This document shows, piece by piece, positions 1 to 64,000 of a DNA stretch of 64,000 nt. The notes beneath the pieces were generated by a model, which saw only the letters and a list, made by a program, of their open reading frames with translations, did no database searches and was not told the DNA's origin. Numbering within the stretch: position 1 is the stretch's first letter; each line of letters opens with the position of its first letter. A program made the translations under genes and the position numbers. Source of the DNA: Oegoconia quadripuncta (lineage: Eukaryota; Arthropoda; Insecta; Lepidoptera; Autostichidae); contig OX438759.1 of assembly GCA_949316235.1 (NCBI GenBank), positions 12,127,618 through 12,191,617 of the forward strand, written 5' to 3'.

Positions 1-1090
1 GCTTTGGGACAATCGACCATCGAAATCAATATCATTGGACAATGACAGCCGTTACAGGCTTAAACCTCGCATGATAGTGCTATATACACGAGATAGAGGT
101 TACGATTTTGCTTGCTTGTGGCATATGGGCTACAGCGTTCAGTTTTTGCATATTTCTCTCGACTTAAGCATTGCATAATTCTTACACTAATACAAAGTGT
201 TACCTATTCACGATTAAACATTTGAACCGATCGCATCCGAAAGTCTGAGAGGTAGCTTGGGACCTGGATAAACTTTGGAATCCTAAGTATATCATAAGAG
301 TCCGCGATAAAGTCCACGCGGGCAAAGTCGCGGGTCGAAAGCTAGTTATAAATGCCTAATTGAACGACGGATAATGGCGGCGTAAGCGAATTTCTTTTCA
401 CGTGTCCATTTTCATTAAACTCTGTATTGATTTTCAATTATTGGCCGCCGAGTACCGGCGATGGGTCGCGTGTGTCCGACGTCCTGGCACGGAATAATTA
501 AAGCGGAAAAAGGGAGTGTAATGTGGTTTGAATTCGGATTAACAAGTAATCAGGTTATTGGACGTATCAGAGTGGGGTTTGAAATATACATACATAGATA
601 ACGGCACGATCTTTGTTGGAAAAATTTAGGAGCTACCTACTGCTCGTAAATACTTAAGTAAATATTTTTTCACTGTTCATGCTCTCAAAAAGTCTTTTAT
701 TTAGTTATCTTTTCCCGTGGGTGTCGTAAAAGGCGAATTTCCACCAAAAAACATCTATAGATATAGTGTGCATTCTGTATATTTCGAAAAGTGAACCAAG
801 GATGTTGCAAGTATTAAACTTGGAATACCCAAACGCATATGTCTGAGATATCTCTGACCACCTTTGGGATAAAGGTTCTTTTCTTTTCAATTCTCCTTTC
901 AGCAGCGTTATTTATGCAATATAATGAGTTAGTTAGACTGAACTGAAAGTATAGCAGAATATGATTACGAGTATGTAGTATTACGAAATGTAAAGAGGAT
1001 CGTTGGCTGGTCTTATCTGTGCAGTCGATTTTTATGAAACTAAAGATGGATCTAATTACATATATTTTGGTATATATAATATAGGCCAGC
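1..1090. other. AT-rich DNA, one short repeat end
   Basis: No coding region is recognised. Around 301-350 lies the terminal part of a common lepidopteran interspersed repeat (GATAAAGTCCACGCGGGC, then AAAGTCGCGGG and GAAAGCTAGT), the same right end seen complete at 4487-4618. Two overlapping minus-strand open frames near 705-1101 have no recognisable motif and no codon-use support. Confidence 0.5.
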
Positions 1091-1095
1091 TCTAG

Positions 1096-1223
1096 TAGCA
1101 TGACAGGCGCGATAAATGTTTATGTCGCGCGAGATAACATTTGTCCTACTTATTCGCTTGGACGAAATATACAACTATCCCTCTCTCACTCCTAAGTCGC
1201 GCGCGACAAACGATGTAATACTA
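1096..1223. mobile_element. Palindromic MITE-like repeat, copy 1
   Basis: About 128 bp that match 36589-36719 closely over the whole length (shared stretches include ATTCGCTTGGACGAAATATA and GTCGCGCGCGACAAACG). The left end TAGCATGACAG is the reverse complement of the right end of copy 2 (CTGTCATGCTA), so the family has terminal inverted repeats of at least 11 bp. GTCGCGCG-type motifs near each end extend the inverted symmetry. No coding capacity. Small size, TIRs and dispersed copies suggest a non-autonomous DNA transposon; the superfamily is unknown. Confidence 0.75.
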
Positions 1224-2664
1224 CGGGGGCTGGGGCTCTATTATATAATTTCACCGATTACGTTCTAACGTGTGATTGGTTGGCTCATCGCCCGCTCGGC
1301 CATATTACGTTTCCTCATTGGACATCGTTATCGACGAGGATATTGATGAAGTTACAGAATACCGCACCGATTATCCAATGCATTCGTTATCGTTAGTAGG
1401 TACGGTCATGTTCAATTGCTAGGTATCGGTAGACACATGGATGCTTCGGGTATACAGTCTGCTTCCTCCTAAGATTAGCTCCGGCTTGAATCTAGCGAAG
1501 TGAAATTCCTCTTGTCGGGTTCTGGGGCTTCGATTTTTCCCCCACTGGGGACAAAGTAGGACGGAATAAAATGTATTCCATGGGCTCCATAATTTAGTAA
1601 CAACTTGTTCGTATCTTAGACAACTCTAAATGATAAAGTGCTTACATAACTGCTCTGTCAATTTTAGTGAAACACACAGTTGCCTTTTATTGATTGATCA
1701 ATATCTTCAAGGTTTGCCTGGGCTACAAAACCTTTTTCTTTTTACGGTACGGATCGAGCTCTCAAAAGGTTTGCGGCGTATGAATAGGCATATGGGGCAA
1801 AGTGCGAATTTCTAAGAGATCGTAAACTATATTAGCGAAGGTCTTGTCCGTTATCTTGAATTCACGGCACCTACTGGTTCGAAGTGGGTCACATCTCATC
1901 ATATTCTTGGTTTGACAAATGACTACATCGGTGTTGATATCCTCGAATTTGCTTTTTGATGTTTTACTTACAAGCATAGTTTTACGATTTTGATGCCAAA
2001 TGGGGTGGTCAGCGATATTTCAAACTACATTTAAGGCTTAATGATTGAAACAAAAACCACCTTTTACTTTTCGAAATAATAAGCACACGTGAAAGGTGAG
2101 TTCATCGCCGTTGAAGCGTGCAATCTATTGATGTTTTGGTGTAAAGTCCCTTAGTCATCTTTTCGTCGTTGGGAAGAGATACGCTGGTTAAATTCTTTTT
2201 ACGTGCCGTTTTAGTTGTGATACAAACAACCTTATTTGTTATATCAAAGGATTTGGAATTTTGATTTGACGTAAGAATCCTCTCAAATCACTTTTGTTTA
2301 AATTTTGCATCCTTACCTACCTCCTTTAACTTGATGATACCAATTTATTTCTGTGTACCTAGAGACATTTTGTCGGTTAAGTGTGACGTACCCGACAGCA
2401 GCGATTCATAATGATAATGTTTAGGGCGCCATTAATGGTATTTAAAACTAATGACGTATAAAACGTGCTGTAACCCCTTCTGGGTCGTTAAGCGGAGTTC
2501 GTAAAACGGTGATGGAGAATGTAGGTACTTTTTTTTAATTTTGTGGCGTCGGCCCATGACTTAATGCGTCTCAAATAGGTAGGTACTGTATGTACAGGTT
2601 TTAGGATTGAACGAGCTAGGAATTTGATTTTTGTACTATGTTTGTTTGTATAAATGGCGCACTG
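1224..2664. other. Unassigned AT-rich spacer
   Basis: No gene is recognised. Open frames at 1630-1815 (+), 1762-1977 (-) and 2488-2688 (-) are short, overlap one another and carry no motif. The stretch near 1500-1560 (GGGTTCTGGGGCTTCGATTT, then TTCCCCCACTGGGGACA) resembles repeat sequence common in moths, but I cannot name the family. Confidence 0.4.
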
Positions 2665-3018
2665 GAAGCACTCGTGGCGCAGTCGCATTCGCTACTCGTT
2701 TTCGATTGGCGAAGTTAAATAATGTCTGGCGCGATCAGTCTTTGGATGGGTGACCACTATTGACATTTTAATACGAGTGTTTGCGTGCTTCGGGGAGCAC
2801 GTTAAATAGTCGGTTCCGGTTGTCTTCAATTGAAGCCAGTCGTTTTCGGTGGCCTACAGGGACGATTTCAAAACTCTGACAGTCAGGTTGCCACTAGTCT
2901 GGTCTGATACAAATCCACCAAACAGCACTGGGCCCGCGTGGTGGATTATGGCCCATATCCTCTCGCAGTGACAGTGTGCCTCACCAGTGGGGACGTGATA
3001 GGCTGTTGATGACTATCC
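2665..3018 (+). mobile_element. 5S rRNA-derived SINE, copy 1 (most complete)
   Basis: Positions 2697-2755 align with the internal part of animal 5S rRNA. The box A region (GCGAAGTTAAATAATGTCTGG) is at about 2710, and box C (GGATGGGTGACC) is intact at 2744-2755. These are the internal RNA polymerase III promoter elements of a 5S gene. The 5' leader GAAGCACTCGTGGCGCAGTC recurs in all copies. The body continues into a 3' region (GGCCCGCGTGGTGGAT, CCACCAG-type and CACCAGTGGGGACGTGATAG), and the end GGCTGTTGATGA resembles the 3' end of RTE-type LINEs. That architecture fits a SINE with a 5S head and a LINE-derived tail. It is not a functional 5S gene: the acceptor ends and the middle have diverged. 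Confidence 0.8.
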
Positions 3019-3969
3019 ATGGACAAGAATATGCATACTGAGCTATAATAAACGACAATTTTTTGTTGTACCTACATGTTTTAATGATGTTGAGTCCTTT
3101 GAGAATATCCTTAATAATACAATACAACTGTCAAGTAATTACTGATTGTTGTTCATTGGTTACGCAGATTCAAATCTCGTAATTTTGTACCACAGGAAGA
3201 ATTTTCTATCGGTAGATAAAATAGCCGTAGCCGTATAGGTGTTCCTAAACTTTGCTTAATCGATGCTCAAGTTATAAAAGCAACTCAATCAAGTAGCAAT
3301 TTAACCTACGGTATCTCATATGTAGTACGGTTCGTTATGTTTCAGTATGCAGTTATAATTAGTTGGAACTCTGCCATCGTGATGCGTGGCGAATAGTGTT
3401 GGTCTCAGACTGTGAACTATAGCTTCATTCTGGCGATGTTATTAACCACATGCACACAACTGTCACCATGAGTGCGGGTCGGAACCTCGATATACGATGT
3501 TTGGATCATTATGTGCAATGGGCGTCGGCTACGAGTAAACGCGGCAGCACGACCACTGTAACACTTCCAGTATAAGTAGATATCATTGTGTGCCGTAGAC
3601 TGCACTTTTCACCAGCAAGACAAATATTAATAAATGAACTCCATAAAATAATGCCGTATTTTCTCTTCGCCAATTCCACAAAAGCCGATGACAAAAGTCT
3701 TAAATCAGTGCGACGGCTTGCACACTTATCGTGTCGTAAAGTGGACGTTAGCGATGCAATGTGGGGACCCAGGACGAGTAATAAATGAAACTCACAACTC
3801 GGTGTCACGTGTATATAATGCTTCCAAATAATGCAATCACTTATATACTAAACATACATATTAACCAGTTAAAATAAGAAGGGTATAGAGGTGCGTCATA
3901 CACGTACTACAGCGATACTATTAGTCCAAAAGATTAAGATCGCTCAGTATACCATGGAAAGTGCTGTTC
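3019..3969. other. Unassigned spacer with mutually antisense open frames
   Basis: Three open frames (3417-3605 minus, 3509-3808 minus, 3588-3788 plus) overlap each other, start from weak contexts and show no recognisable domain, so they are probably chance. Nothing else is identified here. Confidence 0.4.
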
Positions 3970-4170
3970 AGAATTACTTTGACGGACAGGATAGGCCAGA
4001 GAACCAAGATCGTTAATATAGCTCTGAAATTTAGCTGGATGAAATGGCTATAGGTAGATCATACCTGTCGCGGGACTGATAATCACTAGAGCAAGTGCTT
4101 TTGTTGAGTAGGACAGCAACTAGGCAAACGTAGTGTGAGCCATAGCTAACTGGAACTACATTCTGCGGCA
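3970..4170 (+). mobile_element. RTE-type LINE C-terminal coding remnant
   Basis: Conceptual plus-strand translation gives FRITLTDRIGQRTKIVN followed by IALKFSWMKW and DNHWSKCFW-like residues. This matches the usual C-terminal pattern of lepidopteran RTE-type LINE ORFs (LRDRIRNEEIRRRTKV, then LKWxWAGHIARR, then DNRWSKxVLEW). The reading frame is broken by stops and shifts, so it is a decayed relic. The assignment rests on motif recognition from memory. Confidence 0.55.
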
Positions 4171-4486
4171 TTCAGTTCTAGCCGACTGGATCCGTAAAGC
4201 TGAAGATTGAGCTCTGGGGTGTGCTTTACGTGCTAATGATTGTGAAAAAAGTAACAAGCTTTTCTGCAATATTTATATATATTTGACCTTTAAATTGCAA
4301 TAATCTTATATTATAACACAAAATTGGTAAGATGAAAGACGTCTTAAGAAGATGAAATATAGCGTCAGCGTCAAAACCATTGAGCAGTAATAGCCATCGG
4401 CCTAGTATATGGTCAGCGGTAAAAGCAGATACTTTCAAATATACCTGAACTTATATAGAAATAACTTTTGCAATCTAACTTCTAAC

Positions 4487-4618
4487 TAATATTATAAATG
4501 CGAAAGTGTAGATGTTTGTTTGTTGCTCAATCACGAAACGCGAATAATTCCCGCGGGATTAACAAATTTCCGCGATAAAGCTATTCAACGCAGGCGAAGC
4601 CGCGGGCGGAAAGCTAGA
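4487..4618 (+). mobile_element. Short interspersed repeat ending GCGGAAAGCTAG
   Basis: It starts ACTAATATTATAAATGCGAA and ends GAAGCCGCGGGCGGAAAGCTAG, the two characteristic ends of a very common non-autonomous lepidopteran repeat. Related pieces in this window lie at about 301-350, 31334-31505 (opposite strand) and 38478-38637. No coding capacity. The class is uncertain; it may be a Helitron-like or LINE-derived non-autonomous element. Confidence 0.65.
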
Positions 4619-5297
4619 AGTATTTATATACTATAGGTCCTCAGTATCGAATGTGACGACTCAGAAGAGAATGAAAGCAAGAGGGAAATGGAACAAAATA
4701 TACACGTGGAAAGCACACAATAAGAACCTAGTTGTTGGAATGTACCTTCCAAAGGAGGTGACATCTAATTTGAATAGATATGTTAGAACTGAATCGGCGG
4801 CGAGTTGATTCTAGCGGTTTTGGTTTGGCAATGTGTCAAGCAAGCCCCTGAAACTTCATCGAAATTTCCATAACTAGTCTTGAGCTCTGAGTGTTATCCA
4901 CTTATAGTCTCAGCTGAATATACAGCTGTTGTAGACACTTTCTTACCACGCTGAGTGATGGATGGACGTGACATGAAGAGCTGAATTTGCTTAGCACAAG
5001 TAATGTCGTCGCCTAGACAGCGATTTAGGTTAGATTAATAGTTGGTATTAATTAAGTAATCATACCCGTACCGTTTGTAAAATTAGGGCCCGGAGTTGAG
5101 TTGTTGTAGAAAATTGATCGCTTTAGAGTTTATGATGGAAAGTTCTAGAGGCTTATATCTTAAAGCTTTAATCCATCATACAAAATGGTCTTGTACAAAA
5201 TTTACTAAATTAATATAAATTTTATTAGGGACTAATTCATTAAGGAGTCTAAAGTCTTGTTAAAGGTATACATATACATTATGTACATACATATGCT
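4619..5297. other. Unassigned spacer
   Basis: No recognisable gene or repeat. The sequence is AT-rich, with ordinary low-complexity runs near 5200-5290 (TACATATACATTATGTACAT). Confidence 0.4.
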
Positions 5298-6155
5298 CAA
5301 GCCTGTTTCCCGTTGGGGTAAGCAGAGACTATTGATTTCCACTTGCAACGATCCTGACATACTACTTTTGCTTCTTCCACTCTCATCAAATGCTACATAC
5401 ACGCTCGTCGATTAGTAGTTGACCGCACCTGACCTTTTGTGAGTACGTCAGTAACTTGATTGACGTACGTCCTTCTTGGCCGACCTTAACCGACCCTTCC
5501 ATTCACGCTTTCGTTAATCTCCCATTGTATATACCTACACTATTCATCAAAAAACGACCCACCAAGTAAATCTCTATACAACGTCCTACATTTCTTGGTT
5601 TTGAAACTAGTTAGTAACTCAAACTGTACTATACCGATTTTTTCATTAAAATTTCCTACAGCCAGTATGTCACCAATTAAAATGATGCTGAGCTGCGAAA
5701 TTTCATTATTTAATCGAGTTTCTGGCAATAATGATTCATGCAAAGGAAATTTCTCATACATTTTTTGAGGACATCTGGCTGAAGAAAATTTTAATGAAAA
5801 AATCGGTATAGTATAGTTTGAGTTAGTAACTAGTGTCTAAACCCAGAAATGTAGGAAGTTGTATAGAGATTTACTTGGTGGGCCGTTTTTTTTATGACTA
5901 CTGTATATACAATGGGAGATTAACGAAAGGAATTTATAACGAAAGCGTGAATGGAAGGGTCGGTAAAGGTCGACCAAGAAGGACGTACGCCAATCAAGTT
6001 ACTGACGTACTCACAAAAGGTCAGGTGCGGTCAACTACTATTCGACGAGCGTGTATGAAGCATTTGATGAGAGTGGAAGAAGCAAAAGTAGTATGTCAGA
6101 ATCGTTGCAAGTGGATATCAATAGTCTCTGCCTACCCCAACGGGAAACGGGCTTG
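5298..6155. repeat. Large inverted repeat (foldback), arms about 370-380 bp
   Basis: The left arm 5298-5665 is the reverse complement of the right arm 5775-6155 at roughly 90% identity, with a 109-bp loop (5666-5774). The right arm has a few small insertions (for example GGAATTTATAACGAAA near 5930) and scattered substitutions. The plus-strand frame 5833-6155 of the right arm reads GKGRPRRTYANQVTDVL, then RRACMKHLMRVEEAKVV and WISIVSAYPNGKRA. This resembles a short C-terminal segment I associate with lepidopteran retroelement ORFs (assignment uncertain). A third, direct partial copy follows at 6177-6232. A transcript would fold into a long hairpin. Confidence 0.9.
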
Positions 6156-6238
6156 TTAGTTTATAGCACAGGTCAAGTTACTAACTAGTTTCTAGACCCA
6201 GAAATGTAGGAAGTTGCATACAGATTTACTTGTTGCGT

Positions 6239-6420
6239 GAAGCACTCGTGGCGCAGTCGCATGCGTTATTCGTTTTCCGATTAGCGAAGTTAAGCTATGT
6301 CTGGCTCGGTTAGTCCTTGAAAGGGTGACTAGATTTGAGTGAGTATTTCTGTTCCTCGGAGGGCACGTTAGAAAAGGCAATATAGTTAACTGTCTGTCAG
6401 ATGGCCACTAGTCTGACCAT
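6239..6420 (+). mobile_element. 5S rRNA-derived SINE, copy 2 (truncated)
   Basis: It shares the leader GAAGCACTCGTGGCGCAGTC and the 5S box A region (GCGAAGTTAAGCTATGTCTGG) with copy 1. Box C is damaged (GAAAGGGTGACT). The body is shortened, and homology is lost after CCACTAGTCTGACC near 6415. It sits directly behind the foldback. Confidence 0.75.
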
Positions 6421-6641
6421 CTGAATATTTTGGAAACGGGTCAGTTCGGGAAAAGACCACCATTTTTGGAAATTTCACATTTTGAGAAAGGGGCTTTATG
6501 AATCTTTCTTCAACGACGGGATAGGCAGCTACTTTATAAATCTACTATCATTCATATCTGAATATATTGGAAAAGGGTCACTTCAGGAATAGACTACCAT
6601 TTTTGGAAATGGCACATTTTGAGAAGGGGACTTTATGAATA
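6421..6641 (+). repeat. Two diverged direct repeats, period about 139 bp
   Basis: Unit 1 (6421-6502) and unit 2 (6560-6641) align over about 82 bp, both containing CCATTTTTGGAAAT, CACATTTTGAGAA and CTTTATGAAT. A third weaker piece of the unit (GATAGGCAGNNAC) follows each copy. Not coding. Origin unknown, possibly internal repeats of a longer mobile element. Confidence 0.75.
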
Positions 6642-7721
6642 TTCTCACTACATATTTCTGATAGGCAGACACGTTAGAAATCGTCTAGTGCCATTTTCTT
6701 CAAACGATACCCCTCGACCGTATTATGAAAATCCATTGTGACTCCATAGATATGATATGGGTTTAATTACAGGTATGAAAGTTCAAGCGGCCGTGGTCAG
6801 TTTTCTGACGGATGATGGATGACCACACCTTTAAGGCTGCGATTACGTAATTTTGCCCTTTCATCCCTAGGTATTGCCACGTAATGCGGAGCCGGGGTTA
6901 GTTATCGATTTTCCTACTTTGACTCGCTTCGGGATGATATTAATCGGTCTTCCTTATGTTATTCGAGAAAAATCGAGTAAACCTGTACCTGATGTTCGAA
7001 TTCACACAGTGGAATTTAGCTATTTTGACTTGCTAAATAGAGCCCAAAGAAAAAAGTTTGCGCCACTGTAGTTTAAGAGTTATTCAATATTTTAAATGAT
7101 CATTCTAGCGTCATGTGTTGTTGGATTCCTCATTCTCATACGTTGTAAATGTCAAAAAATTAGCTGAAATAGCTCCAAGTAGGGCCCAAAGAAAAAATAA
7201 ATCTGCCACGTTCCTCCTCCGTAGGATCCTCATTCCTCAGAGACTTGCTTTACCTATGATTATAATTTATATCCCCAAAAATTGTGCATAAATAGTGCCA
7301 TCGAAATGTACAAGTCCCATAAAGAGTTCTTCAAAAACAACGAAGTTACATACTGACTTATTGTTGGCCGCACTTTTTTTGTTCTCTGTGTGTGTTATTA
7401 CATTCCATTCTCCCGGACAAAGTTATCCGATTGTGATTTTTTGTCTGGTCTACAAAATGTCCGTCATCTGCGCTGCCCCTTTTCATTCAATTTATAAAAC
7501 TTTCAACAAGAACATCATATCTTATTAGAATACAATATGGCCCCTTAATGAGAGGAGACTGTGCTCCAGCCGCCATGGAGACAGAAACAACAACAGAATA
7601 GAAAGACGAAATTTCTTATGAGAAGCGTCGAAAAAATGTAAAATAATATAATTCGAATTGGGTTTTGGTGCGTATATGATGGAGGATCATACTACCACGC
7701 AACAATTATATTATACTTAGA
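6642..7721. other. Unassigned region with a duplicated short motif
   Basis: An open frame at 6874-7071 (+, 65 codons) has no recognisable domain. Its end (AGAGCCCAAAGAAAAAAGTT near 7038) is echoed at about 7181 (AGGGCCCAAAGAAAAAATAA), which suggests repeat-derived sequence rather than a gene. The frame at 7295-7528 (+) is hydrophobic in parts but unsupported. Confidence 0.35.
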
Positions 7722-8025
7722 GTGGGAAAAGTTGTTTGTCAATTTTTGGATCTCTCACAGTTGACAGACGGCTAATTTTGGGATGAATAAAAATCTTTTT
7801 ATTTATTACGTATAGCTGCTGGAGTAGTATACGAGTAGCGTTAGTGAGAGATACACTACGCCTTGTCGGAGAAACGACCTGCAGTATGGCGGAACGGGCC
7901 AATGCCCCGCCCATTTTGATACCCCTCTCACACTGCCCCTCCGCGGATTGTTATTCTTCAAAACTCGACAGTTGACTAACTGTAAGGAGAAAGAAGGCTT
8001 GCTTGTTCTTGTTAAGCTGCGATAA
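7722..8025 (+). repeat. Dispersed repeat A, copy 1
   Basis: This aligns along its length with 29670-29945. Shared landmarks in the same order are GAGTGGGA, GGATCT, AGATACAC, CTGCAGT, and the well-conserved end GTTGACTAACTGTAAGGAGA / AAGAAGGCTTGCTTGTTCTT. No coding capacity was seen. It is a two-copy family in this window, class unknown. Confidence 0.65.
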
Positions 8026-9817
8026 TAAAGAGGCCAGCAGTTGACCCTTTTTCATTGTAATGGCCTCTACAAATCTTTTTGGAAGGTCTAACGAATGTGT
8101 TACACATACATACCTATATAAGGTAAAAGCAACGTTTCACCATATATTTTGGCCGAAATATTGATATTCCAGCCAGCAATATCTTCATATAACACAAGCT
8201 CACCTTAAAAGATGAATTATTATACTTGTCTTAAAGACATGATGGACGCCTAAACAAAATTCCACATAGGTTTCGCACTTTTTCCGCAATATTCCCCTCC
8301 TTTTTCTTTCGTAAAACCTTTGTGTCGAATTACTTAGATAAAATTGTTGTTCGGAAATATCTCGACTGCTCTCGCATTCTTTTGAAGCATCAGCAAAGAA
8401 CTGATCGTATAGATTTACACAAACGATTTGTTATCGCATGATTTTCTCCCGATATTATTCCAGTATTGTTGTTTGTTGGTTTTGTCTTGACATTGATAAA
8501 TTAATCTGTGCTAATATGAAAAATAGAGTGATTACGGTTTCATAATGCACAAAGACAATACCATTAATGTTATGTATACCGCTCCTCAAGGGCGACGGCC
8601 GCTCCTAAAGACTTTCATGCTAATTTAAAAGCGTTAAGAGCTTCATAAAGCATTTTTCATGGGACTTATTTACTGCCCGTTGAATTTCTTTTTTGTTGCA
8701 ACGTTGTGGCGGATTTATCAATGTAGAGGGGTGACTTGGGGTGACAGGGGTGTTAAAATTTAATATACCGTCCAAGTTTCTTCATTACGATCGGCGTCGC
8801 GACTAACGATTGGGTATCTGGGAATAAATTATCGAATCTAATATTATTTCCTTGGGTCGAAACTCGGAGCGAGGCCCATGAAATGTAAAATATTATTTTG
8901 CGAGGTTCAATTAAATTGTGTTGTTCCAATAAAGTACCTGATGTCGGACAAACACAATATCTGGTCTTAAACGAGGATACCCTGCACAATGAGAATAAGG
9001 TTAACGACATTACGCATATCACACACGTGAAGTTGAACACTAAGCCTCTCGCTTTAATCGGAGCATTTGTCCTAATTACTTACTTGGCAATCCCAAAATT
9101 TTTTTGGGAGTTCCGCAATGACGGACGCTGCTGCTTTTGCTGTTTTGGTCATGACCACTTTGTCGCCTTCTAAGACACCCTGGGGAATTGCGATGAGGGT
9201 CTATTCTACAGGCAACCACACGGGCATTACCCAGTATACCTAAATACGGGAAGATTGGGAAAAGCATAAATTTCTTTCAAGGTATAATAGTAGACACGAT
9301 TTTAGACAATTACATCCGGATAAATTGGTATTGAAAAGTTATTCTTCTTTGCTTTTTCTCAAATCAACGATTGAGCCTGCACCATGCATTTAAAGTTTAT
9401 CTACGTCGATACTTAAAGACGAATTCTACAATGTCTGTGCATGTGAAAAATAAAATTTCTGTGAGAGCATTCTTACAAAAGAATTCTAGACAAATTATGT
9501 CAAATTAATTCGATTAATATCATGAGCCATCGAGTGTACACATCATTAAAAATACTTCTGTTTTGCGTAAACTTTCATTTGGAATAAATAACGTGTAAAA
9601 AAATCAGACACATTACTAAGATGTCCACGAAAGCTTGGCTTTGTGTAAAAGCAGCCAAATGGATTTGTCTTTTATAAAATAACGGCCCAATTATTTTACC
9701 TTTAAAATCGATTTAGCCAATTGAATATCAACGTTAATGACTTTACATGAACTTCAAATTAGAAGTAGATACGGTAATTGTACAAAAAAAATGTTTTTTG
9801 TTCTAACTACGCTATAA
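8026..9817. other. Unassigned AT-rich spacer
   Basis: No gene is recognised. Frames at 8753-9040 (-), 8898-9173 (+) and 9076-9267 (-) overlap in opposite senses. The minus frame near 9080-9240 is locally GC-richer and could be old mobile-element coding sequence, but I cannot place it in a family. Confidence 0.35.
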
Positions 9818-9900
9818 TTCATCATCATCAGCCCGTAAACATCCCACTCTAGCGATATAGGCCTTCCCTCGTATATGAGGGAGTATTTCTTCATTACTTT
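9818..9900 (-). mobile_element. RTE-type LINE or SINE 3' end
   Basis: The sequence CATCATCATCAGCCCGTAAA, followed by CATCCCACT and TATAGGCCTTCCCTCGTA, is the reverse complement of the widespread 'AGGCCT...AGTGGG...GGCTGATGATG' 3' terminus of lepidopteran RTE LINEs and SINEs that share it. Truncated. Confidence 0.65.
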
Positions 9901-10480
9901 TTAGTAATCCTTTTCCAACCACTCTATATATAAAAGCTATATTATATTAGTTTTCTTTAAATCTAACAATTACTTTCAACCAACTGCTGTCTAGACAAAT
10001 TGACTGTTGTAGAGAATCCACGTCGGAATTTCGAAATTGGCCCATAGCGATATCCTTCCTCAACTGTCAGCATTACGTCTCCGGTTTCCTTTGCTGGGGA
10101 TCTGATGCGGGAATACCGCAAAAAAAGCCAAAAAGGGAGAAATGATTTCGTATCACATTTAATAATACTTCAGTTGAGCTTCGTTCGTCATTTACGAATT
10201 ATATTTTTCTCTTAAGAGAATTAATCACAGTAATAATTAATATTGAAGTACTTATAAATTATTCGCTACGTTGAATCAGACCTTGTCGCTTGGTAGCGCT
10301 TAAAATAAATATTCTCTAATTTTCACCAGGAAAGAAAACAGGAAGAGTCACGAATTAATTCGAATAAAGAATTTTTTGTAATATAAAAAATACGAAATTG
10401 ACTTCGTTTTATTCGATGCTAATCTTTTGTCTACAAAGAACTTCCACGTGGCTCGATCGTGCCGCATTCTATCAAAAGGT
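9901..10480. other. Unassigned AT-rich spacer
   Basis: Nothing recognisable beyond AT-rich sequence and short homopolymer runs. Confidence 0.4.
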
Positions 10481-10488
10481 GCTGCATT

Positions 10489-10600
10489 TTTTTTTTATAA
10501 ATTGCATGAAGAGCACGTAACGGTTTTCCCGGGCAGTTAGCTCGGTGCATCGGTCGGTAAAGGGGTCGCATCGATCCGGGCAGGTCGTCGCCGCCTGGTA
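10489..10600 (-). repeat. GC-rich SINE-like repeat B, copy 1
   Basis: A GC-rich core at 10528-10593 (CCCGGGCAGTTAGCTCGGTG, GGTCGCATCGATCCGGGCAG) matches 11829-11894 at about 85%. A T-run lies about 30-40 bp upstream in both copies, so the element is probably a poly-A retroposon on the minus strand. No SINE head (tRNA, 5S or 7SL) was recognised in the core. Confidence 0.6.
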
Positions 10601-10639
10601 GCTAGGTGCACCCCACCGCTACAGTCTGCACCATGAAAT

Positions 10640-11559
10640 TTTCGCTATTATTTACAACCGGTTAGCGCCCGACCTCGAACACTCCCGAAAGTGAAGATAA
10701 GCGTTCTTCCAGAAACTTCATGGACAGAGTGGATGTTTTATCTCAAATAGCCAGTGCACTAGTCTAACTATAACTATAATATTGCTGCTCGGCTGTAGGT
10801 TAGTCATGCTAACATTTAAAGAAAGCCTCGACCTCGATATCTACAGTAATATGGTCTGACCCCATACTGGCATGTTTCTTTGACACTTTTTACACGTTTG
10901 AGTTAATATAGGGGCCAACCTCTTATTCAGCTATCACTTAGTTAAATCTAGAAATAAGCCAAGTTCTAAGAACTTCATCCGTGCTTAAACAAAACCGAAA
11001 TATATTTTATGTTTTTTCACTACAGTTTTTTAAAACTGTAGTGAAAAAAGTGTAGTTTATTTATAAACGACTTCACTGAGACCGACATACGTATAGCAAC
11101 TAGTAAGTAATCTGTACTTACATGTTGAACAACTGTTCAATAAATTGGTATATTACTGAATGTGCTAAGTGTACAATCTTTTTAAAAATTTCAAGATTTT
11201 ATTATTTCGAACTTTTTCATGCGTAAATTGTGACGATTTATATGGTAATAGTCATCTGCTCATTTGGATTGGTGAGTTATAACTTTCCAAGTTTATGTGA
11301 TGATGCAATTAGTGAGTGAGTCAATGAGTGCCATTATCACTTTTTTGGGAATCATATCTCAGTATTACATTATTCAAGTTATTGTTCCTAAAATAGATTT
11401 TCAAGTAGAAAAACTGTAAACGCAGTTCAAAACACGCAGCACCGTACGAGCGGTTTTTTTTAAGAACTTTTCTATGCGCCCTGCCGTACCCTATATAAGT
11501 CACCGAGGTGTAGACCCAGATAGTATTTAAGAACATTACTATAAGCATAATCTTATAGA
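10640..11559. other. Spacer with a perfect palindrome
   Basis: AT-rich with no recognised gene. It contains the 18-bp palindrome at 11012-11049, listed separately. Confidence 0.4.
11012..11049. repeat. Perfect 18-bp inverted repeat, 2-nt spacer
   Basis: TTTTTTCACTACAGTTTT (11012-11029) is followed after TT by its exact reverse complement (11032-11049). It could form a tight hairpin or cruciform. No TIR element is evident around it. Confidence 0.9.
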
Positions 11560-11640
11560 GTTCATTTAACACATTATCACGTAAACAATGTGGCCTACTG
11601 CTAGACATAAGCCTACCCAAGCTACGGATAACATCGATTT
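11560..11640 (-). mobile_element. RTE-type LINE/SINE 3' end remnant
   Basis: The minus strand reads CTTGGGTAGGCTTATGTCTA then GCAGTAGGCCACATTG, a decayed form of the RTE 3' end 'GAGGCCTATGTCCAGCAGTGG'. The 107-codon minus-strand open frame at 11321-11644 runs through it and is therefore not a host gene. Confidence 0.5.
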
Positions 11641-11804
11641 TCATGCCGTAATCGCCTCACTGTTCAGGCGGGTCGGAAACCGGATATTCTCAAGGGATCT
11701 TGAACATTGACATTATTAAACCTCTCCGTTAATCCTCTAATCTCCTCTCATGACACCTACGAAAAGATAAGGCACGGGGCTGATTGTACGATATTTTTAA
11801 CAAA

Positions 11805-11915
11805 TACAATTTTTTTTTAACTTGACTTCCCCGGGCTGAGTTCGGTGCATCGCTCGGGGGAAGGGGCCGCATCGATCCGGGCAGCTCGTCGCCGGGGACT
11901 GTGCATGGCGCCGTA
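11805..11915 (-). repeat. GC-rich SINE-like repeat B, copy 2
   Basis: The core at 11829-11894 (CCCCGGGCTGAGTTCGGTGC, GCCGCATCGATCCGGGCAGC) matches copy 1 at 10528-10593, again preceded by a T-run (near 11810-11819). A possible third fragment is near 48548-48575 (CCCCGGGCGGGTCGGTGCAT). Confidence 0.6.
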
Positions 11916-11939
11916 CCGACACCACATGTCATTTACCAC

Positions 11940-13127
11940 GGGGTTTTTGAATGTTTTATGATAGAGTTTTCGAATTCGAATGGATCAGTCTTAATTTAAA
12001 ATCGTTTGGTTTGTTACAAGATAATATAGGTACGTAGCTCTGTTGTTATTATAATATACTGTCGTACAGTAATAATTACCATCAACTCAAGTTTTTTTTT
12101 TTGTCATCGGTAATTCTTTTGGTTGCCATTGTGGTGAGAGGATTGGCCAGCCTAGACACTGCGTTACCGTGTCTAGCTATTGCTACATTCTGGGCCGTTC
12201 TGAAGCGGTAGTAGATTGGAAAAATAATTGTTCCCAATAATTTTTCTGGTGTTCACAATGCTGGAAGATTATGTTTCAACAAATCATAAAATAAAATAAA
12301 AATTGAGCAGACTATCGCAGAGAGCGCTTCATGGTCATGCTTGCCATCATCTAATTAAATAGAAATGTTGCTACCATAGAATTGGTCACAGAATTCATAA
12401 ATTGGAACTAATACCTGCCCGCGCTTGCAACCATTTTCCAACACCAGCTCCATATAGGTTTATTTGAACCGCTTCCAAGTAGAACTCCACCTTAATTGGA
12501 CTGCTGTATTTTAATGGGCTTTTTAAATCATTAGAGTTTGCTAAATTGAAACTTATTGCCATTGCCGGTATAGAAAAGGAATAGGATATATGTAAATGAA
12601 CCGCCTAAAATTGGCAAAACAACCGATTTCAGTTAGGTTCTACTCTCTTTATCCGGAGTGCATCAAGATATGATGCATCAGTGATGGATGATTTAACCCT
12701 ATGAAACCAAAAACTATCATTAACATAGGTTAACAATTGCCGGGTATATGGTTCAACATAAATTAAAATATGCATACAGATGAGCATAGAACCTGTTTTG
12801 GAATCGATTAAAAAACTAGGAGGATCAAAAGGGCGTATCATGCAAAATTTTTCTGTTTAGCTTGCGTCGCTAAATTTGGTACCACGTAACCTAGAAGTAA
12901 ATTATGGTAAAGTATATCATATGAACTGGATTAGTATATAAAAAAATAACATTGCATAAAAATATTAACACCAAAACATCTAAATCTAAAATGGCTACGG
13001 CCTACGCATTCAACGGCTACGAAGATTCACCGTAGCCACTTGCGTAGCAACTTATTTTTGTTAATAAATATCACTACTTTGTTAAGGTAGTGATAGCACA
13101 TTATTTATATGTACTTTATGTTTACTT
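11940..13127. other. Unassigned AT-rich spacer
   Basis: No gene is recognised. At 12993-13048 two short inverted units occur (GGCTACGG with CCGTAGCC, and CTACGCA with TGCGTAG), giving local dyad symmetry. Confidence 0.4.
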
Positions 13128-13178
13128 CATCATTATCAATAGCATATAAAAGCCCACTATTGGACATAAGGATCCCTA
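13128..13178 (-). mobile_element. RTE-type 3' end fragment
   Basis: CATCATTATCAATAGCATAT, followed by AAAAGCCCACTATTGGACAT and AAGGATCCCTATG, is a diverged reverse-strand copy of the lepidopteran RTE 3' terminus. It abuts another LINE fragment at 13181. Confidence 0.6.
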
Positions 13179-13180
13179 TG

Positions 13181-13335
13181 AAACTATTTGGATGATAAGC
13201 AAGCATGGACATGGACCGCCCGTAATATTCAGTTTAATGATACAATTTAATATATATTTTTCCTTGTTTTGTGGAAATTGCAACCCAAAACCTACTTAAA
13301 AAGAGCAACCCCTGGTTTCTCTTTTTGCTCGTTTC
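13181..13335 (+). mobile_element. LINE 3' fragment, same family as 17656-18050
   Basis: TGGATGATAAGCAAGCATGG ACATGG at 13189 is almost identical to 17820-17843, which encodes the ORF C-terminus LNDKQAWT. It is followed, as there, by AAAAAGAGCAACCCCTGGTT and a TTGCTCGTT motif. Only the last codons and part of the 3' untranslated region remain. Confidence 0.65.
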
Positions 13336-14164
13336 GGTCTATACTACGTAATGCTCGCAATGCTTTTTTGTTACCTTTACGTCACCCATAGGCTATTCTT
13401 CTATGTCGGGTACCATACGACATCTCACCGATACTATAAAATTTATATGGCGCCCAAGCGCCTCTTAAATTTTAGTGTCCCTTGGGCGGCTTTAAGGAGC
13501 ATCTGACGAAAATTTTGTGTTCACCAACGCTAATGTATTGCCAAAAATATTAGGGTACCCCCTAACTGACATGCATTTTAAGAAAATGTAACTTTGTTAA
13601 GCAATCGCTTTCGTCCGCACAGCTCAATGCCAGTAATTTTAAATTTTATGTCAAATTTATTTCTTTAAATGTGTCAAGGGATTTCTTTGATGTGTAGGTA
13701 TAAGCACTTATTGAATATATTGACATTAAAAAGAACAACCCTACAGAATTCTAAAAGCCCAGTAGCTTCAAAAACGTGACTATACTTATTCAAGTCTAAG
13801 ACCGATGAAAATAAGGAAATGTTAGAAATCTATAATAAATGACGTGTGACACTTATAGAGGTATTACTAGGATATGGAATGAGTTTCCTGCCGCGGTATT
13901 CCCACAGCGCTGTAGATAAGGTTCCCCAACAAAGCCGTGAAACTCGTATATCATTGATGGCATTCTAGGTAAAAAAAAAATCACATAGGTATAATTACTT
14001 TACGAGTTTTACCTATATTAGTGTGTAGAATCAGAGATATAGGGTTGTATGACTGTATGATGGGTTGTATACGTTATACAGGGTTGTATAACGTATACGT
14101 TTTCTTTGTTCCAGAGTCAAATGTTTCCGAGGTAAATTTGTAAAAAAAGTTTGTAAAAATGGAT
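13336..14164. other. Unassigned spacer with a 14-bp inverted repeat
   Basis: No gene is recognised. At 14067-14098, GTATACGTTATACA and TGTATAACGTATAC form a perfect 14-bp hairpin with a 4-nt loop (GGGT). GGGTTGTAT is repeated three times at 14042-14089. Confidence 0.55.
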
Positions 14165-14375
14165 GATTAGTTAATTTTGTGTCTTTGTCACATTTATTTA
14201 TTATCTATCACACTACAATTTTACAATTAATCAAACAAATACTATCAATTGCACAATTAACAAAAACTACACAAATATTACGACGTCAATCGCACAAAAA
14301 CGCGGCCTTATTGCTAATAGAATTCTTCCTACCTCGCTCTCTAACAAATTTTGCGTCAAAACACCTGTTTAATGT
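14165..14375 (-). mobile_element. LINE 3' untranslated fragment
   Basis: The minus strand contains CTATTAGCAATAAGGCCGCG followed by a TTGTGTAGTTTTTG-type tail. This is the same motif as GTTAGCGATAAGGCCGCCTA at 53790, a 3' region typical of a common lepidopteran non-LTR element. The plus-strand 69-codon frame here is antisense to the relic. Confidence 0.55.
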
Positions 14376-14649
14376 CGAATATCAATAAACGTAAGGAGTT
14401 TAAAAGTGATCAGGCATAGTTTGAAACAGATAAACCTTTTCCGGCCTGCATAATAATGACGTTTTCTCAGAAAATGATGAATTGCAGACTCAAGCTACAT
14501 ACACATGGCCGCGATAAAGATCAATATAATAAGTGTTTTTTGGCATATGGCATTTCTCTCGGCGATGTCACCTACAGCTATGCTCAGAAACCGCTAGCTC
14601 CAGAATTAGTACCTAACATCTACTTTAATGGTTGAAGCAGTTTGAGTGA

Positions 14650-15606
14650 AAAAATGATCTCCAGTCATCATCGCTCGCCCATGGAACATCGTCAACTTCT
14701 AGCTGCGATGGAGGAGGAAGTGGAGATGAGATTCGTTCTAACAGGGAGTCAATGGTGGAGGGTACGAATTCGACATTAAAGGCAGTGTCCGACTGGGGCG
14801 ACGCCAATCTTGTCGAATTCAATTCTTCCAAAACACAGGCGTGTCTGTCTATTCACTAGCAAACGGAGTGCTTTCCACCTCACTCCGACTTTCCGGGATG
14901 TATCCATTCCAATCTCTGACCATCTCAACCTCTTGGGTTTGGAGTTAACCTCGAGTCTGAATTTTGGGCGCTCCATCGAATCGAAAGCGAAACTAGCAGC
15001 TAAGAAGCTTGGAATTCTCTCTAAGGTCAGGCGGTATTTCACACCAAAGCAGCTGCTGGAGCTTTACCAAGCTCAGATCCGCTCGTGCATGGAATACTGC
15101 TGTCACCTCTGGGACGGATCAGCCAAGTACCAACTGGCTGCACTCGATTCTGTGGAACGACGCGCCATAAGACTCATAGGCGACTCAACGGTCACCGGCA
15201 AATTGCAAAGCCTTGAACACCGCCGTAGGGTCGCATGCCTTTCAGTTTTTTACAGGATACATTTCGGCGAGTGTGCGATGGAATTGTATGATCTTATTCC
15301 ACCGTCCCCTTTCCATCTTCGGACAACCAGGCGCGGGGGGGGGGGGGTTTCCATCCATATGTTGTCAACATACCGAACATCCGCACTAAGCTCTTTGCTT
15401 CATCATTTATAATGCGGACTGCTAAGGTATGGAACTCACTGCCCGCGTCGGTTTTTCCCGACACTTACAACCTTGGGATCTTCAAGTCTAGAGTGAATAG
15501 GCATTTACTGGGTGCGCGTGATACATCTTCGGCAACATCGTCACTTTCCATCAGGTGAGATTGTAGCCAAACGCGAAACCAGTTTTTAATAAAAAAAAAA
15601 AAAAAA
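14650..15606 (+). mobile_element. Non-LTR retrotransposon 3' part with decayed RT ORF
   Basis: This is the largest coding relic of a LINE in the window. Translation from about 14653 gives VSDWGDANLVEFNSSKTQAC. A one-base shift near 14840 moves to the frame 14845-15330 with LNLLGLELTSSLNFG, KAKLAAKKLGILSKVRRYF, LYQAQIRSCMEYCCHLWDG and the HRRRVACLSVFYRIHFGEC block. A G13 tract at 15335-15347 precedes a further shift, after which 15412-15558 reads RTAKVWNSLPASVFP, NLGIFKSRVNRHLL. The order of these blocks is that of the C-terminal part of lepidopteran jockey/CR1-like ORF2 proteins. The element ends in a poly-A tract at about 15590-15606. The 5' half, including the catalytic RT core and endonuclease, is missing, so it is 5'-truncated and dead. 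Codon content is more GC-rich than the flanks, as expected for an inserted coding fragment. Confidence 0.9.
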
Positions 15607-17590
15607 GTTAGCTAACTGCATAAGTAGCACCGGTGCAGACAGTGCATGCCGCTCCTGATTTACTGCAAATTGACTACAGGCCGCGCACGGCACGTGCCAA
15701 TTTGGAAAAAAAGATAGAAGTAGTATATGATCTTTATTAATACGTATAGATGGGTATCGTTACATATAACCTTTAAATAATTATGCTAGAGTTACCTCAA
15801 GAAAATCTTCCTATAATTACGTGAGTTACGACTGTAACCCATCGATGTGCTCCTTTTGAAAATATATTCAAAAGTACTTTAATTTTAAGCCTATTTTAAC
15901 TTCGATTATCATTCCAGAAATGCGTGTGAGATCGTGAAGTATTCTAAAAGCGTAAGCTTATTGAATAACGAACATGACATCAAAACCACTCAATGTCAAG
16001 CTATGCAAAGACATTATTTTAGCTTCAGATTTCCATTTTGTTCCACATAAGTAATAAAAATAAAGGAAAATATCGGCAAAGAATACGACTTTTCTGCACA
16101 CGAGCGACTTGCAATTTCTCGGAAGAAAATGCTTTCTAAAATATTTTATTAGCTCCTAGTTATCTTATAAACAGAAACACGCTATATCGAAAGTAACGTT
16201 TCATTTTATATATATTAAGGCTTGTAACATAGATGCGATGTGTTGAAGGAAAGGTTAAAGTTCGCCTCCACCTGGCATTTACTGAAATAGAATTTTCACG
16301 AGTGCAGTATTCCAAGGTCCATCTTTATGTGAGGTACTTACTCATGCCATTCAATTTGAAATGTGGTATATTTGAAATAGAAATTTAAATGGTTTGAAAA
16401 GAAAGGTTTTTGTTTGACAGGTCAGTTTGAAAACTTGTAATAAAGGTAATACCGATGATCTGGGTCTAAAGCAGTTCGGCATCTTGAAGCATTTATCTCT
16501 TCTTAAAGACCGATCATCTTATCCCGTGATTTTTCCTCTACTCAAAAAAAAAATCTTGAAACATTTGGGCTGGTTGGCGCAGTGGAAATGATCTGCGATC
16601 GGCTAGCATGACAAAAAGAGCAATTTCTCAAATGACAATGTTCAAGTGACGAGGTTTAGTGGAGAATTTTGAAAAACTAAACTTGAAAAAAGAAATTTAG
16701 AACAACTTGGTCGGATCAACATGGCAAAATCAAGGAAATCATCACACGACATTATTTAAAAGACAACGCTTTATGCAGAATATTACTATTCATGAGAATC
16801 GAATAAAAACTTCCCGTTTTACTACCTTGCTATACACCCAGCAGAGTAACGAATAATGTAACCCAATACTGAATATAATGGAAGGTTCTAATGACGGGTC
16901 TGTTTACGTGGCTAAGTAGAAGTACCTCGTCATCGAGGAAGAGCGGAACCAATTAACTGACTGAAGGTCGGTTTACTCTCTAGATTAATTTCCCTTCGAG
17001 TGAGGCTGCCGTAATGTATAACCTCTATAAACCACTCAGCCCTTGTTGAAGGGCTCTAAAGACTTCGGCTCAACATGAAACATTTGTAATTTTTTCGTCA
17101 CTTTCGTAACAGTAATGTGTGTTTCGTTTACTAACCCCTGTACAAGCGATTCCAACACCTATTGCATTCTGGATATTATTATCACGTCCAGGGCCACAAC
17201 TCACCTCTCAATCATAAGATCGAATATCTCAAATAGTTACTGAGCTGAAAGGGCTGCAAAAGTAGCTAGAAATGGTTCGTGCAAATAGTGCAGTTTTTTT
17301 TGAGAACTTGGCCTGCGCCAGTGCGCACGGCAGTCCGTGCGCTTCGATAAAACATGTATCGCGTGTCTGATAATAAAGTCCCTGAACGTGTCACTCTTTT
17401 TTATTATAACTACTCGTATAACAGAATAAGACGACAGTCACAAATTGAGAGAAATCTGAATTATGATGGGAACTGGCAACGCTGGCTACCCACCGGTTTG
17501 GTTGTGAACTTAATTTCTCCCTAATATTTTAATTATTTTTTATGGTTTTTTTCAATTAATGTGCAATTAATTCTGTGATAATTGTACCTT
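15607..17590. other. Unassigned AT-rich spacer
   Basis: No recognisable gene. A GC hairpin occurs at 17323-17342 (GCGCACGG, CAGT, CCGTGCGC). A tRNA-like A-box string (TTGGCGCAGTGG) at about 16573 has no matching B box. Confidence 0.4.
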
Positions 17591-17655
17591 GGTACACAAT
17601 AAATGTAAAACGAGCGTAGACCTGGTAAAAATAAGTGTATTAACTGTGCATTAGA

Positions 17656-18050
17656 GTGGCCATAGTGACAAGTAGACCGTTAGTACGTATATTTTTGAAA
17701 TATTACCCCAAATATAACACGAATTATTTAAGGTGTATTAAAATCATCGATACTTTCATTAAGGCAATCATAAAACAGAAATTATTAGCAAAAGGCTATT
17801 ATGAAATCACTGACTATTTGAATGATAAGCAAGCATGGACATAGCTGTCTTATTATTCATATAATTACGAAATCACAAATTGTAACCCATAATCTGTTTA
17901 AAAGAGCAACCCTAGAGTTTCTTGCTCGTTCTTCTCTGGGGAGTCAGCTTTGTGAATGCGCCGTAAATTTAAATATAATATTAATAGTGACGTTTTCAAG
18001 TGATAATTTTATCCTATGAAATAAAATATGATTTGATTTGATTGTGTTAC
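17656..18050 (+). mobile_element. Non-LTR retrotransposon C-terminus and 3' UTR
   Basis: The frame to the stop at 17842-17844 ends LLAKGYYEITDYLNDKQAW T, the characteristic C-terminus of a lepidopteran jockey-like LINE ORF2 (K-x-Y-Y-x(3)-[DE]-[YF]-L-x-D-K-x-x-W). The 3' untranslated region contains TTTAAAAGAGCAACCCTAGA and TTCTTGCTCGTTCTTCTC. It ends in AAATAAAATATGATTTGATTT, a TGATTT tail typical of these elements. Shorter copies lie at 13181 (plus) and 31565-31858 (minus). Confidence 0.8.
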
Positions 18051-18894
18051 ATGTATTGATAATTCAGAGGTGGGCTTCAAGGACATGAAGGTGACCGCAT
18101 GATATTTAAAGGGTTCGTAAACTTAAGAAGCGCTATAGTACCTATACTTGAAGTTACTTAAACTAAGTAAATTTTAGATTGTAAATGTACCGTTTTTGAA
18201 TGAACAAATGAAATGAAAAATTGTGCCCTCAATTAACCATATTCTAAACTCTTTAAATAAAACGCCTTATTATAGTTACGCCGAAGTGCATCTCAGGATA
18301 AGTTCAGTCAAGTGCATAAGAATCTCATTATTATTTTTCAAAGCTTTCGTATCTGCCAACGAAACTACGAACCTTGTTAACTTATACAGATACCTACTTG
18401 ACTGCAAGCTACTTTCAAAGTGCATTATGCCAGCGTAGACTACTGTATACTTGAAACTTTAGCTTGAGATTTTCTGATACACAGTTCCAGCTAAGTAATA
18501 CTGCAACTACAATAGGAGATCCGAGGGGTTTTAAATGCCGTTACTATAAACTTAGAATGTGCTGTTACTTAGTGATCACAATGTACTTATTACTTCTCTG
18601 TACAAATTAACTACTTTAGTTTTTTATGAAGGCAGGTGGAACAGGACGGGAAATTCATTACTTTAGGATTTAGTACTATTAAATACTTAACCTGTGATAC
18701 ATTTTACTGTTTCTTATCTATGATTGCTCAATATCGTATAATTAATAATCAATCGAACTTACCTATACGTGAAGTTCCATTATAACTGTATGATGCATTG
18801 TTGGGCAATTAAAACTAAATAACAAAAACAATGGTGAATATACATTGATTAGTAATAACATTAAATATAACATAATGTTAAGTAGAAGCACTCG
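18051..18894. other. Unassigned AT-rich spacer
   Basis: A 71-codon open frame at 18223-18438 (+) has no recognised motif. No other signal is seen. Confidence 0.4.
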
Positions 18895-19130
18895 TAGCGT
18901 AGTCGTATTCGCTATTCGTTTTCGATTAGCGAAGTTAAGCAATGTCTGTCGCAGTCAATAATCAGTGACCTACAGGGGCGGCTTAAAACACTGACTGTCA
19001 GGTGGCGGCTAGTCTGACACAAATTCACCATTTGATAATGGGCCCGCGTGGACGAATATGGCGAATAACTTTCCCATTGAGAGGAGTTGGTGCCCCACCA
19101 GTGGGGGCGTGTAAGATTAGATGATGAATA
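18895..19130 (+). mobile_element. 5S rRNA-derived SINE, copy 3 (internally deleted)
   Basis: Leader and 5S box A are present (GAAGCACTCGTAGCGTAGTC; GCGAAGTTAAGCAATGTCTG), but the part holding box C is deleted: the sequence jumps from GTCGCAGTCAATAATCAG to TGACCTACAGGGGCGGC. The 3' body matches copy 1 (CTAGTCTGACACAAATTCAC, GGGCCCGCGTGGA), and the tail is CCACCAGTGGGGGCGTGTAA GATTAGATGATGAAT. Confidence 0.8.
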
Positions 19131-21837
19131 TTTAATGTAAAAAAATGTAATATAAGACAGCCTTACGGTTGAGGTGCTATAACAACCAGGTATATAAAAA
19201 ATATTATTCAGAAAACAATTTTCATTTTCACATCGTTAATGTTCCCTTGTATTACTTATAATAATAGTTTTCCGTTTATTGTCTCTATTGTAATACTTAA
19301 ATTACGTTCCACGTTACACACCACAAGTACAAGCAGACTCTCATTACGGAGATTAGAACTGCTTCAATGTACCACCTCTCCCGTAAATCAATTACATGGA
19401 CTACAACGCGCATCTTTCCTTTCTACTTTGGTGGATGATGGGCTTTACGCTGGTGCCGGTGTAATTAGCCTCTTAAATAGTCAAGATAATGATTAATCAC
19501 AGTCTGTTTGAAGCCTCCACTTCATCGCACAAACTAGAATAACTTTGAATTCGTATTCATCACATTATGAACTGCTGCTGAAGAACTATCTTTTGAAATT
19601 ATATTGGAATCACTATTTGTACAATATTTTTTTACACGTGATCCAGACGATTTCACCTGAAGCACGAAACGTCTCTCAATGACAATGTTTCCAGGATTTG
19701 TGGCGCGAGATGGTATTTGGCAGTTCGAAAATTTTTGCTTGACCGACTGACTGATGCGGTGTATCGATATCATTCTAAATACATACTCGTAGTTCTATTT
19801 CGAGGAACAAGCATTAAACACAATACAAGTATAAGGATTCGTGAGTTCCGAGTCTCTTGTACCCTTCGTCTCGAGGTAATTTTTTTACAAACTCCACTTT
19901 TCAGAGAACCTCCGACATCTAGTAATTGGATTTGCCAATTCAATTTCAATATAATCAATAGTCCGCACCAAGATGTCAATTTGTATGCAAATTGATGTTT
20001 CACTCTAAAGTGAAACCCTTGAATAGAAGATTAGACCTTGTAGTTTACCTTTTGAGAAATGAGGGGAATATTCCGCCCGTCCTTGTATGTACAATCCGTC
20101 GCGCGCATTTTCCTTTGACGCTCCCTACAACTCGTCAATACTTCCTGACAGAAGGTTGCGTGTCGCAATTCACATGGGTTCGTGTTACTCAGTCGCTAGG
20201 GCAAGTACAGTACAAAAAGTCCTTGAAAGTAATATTTAGGCAGCCCTTCAGATGGCATTCGGGTCTCGTGTCTCCCCGCCGTTGGCACACTTACCTGTGC
20301 CTTCATATTCGGCCCACTATTCTTCGATTGCTTTTTCCAACTCGTTTATTTGATCAACGCTACCATTTTCTTTGTTCGGATTTATTCGCGTAGAATTTAG
20401 TGTGTCTTCCCCGACTTTCTTCCCAAAGTAATCCGGCATAATGGCTTTATGACACAGAATCCTTAATTTCTCGCGAATACTGAACAAAGATAATGCCTTT
20501 ATTGTTCACCTTTGTTTGCTGAGACATATTCCCGCAATATTTTGCGCTACTGTTACCTTTCTATTGGATACAGTGGTAGGTATGAGGTTGTTATTCAACC
20601 CAATATGTGTCCATTCGTTTTGATTGTAACAGGCAAGTTGGAACATAGTTACCACCAGTTTTCTACTTTGAGAAAATTGTTAAATCCCTTCGCGAAACCA
20701 TCCGAAATAAGCGAACCATTATAACTGTATTATGCAGCCCCACAGTAAGAGTAATGTAAGCCTCGCCGTGTTTCAAAGATAAGTACATAAACTAGATTAG
20801 CCTATTCGTATCCTATATTCCCTCGATACATAATATAGTATATATGAGTTTGTTACCTCTTTATGTCCAAAACGTAGAGCCGGCCCATAATAAAATGAAT
20901 ATGGGTTGTGTTTTTATACGTACATTGCCCCATCTTTTCATGAAATTGCGTCGCATGGTGACATGTCAATAGACTGAATGAGAGAGGTCGTGGGAAAAAA
21001 TATTGCATATTTACAACCTCTCTCTAGATCACCAATCACTTTGATCTTTAGGCGGTATAATACTGTTTAATAATCAGTAAAGCTATTTATAACTTTTACT
21101 ATTAGTAAGAACGTTTATATTTTGTGTTATGCTATTAATTTCGTAGACTCTAATAGAACGAAATTTATTCCTCTAGGTACATTGAGATATAATAAGCCTA
21201 ATAATAGCGTTATCACTCTACTTCCTTTTGAAAATACAATTAACTGGGATAAGCTTGTACGTGCTTTATAAACATGGCCAACATAAAACAATTGCCAAGC
21301 AGACAGTGGGAGCTGCCAAGATGGGCGCCAAGCGTCAAGCGTCCACCCGCTCTTACCCGTACATTGGCCCTGTTATTACATGAAGTAGTATTGATTAGGC
21401 AAGACTGCTGCTGTTACGTAACGAGCGCGACCCGCCCGCGGAATCGCAGACAGTCAGACTGCATTGGTATACTTTTCTCCACTGTCTTACTTACACTATT
21501 GATCCAGATATTTTGTGAGGGAGAGTTTTGTTCGGGGTTAGTTTTCTCAATTCGTTGTGTAAAGGTTTGGCCAGATTAACGTAGTGAGCACGAGCCGAAC
21601 TTTATTCGAAATGTAGCTCGATATGTTTATATCGAAGACGAGCAAATCAAAGAAAACATGACGGATAACAAACTTATTATGGCATTTAATCTCTTATATC
21701 ATGTGCTCATCTGCGATAGCTAAACGCCGGGTACCCGTACGTCGTTGCTATACCGAACATTCTCTTTAAATGTTATATCTCATCTCATTAATCTCATTAA
21801 ATTAGTGCTAACTACTAACCTTCCGGTGTAAATTTTT
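19131..21837. other. Unassigned region with several unsupported open frames
   Basis: Open frames at 19239-19496 (+), 19534-19773 (-), 19717-19995 (+), 19770-20003 (-), 19992-20393 (+, 133 codons) and 21274-21579 (+, 101 codons, starting at an ATG) are the notable ones. They overlap in opposite senses, and none shows a domain I recognise. The 19.3-20.4 kb stretch is less AT-rich than its surroundings, so an old transposon or an unrecognised exon is possible. I make no functional call. Confidence 0.35.
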
Positions 21838-21962
21838 CTATATCCTGCAATCTTGGGATCTGCAAAGCCAGGGTGAAGAGGCATTTACAGAGATCACGTG
21901 AGCCATCTTCTACCACATTATCACTTTCCTTATAAAAAAGATGATTATTCCCGACTGGCTCG
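21838..21962 (+). mobile_element. LINE 3' end, NLGIFKxRV family
   Basis: Translation gives CNLGICKARVKRHLQRSREP SS followed by a STLSLSL-type end, then TATAAAAAAG. This is the terminal ORF2 segment also seen at 15470-15606, 23115-23262 and 55025-55162. Severely 5'-truncated. Confidence 0.65.
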
Positions 21963-22224
21963 GGAACACTCCAAACTTAATCTATGCTCAGCTCATGTGG
22001 ACCCGCTATAATATTGCTGAATGATAGCTGTCCTTTCAAGTTCTGATTGAATCTAGCGTTCCCAATCTGAGGTACAATAGCAATATCAGATTCGATAGTC
22101 GTACCAATGACGTCTGAGTTAATAGTTCATTTGTGGAAATAAATAGGTCAACGATCTATTTTGTAGATGTTATTACAATGGGGAGTGGTCTGATGTGAAT
22201 TATTTTCACTTCTCGCTATCGACC

Positions 22225-22487
22225 AGATGCTCATTCGTACATTCTTGAGCCGATACGATCCACTTCCATTCGGTTCACGCCCTTTTTTGGTGTGTACTAA
22301 TGGTTTTGGAATGAGCTTTTCGCCGCGATATTCACATTCCGCTAAACATAGAGATCTTCAAGAAAGACATGCAAGAGTACTTCGAGGTCGATATCCGATG
22401 ACGGCGGTGGTGACCACGCTCCATCACTTGAGTCGTTGGCCATTTTGCTTCCTTTTTAGTCACTGTTTGCAATAAAAAAATGTAGCC
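22225..22487 (+). mobile_element. LINE 3' end fragment
   Basis: In shifting plus-strand frames the text reads EPIRSTSIRFTPFFGV, then WNELFAAIFTFR, then NIEIFKKDMQEYF. These are the successive C-terminal blocks of jockey/CR1-like ORF2 (R-F-x-x-S-F-F-V, W-N-E-L-P-x-x-I-F-P, F-K-x-x-V). It ends in GCAATAAAAAAATG. The 82-codon frame at 22227-22475 is one of these frames and is not a separate gene. Confidence 0.6.
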
Positions 22488-23114
22488 AAAGTGAAATTAC
22501 ACTATCAATTTTTCTAATGGCTTCATTTTGCACTGCCACTAATGTAGTCGAAAATTTATATCAAGATCAGATACGACCAATTTGCATTTGTTCTCGTTCT
22601 TTCCAGGTAAAGAACTTTTATCTTTTGTGTAACATGGGCATAATGCTCGAGACGTATTACATTAAATTGTGTAGAAGAAGCATGACTTTGATGTCGAAAG
22701 TAAAATCAATTTATTCGTCCAATGGTACTCCACAGAGTAACTTCGCGGTGTTTCGTCTTCCATCACTTTAATTGAATAGGGCGACACTCTGTCTGTTCAT
22801 TACGGAATCGGGTGTCGAGATACGGTGTTGGGACGTGACACTGACACGCCCTACTCTCATACAATCGCAATATACTAAATTGAACGCACTTTATATACAC
22901 GTGCGGATCCGTCCTACGGGTACACACTTACATGTAGCAAAATGTACAGTTCAATTTGTTGCCAACTAGAAATGTTTGATATCGAAATCAGGTAGTTAAT
23001 AATTCTTTGATTATCTTGTTTGTACTACTAGGGTACAGTTGTCCATCTGTATGCCGTTGACATACTGAACATTTGTTTGCAGTTTGACTCCTATTATGAT
23101 TATTCAGGTGTGTC

Positions 23115-23262
23115 TTTCCAAAATCATACAATCTTAAGATTTTCAAGACTAGATTGGTTAGGCATCTACTGAGATCGCATGCTTCATCTTGGAACACATC
23201 GTCACTTTCCAACTGGTAAGATTGTGTTCCAAACCCGTATCCAGTTTTTCATAAAAAAATCC
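23115..23262 (+). mobile_element. LINE 3' end, NLGIFKxRV family
   Basis: Translation gives YNLKIFKTRLVRHLLRSHAS S and WNTSSLSNW stop, then GTGTTCCAAACCCGTATCCA G and TTTTTCATAAAAAAA. The 3' untranslated text matches 15568-15592 (TGTAGCCAAACGCGAAACCA G). Truncated. Confidence 0.7.
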
Positions 23263-24215
23263 TTTGGCTCGTTTTACGAAGGTTCCTTCCAGACACAGTC
23301 TGTTTGGTTTATAATTGTAGAATAGGCTGCTTTTCCCAAAGGATATACCTGCGTTGCTACGTAGTCAGGAATATTAATAATTTAGTTGCGCTACCTTCGT
23401 GAATGTATGTGAAAAATTCATGTTTGCTTTGTTTTTTGAAACACGTTGGTGTTATTCATTTATTACGTGGCATGTTACGTTGTTATATGAATATTATGAA
23501 TGTTATATGATGTCTGCTTTTACTTATTTATTCGTTCGTATTCACGTCAAGTAATTTTGCATTAAACGCTGGAGTGTCAACAGGGAGAATGTAATTATGT
23601 TTGCCTTAGGTCGTGTCTGTGCCGGGCTCATAAATGCTTGCTCAGGGTGGTATGAGCGCGCGCCTGCCTCTAAATCGCTCTTGTACAGCTATAGGCATAT
23701 ATCTAGCACAATACCTTCAGTTTTACGTGTACTATGTTTATTGCAGCTAATTTTACAGATGGGGAGGCTGCGAATGTACTGGAAATAAAGACTGAAGGAG
23801 ATTGATTGATCATAAAACTACCGTAGTATAAACATATCGGATACTCTTTAATGTTGTGAGATCAAGACAAATTACTACATATATTTTCTTGTTTACCTAC
23901 TGGCGCTAACGGAAAATATATCATGATCAATGTCGATTAGCTTCGTCGATCTTTGTCTTAATTAATAGTACAGGGTCACAACTTGCGAAACTAGGAATGA
24001 TAAGGGACAAGTAGTATGTGCGATGGGAGACAATAGGCCGCGACCTTTGTTATTTGCCAGCATGTAATCCCCCGATAGTGTCCTGCCATGCGCAGATGTT
24101 ACAAGGATCAGTAATCTTACTTGAGAGTATCGTAGTATAAGAATGCCACAGCTGTAAGCTGAAATGCTTCGACTAAGTAGAAAATAATATATTATTCTTA
24201 CGAATAGGCAATGCC
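23263..24215. other. Unassigned AT-rich spacer
   Basis: An open frame at 23597-23788 (+) is unsupported. AATAAAGACTGAAGGAGATT GATTGATCATA at 23786-23815 resembles a LINE tail (AATAAAGAC...GATTGATTG), but the body is not recognisable. Confidence 0.35.
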
Positions 24216-24412
24216 TGTACCAGGGATGCTATCTCTAAATAGTATAAAACAAAGTCGCTATCCACGTCTGTCTGTATGTGCGCTTAGTTTTCTAAACTAC
24301 ACAACGAATTTTGATACGGTTTTCACTATTATGTATAATGTCTTCCGGAAGATTTTAATGTATTTTTTAAATGCGTAATTGCACTCATGCCAAGCCGGGT
24401 CGCTAGTAAATA
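24215..24412 (+). mobile_element. Interspersed repeat (AAAACAAAGTCGCT type)
   Basis: It contains TATAAAACAAAGTCGCTATC, TGTCTGTCTGTATGTGCGCT, ACTACACAACGAATTTTGAT and the end AAGCCGGGTCGCTAGTA, in the order of a very common lepidopteran non-autonomous repeat. Noncoding. Confidence 0.65.
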
Positions 24413-26848
24413 TATAAATAAGTATTTATATGAAATTTGTTTAAATTGCTCGTATTCATCACACAAACAGATGTATACCTCAAGGATACCAAGACTCAAC
24501 CGGTTTCAAAGTCCGCTCACTAACCTAGACTAGTCGGTCGAATTCTGTACGCAATCTGCTGAATATTGATCCCCAATGCGATGGAACTTTCCAATGTCGC
24601 ATTTAAATAAAAACTTCTTAAGAACAAAACCTGGTTTCTAGACCCTTTCAATTCTCCCAGTGTTTCAGTTCAATTGAATCGTTTTCCGAGGACCCATTAT
24701 TAATTCAGTTCCGCTCCAAAGCTTTGCGAGTCATTTGAAAAGATTAGTTTTGTCTAGATTCCTCGCTGCATTGCGCTGGAGTAATGTATTCAACCCAATG
24801 CGCCTTTGAGTTGCGATTGTATTCATTGCGGGGACGTTATTGCTTGCCGAGCTTTTGATGCATCCGAGCTTGACTGTAAATTGCAGTGCGGATCCGAGTG
24901 ATATTAATCTCCATTTACCTACTACATGTTATTATAAAACGGGATTTTCATTTGTATTGTTTAATTTTAAGGTTTGACGTCTCTTTTTGGTTTAAAAGTA
25001 TCTAGTTTTTAGTTAGTTCTAGTTTAAAAGTAGAAATATAATTAATTATATTTCATCATGTAAAGTAACTAAGGATGCGATGAGTGGGTAACTGATCTCG
25101 TATTTCCCGTTCCCATGTGAATGTCACAAAATCTAAGTGACCCATGGAACTCACCGCCAAAGTTCATCAACAGCGCCATTCTACGTATTTGGGTTGTGCA
25201 TTGATAGATTCAATCGAATGCCTTGGCGAATCGATTGCGAACTCAGAGCGTGCTGGCTAGGTTCCTATGGATACGGGTACTACCCTATTTACGTCGAAAT
25301 AATAGAAGTCTACTACATTGTATATTTTATCTTTGACGAGTTCTCTATAAATTCTGATTAAACAAGATGGCGTCGAAGTTCACAAACACATTTAATATTT
25401 TATAAATCCTGTCCATTACTTGTCATAGTTTCTTGTAACTGTTGAAAAATATATGTACGAATGTGAAAGGGCTGTGAATTTAAGAACAGATCCTTTTTAC
25501 GTGACTGCAAATAAGGTCGTGTTTTTCTAGGTACTAGGAAGGTACTAGGTATGTGGTATGTATGTAAGTATGTAGGTACGAGTATGTAAAGTAAGTATGT
25601 GTTCAAAGAACTGAATGAAAAAATAGGGATTCGTTTGATTCCTAGGTTGAGTGTGAGTAAAGAAACGGAATAGGTTCAGGTGACATAGCTTTGGTGACTT
25701 CACAAAACATAAATATGGCGACAACAAAGCGTCATATTTATTTTATTTAAATATAAAAGACTGATAATTTGTCAACCCTGATGATGTAGTCCTAAGACTG
25801 ATCCCGACTCGAGTCTTTGTTGAGCACAGAGCTTCGAGACTCGTTGTTTTTACAGAGGGGTCGTGTTCGGTTTAATACTTCAGATTTCCTTATAGCTCGA
25901 CTCGCAAGGCTCCTAGTCTTTGAGCTCACAGAGCCCTGCATACCCGAGTCAAGTATATAAAATTACAAAGAGTCCTTTGTAATTCTAGTAATAGGAAAGA
26001 TTTGATTGTCCGCTGCTGTATTCCTGCGAGCAATTTATCCATTTCTTCTTGACGTCAAGATGGAGGGACCAAGGATTTTGTTAAATCATTAAGTATATTT
26101 TGACTTAGCTAAATTTATTGCATAGGTAGCAAATAGTAGGTTTATAGTATTGTATAACTTTTTTATATGTAGATTGGAAATCCAAGACTTGGTCCCTCAA
26201 TTTTTGACGATCACTCGCTGCCAACCTTTAGGTATCTAGAGCTTGTTGAAATGAATTCACTTTATTTGCTTTTATTTTTGGGTGTTGGGTATGGTAAATA
26301 AATATAGTACTTTGGTAAATATATTACAATAAGTATTCCTTCAAAAACCTGCCTATTGGAGGCGTGCTAATATTGAAGGTTTAAATTATTTCCATTACTC
26401 TAGATAGAATATTCATATTACTAAGAAAAACCTGGATTACATGCAGCATCACATCATCGTTTTTATCTATTTTTTAATATTTTTATGATACTTGCTGGGT
26501 GTAAATGAACCCACCAAAACTGTGTCCTACGGGTAAATGGCTCGAACTACCACGCTCGATATTAGTACTAGGAACGAATCCCTCGGAAAATCCACTTGGA
26601 AACAAATTGTGGATTTTCCTCTTCTTCGGGCGACTAAAAATACCGAACTGTCTGCGGCAGAGCCCCGGGATCTTTCCTAATCTCTACAATTACTCTTTGG
26701 GTTGTAATTTGTAGGGAACTAGATAATTTAACTGATTATTATGACGGTCTCTGACAAAATTCGTTTACTCTAATTCTTAGACAAACCTGATGGTTTGACT
26801 TCTGTTAAGTATCTGGTGTTTATTTGACTAATTGTCTGGATTCCTTCG
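24413..26848. other. Unassigned spacer with low-complexity patches
   Basis: No gene is recognised. An imperfect GTAT/GTAAGTAT repeat lies at about 25545-25605. A 10-bp inverted repeat with a 4-nt loop lies at 25961-25984 (AATTACAAAG, AGTC, CTTTGTAATT). Several GACTCG/CGAGTC motifs cluster at 25800-25945. The 69-codon frame at 26505-26714 (+) is unsupported. Confidence 0.4.
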
Positions 26849-27163
26849 CATCAACAGCCTTTCGTCCCTAATATTGGGGCACAGCCTCCTCTTACTACTC
26901 TGTACTACTAAACCTTTAATGCCCTGTAATCCACCTCGGGGGCCCAGTGCGGTGAGGTGGATTTGTGTCAGTCTAGTGACCTGACAGTGGGTGTTTGCCA
27001 GCCGCCCCAGTAGGCCACTGAGTGACTGACATCAATTGAAAACAACTGGGATTGACTGTTTAATGTCCCTCCGAGGCTCGGAAACCTTCGAAAACCAATA
27101 GTGGTCACCCGTCCAAGGACTGACCTCATACAGCGAACGCGTCTGCGCCCACGAGTATTTCCT
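26849..27163 (-). mobile_element. 5S rRNA-derived SINE, copy 4 (minus strand)
   Basis: Read on the minus strand it begins GAAATACTCGTGGGCGCAGA. The box A region is deleted, then comes GGTCAGTCCTTGGACGGGTG ACC (5S box C, one change). The body continues with CTAGACTGACACAAATCCAC and GGGCCC, and the tail is CCCCAATATTAGGGACGAAA GGCTGTTGATG. The 130-codon minus-strand frame 26968-27360 runs through it and is not a gene. Confidence 0.8.
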
Positions 27164-27639
27164 CGAATCATTGTAAAGCTATTTATATTAAAAAGGATAG
27201 AATATGCCTTGGAATAGTTTTTAATATAGTGGGTAGTTTCCACGGAATAACAAATTACACATATAAACCATTTCCACGCTGGCGAAGCCTTATATTCTAC
27301 TACTACTACTAGTAAGGGTAAGTAGTAAAGTAGTACTAGGGTAAATACTAGTATTCTCATGTATTTTGAAATGTTTCTTCATTATGTTCTGAAAACAAAG
27401 GTTAATTAAATTTCAGTCGAGTGACCTTTAAAAATAACGCCAACTTTGCTATTCATAACAAATTTGCAATTCATACAGCTCTCTCATGACACCGCCGGCC
27501 AAGTGCGCGTCGGGACTCTGACAATGAGTATTCGTTACTTATATCGTTATCAATTGCCTACTAACTTTGACAGTAACACTAAAATAACGTAATACAGCTT
27601 TAAAAGGTATTATCTCAATAAAGGTATTCTATTCTAAAA

Positions 27640-27713
27640 GATGGTCGTAATCCATCCAGTTTCCATCAGGTGACCCGCATGCTCGTTCGCCGCCCTCTCA
27701 TATAAAAAAAAAT
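27640..27713 (+). mobile_element. LINE 3' end (GTTCGCCGCCCTCTC type)
   Basis: CCATCCAGTTTCCATCAGGT, GACCCGCATGCTCGTTCGCC and GCCCTCTCATATAAAAAAAA are the 3' terminus and poly-A of a common lepidopteran non-LTR element. Only the last 70 bp or so are present. Confidence 0.65.
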
Positions 27714-29669
27714 ATATAATATATCTAATCTAACCTAGTAGATTTCAAGCTAATAAACCTAAATTGCAAAACTAAGTTTGTCACAAATCTTTTCTCGTAT
27801 GTGAAAAACCCAACAAAGATCGATGAAAGCCTGGCAAATCTCCCTATTTATTTCAATTTTGTTTTTTGAGTTTTGAAATTATTTCGAAAAGTGTTAATAA
27901 ACGTTACATATAATTATGTAATTACATTAATTTTTGAAATCATGCTTTATTAAAATTTCATAATATGATACCCTAAATAAAAAAAAAACAATTTAGGCTT
28001 AAAACTAATTAGTACACATAATACAGATTTGAACCACCACTTTCTATGTATATTTCAAATGGTCTACGTCAGAAATGGTAGTGACAGACTTGTCGATGCA
28101 ATGTGATAAGGAACACTAAAATTATTTATAAAACTCAGTTGTGTACTGTGGCGACCGAATTATATTTTTCTGACAACAATACGGCTGTTCGCTAGCTGTG
28201 CCACTGAAATGCAATCAATTTTGTACGCCAAGCATTCTGCCAATCTCATTTCACCACAACTCGTTCTGCGGTTCTTTCCATTTGCGATTCAAACAAATTG
28301 GAGCTTGTCGTAAATATAGTTTCTGAGTGCGTGATATATTTCAGGACGTTTTTATTACCAAATCTATGTACTCCATTGGAGCATGGCGCCGGTATATCAA
28401 AGTACTTGGCCGGCGTTAGGACGTTATAGGCCACAAAAGTGCATGGACTTTACCCAGCTTAAACGAATTAGATTACCTTAAGCACAACAATATTTACGAT
28501 TGGGTCGATGAAGTTAAGTCATCGTCAATCTAACATGCTCCACTTTGTATTCTTCACAGAATTGTCGTCTGTATGTCGAATTGAGTAGTTCAAAAGTTAA
28601 AGCTTAGTTTTTTTGCATACCTACTGCTTCAATGAGGAGGGTAATGTTTGTGTGTATATGATTTTTATGTTACCTCCTGTAGCCTAAATGGGATGTGCGT
28701 GCTGTAAGAATTGACCCACAGAGTGGCATAGGATATATTTTATGATAAAAAAATTTCAACACGGCGGCGCCTGCAGAATACAAAATGGTGTCTGCTCTTA
28801 AACATTCAAACTAATGTCTTGACGGATTTTGAAGAGTAATGTGGTACTGCTATTATTATTTACTTAACATCTGCATCATATTATTAACCTGTAAAATATA
28901 ATATAGCACACCACCATTTGACATTTATTATGAATAATGAAGCAGTTGTAACTTGGTTCTGCAGAGGCCGTTGAGATCGCGGCGCAGCTCGGGGAAAAAT
29001 TTAATCTGCAATCGTGAGAGGCAGCAGCTCCCACTAATCTCATTTGATCCACTTTCCTCTCGGCCATCTCTTGTAATAACGAAATTATTCATAAAGAACT
29101 AATTATCTTTGAGTAGCTAATTAAAGCTTATCGGCACAAAGACATGATTACCGATAGAATAGAAATAATTAAACAAACAATTAGGCTCACGATAGGATTA
29201 GTATATTCACAATATGTATATAGGCTCAACGATAACACAAATTGAAATAAACTCTCGCGATGTTCTTATAGTCATAACGATGTAACATTTCATTGTACCG
29301 AAGTAATCGAAGATGAATTTTAATCCACTGCTCGTCAGTAATGGTAGGTAATTGGTTGATGATGATGACAAAGAGCTAGCTACAACCGGAGACGTCCTTC
29401 TAGCTGGAATGACTGAAATTAGCGAATCGCAGTGCACAGTTACCGGCGTCCATTGTAACATCACGAACGAGCGCGAATTTCATTCATGCGCCGCGCCCAC
29501 GCCCAATTTGTCTATTCTCATGTTACTCGGTAACTAATCAGGAAAGAGTTGTAGCATTATTCTTTGTAAGTCAACTAAATGTATTAAACTGTTGCGGCCT
29601 AAATTATAGTTACCATGACTGTCTCCTGGTGTAACCAAAGTTTTCCACAGAATAATAATAATATTCTTA
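27714..29669. other. Unassigned AT-rich spacer
   Basis: Short open frames at 28246-28434 (-), 28876-29067 (-), 29207-29464 (-) and 29352-29537 (+) show no domain. No other signal is recognised. Confidence 0.4.
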
Positions 29670-29945
29670 CAGTGGGATGATTGCATAGACAAGTTTCGGA
29701 TCTAGGGTTGTCAAATTTCACATCAAAGTGTTGTATCGAATCTTTGAATAGGTAGCTGTTGAAATAGCGTACAGTAGGTGAAAGATACACCATGACTGAG
29801 AGACGAGCTGCAGTCATCGGCCGCACAACCCTTATACTGTTGCACGTCTCTCAGTCAAGGTAATGATGCCCCGATTCGAAACGGAAGCTTTGACTAACTG
29901 TGGGGAGAACGAAGGTTTGCTTGTTCTTGTTATACCTGTGGCTTT
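29670..29945 (+). repeat. Dispersed repeat A, copy 2
   Basis: This aligns with 7722-8025 and ends TTTGACTAACTGTGGGGAGA, ACGAAGGTTTGCTTGTTCTT. Inside is a perfect 13-bp inverted repeat, TGACTGAGAGACG (29793-29805) and CGTCTCTCAGTCA (29845-29857), with a 39-nt loop; copy 1 lacks it in this form. Confidence 0.65.
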
Positions 29946-31333
29946 ACTCTACATTTGAACGCGAATCTTTACGTAAGTGTCTCTCTAAACTTAAACTATA
30001 GTGTGTCTTGATTCTGATTGTCGTCAGAGGTCTCCGAGGTGATATTAGAACAGTGTCGAACAATTTCACAAACGTCAAACTAATTACGTTGAGATGTGGT
30101 AATAGGTCCTGAACGGGCGGAAGTTTGCGTGCGCAGTGAGTGCACAAGGGCATCCATCCACGTGGTTAATTCCGTATAATTTATTTAAAAACTGCCTTCT
30201 ACATGAATAATTGAATTATCTAAGCGCTCTCGAACTTAAGTTTACCAATTATATCAACGTTGCCATTTATGTAGTTTGTACTTGAGTAATGCGTTCTCGA
30301 AAATTTATGTTAATGGTGGTATTGTTGACAAATTATTTCGGGAGAAGTTTAGTAAACTCATTAATACTTGTTAGCACAACAATGGATTTGATTGTGGCTA
30401 TTGTTTGTTGACGATTTAGGAGTCCAAGCAATAATGATTTTGAAAATAGGTCCTGCATTAATTCATTAGCTTTTAGTCGTTATGTCGTCTACATTCCCGG
30501 TATCACGTTATAACCGTAGTGAGACACCGTCAGTCTCCTAATTGAATTATGCCGAGCGCGGCAATTCTCGCGTGCACTTAGCGCCGCCGGCTTATTCACG
30601 GCTGGATTTACGTAACGCGAAGTGCCCCGGAGGCTGTTTAGCGACACACGACCCGACCCCGCCCCAGATGCGGGATTATCTCCATACCTATCGCCATTAA
30701 GTAACAACACTTCCCAACACTATTATCCAGACACGAAAGACTGCCTCATAAAGGATTTTCTGCCTTAAGTAAATGAGGTTGACACGTTTTAGAAGTGTTT
30801 CATATTTCATGGTGAGCATTTTGTTAAATGGATCAATCCTTAGAGGTCATCTTGAAATAAACCCGTTTTGAAAATCCAACGAGTATCTTATATTTCCAAT
30901 TGTAACTTACTTTTTGCAATTGGGTTAATTTATTTCTAGCAGTTTCAAGTGGGGCGAACTTGAATAATGTTCAGCACTAAAATAACGGTTCCTGACATAA
31001 AATGACAAATGTTCCGTTTCATGGATGTTTCCAGATGTGGCTCCTCGCAATTGTATTACGTAAGACCTCTCCTGTTTGTACTCAAAAACTCGTTTTTATT
31101 GGTCAGTTTGTTGGCGGTTAAACATTGGGTAATCGACCGGTCGTTTCTTTTGTTCTTAGAAAAAGATCCGGGATTTTAGAAGTGTTCACGAGGTAATCCG
31201 CGCTGGGTTACTTTAACAACGCTCACGTCGCACAAGGAATTTTATTTGTGAACACAGCTGGGTCCATTGATACACTTCTTTTCCTGATTGGATTTACGTT
31301 TAGTTAATCACAGCTGTGGTGATTGTATTATTG
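29946..31333. other. Spacer with a GC-rich island
   Basis: About 30520-30690 is markedly GC- and CpG-rich against AT-rich flanks (CCGAGCGCGGCAATTCTCGC, TTAGCGCCGCCGGCTTATTC). No open frame across it is convincing, and it may be a conserved noncoding or regulatory element. The remainder has no recognised feature. Confidence 0.4.
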
Positions 31334-31505
31334 TACTAGCTGTTGCCCGCGACTTCGTTCAGCAAAAAAATTTGCCTAATATATATTAATCCAGGTCCTA
31401 ATCTGTCCATCAAACAAGATTTCATCCAAATCCATCAAGCTTTTTAGAATTCAAGAGGTAACACACATAGACACACACACACAAACTTATAATATTAGTG
31501 TGATT
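31334..31505 (-). mobile_element. Interspersed repeat (CTAGCTGTTGCCCGCGACTT type)
   Basis: It runs from ACTAGCTGTTGCCCGCGACT, through TTTCATCCAAATCCATCAAG, to an ACACACAC run and ACTTATAATATTAGTGTGAT. This is the reverse orientation of the family at 4487-4618. Confidence 0.7.
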
Positions 31506-31564
31506 AATTTCAAGTGTTGTCATTATGCACGTTATATGTATGGTGCATAGATCATTTTCTTAAA

Positions 31565-31858
31565 CAAAAAGTCAAAAAGGTTTTTTTTTGTTAGGTACAC
31601 AGGAGGTACACTTAATACTTATAGTCAATTATACATTGTTTAAGCTACTGCTTCTCCATAATGCTATTTTCCCCTCAGAAGAACAAGCAAGACACTCGAA
31701 AGGTTGCTCCGTAGCGTTATATTCTCTTTGGGTTGCTCTTTTAAAACAGGTTTTTATAATTACAAAAAGGTTTTCTTATTGCATTATTAATTGTGAAATA
31801 GCCTGGTATGCGAACGAGCTGGTTAGGTCCAGGGATGATTATCATCATGTTTTATGAG
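31565..31858 (-). mobile_element. LINE C-terminus and 3' UTR, same family as 17656
   Basis: On the minus strand the codons end DDNHPWT with a stop at 31823-31825. After about 60 bp come TTTTAAAAGAGCAACCCAAA and TGTCTTGCTTGTTCTTCTGA, which align with the 3' untranslated region at 17895-17940. A short duplication of GAGCAACC distinguishes this copy. The plus-strand 89-codon frame here is antisense. Confidence 0.7.
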
Positions 31859-31954
31859 CACTTAATAGAGCATTCAGATACGACAGGATGAAAACCCTGT
31901 CGAAGTGTTGAAAATTTAGAAAACCCGCAGGGGCTATCAAATCATCTAGGCGAT

Positions 31955-32160
31955 TATACCAACTGTATTATCTTGGAAATGGCTCAACCAACGTTCATCA
32001 AACATATGGCTATGAACGATCTATCAAACACCAGCTTTCGCTAAATATCAGTAGTATAAATATTAGTATAGGTTCAGTCGTTTGGCGCTACTATGCCACA
32101 GACAGACAAAGACTTATAAACTTATAAAACCTATCTTTGCGACGGAGGTTAAAAAGAGAT
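31955..32160 (+). mobile_element. Interspersed repeat ending in ACTTATAAAACC...GGTTAAAAA
   Basis: GAAATGGCTCAACCAACGTT, AACACCAGCTTTCGCTAAAT, GGTTCAGTCGTTTGGCGCTA and CACAGACAGACAAAGACTTA appear in the order of a widespread lepidopteran repeat 3' end. It closes with GACGGAGGTTAAAAA. Confidence 0.65.
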
Positions 32161-32924
32161 TAGTGAGATTGTTAGCGAACGCTTCTATATACTTAATCAG
32201 TAGCACACAGGTCTTCCATCGGATATTGAATATGCTAACGCTAATCCGAAGAGACCATTGAACTTCGCTGGTCGGCACTTCTCAAATGTCACTGACAAAT
32301 ACTTGACAGGCTTCATGAATGTCACTGTTCTTGTTTACGTTTGTTATATAGCTATGTTACAGTTATTACTGATTGGTGAGTGTGACTGAAGTAGATACTA
32401 TCTACCTACTCGAACTACGTTAGTCCTCCGTGCAATGTTGGTTCGAGTATACGGCATGAGTTTTTTTACCGTCAGGAAAAAAATAAGGCATATTAGTTAA
32501 GTGAAACAGAAGATATTGGCAAAGGTAGTTTAATTTTCCAATGCTAAAATGTCTATTTATCAAATTGCTAATAAATATAATATAAAGAATTTTCTAACCG
32601 TCTACATGTTAACCTACACCTTACACTTTGATAACTACATGGTCGATTTCCTAAATGGTCTACTCAGTTTTCCATTTACACTTTATATTGCTTGAAAAAC
32701 AAATGAATATCAGAAAAACGAATGAGACGTGTTAAAATGTGGCATGTGTGATGTGTGATCAGCTCAACAGCTCAATTGTGAAGTTAAGGAACCGTTCTAA
32801 TAAATAATTTTGCGATGTTTTGATTAGACCCTGAGACGAAAAGTCGAAGGTAGATATGATGGAAAGATCGTCCTCCCCGCCAACAAGAGATCCAAGGTTT
32901 CGGCATTTAATAGCATCTGTATTT
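32161..32924. other. Unassigned AT-rich spacer
   Basis: Nothing recognised. It leads into the mariner remnant. Confidence 0.4.
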
Positions 32925-33240
32925 TGTGTGCGGGTGGTATCAGTATGATCAATTATTTACGTAAAGGGCAGACAATAACATGAAATTGAGTGCAGGTGTA
33001 CTTTTTCATCATGACAATGCACCAGCACATCTCTCTGGTATTGCAGATGCTGCTGTCGTTGCAGCAACCGCTTAAATCGCCGCACCTAGCACTGAGTGAT
33101 TTTTATCTCTGTTCGAACTTAAAACCACCCATAAAATTGGGTCACCACCCATAAAAAGTCATGTGCGCCGTGGAGACTTTTTTGATAACAAGATTGGACC
33201 TTTTTCCAAAGAGAATCGAGCTACCTTCAAAACGAACTGT
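32925..33240 (+). pseudogene. Mariner-like transposase remnant
   Basis: Plus-strand translation in two frames gives GGISMINYLRKGQTIT (about 32935-32981), VLFHHDNAPAHLSGIA (about 32998-33045) and KSPHLALSDFYLCSNLK (about 33074-33122). These are, in order, the GVI-x-x-[DN]-[YF]-L-x-x-G-x-T-I block, the second catalytic Asp motif HHDNAPAH, and the YSPDLAPSD block of mariner transposases. The last block has SPHLALSD, so the third catalytic Asp of 'SPDLAPSD' is altered: the SPD position is H, though the later D remains. Stops and frameshifts separate the blocks. No TIRs were found. A dead DNA-transposon fragment. Confidence 0.75.
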
Positions 33241-33299
33241 AGGTTAGTGGCGATCACAATAGATCGGCAACGGTCGCAGTGATACAGGTCTCCGATGAC

Positions 33300-34100
33300 C
33301 TGCAACAGCCACACACACATACAATACAATACAATACCTTCAAAACGTTATTTAAGAAGCTTAGGAGGTGACTACGTAGAGACATAAATGCGATACACAT
33401 ACAAGTACCTTTCTTGGGTGTCACTGCGTTTCCAAAAACTTTATCGACCTAACCCTATATAAATCTTTAAAGGTTAAAGCACCGCACTGGATAATTTCGC
33501 ATTAATTAAAAAAATTTAATTTTAAGAAGATGTTTCAATTCATTTCTTAAAAATGTTTGGTATGTTTCTCATAACTATAAATTTATCTGTTAGTATTATC
33601 TATTCCAATAAACTTACTTCGTCTTGTATTTCGGGAGAGTAAATCAATTCTGACGCTACATGGCAACAGCCGCACACTAGGCGCCATATTTATTATCTAT
33701 AATTCTGTCTATAATAATTTCATTGGTTGAAGAGGTTTTTACGATGTACAAGAAAGAGAAAAAATTTAAAGATCGTATAATTCACGTTATGTAAAAAAAC
33801 ATAACTACATAATAATATACTTTATTGTACTATTGTATTGTATTGTAGTGTATATTTACATAAATAATAATGAATATAACCGAACCGAGCTTGTTTTATC
33901 AGCTCCCAAAGTTTGTACATAATATACTTTTTATATTTTGTGTCTACAACGCTTCTGGTAGCTGCTTTTCGTGCCCCGTCTAAACTTTCCAAATTATAAT
34001 TTCTCTTTTTTTTCCTTTGATTGATTCAATTTAATTTCAAGTCTAAATTATAATAATATAACAGTGAAAAAGTAAGAAACCTGTTCCATGATAACGCGAT
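33300..34100. other. Unassigned AT-rich spacer, ACAAT microsatellite
   Basis: A short CAATACAATACAATAC run lies at about 33320-33337 and a related TATTGTATTGTATTGTA run at 33833-33846. No gene is recognised. Confidence 0.45.
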
Positions 34101-34183
34101 ACAACTATAGTTTAGTGTACTTACTGTGGAACTAGATGGCGCTGTGTGTATGTCTAAGGATATATATTTATTATTATTAGTGG
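34100..34183 (+). mobile_element. tRNA-SINE 3' end fragment
   Basis: CTTACTGTGGAACTAGATGG CGCTGTGTGTATGTCTAAGG ATATATATTTATT is nearly identical to 63840-63900, the 3' end of the full tRNA-derived SINE. The head is missing. Confidence 0.8.
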
Positions 34184-34187
34184 GCAG

Positions 34188-34265
34188 AACTATAGTGATC
34201 TGTAAATAAATAAAGAAATAGAAATGTTTTTAGACAGAAATAATGAAGCACAGATCACTATAGTT
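34188..34265. repeat. Perfect 16-bp inverted repeat
   Basis: AACTATAGTGATCTGT (34188-34203) and its exact reverse complement (34250-34265) are separated by 46 bp. It lies just past the SINE fragment. The 73-codon open frame 34224-34445 begins inside the loop and has no recognised domain. Confidence 0.85.
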
Positions 34266-35350
34266 ATAGTAACTTCTAAATCATTATCTTTTCCAGATCG
34301 GTGGTTTATACCGACTGATACAGCATTCCTGATAAAATGTTCATTAAATGATGAAAGATATTATAAACGCTTACACTATATCAGTCCACATGATATACAT
34401 TTATGCACTAAGGTCATTTATGGCCGTATGTTCCCGGCAGAGTAGAATAGAACCAACCTGTTTTCCCGTGGAGACTAAACGATCATAACACTAAATGAGC
34501 ATGAACAAATGTTCTCCTATAAGTCCTCTCTTCAAATGACCTGTGTCAACAGGGTCCATGATGATCTATATTTTAGTTAACACCCTATTTACACATTGTG
34601 GAAAAGCAATAAAGTATTGAGCATAGCAAAGAGTGAGCAGCATGGTGTGAAGCTGCAAAAAAATAGCTGCGATCACCATCGCCTGTCTAACGTGGCGATT
34701 AGGGCAAATTCTCCCATGAAATGCGATGTAAATATCACATTTCTATAAGGTGTTGGTGTGTCTGTGTGATGTGAACTATAGAAATGATTAATGATTTCGT
34801 CCCGTGCATTATTTATGGTATTAATGCGAAATTTCCTCATCCGTAGGTTTGTTTATTCTACAATTGAATAATATGGCGTGTAGTTTCTGGAACTGTTTAT
34901 TTGAGAACTCTGCATAAGTACCCACCTATATTTAATTTGCTGTGATAATGTTGCCCTACATTCTAATATCGTACGATATGATCAAATAATGATACGACTT
35001 TATATATAAAGCATTAAATTGTTTAACTTTAAATGAAATCTCCTTAATTAACGTTTTCACAATTTGTGGGATTATAGACTCAAAAGGGAGTTTTGAGAGT
35101 CTGTTTCTTCCGTGGTATTTTATCTATGAAAGTGACGACAATTTAGCCTATATTTCTCCGATTGCAGTTAATATATCAAATTGAAATTCTATCTAAATGT
35201 TGATAAAATAGGCTTTCGTTCGGACGCCGGAACAACGTCGCGTCGCTTGCTGCGCAAGCAAATCCAATATCGGAAATTGAGTCAAGTCGGTACGTTATTC
35301 ACTCTGACCTCGTCTCTCAACTCGAGGTGAGGTAAAACTATTATCCACTA
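34266..35350. other. Unassigned AT-rich spacer
   Basis: No gene or repeat is recognised. Confidence 0.4.
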
Positions 35351-35379
35351 CTTCGGCAAGAAATCAAGAGCGCTGCTGC

Positions 35380-35877
35380 TTGTTTATCCATTTACCCACA
35401 TCCAGTAGAGAGTTAACTTTCAGGAAATTGAAATCTCCAACACAACTTATCGTTACCTCCTCTATCTCTTCTTGTTTATCTATATTATGCAGTTTTATAA
35501 ACTTCATTAGTACTATGCTGGCAACACTAATTGAGATTTATTATCATTGTTGTCTATCTCGAAGGAGGATGAAAAATTATATTCTGCAGGAAAATAATGA
35601 TGCAACATCTAAGTTTCATCCGCGAACCCTTTACAGAGCTATATTTTCTCTCTGTGGTCGGCAAGCTCGGAAAATGGCTGCCGAGTGCACATCGATCATT
35701 CTAAATGTATACGACTGTCTCCGCAATAGCAGGAATGCAAATCCTCCGGCATTTTTCTATAGTATATCGTACAGGTTACTTAAGTGTATTCAGAGAATGT
35801 ATATATACAGGGAGGAAATCAGGAGCTATAGTTACAGACTAGAATACAGTTTCTCGATGACTAAGATAGGTAGATAA
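35380..35877 (+). other. Unrecognised 165-codon open frame
   Basis: This is the longest uninterrupted open frame in the 19-39 kb interval, about 500 bp. It opens at a TTG, so a true ATG start would be internal. The residues between about 65 and 120 (SRRRMKNYILQENND, LCGRQARKMAAECTSIIL) are basic and could be a decayed DNA-binding or transposase-type N-terminus, but I recognise no family. It ends exactly where a dispersed repeat begins (35868), which favours a mobile-element origin. Function is not assigned. Confidence 0.3.
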
Positions 35878-36000
35878 CGTGTTCGAGATCTGTACCGTGC
35901 AGGAGCGTGCGCTAAAGACGAGCAGCGTTACCTTGTTGTATTGCTGCCCGAGGTAGCTGCCAGCTCTTTTGTCACGAGATCAAGCGCATCGATAGATCTT
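35868..36000 (+). repeat. Dispersed repeat C, copy 1
   Basis: GATAGGTAGATAACGTGTTC GAGATCTGTACCG, GCAGCGTTACC, TTGCTGCCCGAGGTAGCTGC and CAGCTCTTTTGTCAC align in order with 59700-59835. The family resembles a widespread lepidopteran repeat known to me only by its sequence. Noncoding. Confidence 0.6.
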
Positions 36001-36588
36001 TGAAATATCGTCACGTATCCGGACCACGTCCCTTTGGAAAACTTGTGGTATACTGTGAGGAGTGTTCAACTCTGTGAATACACAGTTTTGTAGTCAGGCC
36101 TTTTCTAGTCCCAGTTTGGACTTTTCCGAAGCACGTACTAAATATTTAGTAAATGTAAATTTTAAATAAATACCTACTTTTAAAATATTATTTACTAGTT
36201 TTCAGCACGCGGTGGATCTCGATTATAATAGAAACAGTTATATTTTAAAATACCGCTGGCGCCATCTTGCATTTTTAAATGGAACTATCGCCATCGAAAT
36301 TTGAAGATTACAATGTTTTTTTAGAAAGAATTAAGAAAAATACTGAAATACGGGATTATTCATTTTTTTAAAGTTCGTTCCGGAGATATTGGCTTTTGTT
36401 TATGCACGGGTTAGCTCTTGACCTGAATGGCACCTGTTTGAAATATTTCTCCACTCCCTTTGCCCTAGGAGTGGAAATTGCTTCTTAATGCTAGTCTATA
36501 TACATAGCAATGCACCTGTCAAATTTCATTAACATCTGTCCACGCGTATGGACTCTGCAATGATCTCTGAACAGTCAACCAGCACTAG
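36001..36588. other. Unassigned AT-rich spacer
   Basis: Nothing recognised. Confidence 0.4.
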
Positions 36589-36719
36589 TAACATTATGAC
36601 GAGCGCGATAAACGTTTATGTCGCGCGACATAATATTTGTCCCGTTTATTCGCTTGGACGAAATATACAACTATACCACTCTCACTCCTACGTCGCGCGC
36701 GACAAACGCTGTCATGCTA
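36589..36719. mobile_element. Palindromic MITE-like repeat, copy 2
   Basis: This is the partner of 1096-1223. The right terminus CTGTCATGCTA complements the left terminus of copy 1. The 83-codon plus frame 36548-36799 passes through it and is not a gene. Confidence 0.75.
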
Positions 36720-37844
36720 TGCAGGCAAGACATTGCTATTTATTTATCTTAGCAAAAATCCAATATTTGTTACTCTTGCGTTACTCCGTCAGTCCGTAAT
36801 GTTTGAGGTTGTTTGATGACCACGCATGCTGACGTCTAGTGTGTGCTCAGACGTGCTCTATATTCCTATTTTATGCTTCCACTGAATCCACGGCCAAGTG
36901 ACGTGGAATGAACATGACGTCATATGGGTTGAGGGCGTTTGTAATAAAAATAACTATCCCGGCTTTCTTCATATTAATTTCTGGACTATTTTCTACCGTG
37001 GTATGTGTAATATTTGGTAATATTCTTCGGGCGACCACATTTTAGATTTCAAGTATTGTATACGTATATGTGTATCTAAATTATATAAGCCTGTTGTAGG
37101 CTTCGGTTCTGGAATTAATTTTGTAAATGGACTTTTATCTCAATTGACGGAGATTGAGTGGCTGCCACTGGTAATTCATTGATCGAGCGTTTTAAATTGA
37201 CTGAGAAGTGTATTACGTCACGACTAACCTAAGTTATGCTGTCAGCTTTTGTGTTTAGTTAGAGACAGCTTGTAGAAGAGACGTATTTGTATTGTACAAC
37301 ATCAAACTGACTTGCATTAATCGACTCATCTCTATCTCTCATATGTATTGTAGAATACTTGTTACTACTCACTTTGATTTCGTAATAAATTAAGAGTTCA
37401 AATCCAAACTGAGTCATAAAAATACAATCAACTCAATAACATCGATCCGTATACATAATACAGTTAAAAGGCAGGCGTTATAAAGAATTTAATTCTATAT
37501 GGGGCTCGTTTGTCCCTCACTCTGACCCTCCCTCGTAGGCCGTCGACAGAAAATAATGACCACTCCAATGAATAGCACCGGAATATTTTCCCAAATCGTT
37601 CCCTTTCCGTTGAATTTCTTATGCAAATACCACCGCAAACGTATAGCAAATTGTGCCAATATTATCACTCTATTTTTGGTTGCCATTAAAGATTGCCAAC
37701 TTATCTTTTATTACCCAACTGTCCAAGAAAGAAGGGTAGTGTTTTTTATATTATGTCATACACATCAATATTAGCTAAGTTTATACTGTGTAGATTATAT
37801 TCTGGAACCACGTTCCGAGAGGTGGACCTAATTCAGAGACCAGC
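36720..37844. other. Unassigned spacer
   Basis: Overlapping open frames at 37464-37774 on both strands show no domain. Nothing else is recognised. Confidence 0.4.
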
Positions 37845-37990
37845 TTCCCCTAATAAATAACAAAACTTTATTTGATCCATTTAGCGACACACATACATAT
37901 AACTGAGTACAAACAATAGGTCATGTACAAGGGTTGACATATCTCTTTAAGAGATCTCGTCCAGCCTACCTGAGCTTTGAAGTAGGAAAC
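37845..37990 (-). mobile_element. LINE 3' UTR, minus strand
   Basis: AACAAAACTTTATTTGATCC, GAGTACAAACAATAGGTCAT and CTCTTTAAGAGATCTCGTCC AGCCTACCTGAG are the reverse-strand 3' untranslated sequence of a common lepidopteran non-LTR element (AATAAAGTTTTGTT on the minus strand supplies the poly-A signal). Confidence 0.6.
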
Positions 37991-38477
37991 GGAGTAAATA
38001 CAGCACTGTAATTGCTAAATATAACATTACGTTGCATTATTTTGTAACTAATCATTGGAATAATTGATGTTTAGTTTCGACAGCAACCTCGATTTACGTT
38101 TGTTTTTACGAGTACAATATTTTGATCAATGCTTTTGTTCTGGTCCTTAATATGGCGTTCTTGTCATATCACATCATATGCCAATAGTTCGTAATAATTC
38201 TGGCTATTATATTAATTGATCAATGACATTACGATTTTCTATATTGTTTTCATGTCTTTTGAAAGAAATACGAGTAGTACAATTTCTTGGATAAATAAAA
38301 TTGGAGTTCCAAATAAATTTCGTATGGTAGGAACCCTACAAATCCCGCCAGTCGCATATCAAAAGCAGAACGGTGCACGCGTTTTTGTAAAAAAAATATT
38401 AAACTACCTATACCAATAACTTCTATTTCACTTACCTAATACGCCCTATTTTATTCCTTACGAAAATACTCATCCGG
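37991..38477. other. Unassigned AT-rich spacer
   Basis: The 67-codon plus frame 38216-38419 has no recognised domain. Confidence 0.4.
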
Positions 38478-38637
38478 TATAAATGCGAAACTCTTTGTTT
38501 GTTACCTTTTTCGGTCTATACCGAGATCGTATTGTTGCCACAAAGTAGCCTGGGTCTTAGAGAAGGAAGCTACTTTTCATCATGAAAAATTCCACGATAA
38601 ATTTTCATGCGGGCGAAGTCGCGGTCAGAAAGCTAGT
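38478..38637 (+). mobile_element. Interspersed repeat ending GTCAGAAAGCTAGT
   Basis: It starts GGTATAAATGCGAAACTCTT TG, contains CCGAGATCGTATTGTTGCCA and ATTCCACGATAAATTTTCAT, and ends GCGGGCGAAGTCGCGG then TCAGAAAGCTAGT. Same terminal design as 4487-4618. Confidence 0.65.
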
Positions 38638-39788
38638 AAAAAATAAATATTGATAAATAATAAATGAATACTACACCATGGACGGAAGCAATTCACGTTT
38701 ATTACCCTGAATCACAATGTAATGTACAATTTTATGTGCTGTCATTGAAATTCATTGCCGCATCAAATCGTGGAGCTTTCCATAAAGCCGTGGTGAAGGT
38801 TCAGGACTTACGAGATTTGTAGTTTCAACTTTGCCCTTTTGTTAACAACAAGGATGTGAGAAGTTAGAGTAAATAGTGAGCATATTTAACTACAACAGTT
38901 GTCTTGTGGATTATGAGGCACTTCGACTCTCTCGCATGTTCCAAGATTTGTATAATTTAGGAAATTAACTTCTACAAATGTTGTTAATATTAGCCCCGGA
39001 AGCAATGTTGTTCTTTTTAGTACGCGCTGTTTAATTATTTCATCTCTGTGAAATCTGTGGACATAATTTTGGCACGGCATTTGCAGTACGGAGCACGTGA
39101 CTTCCATGTACCTACTTACCGTCTATTTCGATGTACTAGCCATGCTATTTCTGTTAGTCTGAACGCGGTCTAGTTGATAGACAACACCTAGGTATACCTA
39201 GTAGTTGACTGTAAGTCTAACAATAGATGATTTACTACTAAGCAATGTTTGGAATATTTACTCGAATCAAAATATAACTGGAACGCCAGACTGACGAAAT
39301 TTTTGTGATGAGTGTCTGTTTTTTCGAATTGTGAATGACTAGTCTTAACGAATGTATCCGTGAACTAATTGTGGACTTTATCCTTCTGTTTGTACTGAAT
39401 AAATATAAAATTGTCAATAGCTTGACATCTATTAATTGGAAGAAAAGATGACCCAAATCTTTCACAAAACTACCATAGGTTATGCTATATATAAGTACTG
39501 AGTGTATAGTTTGGTGTGTGGTCAATCTCACTTCATTTTCTAATGAATGTCATCGTCGTTTATACGGACGTTAAGACGTGATTGATCTTATTCGTAGTAT
39601 CTCTATTTCTTTGTAGTTGTATCGTTCTTTGTATGGCATAATCCGGAAACGACAGAAATTGTAGGCATCACATAATTCTACTCGTCCTCCAATTAACTAA
39701 ACCCCTCGGTAAATGAACGTTGAAAAAACAAATATTACTCTTATAAGAGTAGTTATTAATATAGATAATAGAACTTTTATTTATGCAG
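38638..39788. other. Unassigned spacer left of the 6.7 kb element
   Basis: Minus frames at 38886-39107 and 39238-39531 (97 codons) have no recognised domain. Immediately left of the element insertion, the minus strand stays open for about 40 codons in the frame that arrives from 46775-46513 on the other side of the element (see findings). Confidence 0.4.
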
Positions 39789-39794
39789 TACCTA
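39789..39794. repeat. Left target-site duplication TACCTA
   Basis: TACCTA lies directly before the CACGG terminus, and the same six bases follow the other terminus at 46507-46512. Confidence 0.85.
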
Positions 39795-39812
39795 CACGGT
39801 AAAAAAGGATTT
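39795..39812 (+). repeat. Left terminal inverted repeat
   Basis: CACGGTAAAAAAGGATTT, matched at 46489-46506 in inverted orientation with two mismatches. Confidence 0.85.
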
Positions 39813-40650
39813 CTTGAAATAAAGCAAATATCTTTCATTCAAGATAATAAAGTTTTGTATATAACCAAACACTTCAATGCTCTTGGATTAAGATTTACAG
39901 ATTTTAATTTAATTGAAGACAATTTGACTTAAATAAAAATAATAGCGATTCTTACTCTAAAGTCACAGCTTTCAATTAAATGAAGAAACTATCTTGCCTT
40001 AAATTAAAGTATTTGTAATACTACACCCAAGTTAGGTGGTCTTAGATTAAAAATAAATGGATTTTATTTAAGATAACGATTTTCTTAGATTAAGCTGAGT
40101 AAAGCATAATTAAAACAATATTGTTATTTTAAGATAGTCATGTTTTATATGACAAAGAAATCTAGTTCCGCCCAAGCAAAACTGCTCTCAAATTAAAAAC
40201 AAATTAATTAAATTAAAACTTCCACTTTCTCATCTTAAGAGAGTCATATTTTGTATTATAAAGAAGCCTATCTTCGACGAAGCACTGCCTGCTCTTACGT
40301 TAAAAGACATTAATTTAAGTTAAGCGGTTAGGTAAATTATATTAAAACAATATTGTTTTATTTTGAGAAAGTCATATTATCAATATAAGTTCTCTCAGTC
40401 TTTCTTAAAGACCACCGCTTCACAAAAATAAGATAATGCAGTCTTAATATAATAGAGAAGCCATTTTAAAACAAGATTATCAGGCTATTGAAAGAAGAAA
40501 ATGAATCTGTTCTTCAGACAATATTATCTTAGATCAGGGTAGCAAAAGCCTTCATTTAAGAGTATATTCATTTAGATAGAATAAATAATATTTGTAATTG
40601 AGATACTCGTTTATTTAGTTTAAGAATTTGATGGACTTCATCAAAGAAGA
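39813..40650. repeat. Left subterminal motif array
   Basis: The array has frequent TTAAG / CTTRRATTAAG-type motifs, for example CTTGGATTAAGATT, CTTAGATTAAGCTG and CTTAAGAGAGTCAT, with diverged tandem units of roughly 110-125 bp that share AAGA-AGTCATAT-TT. Such clustered subterminal motifs are commonly binding sites for the mobilising protein of a DNA element; here that is inference. Confidence 0.65.
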
Positions 40651-41340
40651 TGTAAGTATTGCAAATAGATAATGCATTACCATATACCTTACATAAACAA
40701 GAATTTTTCTTCAATGTAACAGTCATGCAACTCGTACTCGGTTACATAATTTTTTAAATAAAATCCCAATCAATGTTATTCTTGGATTTTTACTTACTAT
40801 TTTTATGTAATCCTTCATGAGTAGACAAATGAATGTTACACAAATGAAATACCCTTGTTTTAGATAAGGCATCAGGTAATGCGTTACCTATTGGCAATAC
40901 TTACATTTCCTTGGATAAAATCCATCAACAACTTTCGTTTATGTATAGGTATCCCCAGGAAACTGAAAATTAAATTGTTGTAATTTTAAAATTTATAAGT
41001 GTAGTAGAAGTAGTGATAATAAAACAAAAAAAATAAATTCAATCTTTATTAATTAATCATAATAATCACAATACCTTCTGTAGGGTTAACTGGAAGAGAT
41101 CTCTGTAGAGATAAGCTCACCTCTGTACTTATTTTCTGACTGATCTGTTTGTATTTTTTGTGTAATAAAGAATAAAGTAAGTAATAATCACAATTAACAG
41201 CAACAGTTGGTTTTACTGCTAAATTCACGTCGTATTCACTCAATTTTTTCCCCTAATTTTAATATATCCGCTATGTACGGCGTCATATTATCATATTTGG
41301 TTATTTATTATTTCAGTTATTTCATAAACACAACATTGTA

Positions 41341-43337
41341 TTATAATAAAATGTGGTCACTCGCCTTAGGACATTTAACATTAAAGTGATAACATTTAAA
41401 CAATATATCAACAAAGTCAAAGGTATATCTAATTTTGTCAACCACCAAGTACAATTGAATATTCTGAAGGTTACCCAATAATGTTAAGTACACAGGCTGT
41501 TTTCCTTTAAGTGCTTCCTCTTTCTGTTGCTCGATTATGTTGAGTATATTCGCTGGATTCTAAAAAAAAAAAGAAATATTGCAACTAACTTTCATATACT
41601 TATTCCTATAATACTGTCAATTTATTAGAAATCAAAAATAATTCACCTCAATCATTAACATTATGCTCTCAAGGCATTCTTGTACAGAGATTTTCTCTTT
41701 TTTATTATATCTTGCCTTAGTTGGTACTAAATGTACTAATAAAGTTTGTGATGAGATTTTTTGATCTGAAAATAAAAAAAAATGTTAACCACATAGTCAC
41801 AGTAACTAGTATTTTACAGACATGCCTCATATTATTCCACACCATCAACTCAGAACAACTATAACACTGTCTTACCTTCAAGGTCAATGTAGTTTAAGGG
41901 TGTCTCTAAAGCTGTCACTGTGTATTTTTCTTTGCAGTAAATAAGATCTCGAAGAAGTGGTCCCAATTTTTCAAAAAATTGTTACAGTTGTCGAGACATA
42001 AAAATTTAAAATAATCTTCAATCTGAAAACAAAAAAACTAATCACCACACGAGTAATATCACGCGAATATTTCAGCACATAATACCTCTACTTTCAAGAT
42101 ACATTATACATATTACGTAGTTATCGTTTTATACATTTATTCCATTATATGATGGCTGATAAAAGTGGAAATAACAGAAGAAAATTATGCATTTTTGTAC
42201 ATAGTTAATTTTATTAAAATTAATTTTAATGACAAAAATGTGAATAATTTATTGCGTGCATAAATTTACTGGCATCTATTGTTACTGCCTATACTCTGCC
42301 AACAATTAATTATGAAATTACACAAAAAAAATGTATTTTCAAAATTGTTCAGTAAAAAAAAATTTATCCTCTATTTCACAAAAATAAAATAAAACTAACT
42401 TGTGTATCCAAGTATTCTGCTATTTTTTTCGTAGATCAATTCTACAGCCCAATTCTGGACACAATTCCTTTAATTGTGATAAATGTGATTCATGAATTTC
42501 ATTCTCTGAAAACAAACATAGAAAAATAAGACAAACAAGTAATTTTTTCTGGCAACTTTTCAGTACTTACACATATTACTAGTCTTCTAAAATAGTCAAA
42601 GCAAGTCAAAAAAGTAAAGTAGTAGGTACTTAGTATTTTTTTGCTACAACAATAGAAAGGAAGGATATGTACATCTTCGCCCTGAATAATCCCTATTTAG
42701 GCAGATATAAATTCTTAAGAGTTTGTGCACAGCCACATCCACCGAGAACGAGATTTAGCCCCCAAAACTATGACATGCGTGATGAACCGAAATGCCGGCA
42801 ATATAAAAGAAGTCTGAACTTGTCTACTACGCCTTGAAAAACGATCACCGTATTTCAGGTCGAAATATCATTTGTCCGAATGACACCACATGAGTAAAGA
42901 AACTATTACGGAATTTCATTACTCTTGAGGTGACATGTTTTTAGGATGAGACGTTGCCGACCTAGGTAAGGAAGGATATCCTATGGCCGGGTGCCGGCAT
43001 AATTTGATTGTCTTGTGTGGAAAAAAAAACGAGGAATCAAAATGAACCACTTACCCTGGGTGCGAGGGACACACGGTTGCAGTCACATTGTTTCGAATTC
43101 AGTTCGAACTAATCTCGTTTCTCAGTGACAGAAGCGGCAATGAACAAGGAGTCCACTTACTAAATACCTTTGTATGTAATTGTACTTACTTTGAAAAGCT
43201 TCGATTATCTGTTCAGGTGCACCCCAACTTCTCAATAAATTATCCATTGTCGTTCGTATTTGGCTTTTAATATGTTTAAGCAGGAACAAACACTCTTTAC
43301 ACAACTCTAAGAAAAGTTTTTCGTCCAGTGATGACAT
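41341..43337 (-). CDS. SAM-like domain protein gene, five exons, two homopolymer frame breaks
   Basis: Exons on the minus strand: 43337-43190 (ATG start), 42505-42400, 42022-41876, 41765-41647, 41559-41341 (TAA stop). Every intron has GT...AG ends (donors GTAAGT, GTTAGT, GTAAG, GTGAAT; acceptors TTTTCAG three times and TTTTAG). Phases agree at all four junctions. The predicted product is about 246 residues. Residues about 34-85 (LLRSWGAPEQIIEAFQ ... LKELCPELGCRIDLRKKI) fit a sterile alpha motif, with the W, the F-x-x-N-E-I turn and the G-x-R-x-x-L helix. The last 70 residues (QPVYLTLLGNLQNI, LVVDKIRYTFDFVDILFKC, KCPKASDHI) resemble a C-terminal block I associate with uncharacterised multi-copy SAM-domain proteins of arthropods and fish. 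Exon 2 lacks one A in an A-run (plus-strand T7 at 42423-42429), and exon 3 lacks one T in a T-run near 41976-41981. Each break shifts frame, so the copy is either recently dead or mis-assembled at homopolymers. An AATAAA-type poly-A signal lies near 41043-41048. SAM domains usually mediate protein-protein interaction; the role here is unknown. Confidence 0.75.
42506..43189 (-). other. Intron 1 of the SAM-like gene, with a GC-richer insert
   Basis: This is the longest intron. The middle (about 42670-42966) is less AT-rich than the rest of the element. It is bracketed by AAGGAAGGATAT at about 42658 and 42967, a possible 12-bp target duplication of a nested insertion. I do not recognise the insert. 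Confidence 0.4.
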
Positions 43338-43844
43338 CCGCAAGCGCGCGCGCCCCACTAGAGATGTTCCACGCACTTCACTATAATCGATATATTAATA
43401 ATAATAAAAAAAGTTTTTACAGACTACAAGTAAATAAATATGTAACTATCAAATTGAAGAATCAAAATTATTGACAATGATTAGTAAAGTTATCTATGCC
43501 TAAGAAATATTATTTGTACATTGAATGAAACTATGTACTGTTGTACACGATAAGTATTACATGCTAGTACCTACGCTTATTTTGATATCAATTTATGTAT
43601 AAGTATAAGTGCCGATCTAATTTATGGGTAGGCAATGTGTCTTTGAGACTACATAATTTGTAAAGAGTTTGGTTGAAGGATGAACATCGAATGTATGGAA
43701 GTGTGTGAATGCTACTTGCTTCCTTGATTGTCATTTTTATTCCTTCGATCATTTAATAACATCAGGCAAGCGAATGGTATGGCAAGTTGTAAAGCTTATA
43801 TAAATTGTAGGTTTTTTAATTTATGCATAACGGCATAAGTACTT

Positions 43845-44060
43845 GACCTCAATCCCACTTGATGTTAAACGAAGATGAGGTCGAAGGTGGAAGCGTACTG
43901 ACCTAAACCCCAACATATTTGGGGGACTGGCTATCTTATCTCTGACAACCGGAACACAACAATGCTAACATTGTTGCTTAGCGGCAGATTTAGATCAGAT
44001 GGTGGTAGCTAGCCATGCGGACATTTAAAATGCACTACCACCAACCATTACATATTACAA
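43845..44060 (+). mobile_element. Nested LINE 3' region fragment
   Basis: AACAATGCTAACATTGTTGC, TTAGCGGCAGATTTAGATCA, GGTGGTAGCTAGCCATGCGG and CACTACCACCAACCATTA correspond to a lepidopteran LINE 3' region whose usual form includes 'CAACATTGCTGCTTGGCGG...GGTGGTAGCTACCCGTGCGG...TACCACCAGTAA'. It is inserted inside the 6.7 kb element, upstream of the SAM-like gene. Confidence 0.6.
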
Positions 44061-45885
44061 ACAGAGAAATACAAACTCTAGAGTAATACTTTCCCTTCTG
44101 TATTCGATTGTATAAACTTAAATCTAATAAACTAAAAAAAATTCGACACTGGTTTGGGTGTTGAAGAACTGATTACTGACATTTTTAGAAGCCATGTAGA
44201 TCATAACTCAGTATCATAGAATATATAATAATCGATTTGTTATAAAAATATTATATACTTGACATATAATAAATAGGACAGAATAACGTCAGACATAGTG
44301 AGGATCATTCATCAATCTGAATACATGATATTTAGGATTTGTTTTCACGAGTATGACACTTTTTAAATTTTATAAATCCATCACGAAATTACGGAGATAT
44401 TAATTATTGTGTGTGGTGGTGCAAACCAATATGCAAGTTCGTTGATCAGTTTCTACCTGGAAGTAAATTATGCAACTAAATTAAAAAAAATTGTTTCTAA
44501 AAACAAGTTTTTATATTACTTAAATGTTACTTTAAAGTTAATCGGTGGGTTAAGCATCAAACTGTCTAGTAGTAAGTTTTTGAATACGGCTTTGTATGAT
44601 CAGGGCAGATCTTGTTCCTCCAAAGGGCAGAACATCTACTCATTCAACATACATTCATAATATATTAGGTAGATCATAATTATAATTTTGTTTGTGTTTG
44701 GCTTTGTGTAGCAGAGTTAAAAATGAGAAATAGAATTTCTTTAAAATGTTAATTTTCGTTACCTACGTCAAATTTTCTTCACATAATAAAAAAACAACGA
44801 AAAAACCATATTCTTGATAAGAACTGCGACCAGTAAAATGATGAGAAACATGGTAAATATGTTAATATTGTACTTGAAAACAATATGTCGAAATGGTTTT
44901 CACAACAGTACGAAGTACCTACTTTTGTTTGTAAGGTGTGTTCTCTCGTCACTTCATCATTGTACACCACGTTTTTTTCTGATTTTATTGTCATTTGGAA
45001 CACGAAAGAAAAGTTTATTAGATGTAACCACTACTATTTGTACAACATGATACGATACAATATAAACGCGACACTTCGCTAATACAGACTAAGCCTCGCA
45101 AGTCCCGTACAAATACCTACTCCTGCGTCTGCGTCTCGTGCCGGAACGTCATAAACGATCGCACTTCACAGCGCGTGTTTTTTGAAACTCTTCTGCTAAA
45201 GCCACTGTAATTTCTATATTATTTGTTCGATTATGATTTTTTTTCAGTCATGTTAATAGTTTTTCATATGGAAAAATCTGTATTCTTAACAAAAAAAAAT
45301 TAACGATCCTCATTGTATGCTCGGAAACCTTACACTATCCTGCCTGTTCAATCTAACATATGATCCGAATTTTATAATTCCCTTGCTTTTGTAGAGCAGT
45401 ATACGTAGTATATGAGTATGTGGCCCACCTGATAGCACTAGGCACTTTCGAACTGGCCTTTCATTGTGAGTATTTACAGTACATCTTGTGTGGCAGATAT
45501 TTCCGATCTCAGTAATAAGGAGACGACATAATATTAGACAGAAAGCTTTTCAAAATATGTGCCACTTAGTTCATAATAGATGCACCTAGCATCTATTTTT
45601 CCAGATTAAAAATTCAGATAAGTGAAAAAGCGATATACATATCACTTTCGTTGTGATTTACGGTGGATAGTGTTACTATCGAATTACAGCTTTTTAGCAA
45701 GTTCTCTGTCGATTGTATATCACAACATACTTTTCTCTTCTGAAATCGATTATTAAACTTCGCAATGTCACATCCCTTTATTTGCCATGCAATGTGATTG
45801 GTCAACGACAAATTCGGACAATGCACGTGGAGCCGGATCGTCAAGAAATACTCTCTTGTAATAAACGAATCGCTATAGGACCAAG
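44061..45885. other. Right interior of the 6.7 kb element, no gene recognised
   Basis: Open frames at 44409-44660 (+), 44779-45003 (-), 44814-45082 (+, two frames), 45614-45889 (-) and 45713-45904 (+) are short and mutually overlapping. A locally GC-richer patch at 45110-45210 (CTGCGTCTGCGTCTCGTGCC) could be a promoter or an old insert. I see no transposase motif, but short exons could be missed. Confidence 0.35.
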
Positions 45886-46488
45886 ACATTGTTTACTTGG
45901 GTAAAAAAACGCATGGTTTCAAAAGCTCTTTACTCAAGGAATAAGTACTTCTTAATACAAGAAACTAATTTACTTGAATTAAGAAATTTTGGAATGTAAA
46001 AGTTTTTAATATGAAGAAATGCATAACTCCTTAAGTCAAGAAATTCATTTACTTAGATAAAGAAAGTTTGTGATTTTGTACTGAGAGTTCTTGACGTTCA
46101 AACAAAGATATTTTAAATCTCAGCTTAAAATTATAACATATCCATCTAAAGAAAAAAAGCTCAACTTGAACGAATGTTCTCTTGAAACCAGTTTGTAAAT
46201 TAATTTCATCCAAGATTTGTATTACTTAAACCAAATATTTTTTAAAATTTCTTGAAGAAAATATTGTTTAAAACAGAAATAACATTATTTACTAAGACAG
46301 AGACCTCAAAAATGTCTTCTATTAAGAATATTCTCTTGAAACAACGTATTTTGGCAGATTCTAAACAAGAAAACGGAAACGTTTAATTGAAGAACGTTAT
46401 TTTAATCGAGCAAAATAAAGTCTTAAAGCTAGACATTATGTATTTAAATATTCAAAAGAATAAAATGTCTTGGACCAAAGACACATCC
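45886..46488. repeat. Right subterminal motif array
   Basis: Motifs such as TTACTTGAATTAAGAAA, CCTTAAGTCAAGAAATTC, TTACTTAGATAAAGAAAG, TTTCTTGAAGAAAAT and CTCTTGAAACAA recur roughly every 30-60 bp. They are related to those of the left end. Confidence 0.65.
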
Positions 46489-46506
46489 AAATCTTTTTTT
46501 TCCGTG
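46489..46506 (-). repeat. Right terminal inverted repeat
   Basis: On the minus strand this reads CACGGAAAAAAAAGATTT, the partner of 39795-39812. Confidence 0.85.
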
Positions 46507-46512
46507 TACCTA
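46507..46512. repeat. Right target-site duplication TACCTA
   Basis: TACCTA directly follows the CCGTG terminus and matches 39789-39794. Confidence 0.85.
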
Positions 46513-46775
46513 GAGAAGTTTTTGTCAAACACCGAAATTCGTATTGAGAGATTAAAAGAAAGTAATTCCAGTCGCGTCTCCAATAAATTTTTTATTAAAT
46601 ACCTATTCAGATCACCCAATTCATTAATACCATTAGCATAAAAAGATGCGTGAATAAAATATTGAATGATCTCCTTTATACTGGCAAAGTTTCCAGCGGG
46701 ATATTGCTTAATGTAAAAACTTTGGACCTCGATTTGGTTGAATGTAAATGGACAGTTTTCGACTGCGTGCTCCAC
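46513..46775 (-). other. Unrecognised open frame cut by the element insertion
   Basis: The minus strand is open for about 87 codons from 46775 to the insertion point, unusually long for this AT-rich sequence. It includes CPFTFNQIEVQSFYIKQY and IIQYFIHASFYANGINELG. In the empty-site order the frame stays open about 40 more codons on the left flank. No family is recognised; it may be a host or mobile-element coding fragment. Confidence 0.35.
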
Positions 46776-47384
46776 CCCGATTCATGTTTCACTAATAGGT
46801 ATAAAGTTTTTGGCTGGTTGTTTCGTACATTTTGCAATGTTGGATTTCGATGCATGTGAAATACTGCCCCTCACTTTAAAATTGTAGGTAATCTGAATTT
46901 ATGATACGTGGACTGTTCCGTAACTAATTCTATGAAAACAATGCCAGACAATATGTAGGTAGATTAAGGTCTAAACTCAACTGTGCAAGTGAAATGTTAC
47001 GAAAAACTCTAAATTGACGTCTATAAATTAGACCAAACCTGTATAAAATCTCCATAAATGTGTGGAAACTATCCCTGCAAAATCCGCAAAAGTAACTTCG
47101 CTCGTTAGAATTACAAAATCTAAAGGTAAAGTTGGATGCCGACAAAATGCTAACGATCGGAATGAAATTCGTATAGCTCTGAATTTTCTAGCTATTATTA
47201 TTCTAAAGTTTCTCTCTCAACTTGATGTTACAGAGAAAATAGAATTTTTCAATTTCAGTTAATCTAATATCAGACTTAATTTCATGCAAATGGTATAGAA
47301 TAGAATGCATCTGCATAATTTTCATCACAACTATACCAACTCCATTTCTAAAGTCAGAGTTCCGTTACATTTTATACATGGCCC
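46776..47384. other. Unassigned AT-rich spacer
   Basis: A minus frame at 46930-47145 (71 codons, with YFCGFCRDSFHTFMEIL) is of the same sense as 46513-46775 and could belong to the same old coding unit. I cannot identify it. Confidence 0.35.
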
Positions 47385-48235
47385 CCGCCATTTATCTCCG
47401 CGCTGGATCCAATTTACCACACCGCCGGCTAAACTTTTCTAGCTAGTTAGCATTTGCGGCTCATCGACTCGCACGTAATATTTATTATGCCTCCACTTCA
47501 GCCTTCTCCACGGCTCGGAACGCCTCATTACGAGCTTTCAGCGCACTTTTAAATTTGACTCGTTCTACTTCAGATAGAGCTTTACTGGCAATTTATTGCA
47601 CCATCCATCCAACTTTGAAGACGTCCACTGAATTTATAGAAGATATTCCCCCCCTTCTTTAGGTACCGTATTACCTATAAAACCACCAGAGTGATGTGTG
47701 TAGTGGATTACATTTATGTATATTGTTCTGCGTTACGTAACTCCTCAGAAGGAGGCTCTTGCTAGTGGAGGAGTCGGACTGCGGACATCCTCCCTCCTCA
47801 GGTAGAGCGGCGGGGCGCGTATATGGTCTCATTTCGTACGTGATGATAGCGCCCATTGTTGGTGCGATAACGCACAATGAACCGATAGGTCTTAGTTTCT
47901 GTCTAAATAGCTCATATACGAGGCGATTTAGAAAATAATTAATGTCGATAGGGCAGTGTGCGAGACGTGTTAGGTAATAGGCGACTGCGCGAGCGGGATG
48001 GCAAACGGCGCGCGCCGCCTTGGCTATTGATCGTGGGGAATGACGCCCGGGGTGACCCAAATAGAGCCTCCGTGCACCCTCCGCCCTCAAACCAGCCTCC
48101 CCGCGTTGCCGCCCCGCGCTCGCGCCCGCCGACGACCGCTCGACGACGAATTTTCATATCAGCCGGTCCTTCACGGCAAAGGAATGGCCCGTAGCCCCGA
48201 CTCCGATCTAGCCTTACATAATACATCACGAACGC
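47385..48235. promoter_or_regulatory. GC/CpG-rich blocks, possible regulatory or 5' region
   Basis: Two blocks (about 47385-47560 and 47740-48230) are far more GC-rich than the flanks. 47985-48140 is packed with GCGCGC/CCCGCG strings. Open frames on both strands (47671-48090 minus, 139 codons; 47939-48229 minus; 47958-48243 plus) are what GC-rich DNA gives by chance, and none has a recognised domain. In a CpG-poor AT-rich insect genome such blocks often mark promoters, 5' untranslated exons or conserved noncoding elements; which of these applies is undecided. Confidence 0.35.
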
Positions 48236-51200
48236 CCTGTTGAATTATCTCCTAAATCTCTTTGTCCTTAAACATTTGACATCTGCTATTATAAGGGTCC
48301 TCAGCTCGGCCTCCTTCGCGACACGACAACGTGCTTACTTAAAGTTTTATTAAATCGACTGAAGAATTTGAGGTTCTTACTGCGGAAGATGTGATGTCAC
48401 TGACTAAACTGATTTTTATACAGGATCAATCCTCGCTATAATTTTACTTAGATCCACTAGAAATTCATTAGATCTAAAGTTATTCATATCCGGAATGTAA
48501 TAATTTGATTTCATGTTGTGCGCGGAGCACGTAGGAACTGACCTATGCCGTGGTCCCCGGGCGGGTCGGTGCATGCGTGGTTGGTAGAAAGTCGACTGAG
48601 AGCTGGCATAATGCATCCAATATTGATCGACATGTTTTTACCAGGCAATCGTGGCCGTATACTCTACCTAAATATTCATCGTCTGTGAAATAGACCTGTT
48701 TGGTTTGATCCCTTCTCCACGAGACTGGTACGTCTGGTGTACCTGCTGCGGATATTTTTTGCTATTGTATTTAAATAATCTTAATTTAAAGCATTTATGA
48801 AATGGAAATATTTTTACAATGAACAAAAGTTGAAAAATATCGGAATAACTATGAATCAAGTGAAACAATGAGGAGAAAATCCTTTTGTTTAACGTTCCAG
48901 TCCAGACCTGGTGAAATGAAAAATACGCGCATCCAGGGCACGGCGGACGCTCAAATTGAAAAGTGTGCAACTTTTTATTGTACCCGGGGAGGCATAGTCT
49001 GGGTAATAGGGTTGCGATCGTTGAATTTGGTTGCTAGTTGTATTGTACGTGACTTCCTCTTGATTTGTTGTCGGCTGCCTTGAAATTTGCTATAAGAATA
49101 AAACTCATTCTACAATCGTAAGTACCCTAAAAAGAAAAAACATTTAGTCTTCACAGTACATTGTAAGCCAAGTCTACGAGCAGCGACTATCTCGCATACT
49201 CCGTTACCACAAATTCCCCAATTTTCATACTGAGAGAAGATCTCGTCCTTGTAGTGATGGGATATAAGGCTTTTGATGATGTATTTTTATGTTGAGTCAA
49301 TTAGTTTTAAATTTCAAACGAGCACATTTATATAGACGTCAGTTGCCAACCCTATCTCCTAGAGATTACGGATAAAATGTTTCAGTCGTCGCTTCAGTGC
49401 ATTTACGACCAACTTTTAAACCGACTGTTGCAATAATGTTACTCGTAACTGCAACGTCGACTGCAGATTTTTAACCGACTGCGCTTAACAAAGTTGTAAA
49501 ATTATTTCGGTGTTAGCGAACTGAAAAGTTTTAGAAGTTTGTGAAAGCTTATACTCGTAGTTGATTACTGTGTTTTTTGTTTCACAACAGAGGGAGTATG
49601 TTCTAATTTAAACGTATAAAAAACCCAATGTGTCCTAAAACCACAGATCATAAAAACAAGGGAGAAATATGGTCAGTACGGGTTCTAGTGTCGCCGCGTT
49701 TAAAGTAGTGTGTGTTTTGTTACACTTAACCAAACGATCTGATTGTTACTCACACAATCTAAATCACGTGCGTATGGATACGAAGTCTGTATAGCGATTA
49801 TGGCACCACATACACTATAAACACATTTCTGTATCTTAACTGGCAACACAGGAGCTTCATGTAGTTCCTTTCCGTGTTCTACTAGTTTTGGCCAAGCTGT
49901 ACCTCAAATATTTAGGTAATGCTCAAGTTTAGATCAAAGGATGCTGTCTCTTTCACATTTACAAATCGCTCTGTGTCAAATTCAGGGATATGTGTAAAAT
50001 TATAATCGCTTTCTGTTAACATTATTAGTATTCAAAGTTTTATTACGAGGTCACACTGAGATTAAAGCAGTTGCAACCCTAGCAATGTCTGCATGAGATT
50101 GTGAATAAAATGTCGCCTGTTTTTACATTTTACTGTAAAACTGTCAGCCGCAACAAATTAAGTATACAAAGTAGGCTACTTATTTACGAGCTAGAGAATC
50201 TGTTGTTGAGATACATAGCTAATTTACTGACGGATATCAACCGGGAAAATGTTTATGAAAAGGTTTCCAAAAGAGAGTGTATGTACAATATTAATTCTGT
50301 GGTGTAGATAAAATAAAATTGTCACAAATAATACAACGCCAAATTAACTACAGTACAGTAATATCACTTTTAAAATAAGTAATAATATTTTGTACTTCTT
50401 TTTTTCCATTTTGTACTGACTCCCACTTTACACCAAAGTAAGGCGCCTAAGGAGATGTATTTATAAAGGATGTTGAAGGCTCTTATTACACTCTAAGAGC
50501 ACACTAGCTGGCTGGGACATATCAATATTTGCTGACGCGGTATTACAGTGAAAGGCGTCGAGTAGCGGAAATTAATATCTGATAGGTTGCGCCCCAGGCA
50601 GCCCACCGGAATAGCATTCCCCATGGCTACTTCAAGGTGATAAGAGTACCTTCCAATCATAAACCTATACTTTTTTTTAATTTAATGCATTACTCGTCAA
50701 AACTGAATATTCGAAATATTTAACCTTTAATAATAGCGTTGATGGATGATTTGAACTACGGAAATTCTTCAATCCTTAATTTGTCCTGATCAAGATATAT
50801 GCAAACTACTTATCTGCTATCAACATCTGCTCGATCATCTGAAAAAGCTTTTCATAAATCCAATTAAATTTAATTGATCATTCGTTTGCAATTTCTTTTG
50901 AGTCGATGACTTCTTGGCTCTATTCCCGTTGTTTGATTTCTGTTCACAATCAACTGTTCAAATAGTAGATGTTTACGACCTAGTATTTCTGACGGTTCTC
51001 CCTCGATACATAAAGGGGCCATATCGAATCGATCATTACTCGCCTGCTAAGAGCTAAGTGGCATTTTATCGATTCTTTAAAAATAACTTGAATGCACTGG
51101 TGATACTGTAGCTGTAAGGGGAAGTTTTTCTTATTAGTGATCATTTATGCAAATTCTACAGTCTAGAATATTCTATCTCACGTAGAATATTCGCCGACTT

Positions 51201-51940
51201 CGACTGAGACTTTAGTTTTGAACTCTTACGTATTTCAGGACTACGAAAATTACACTTTCATCACCCCCATGCATCCTCTACATAGGTGGCTGTCGGTACC
51301 ACCTAGGTTGATTGTTTGTTAAGTAGGCAGATACCAGTTAAGATTTCTACCAGGATTAAACCTTGGATATTCAGGCTCAACAGAACGTGCATTTTATATA
51401 TGTAGTCTTGTAATACAGATTTTTTCGCTGATATTTTTGGTCGGACAAAGAATTTAATGGTCCTGATGTAATGCGTCTAAAGCCCCTTCGTAGCTACGAG
51501 TATACCGGGTTCTACTCTGCGATAATAAATTACGTGTGCGTGTGTTCCAGAGGTGAGTCTTGCGGATTTCGCCGAGCGGTTTTCGCGCCCGCAGACCCCT
51601 TTGGTCATAAAATGTTTACGTCTACAATTTATTATACATGCAGAGGTTATGACATTAACATAATGCGAATGCAATAAAATGAATTCATTCACTCATCATA
51701 AAAAATCCGCCAATCACCACGTAAACGTGAGTCAGTTATATAGTCTAATACGTTTAGAAAAGCATTATGAAATGAGCAGTAATGTTTTACGTTTATCCTT
51801 CAAATGTTTTCTTTAGCAATTATAAAGATTTGAATCCGCCCTTATCTTATTTATGGAACAGGTACAGTACCGACTGTTATTCCGTGGAAAATTTGCGTCC
51901 TTCAAGATAAGCCCATCTGTCAATACTCAACATTACATTA
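48236..51940. other. Unassigned AT-rich spacer
   Basis: Small GC-richer spots occur at 48530-48580 (possible repeat B fragment) and 51545-51600. Open frames at 48416-48616 (-), 48668-48970 (-), 48868-49083 (+), 50101-50307 (+) and 51471-51692 (both strands) carry no recognised domain. Confidence 0.4.
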
Positions 51941-53250
51941 GGGCTGGGCGCGGCGCCGAGACGACTTTTGTCCACCCACTTTCGCCGCCCGCCCTACAGA
52001 GAAATGTGCTATAAAAATTTATTAAAGCCATATCGGTGTATGACTTTGTCCTCCAGATATTTATAAAAACTTTAGATTCGGTTATCTATCTAAAATCTGT
52101 AATTGAAATTCCCATTTAAAGTAGATTAAATCGTAATATATATTATTTCGATTTCGGAAAACGTATAGAATCGTGACATGCCTCGGAGGAGGAAAGATTC
52201 TCGATTAGGCGAGGCTGTCAACCTGCCGGTTGTGGAAGGTTACGAGCGGGCCGGAGCTGGCGTGGCCGGCGGTCGGCAGAGCGCGCCGTCGCCGTACCAT
52301 GCGCGGCGGGATGCGCGCGGTGGTGGCGGTGGCGGCGCTGGCGTCGTGACGCAGTGTGACGTCAGTGCGCCGTCGGCTCGATACGCGCCGGCCCCGCCGT
52401 CAGTCGCCGCCCGAAGCAGGCTGTCGAGTGTCGCGCCCCACGCGCCTCCGCCTCGCGTACTCTCTTATACCGGGTTTCAGTTTCGTACCACGATGACATA
52501 GCCCCAGTGCCGTGCGACGAGACTACGTGGAAGCGCACGAATTTTTAAGTTTTTTGTTGGAACGTGGAAACCGTAAAGGTCCCCGTTGTTGCAGAACTAA
52601 CGACCCACCCCGCTCCGTTGAGGGACTGAGGCGAGACCGAGAGGCGGCTTGCTCCTTTATATCCGCCTTTTCATAGAGACTAGCGAGAATGGGCGAGGTG
52701 AGTGCGGCGCAGCTTGCAGTAGTGCTTGCCCTTAGTCTTTCTATTAGCGAGCTCGGACCAGCCAAGATAGTGCTTTCGTGAAGGTGTTGAGTGCATGCAG
52801 ACAGTGAGTGCGGATGGTAAAGCCGACGAGCCCTGGCACGCCGGCAGCCGCTGCTGCTCCTCTGCTTGTGAAGTGCTTTCCGGGCATGACCCTTGCGTCG
52901 TCTCACGCAGGACACCATTTGCACGTACCATCGCCTTTGTTCTGTTCCAAGTTACGTTTGTGATCCATAAACACACATATAGCTCACGTAGTGGACGAAT
53001 TTGTGGTCATTTTAAACTTTTCGTTTTTAAATTCCTTCGATCGATCATTTTTTCCTGCACTTAGTGGACTATGTAGTTTTTACTTTTATCGTCGTCTCTG
53101 TATTATTTAAATAATTATGTAGTGTAAGGGTAGTGTGGTGAAGTTGGAGATTGAGGAGGAGCAGTGTGTCAGGCCGCGGCCGGCGCCGGCCGCGTTGCGT
53201 AACGTGCCGTATCGATCTGTGCGGGGAGCGACACACAGCTCCGTGGTGTT
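51941..53250 (+). promoter_or_regulatory. CpG-rich promoter-like block
   Basis: 51945-52000, 52180-52500, 52600-52920 and 53140-53240 are GC- and CpG-rich, together about 1.3 kb, the largest such block in the window. A TATA-like TTTATAT lies at about 52656 and an initiator-like TTTCAGTTT at about 52473. The block contains an ATG-plus-donor signal (next entry). The long open frame 52178-52501 (+, with a poly-Gly/Ala-rich translation) is likely a composition artefact. Confidence 0.45.
52689..52697 (+). CDS. Possible first coding exon (M-G-E) with GTGAGT donor
   Basis: GCGAGAATGGGCGAG is followed immediately by GTGAGTGCGG: an ATG in a good context (purine at -3, G at +4), three codons, then a near-consensus 5' splice site at 52698, all inside the CpG-rich block. 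This is a common layout for a first coding exon of an insect gene with a long first intron. No downstream exon of such a gene was found in the remaining 11 kb, so the rest would lie outside the window. Low confidence; chance occurrence is quite possible. Confidence 0.2.
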
Positions 53251-53639
53251 TCACTTGCCACCACTGAACCACTTCCTCTATACACCCCAACAAATCGGAA
53301 TTGTGATTAATTTGACAGGCAAATTGATCTACTGTATTAGAAACTAAAGCGGCAGATTCCATCTACTATATTCAACTTCGTTTTTTCTCGAATGATCACT
53401 GGAGGAGTTCTCCCTTTAGAAAACCGACATTATGCATTTTTCCTACCGCAATCGTAAGTTTATACAAAGGCAGAATTTCTGTTTTTTAGTTTATTGTATT
53501 TAAATAGAACTACATATTATGTAACCCTCTCTCTTCATGACTCCCTAAAAGGGAATATTGTGTGGTGGTTTGTCAGGAACCCTTGCAGAAAATATTAAAG
53601 ATGTAACCCTAGGAAATTTAATTCTTAAATATCTTTTCT
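53251..53639. other. Unassigned spacer
   Basis: Nothing recognised after the CpG-rich block. Confidence 0.4.
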
Positions 53640-53885
53640 GAAGATCAATATCGAACGATCTGATCTAATAAGGTGTGGTGATTCGAAAACGTGCTTGATG
53701 TGTGTGATGTCGCTCCACCGTACTGAATCCACCAGATTAGTTTATATAATTTAAACTTATTTTAACCAACGCCAATGCAGAGATCGCTGTTAGCGATAAG
53801 GCCGCCTAATTTGTAGTTTCTATAAGATATTTAAATGGACCTTCCTTATTTAAACAATAAAGCGTATTTGATTTGATTGACATTT
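53640..53885 (+). mobile_element. LINE 3' UTR fragment
   Basis: CGCTGTTAGCGATAAGGCCG CCTAATTTGTAG is followed by AACAATAAAGCGTATTTGAT TTGATTGA. This is the signature 3' region and tail of a lepidopteran non-LTR element, the same family as the minus-strand piece at 14165-14375. Confidence 0.7.
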
Positions 53886-55024
53886 TGTGAAGCTGCACCC
53901 GTGAGATAGATCTCGAACAACTCTATACATCATTCTCAATCAAAAATCTGTGATTCAAATAAAGTTCTCCTACCGTTTAGTTCACATTTAGAAATTAATT
54001 TAAACAATTATTAAGTAATTTAAACAATTTATCATTTTTATTCCAAATCTGAAACTATTAATGGAATGAGTTCAACATAAATCGATATGGACCGGTTTCT
54101 GTACAAAATTAGTTGCCCCACTCTATCCTATCTTTAGTAATAATAACTATATTATTATCTGCTGGGCAAAGGCCTCCCTCATAAGTATAATAACTATAAC
54201 TAAATTGATAATGTAACTAAAACTCGACTACAAAAAAAATGAGAATTCAATTATCCTAAATAATAAAAACTACCGCGCATGATTGATTTCACATTTCGAA
54301 TCAACATGGCTCCCATGGGTACCACTCGTGACACATTTATCATTTATCAAAATTGGTCCAGTAGTTTATCGCTATGATAGATCATATATAACTAACTGCT
54401 ATAATAATTGTAACCCTTCCTTTTCGGCTTGCCGTAGTCGAGTAAAAATCTAATAAAAATCACGATTAAAAAGAAAGAAAATTAATCATAATGACATCAA
54501 AGATATTTCCAATTTACTCATCACAATTTATCATCAGTTGAGATTGAGGACGAATCCTACCGTATCGATTAACCTCGATCTAAGCACGTAACTTACTGCG
54601 AAAGTTATAAAACCAGTAGGTATAGCTGCAGGACATAAACACATTTATGATGTACTAAAACAAATGAGTATAGATATGGGAACTATATAATCGCTTATGA
54701 GACTTACTAAAAAGCTGAGTAATCTGGACGTCCAGCCGAGTTGTATATATATATATTTTTTTTTAATCTTTATTTAATTCAGGGACTTGAGTCCTTCTAG
54801 ACATGACAGTCCCATCGTACCCTGACCAAGATTCACTGATGAGAAGATACAAACATATTATAGAGTTGTATATGTATAGTACAACTCCGGCAGAACTGTA
54901 TGTGGAGATTAACGCTTTGCTTCTGAACGTTACCAAATACCATATGATTTCCCAATTTTTCTTAACCGAAAAGAGACAAATCACACATTCATAATTTTAA
55001 TGGTATTGTGAATATTGGCCATCT
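53886..55024. other. AT-rich spacer with an RTE 3' end remnant
   Basis: A short RTE-type 3' end in reverse orientation lies at 54140-54190 (ATCTGCTGGGCAAAGGCCTC CCTC). A TATATATA run and T10 lie at 54738-54768. Open frames at 54763-54994 on both strands are unsupported. Confidence 0.45.
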
Positions 55025-55165
55025 TCACCCCACTTCTTGCAAGCTTGAGGTCTTGAAGTGGAGGGTGAATTTACGGGAACTTCGCGCTGCGTCTTGGGCT
55101 ACATCATCATTTACCACCAGGTGAGATTGTAGTCAAATATGTCTCCAGTTCTTCATAAAAATATA
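55025..55165 (+). mobile_element. LINE 3' end, NLGIFKxRV family
   Basis: Translation gives SLEVLKWRVNLRELRAASWA TSSFTTR stop, then GATTGTAGTCAAATATGTCT CCAGTTCTTCATAAAAA, matching the 3' untranslated text of 15558-15600. Confidence 0.65.
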
Positions 55166-55254
55166 TCTTTTTAGATGCTAATAAGCAATTTCTCGAAAAG
55201 ACATGCAATAGTTTCTTTTTTTTTCCAGAAATTAGTTATTAACCCGAAAGCTAT

Positions 55255-55380
55255 TGCTATTTTATTTATTTAACACTTTATTGCCTAGAAGTATACAAAC
55301 ATAGGACAGAAATTACAATACACTAAAGGCGAGCTTATATCTTATGTCAGGACATTGCAGTTTTCACTTATTTAAATTTC
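55255..55380 (-). mobile_element. LINE 3' UTR, minus strand
   Basis: TTTATTTATTTAACACTTTA TTGCCTAGAAG, ACAAACATAGGACAGAAATT and ACTAAAGGCGAGCTTATATC are the reverse-strand 3' end (with AATAAAGTG poly-A signal) of a common lepidopteran non-LTR element. Confidence 0.6.
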
Positions 55381-56100
55381 ATGCTACCCAGAAACAGAAC
55401 TAAAGTGAATTAGTACTCAGAATATATGTAAATTCATTCATAATCTCAACTCTTTGGTTCTGGCAGAATTATCAGCGTTGTGAGGTCTCCCTGCAACTTT
55501 ATGCTGAGTCAGATCCAATTCGTTGGCCTGGTACAGGGCGCACATAAATTATAAAATTGTCTGGCTTTTAAATTAATCGCAACAACGCATCACTAGTGCA
55601 TAAGCCAAGTGCATTAGTACACTTGGTACAGTCAGCACATGAACTAGAAAACTACCAATATAAGAAGAGATTGCTCTACTATAGCCGTGCATACTGCATG
55701 CGGCGGTTTCAAAGGTCACTGTTAAACTCGACGTTCTGTCAACTGTACATGCACGTAGGCGAAAAGAATATTCCTTGGGTCGAAGGAAGTAGCTAACAGG
55801 TAGCTGGAGCCGGCTATGCCTCGGACACGGAGAGTACTGAAGGTTTATTAGAAAATTGCCTCGTCATTATGTCATTTAAATCGCATAGAGTGCCGTCCCT
55901 CTATTTGAGTATTTCCTTTATCCTTTGTGACGACAGCACGCATCAATTAGGATGCCAGACGGAGTCCTTGGGGTGTTTCCTAATGTACATAAAACTTAAT
56001 TCTAAGAAATACTTTGCAATTTAAAGTCAAGAGTGGGGCCAGCTAATATCATCTAATACTAATGCACTTAGCTCTTCTCAATGCAGCCTCCTTCATCGTT
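55381..56100. other. Unassigned spacer
   Basis: A 66-codon plus frame at 55596-55796 has no recognised domain. Confidence 0.4.
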
Positions 56101-56104
56101 TTCT

Positions 56105-56300
56105 TTATTTTACTCATGTATATAACTCTAGGTCTTTCAGTTCCTCATTTCTACTATACCTCCAATATAACTCGAAGAATATCGATCCGGCGTGCGCAGC
56201 TTTGGCCGCTCCCCAATTAAATGAATAGACTAAGGTAGCAGGTGTCAGCCGCTGGAAACAAGGCTTATTCAGCAGTGGGCTAGGGTAAAATAATGATGAT
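56105..56300 (+). mobile_element. RTE-type LINE 3' end
   Basis: AGCCGCTGGAAACAAGGCTT ATTCAGCAGTGGGCTAGGGT AAAATAATGATGATAAT is the plus-strand RTE terminus (W-K, then 'CAGCAGTGGGCT', then GATGATGA). The minus-strand frame 56114-56317 is antisense to it. Confidence 0.65.
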
Positions 56301-59300
56301 AATTCTAAATCTATCATTATATGATAATCGCTGCGTTCTTAATTGTGCTTTATAATTTTCTGCTTAAGATTTAATATAATTTCTCAACGCAACTGCGCGG
56401 GTGAAGGGGTGTGTATAGAATTAAATTAGGGAAATTTCGCATTCAATTAAGTGGGTAGGTAATAGTAGAATTAACATTGACCGCAATTCGGTAGGGTCAT
56501 ACAGCGCCGGTGGGAGTACTATGTGTATTCAATTCGGTCAAGTGCTTCGGGACTCACGCGATTATAACGTACGATATTTCAGCGGCATATAATTTAAGTT
56601 TCCACATCGATTACAATTAAGTACCAACTTGTACCTCGTGCTTTGAGTTACGCTCTTGTATTCTCAATCTTCTAGAACCTATTCGCGCCATGCTCTTGAC
56701 AACATTGCAATCCGTAACGTTCGGTCGATATAATCTCTCCTATATCTCCTGCTACTCCTCATTTCTTCTTCTATGAAGTTTTTTAAAATGTTGTGTATCT
56801 CAACATAAGTCCCTTAACATATTTTCTACTTTTTTGTAAGCTTCTATTCGTCTTTACTAATTAAACCCAGAACATCTTTATCCGTTTTTCTTTCCTTCAG
56901 CCTTTTCCAGCTATTCCGTTAATCGTTCTTCGGCACCACAAAGGCGTCTAATCATTTTCTATCCCTTTGCTTGAGTGTTCAAGCCTCACTGCCATCCAAA
57001 GCAATAGGTATTTATTCTGTTTTTCTGCTTTATCCACTCAGGTTGTTCTTTGACTTGCTGTTTTAATTCTTTCTTTATCACAGTAATCCGGGAGACAATA
57101 GAGTTATATTATTGAAAGTCAATTAGCGGTACCAATAGGCTTATTTAAGAATTTTTATAAAATTCACGATATATTCTGGTACAACAAGACCGCGTCAAAC
57201 TAATTTAGAACCATACTCAAGTCATGATCTCTACTTTAAACTAGTTGAAAAGGAATAGATAAATTCATAATTTACCACAAGAAAGGAGTGACAACAATAC
57301 TCAGACTTGAAGGTCTCATAAACGGTTTCTTTTCAAAATTTATTAAATAAGTTTGTGGCGCTAGTTGGCTGCTTTCGAAATTGAGGAAGAACGATAAATT
57401 TTGTCAGCGCAATTTTACGGCCAATATAAAGAACTTACCTAAACAAGTTCCCTATACCTTTGTCTATTCTCTATACCTACATACCAATACGTATGTCATA
57501 CTCCAAAATGTAGAAGTTAGATATCTCAGGAAGTTTCTGTTTGACTCAGTAATAGGGTGAATCCCATTTTTGTGTATAAGGGAGTGAAGAACTTTTAACA
57601 ATCGAACTTTTTCCATTTGTCTTGGATCTTTTCTTGTTCGTTGCGTTTATCCCCCTCCATGCATTATCCATTAAACGAATGAAATATCCATACAACGCTA
57701 AAATGATTACATTTCCTTATATCGCAATAATAATTCAATCCAGGCTAGTGCAACATGTTAGGGCTATCATGTAATGAAGACACGTGTATAGATTTTACCG
57801 TGTAAATAATACAGGCCGATGGTAAAACCGTGTTCCCGTCTGAACATTGTCGTAAAATATTACATTATCATTAAATAACTGTATTCTCTTAGAAAGTATC
57901 TGTGAATGACCGTGAAAGGTTAAATAAAACATGTGCAACTAAAGAATGATGATAAGTATTTATAAATACATAACAACGTTGATATCTGTGATGATTAGAG
58001 ATCCGTGACATCACTCGACACCACCTGAAAGTAACTGATACTGATTGGAATATGCGAAGTCATAATAGGACGCTGTGGCTCGAATATTACGTTCAGAACA
58101 CACCACATGGACTAAGTAGCTGGGGAGTGCTGCTGGTTGAGTATGAAGTCGTGTACATAGTAATCTGTTATTATTTACAATTATTACATCATTATTACAC
58201 TTATTATTATTACAATTTCTTTGGCAAAATTCAAAACATGTGTTTCTAAAGAAATGTCATAGTTTTCGAACCCAGTTCTAACCAACAGTTAAGATTTCGA
58301 CATTTGATTTTATTTTATGTTATGTAATTTACCTAATGCATCTTAGATTATATAATGTATGAGACTATGGGTTAACAAATAATGTAATATTTTATGAGTA
58401 CATGAGCTACTTATGTAATTTATGTAAGCAACTGTTTCTCTCAAAAAAATATATATATTTATTTTGTAATAGTTTACTATTATCTTCTGCCATTAATGCC
58501 ATGACGTTCTAATACACAAAAATTAATACTTACAATAAAGTAAAACTGTCGTATGTACTTTTGTGGCCGATTGTTCAAATGTGATAACAAGCGAGTCACT
58601 TACCACAAATGTTCCTTGAATTATTCCAAGCGGATCTAGTCCGGGAATATCGAGTGACCCCCTTCTATAGTGGTAGAGGGGGAGTTTAAAGACGGCCTCC
58701 ACCCGTCATGAGTCACGCTTAACCACGTATCTCATCCTGTCAAATTGACATAAAATCTTTTCGAACAAAGTACCGAGTTCAAACCTTTGGACCTTACACT
58801 ATAATTTCTAGATGATCTATTCTGACGTTTCCCTACCTGTCTATTTTAACGGCATTCGAGCTAAGTGTAATATGTAGTCGAGAATAATCTAGATTATCTT
58901 GCAATTCACTCACACTGAAACGTTTGATCATTGCCTAAGACCTGCAAAACGTAGACCAATGTTTATCTGCACACGAAATGGAGTTCGGTATATTTTTTTT
59001 TGTTCTATGTTTAATTATTTGTTTTCATTGCAATCGTTCGTTTCAATTTGGCCCTCTTTAGACACCAATAACATTAAATAAAGATTCATTGCCCGACTTC
59101 ATCCCATTCCCTCTCCGGCCGCTCCGAACGCACCAATTACTCGCGGATAGCTCCATAAACGTGCCTGTTAATTTGAAAGCTGAAAAAACACTTGGGAGTA
59201 CGATGTTGATTTGAAATGGATTGGAACAATATCAATCAGTGTTATCCAAATGGTTTGTTGTTTTATAAATTCGTGTAGTTCGGGAAAGTCGAACAAGTAG

Positions 59301-59699
59301 GTACGTTAAACGAAATTGATGTTATTTTGGAAACTTGTGTAATGAAAGTAATATTGAAGCGTAGATCGCCTCAAGACCTATTACCACGGGGTGCTGCTAT
59401 GAAACTAAGGGAAGAAAGTGAAGCAAAACCGTTGCTGAATGTCCCACTGTTAACAGATTGCAAGACCTAGGAGGTAAAAATAGTTAATGAAAATCAAAAA
59501 TGATTTATATAATATATTTTATTCGTAGTGTAACAGTGATGTGAAATAACCATCTTGTTTCGGAATATCATTTGTATGAAATCATTAATGAAGAAAACGG
59601 GGAATGTCACCTAAGTAATACATGAAATAGAAAGAAAAACGTTAACAAAGAACATGGACACACAGACCCGAACGCACCCTGTTTTCACCGTAATTAATA
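56301..59699. other. Unassigned AT-rich spacer
   Basis: No gene is recognised. Frames at 58052-58249 and 58899-59081 (+) are unsupported. A small GC-richer spot lies at 59108-59165. TTATTATTAC-type low complexity occurs at 58165-58215. Confidence 0.4.
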
Positions 59700-59835
59700 A
59701 AGATAGAAATCGTGTTCGAGGTCCATACCGACATGACTAACAGCATTACTCCGTTGAATGACAAGCCTAATCCGCTATCCAAAGTAGCTGCTAGTTCTTT
59801 TGTCACCTGAGGTTTGGTACAAGCGCGATGACACC
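59700..59835 (+). repeat. Dispersed repeat C, copy 2
   Basis: GATAGAAATCGTGTTCGAGG TCCATACCG, CAGCATTACTCCGTTGAATG, AAAGTAGCTGCTAGTTCTTT TGTCACC align with 35868-36000. Confidence 0.6.
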
Positions 59836-62800
59836 TTAAAAAATTTAAGCATACCTACTCAACCCACCTAAACTTTACGTTGTCATGCGCGGTAGAGCTC
59901 TGATTTTAGCGAGCAGAATCCTTACAAATATATAATCTTAACTGCTCCTTTAATTAAACTAAAGCATTTAGATAGCGGTAACCCTCCTTTCATAGACCAC
60001 ATTGAACATTCTCGAAGTTCGAAGAGAATATACTGTCTACAAACGCAGGAAACCGCAAACAGTAATAGTCTTAGATATACATATCCTTTTGATTTCCATT
60101 TTGTTCCCCCCGCGTCTCTCATAAGGCTTACAAATTTCGTACAACAAACCACATTTTAAGTGTATTAAATTGTGTGGTTGGTACCTCCTCCTACATTATC
60201 TGTAACCACCACCCCTCACATACTCGCCAAACCACAAAACCACATTTCATCCTTGACTCTATTACGTAGATAGTTACTCTGTTGTGGAGGTTGACCTTAC
60301 ATCAAGTCATATGAGAAGGTGAGTACCATCAAATTATAAATATTATGATTACGAAGCACATACGTCCCACTTTAAACAGTATAACAGATTTAATAATTAA
60401 GAGATTAACAGATTGCGTAACTTCATCATAATCGGTTTCAATAACTTTAAATCAATGAGAACACGTTTTGAATGCGAGAAGGGGGCGAACAAAAGACTAG
60501 GTACATGTCCAATTCTTATTTTCTTTTGAGAAACCATAAAATTGTACAACTTTATGAACTTTAAAAAATTATCCCTCTATGATTGATTAAGCATGTTTGT
60601 GCTACTATTAACTTGCCACCTTCATCAAGAATCTTCGTTTGTAAACGTGCGCTTTTGAAAAGTACTGTACTGTATGAAAACATCCGAAATACAATCAAAA
60701 ATACATATCTTGAAGGAACAGTGACTGAAAGCGGATCGAGCTCAATGTAACTAACCAGTCCTTTAGAAAACATTCGCATTTACAGATCTTCCAAAACTTG
60801 TGGATGCCATACGGTTTCATATCTTTTTATTAGAAAAAAATTGCGTATACCGAGATTCCTAGTAATTTTATTTCAGTTGAAGAATTATGTCAATCTTTAG
60901 ATGTAGGCCTTTCCCTATGCGTGTCTTTCAGCACAGCGGAGATGTGCATTTTAACCAATGAAATCGCTTCAATTTATATTTCTAAATTTATAACTCTACG
61001 GCTGATACAGCATATCTCTCCGCTGCAATATGATATATACCGAGCTGCTTTGCTTATAGATCCCTGCTACGTTTCACCCTGCGGTTACGATACCCTATTT
61101 CCTTCTCTATCTACACTACTCCAACCATGATTAGGTCTGTAAACGACGCGACGTGACTATCCCATTGTCACTATGTGTACCGAATCAATAAGCGTCGATG
61201 TAGCAAGGAAATGTTTAAATAAATTCACGTGCCTTCTCACAATGCTGTGTTAATGAAGCGTTAACAGCAGTGGATTATCCCCAATATAATGGAAGTGAAT
61301 TTGGTTCATTATCACAGGAAGTGCAGCATTTTTTGCCGTTTGGCGTAAAGAGCAGGACTAAATACCTACTCTTATACTTTTTCAAAAAATTTAGTTTGAA
61401 AAATAAGATAAGTACCTATTGTTGGAAAAAAATATTGCATATCGAATAAAAGAAAGACAAATTCGAAAGTATTTCGAATAAAAAACGAACAGCATTAAAA
61501 ATGTCTTAAACTTTCCTGTGATTCCAGATTGCAATGCCAATCAGAATAAGTAACGATTTTTTTGATCTTCGAATTGATTGAACCGATTCTAATAAAACTA
61601 TAATGCATAATAGCAGAATACGTCAATCTAAAAAGTAAGAAGAGAACATTTTCGAAAAACAATATTGAAACCAGAATAGAGCGCTTTTAATTTTTAAATT
61701 TTTGTAATTATCTTTTTTTAAATAAAGAGATTAATGTTTTCTGCTATTTTTTAGACTTATGTATCCTGCTCATATAAAGTTACGTATAAAGTTTCATTAC
61801 AATTAGTTTATTAATTTCAAATATTTTGTATAGAATGTCGTGCAGAGTAAACGCTTTTAAATAAAGATAGTTTGAAAACTCGACTACGAAAATGCTTCCA
61901 TCAACTAAAAAAATAAACGAGTATTTCTAATTTCCACAAACGTAAACGTACTTTTACCTAATTTATTATGTAACACGTAATATAGGGATATATTACATAA
62001 GTATTATAGTCAATATACAGTTACTATTTATATCGCGTTCCATCCATTAGCGATGTTCTTTAATCAGTCGTTTTAAAAATGTTCCTCATTAGTTGTCCAG
62101 ATATGAGCAGGTGATGTTTAAACATCAAAACCGCTCGCCAATGCAGCGGCGTCCTCGTCACGTAAAAGTTCATCAACATAATATAGGTATGAAAGAGCTT
62201 TGGCAACAGTCTGGCGAGGCACGCGTGTTCTATTACTATGGTTAAAAATAATTTGTCTCATTCACTCCACACGCACTCACTACACAACGATAGTAACCAC
62301 AAATTTTCGGTATAAACCAGTTTCGTGACCGTGGCAATGAATCTTCGAGGGTGCGCTCATCAGCTCGTCTCGCATTTTTTTTTCCAATTCTAGTGTGTAC
62401 GCGGGTCTATGCGTGTTTGGAAGCGAAGTGCGTGCCGAAAATAATATCAGACGCTTTACGACGGAGGGTGCTTCCCCAATATAGGTCATTAGGCCAAGTG
62501 GATTATTATAATAGCAATATAACTAGATGTTTTTATTTTGCCGTAGTTATACGGTATTATAAACGTCGCTATCTACCTTATCTCTTTATAATGTCTCGTA
62601 TAAAAATCATCAAATCATTTGCGTTAAAATGGTACCATCATTATAAATCTCACTACGGCTCATGCTTCCACCGTTGTGTGCCGTTCGCCTATAAAACTGT
62701 ATAGCAAGAGTTTAATGCCGCTTTAAATTTATTATAATCGTTATAAATAGATAAAGCACATTAACACTTGATGTTAAAAAGAAAATCCTTCATTTTCTAT

Positions 62801-62935
62801 TAGGCTTGTAACAGGTTACGTCATAATTTATTGTGAACTCTAATAGGCTTGTCAACCCTCAGATGAAAGCAACGTCTCCGGCTGAGCCAGTTTCGATTTT
62901 CCATCAGATATTCTGGTTTAACCTTTATAGAGATT
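59836..62935. other. Unassigned AT-rich spacer
   Basis: Frames at 59922-60152 (-), 60561-60779 (-), 60921-61130 (+), 62280-62489 (-) and 62351-62704 (+, 117 codons) have no recognised domain. The last two overlap in opposite senses. Confidence 0.4.
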
Positions 62936-63070
62936 ATAAATGCGGTCGCCGGGGCCCGGGGGTGGCAACCTTGTCTTTTAGCTATTTATGTCGAGGGTAG
63001 CGAGCGGGGGGTTGCGCCGCTCTGCGCATGCGCGGTGCGCGCCGCTTATGTAACGGGGGCAAGCACACGT
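62936..63070. promoter_or_regulatory. GC-rich block with a GCGCATGCGC palindrome
   Basis: It contains GCCGGGGCCCGGGGGTGGCA and GCGAGCGGGGGGTTGCGCCG, and the palindrome TGCGCATGCGC at 63023-63033, which matches the NRF1/Erect-wing type binding consensus. It looks like a promoter or regulatory element, but no adjacent gene is recognised. Confidence 0.35.
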
Positions 63071-63626
63071 CTTCTGCATTCCTTCTCCCCCACCATATGA
63101 ATATTTCATCATCTCATTGTCCACGTTTATACCCACTATGATGCTAATTAAATCCCAGCACAATTAAGAGCTGCCCGCAAAGTGCTACCATCAATTATTC
63201 ACACCGGTCTCGCCGCTCGTATGCCGGCTAATTCCTAAGCTTTTGAGCCCACATAATGAAGTGATCCTTCAGTTCTAGTTCCGTCGTCCTTTAATGACAC
63301 ACAAAAGGTCTTTCTTCGTTTATACAAGCTGTGTCCAAATGTTTACCACCCGTTTCGCAATGAATTGGTGTAGTATAATCCAAGCTTATTTTTGTTGCCA
63401 ATCCTTTTAGCTCTTATTGTTTATGTTCTGTTTTGTGAAGATTGATTATGCCTTATCAAATTCATCTTTGTGTTTAGGAGCATTTGCTTGTGCCATAATC
63501 GCGACACTGCGTGCTCCTGATTTCTTTTCGCGCTAGATTTTTATTGGCACCACAGTGTGATGCTTATAATGGCCTATATTTCATCGGCGCTTTCTGTTTT
63601 TATTTTAGAAACAGGGAGAGATTGAC
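63071..63626. other. Unassigned spacer
   Basis: Nothing recognised. Confidence 0.4.
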
Positions 63627-63628
63627 GA

Positions 63629-63883
63629 CCTGTTTAGTGTAGTGGTTAGAAACTCTGACCACTATACCAAATGGTCGCGGGTTCGAATCCCGCTAGGGGC
63701 ATATGTTTGTGTGATGAATACGGACATGTGTACCCGAGTTATGGATGTTTTCATTTATAATAAGTATTTATTTACAAAAAAAAAAATTATTTATGTAATA
63801 TATCAACCATCTGGTATCCACAACACAAGCCTATAGTTGCTTACTGTGGAGCTAGATGGCGCTGTGTGTGTGTGTAAGGATAT

Positions 63884-63914
<31 letters not shown>

Positions 63915-63917
63915 TTA
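63629..63917 (+). mobile_element. tRNA-derived SINE, near full length
   Basis: The head resembles a tRNA: A box TTAGTGTAGTGG (63634-63645), a GACCA/TGGTC stem, B box GGTTCGAATCC (63680-63690) inside a perfect 5-bp T-stem (GCGGG/CCCGC), then GGGGCA. The acceptor stem is mispaired and the anticodon loop is enlarged, so it is not a working tRNA gene. The body includes GTGTGATGAATACGGACATG and CAACCATCTGGTATCCACAA. The end GTGGAGCTAGATGGCGCTGT GTGTGTGTG precedes a (TTTA)n tail to about 63917. The same 3' end occurs at 34100-34183. Confidence 0.85.
63884..63917 (+). repeat. TTTA microsatellite (SINE tail)
   Basis: About eight TTTA units form the 3' tail of the tRNA-derived SINE. Confidence 0.9.
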
Positions 63918-64000
63918 TACCGTCTTTTTAATTTCGTTTGTGTGGGTATTTTTTCTTCTTTTTATGAACTTAAACATTTTTGAAAGATACCTACGTTTTA
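63918..64000. other. Window end, unassigned
   Basis: Nothing recognised in the last 80 bases. Confidence 0.4.

Follow-up and report, generated by a model that had tools for sequence, protein, structure and literature searches.

SAMD3-like proteins form a family that is multi-copy in animals and whose members are usually seen as ordinary host genes, and Polinton/Maverick elements carry polymerase B and integrase genes, are much longer than 6.7 kb and have termini other than those described below. Among the transposon superfamilies that were compared with the present locus, EnSpm/CACTA and CMCT elements have CAC..GTG termini with duplications of 3 bp (EnSpm) or 2-5 bp (CMCT group), hAT6 elements give 6-bp duplications, and the KDZ elements (Kyakuja, Dileera, Zisupton) give duplications of 7-8 bp, with CA..TG termini and no terminal inverted repeat (TIR) in Kyakuja, according to the sections of the source covered here (PMC12730594). 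Duplications of 6 bp are likewise given for Polinton/Maverick and for IS3EU and GingerRoot, where TA..TA termini are found always in IS3EU and mostly in GingerRoot, with occasional TG..CA, in the covered part of a second source (PMC10045372). Finally, Dada elements are described in the portion covered of a third source as duplicating 6-7 bp, lacking a TIR and targeting small RNA genes (PMC3706591).

Ends of the Element and Flanking Duplication

At the locus described here, within a window of 64,000 nucleotides from the lepidopteran Oegoconia quadripuncta (the whole stretch of DNA that was analysed), an interval of about 6.7 kb (39795..46506) lies between two copies of the hexamer TACCTA, a putative target-site duplication with its left copy at 39789..39794 and its right copy at 46507..46512. 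The interval is bounded by 18-bp TIRs, CACGGTAAAAAAGGATTT at 39795..39812 on the plus strand and CACGGAAAAAAAAGATTT, read on the minus strand, at 46489..46506, which match ungapped and in inverted orientation at 16 of 18 positions, and the hexamer stands directly outside CACGG on the left (from 39795) and directly outside CCGTG on the right (to 46506). These 18-bp ends with 16 matches, their CACGG start and the 6-bp direct repeat had all been reported in an earlier sequence-only reading of this DNA and are plainly visible; the locus carries two features of class II TIR transposons, terminal inverted repeats and a flanking duplication. The bases adjoining the two ends are themselves complementary (A/T, then T/A), which gives the junctions several readings. 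Ends drawn as CACGG leave a duplication of 6 bp, ACACGG leaves 4 bp (ACCT) and TACACGG leaves 2 bp (CC); if the ends are asymmetric, a duplication of 5 or 3 bp would also be possible. CACGG ends with a 6-bp duplication would be the simplest reading of this single copy.

Read in this way, the element shares its CAC..GTG termini with EnSpm/CACTA and CMCT elements and differs from them in the duplication, which at 6 bp exceeds the 3 bp of EnSpm and would come down to the 2-5 bp of the CMCT group under another placement of the ends. With hAT6 the comparison is reversed: the 6-bp duplication is the same, and the six translated frames of the element hold no remnant of a hAT transposase. The 6-bp duplication is also that of IS3EU and GingerRoot, whose combination of TA..TA termini with 6 bp is not found here, since the element offers either CACGG with 6 bp or TACACGG..CCGTGTA with 2 bp. 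It resembles the duplication of Dada, from which the element is set apart by its 18-bp TIR and by a window with no Rfam match at gathering scores, and equals that of Polinton/Maverick, in contrast to which the element has no polymerase or integrase domain by six-frame Pfam search. The CA..TG termini of Kyakuja are shared, whereas a duplication of at most 6 bp together with a TIR separates the element from KDZ. As far as their descriptions in the covered sections go, none of the superfamilies compared fits CAC..GTG ends with 6 bp, and CACGG ends with a 6-bp duplication were not reported in the literature searched, which left subscription papers and Repbase reports mostly outside its scope.

These comparisons bear on the possibility that the element descends from a known superfamily, whether hAT with 6 bp, KDZ-like, or a CACTA-like CMCT or IS3EU type whose ends were misread, and that it has lost the transposase of that superfamily but kept or captured the SAM-like gene described below. 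The CAC..GTG ends, as in EnSpm, and the 6-bp duplications of hAT6 speak for such an origin (PMC12730594, covered sections), as do the alternative junction readings, which permit shorter duplications or TA..TA ends. Against it stand the lack of any transposase remnant in six frames, the mismatch of EnSpm and CMCT duplications with the CACGG reading, and the TA..TA ends required of IS3EU, which at this element pair with 2 bp only (PMC10045372, covered part). We treat such a source as a tentative possibility, on the unlikely side; it overlaps with the explanation that we prefer, a decayed TIR transposon mobilised in trans, and adds to it only where the element came from. Because the element is a single copy without a transposase, we make no superfamily assignment, and its source may be hAT6, of which it would be a non-autonomous member, or a CMCT element whose ends have been misread.

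A different account holds that there was no insertion at all, and that a host pseudogene lies in AT-rich DNA between inverted ends that arose by chance next to a frequent hexamer. TACCTA is indeed common, occurring with its complement TAGGTA 82 times on the two strands of the window, and the A-rich ends are easily matched: a pattern built from both ends, allowing up to 3 mismatches, finds the two ends alone in the window, and at least two matches are found in 10 of 100 shuffles. When the 60-bp ends are locally aligned without constraint, the result is similarly unexceptional, with a score of 28 under the best of 500 shuffles (45). What gives the ends their weight is that they stand precisely next to the direct repeat. 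When the window was scanned for equal 6-bp direct repeats beside inverted ends matching at 16 of 18 positions, at spacings of 0.5-20 kb, none of 20 Markov shuffles contained such a pair, while the real window holds the pair of the element and three others, two of these within one long palindrome. The presence of those other pairs and the single copy favour chance; the empty shuffles, and the likeness of the two arms described below, which exceeds its controls and which chance ends do not predict, argue against it, and we regard the account as improbable.

The palindrome that holds two of the other pairs spans 858 bp (5298-6155) and is about 85% self-complementary. An AATCTA 6-bp repeat beside 16/18 inverted ends lies at 2122-12983, its ends 10.9 kb apart, with no convincing longer likeness by eye. 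Elsewhere in the window, a dispersed repeat is present at 1086-1223 and 36579-36719 (86.5% identical).

No further copy of any piece of the element was found in the window at E <=0.01, the best match at a threshold of E 10 having E 0.10. A scan of viral contigs with the end pattern returned 22 loci; in a blast comparison of the two element arms with these loci, the 10 matches listed all involved the left end, nine of them spanning 18 bp and the tenth 25 bp, and none of the 22 loci was matched by the protein of the gene model described below. Since the matches listed are short and confined to the left end, and the protein has no match, we rejected the 22 loci as relatives and take them as chance.

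Subterminal Arms

Inside the TIRs, the outer 600-800 bases at each end of the element are AT-rich. The left arm (39813..40627) holds TCTTGAATTAAG-like motifs in both orientations, and the right arm (45881..46488) holds the same TCTTGAATTAAG-like motif. We compared the two arms, TIRs excluded, by counting shared 12-mer pairs with up to 2 mismatches. The observed count of 435 pairs lies above the maxima of all three sets of controls, namely 291 among 19 GC-matched windows outside the element and 301 among 22 windows from its middle (comparison windows that overlap one another, with GC matched within 6 points), and 426 among 100 Markov shuffles. At word sizes of 14 and 16, none of 100 shuffles reaches the observed value, by a narrow difference at size 16 (87 vs 86), and at word size 10 it is reached by one of 100.

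The TCTTGAATTAAG motif, which was picked by eye, has 11 occurrences with up to 2 mismatches in the 1.47 kb of the ends, none in the 5.2 kb of the middle and 6 across the rest of the window (57 kb), compared with a mean of 0.76 and a maximum of 3 in 200 Markov arms. Exact CTTGAAT is found twice in the ends vs 9 times elsewhere, and for a 17-base string with at most 4 mismatches the corresponding counts are 6 and 10. A free motif search in the arms gave a best 12-mer count of 16, inside the range of 10 shuffles (8-19), and for this reason we place weight on the arm-to-arm test and not on the motif. Judged from that likeness, which chance ends would not predict, the two ends of the element probably belong together. 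The earlier description of the locus as a bona fide insertion is strengthened by termini, duplication and arm likeness and tempered by the single copy and by a 6-bp duplication that is one of several readings.

A Spliced Gene Model on the Minus Strand

Between the arms, a five-exon model can be drawn on the minus strand, in which all introns are GT..AG and the phases fit once frame changes are read through. Exon 1 (43190..43337) starts with a start codon at 43337 and ends at donor GTAAGT; exon 2 (42400..42505; acceptor TTTCAG, donor GTTAGT) and exon 3 (41876..42022; acceptor TTTCAG, donor GTAAGA) each contain an internal frame change; exon 4 (41647..41765) lies between acceptor TTTCAG and donor GTGAAT, and exon 5 (41341..41559; acceptor TTTTAG) runs to the first stop. 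The model protein has about 250 residues. The frame is broken at least twice, in exons 2 and 3, both times at A/T runs, and either decay or a sequencing or assembly error may have caused these breaks. A further frame change near the end of exon 5 is probable, judged against sequences that we take to be relatives.

The codon-position signal of the model is modest, with an excess of G at position 1 (p 0.02) and no significant overall asymmetry (p 0.12). Open frames alone are little proof, since the region 39600-46700 is overlapped by 21 ORFs that are 60 codons or longer. Just downstream of the model, a 67-codon ORF on the minus strand (41049-41252) has a position-1 G excess like that of the exons. 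A promoter-like scan of 43200-43600 returned 3 sites vs 2.2 in shuffles, under a bacterial model that is uninformative for this element.

The sequence-only reading had named the product SAM-like, and on this point the spliced model stands while the label is weak and the frame broken. The N-terminal 59 residues match SAM_1, over part of exons 1 and 2, at 12.9 bits and E 0.15, below the cut-off of 23, and the same residues score higher, yet still below cut-off, with DED (15.4 bits) and HTH_26 (14.9 bits). With the whole protein, HTH_26 leads at E 0.0055, below its cut-off, and SAM_1 is not among the matches up to E 10; no Pfam family exceeds its own cut-off. As DED and HTH_26 outscore SAM_1 and all three are sub-threshold, SAM may be only one way to read the N-terminus, which is small, helical and possibly DNA-binding. 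A PDB search gave nothing better than E 0.059.

The C-terminal exons presumably resemble SAMD3-like proteins, and the element's protein would share with that family a SAM-like N-terminus and a similar C-terminal part. In an alignment of exon 5 with three presumed SAMD3-like rows, its identity to the first row is 27%, a lead only, and a Pfam scan of the alignment returned no family (4/4 rows scanned). Relatives of the protein were absent from viral and prokaryote contigs, in which animal genes should be scarce.

The gene lends itself to a second interpretation, in which the SAM-like protein serves an undescribed superfamily of autonomous elements as its transposase or as another protein that transposition requires, this copy being a dead one. 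It is the sole gene found between the ends; its N-terminal part gives the sub-threshold match to HTH_26, a DNA-binding fold; and the presumed C-terminal resemblance to a family that is multi-copy in animals offers a lead. Set against this, the protein has no recognised catalytic motif and no Pfam domain above cut-off, its length is short for a transposase, and titles and abstract openings in the literature gave no link between SAM genes and TIR transposons, in a search that had subscription papers and Repbase reports mostly outside its scope. We consider a transposition role of this kind very unlikely.

Remaining Interior and Flanks

In a Pfam search of the six frames of the whole element, none of the frames had a match at E <=5, and no transposase, recombinase or polymerase domain was found, in agreement with the initial reading, which had found no known motif of these kinds. 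The search replaced stops by X; as a control, one of three given frames of a viral contig returned a DnaJ match, and all three frames of a presumed reverse-transcriptase tail stayed without a Pfam match, from which it follows that the method works and can overlook domains. A 210-codon ORF elsewhere in the window (14780-15412) has no Pfam match and looks like a non-LTR reverse transcriptase tail.

The internal stretch 43400..45880 contains no gene recognised by six-frame Pfam search or ORF codon signal, and four of its longest ORFs have no clear codon-position signal. Between the left arm and the gene lies an imperfect palindrome of about 300 bp (40628..40928), whose 70-nt outer arms are 81% complementary; it has no duplication at its edges by eye and may be a nested insertion. 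No tandem repeat reaches a score of 40 in 39000-47000, and the flanks of the element (4 kb on each side, about 8 kb in all) contain no Pfam domain in any of 12 frames up to E 1.

Discussion

That the locus is a TIR insertion with defined boundaries and no recognisable transposase is supported by its termini, its duplication and the likeness between its arms. We think it likely that this stretch of about 6.7 kb is a cut-and-paste TIR transposon of class II in a decayed state, mobilised in trans, in which the gene serves as helper or cargo; counting against this explanation are the single known copy and the three other pairs of repeats and inverted ends in the window. Under this model, the 18-bp inverted repeats together with several hundred bases of similar AT-rich arm would form the transposase-binding region, for which this layout is usual, a transposase from another copy or family would bind the arms, and a staggered cut at insertion would duplicate TACCTA, 6 bp being the simplest case. 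The minus-strand SAM-like gene, now broken in frame, would be likelier to act as helper or cargo than as a catalytic transposase. The element is probably non-autonomous, and we infer both its mobility and its mobilisation in trans from this arrangement.

Should copies of the element turn out not to carry the SAM-like gene constantly, the locus would be an ordinary decayed, non-autonomous transposon. If, on the other hand, full-length copies always carry the SAM-like gene, a protein family usually taken for ordinary host genes would be transposon-borne, and a group of transposons whose movement enzyme has gone unrecognised would become testable. At its furthest, the locus would be a dead copy of an undescribed animal superfamily with CACGG (CACNG) termini, CTTGAATTAAG-type subterminal arrays, 6-bp duplications and, as its characteristic gene, a SAMD3-like gene of the transposition machinery, a proposal to which we give little credence; if it were true, the SAMD3-like genes of animals, human SAMD3 included, would be domesticated or resident copies of a transposon gene.
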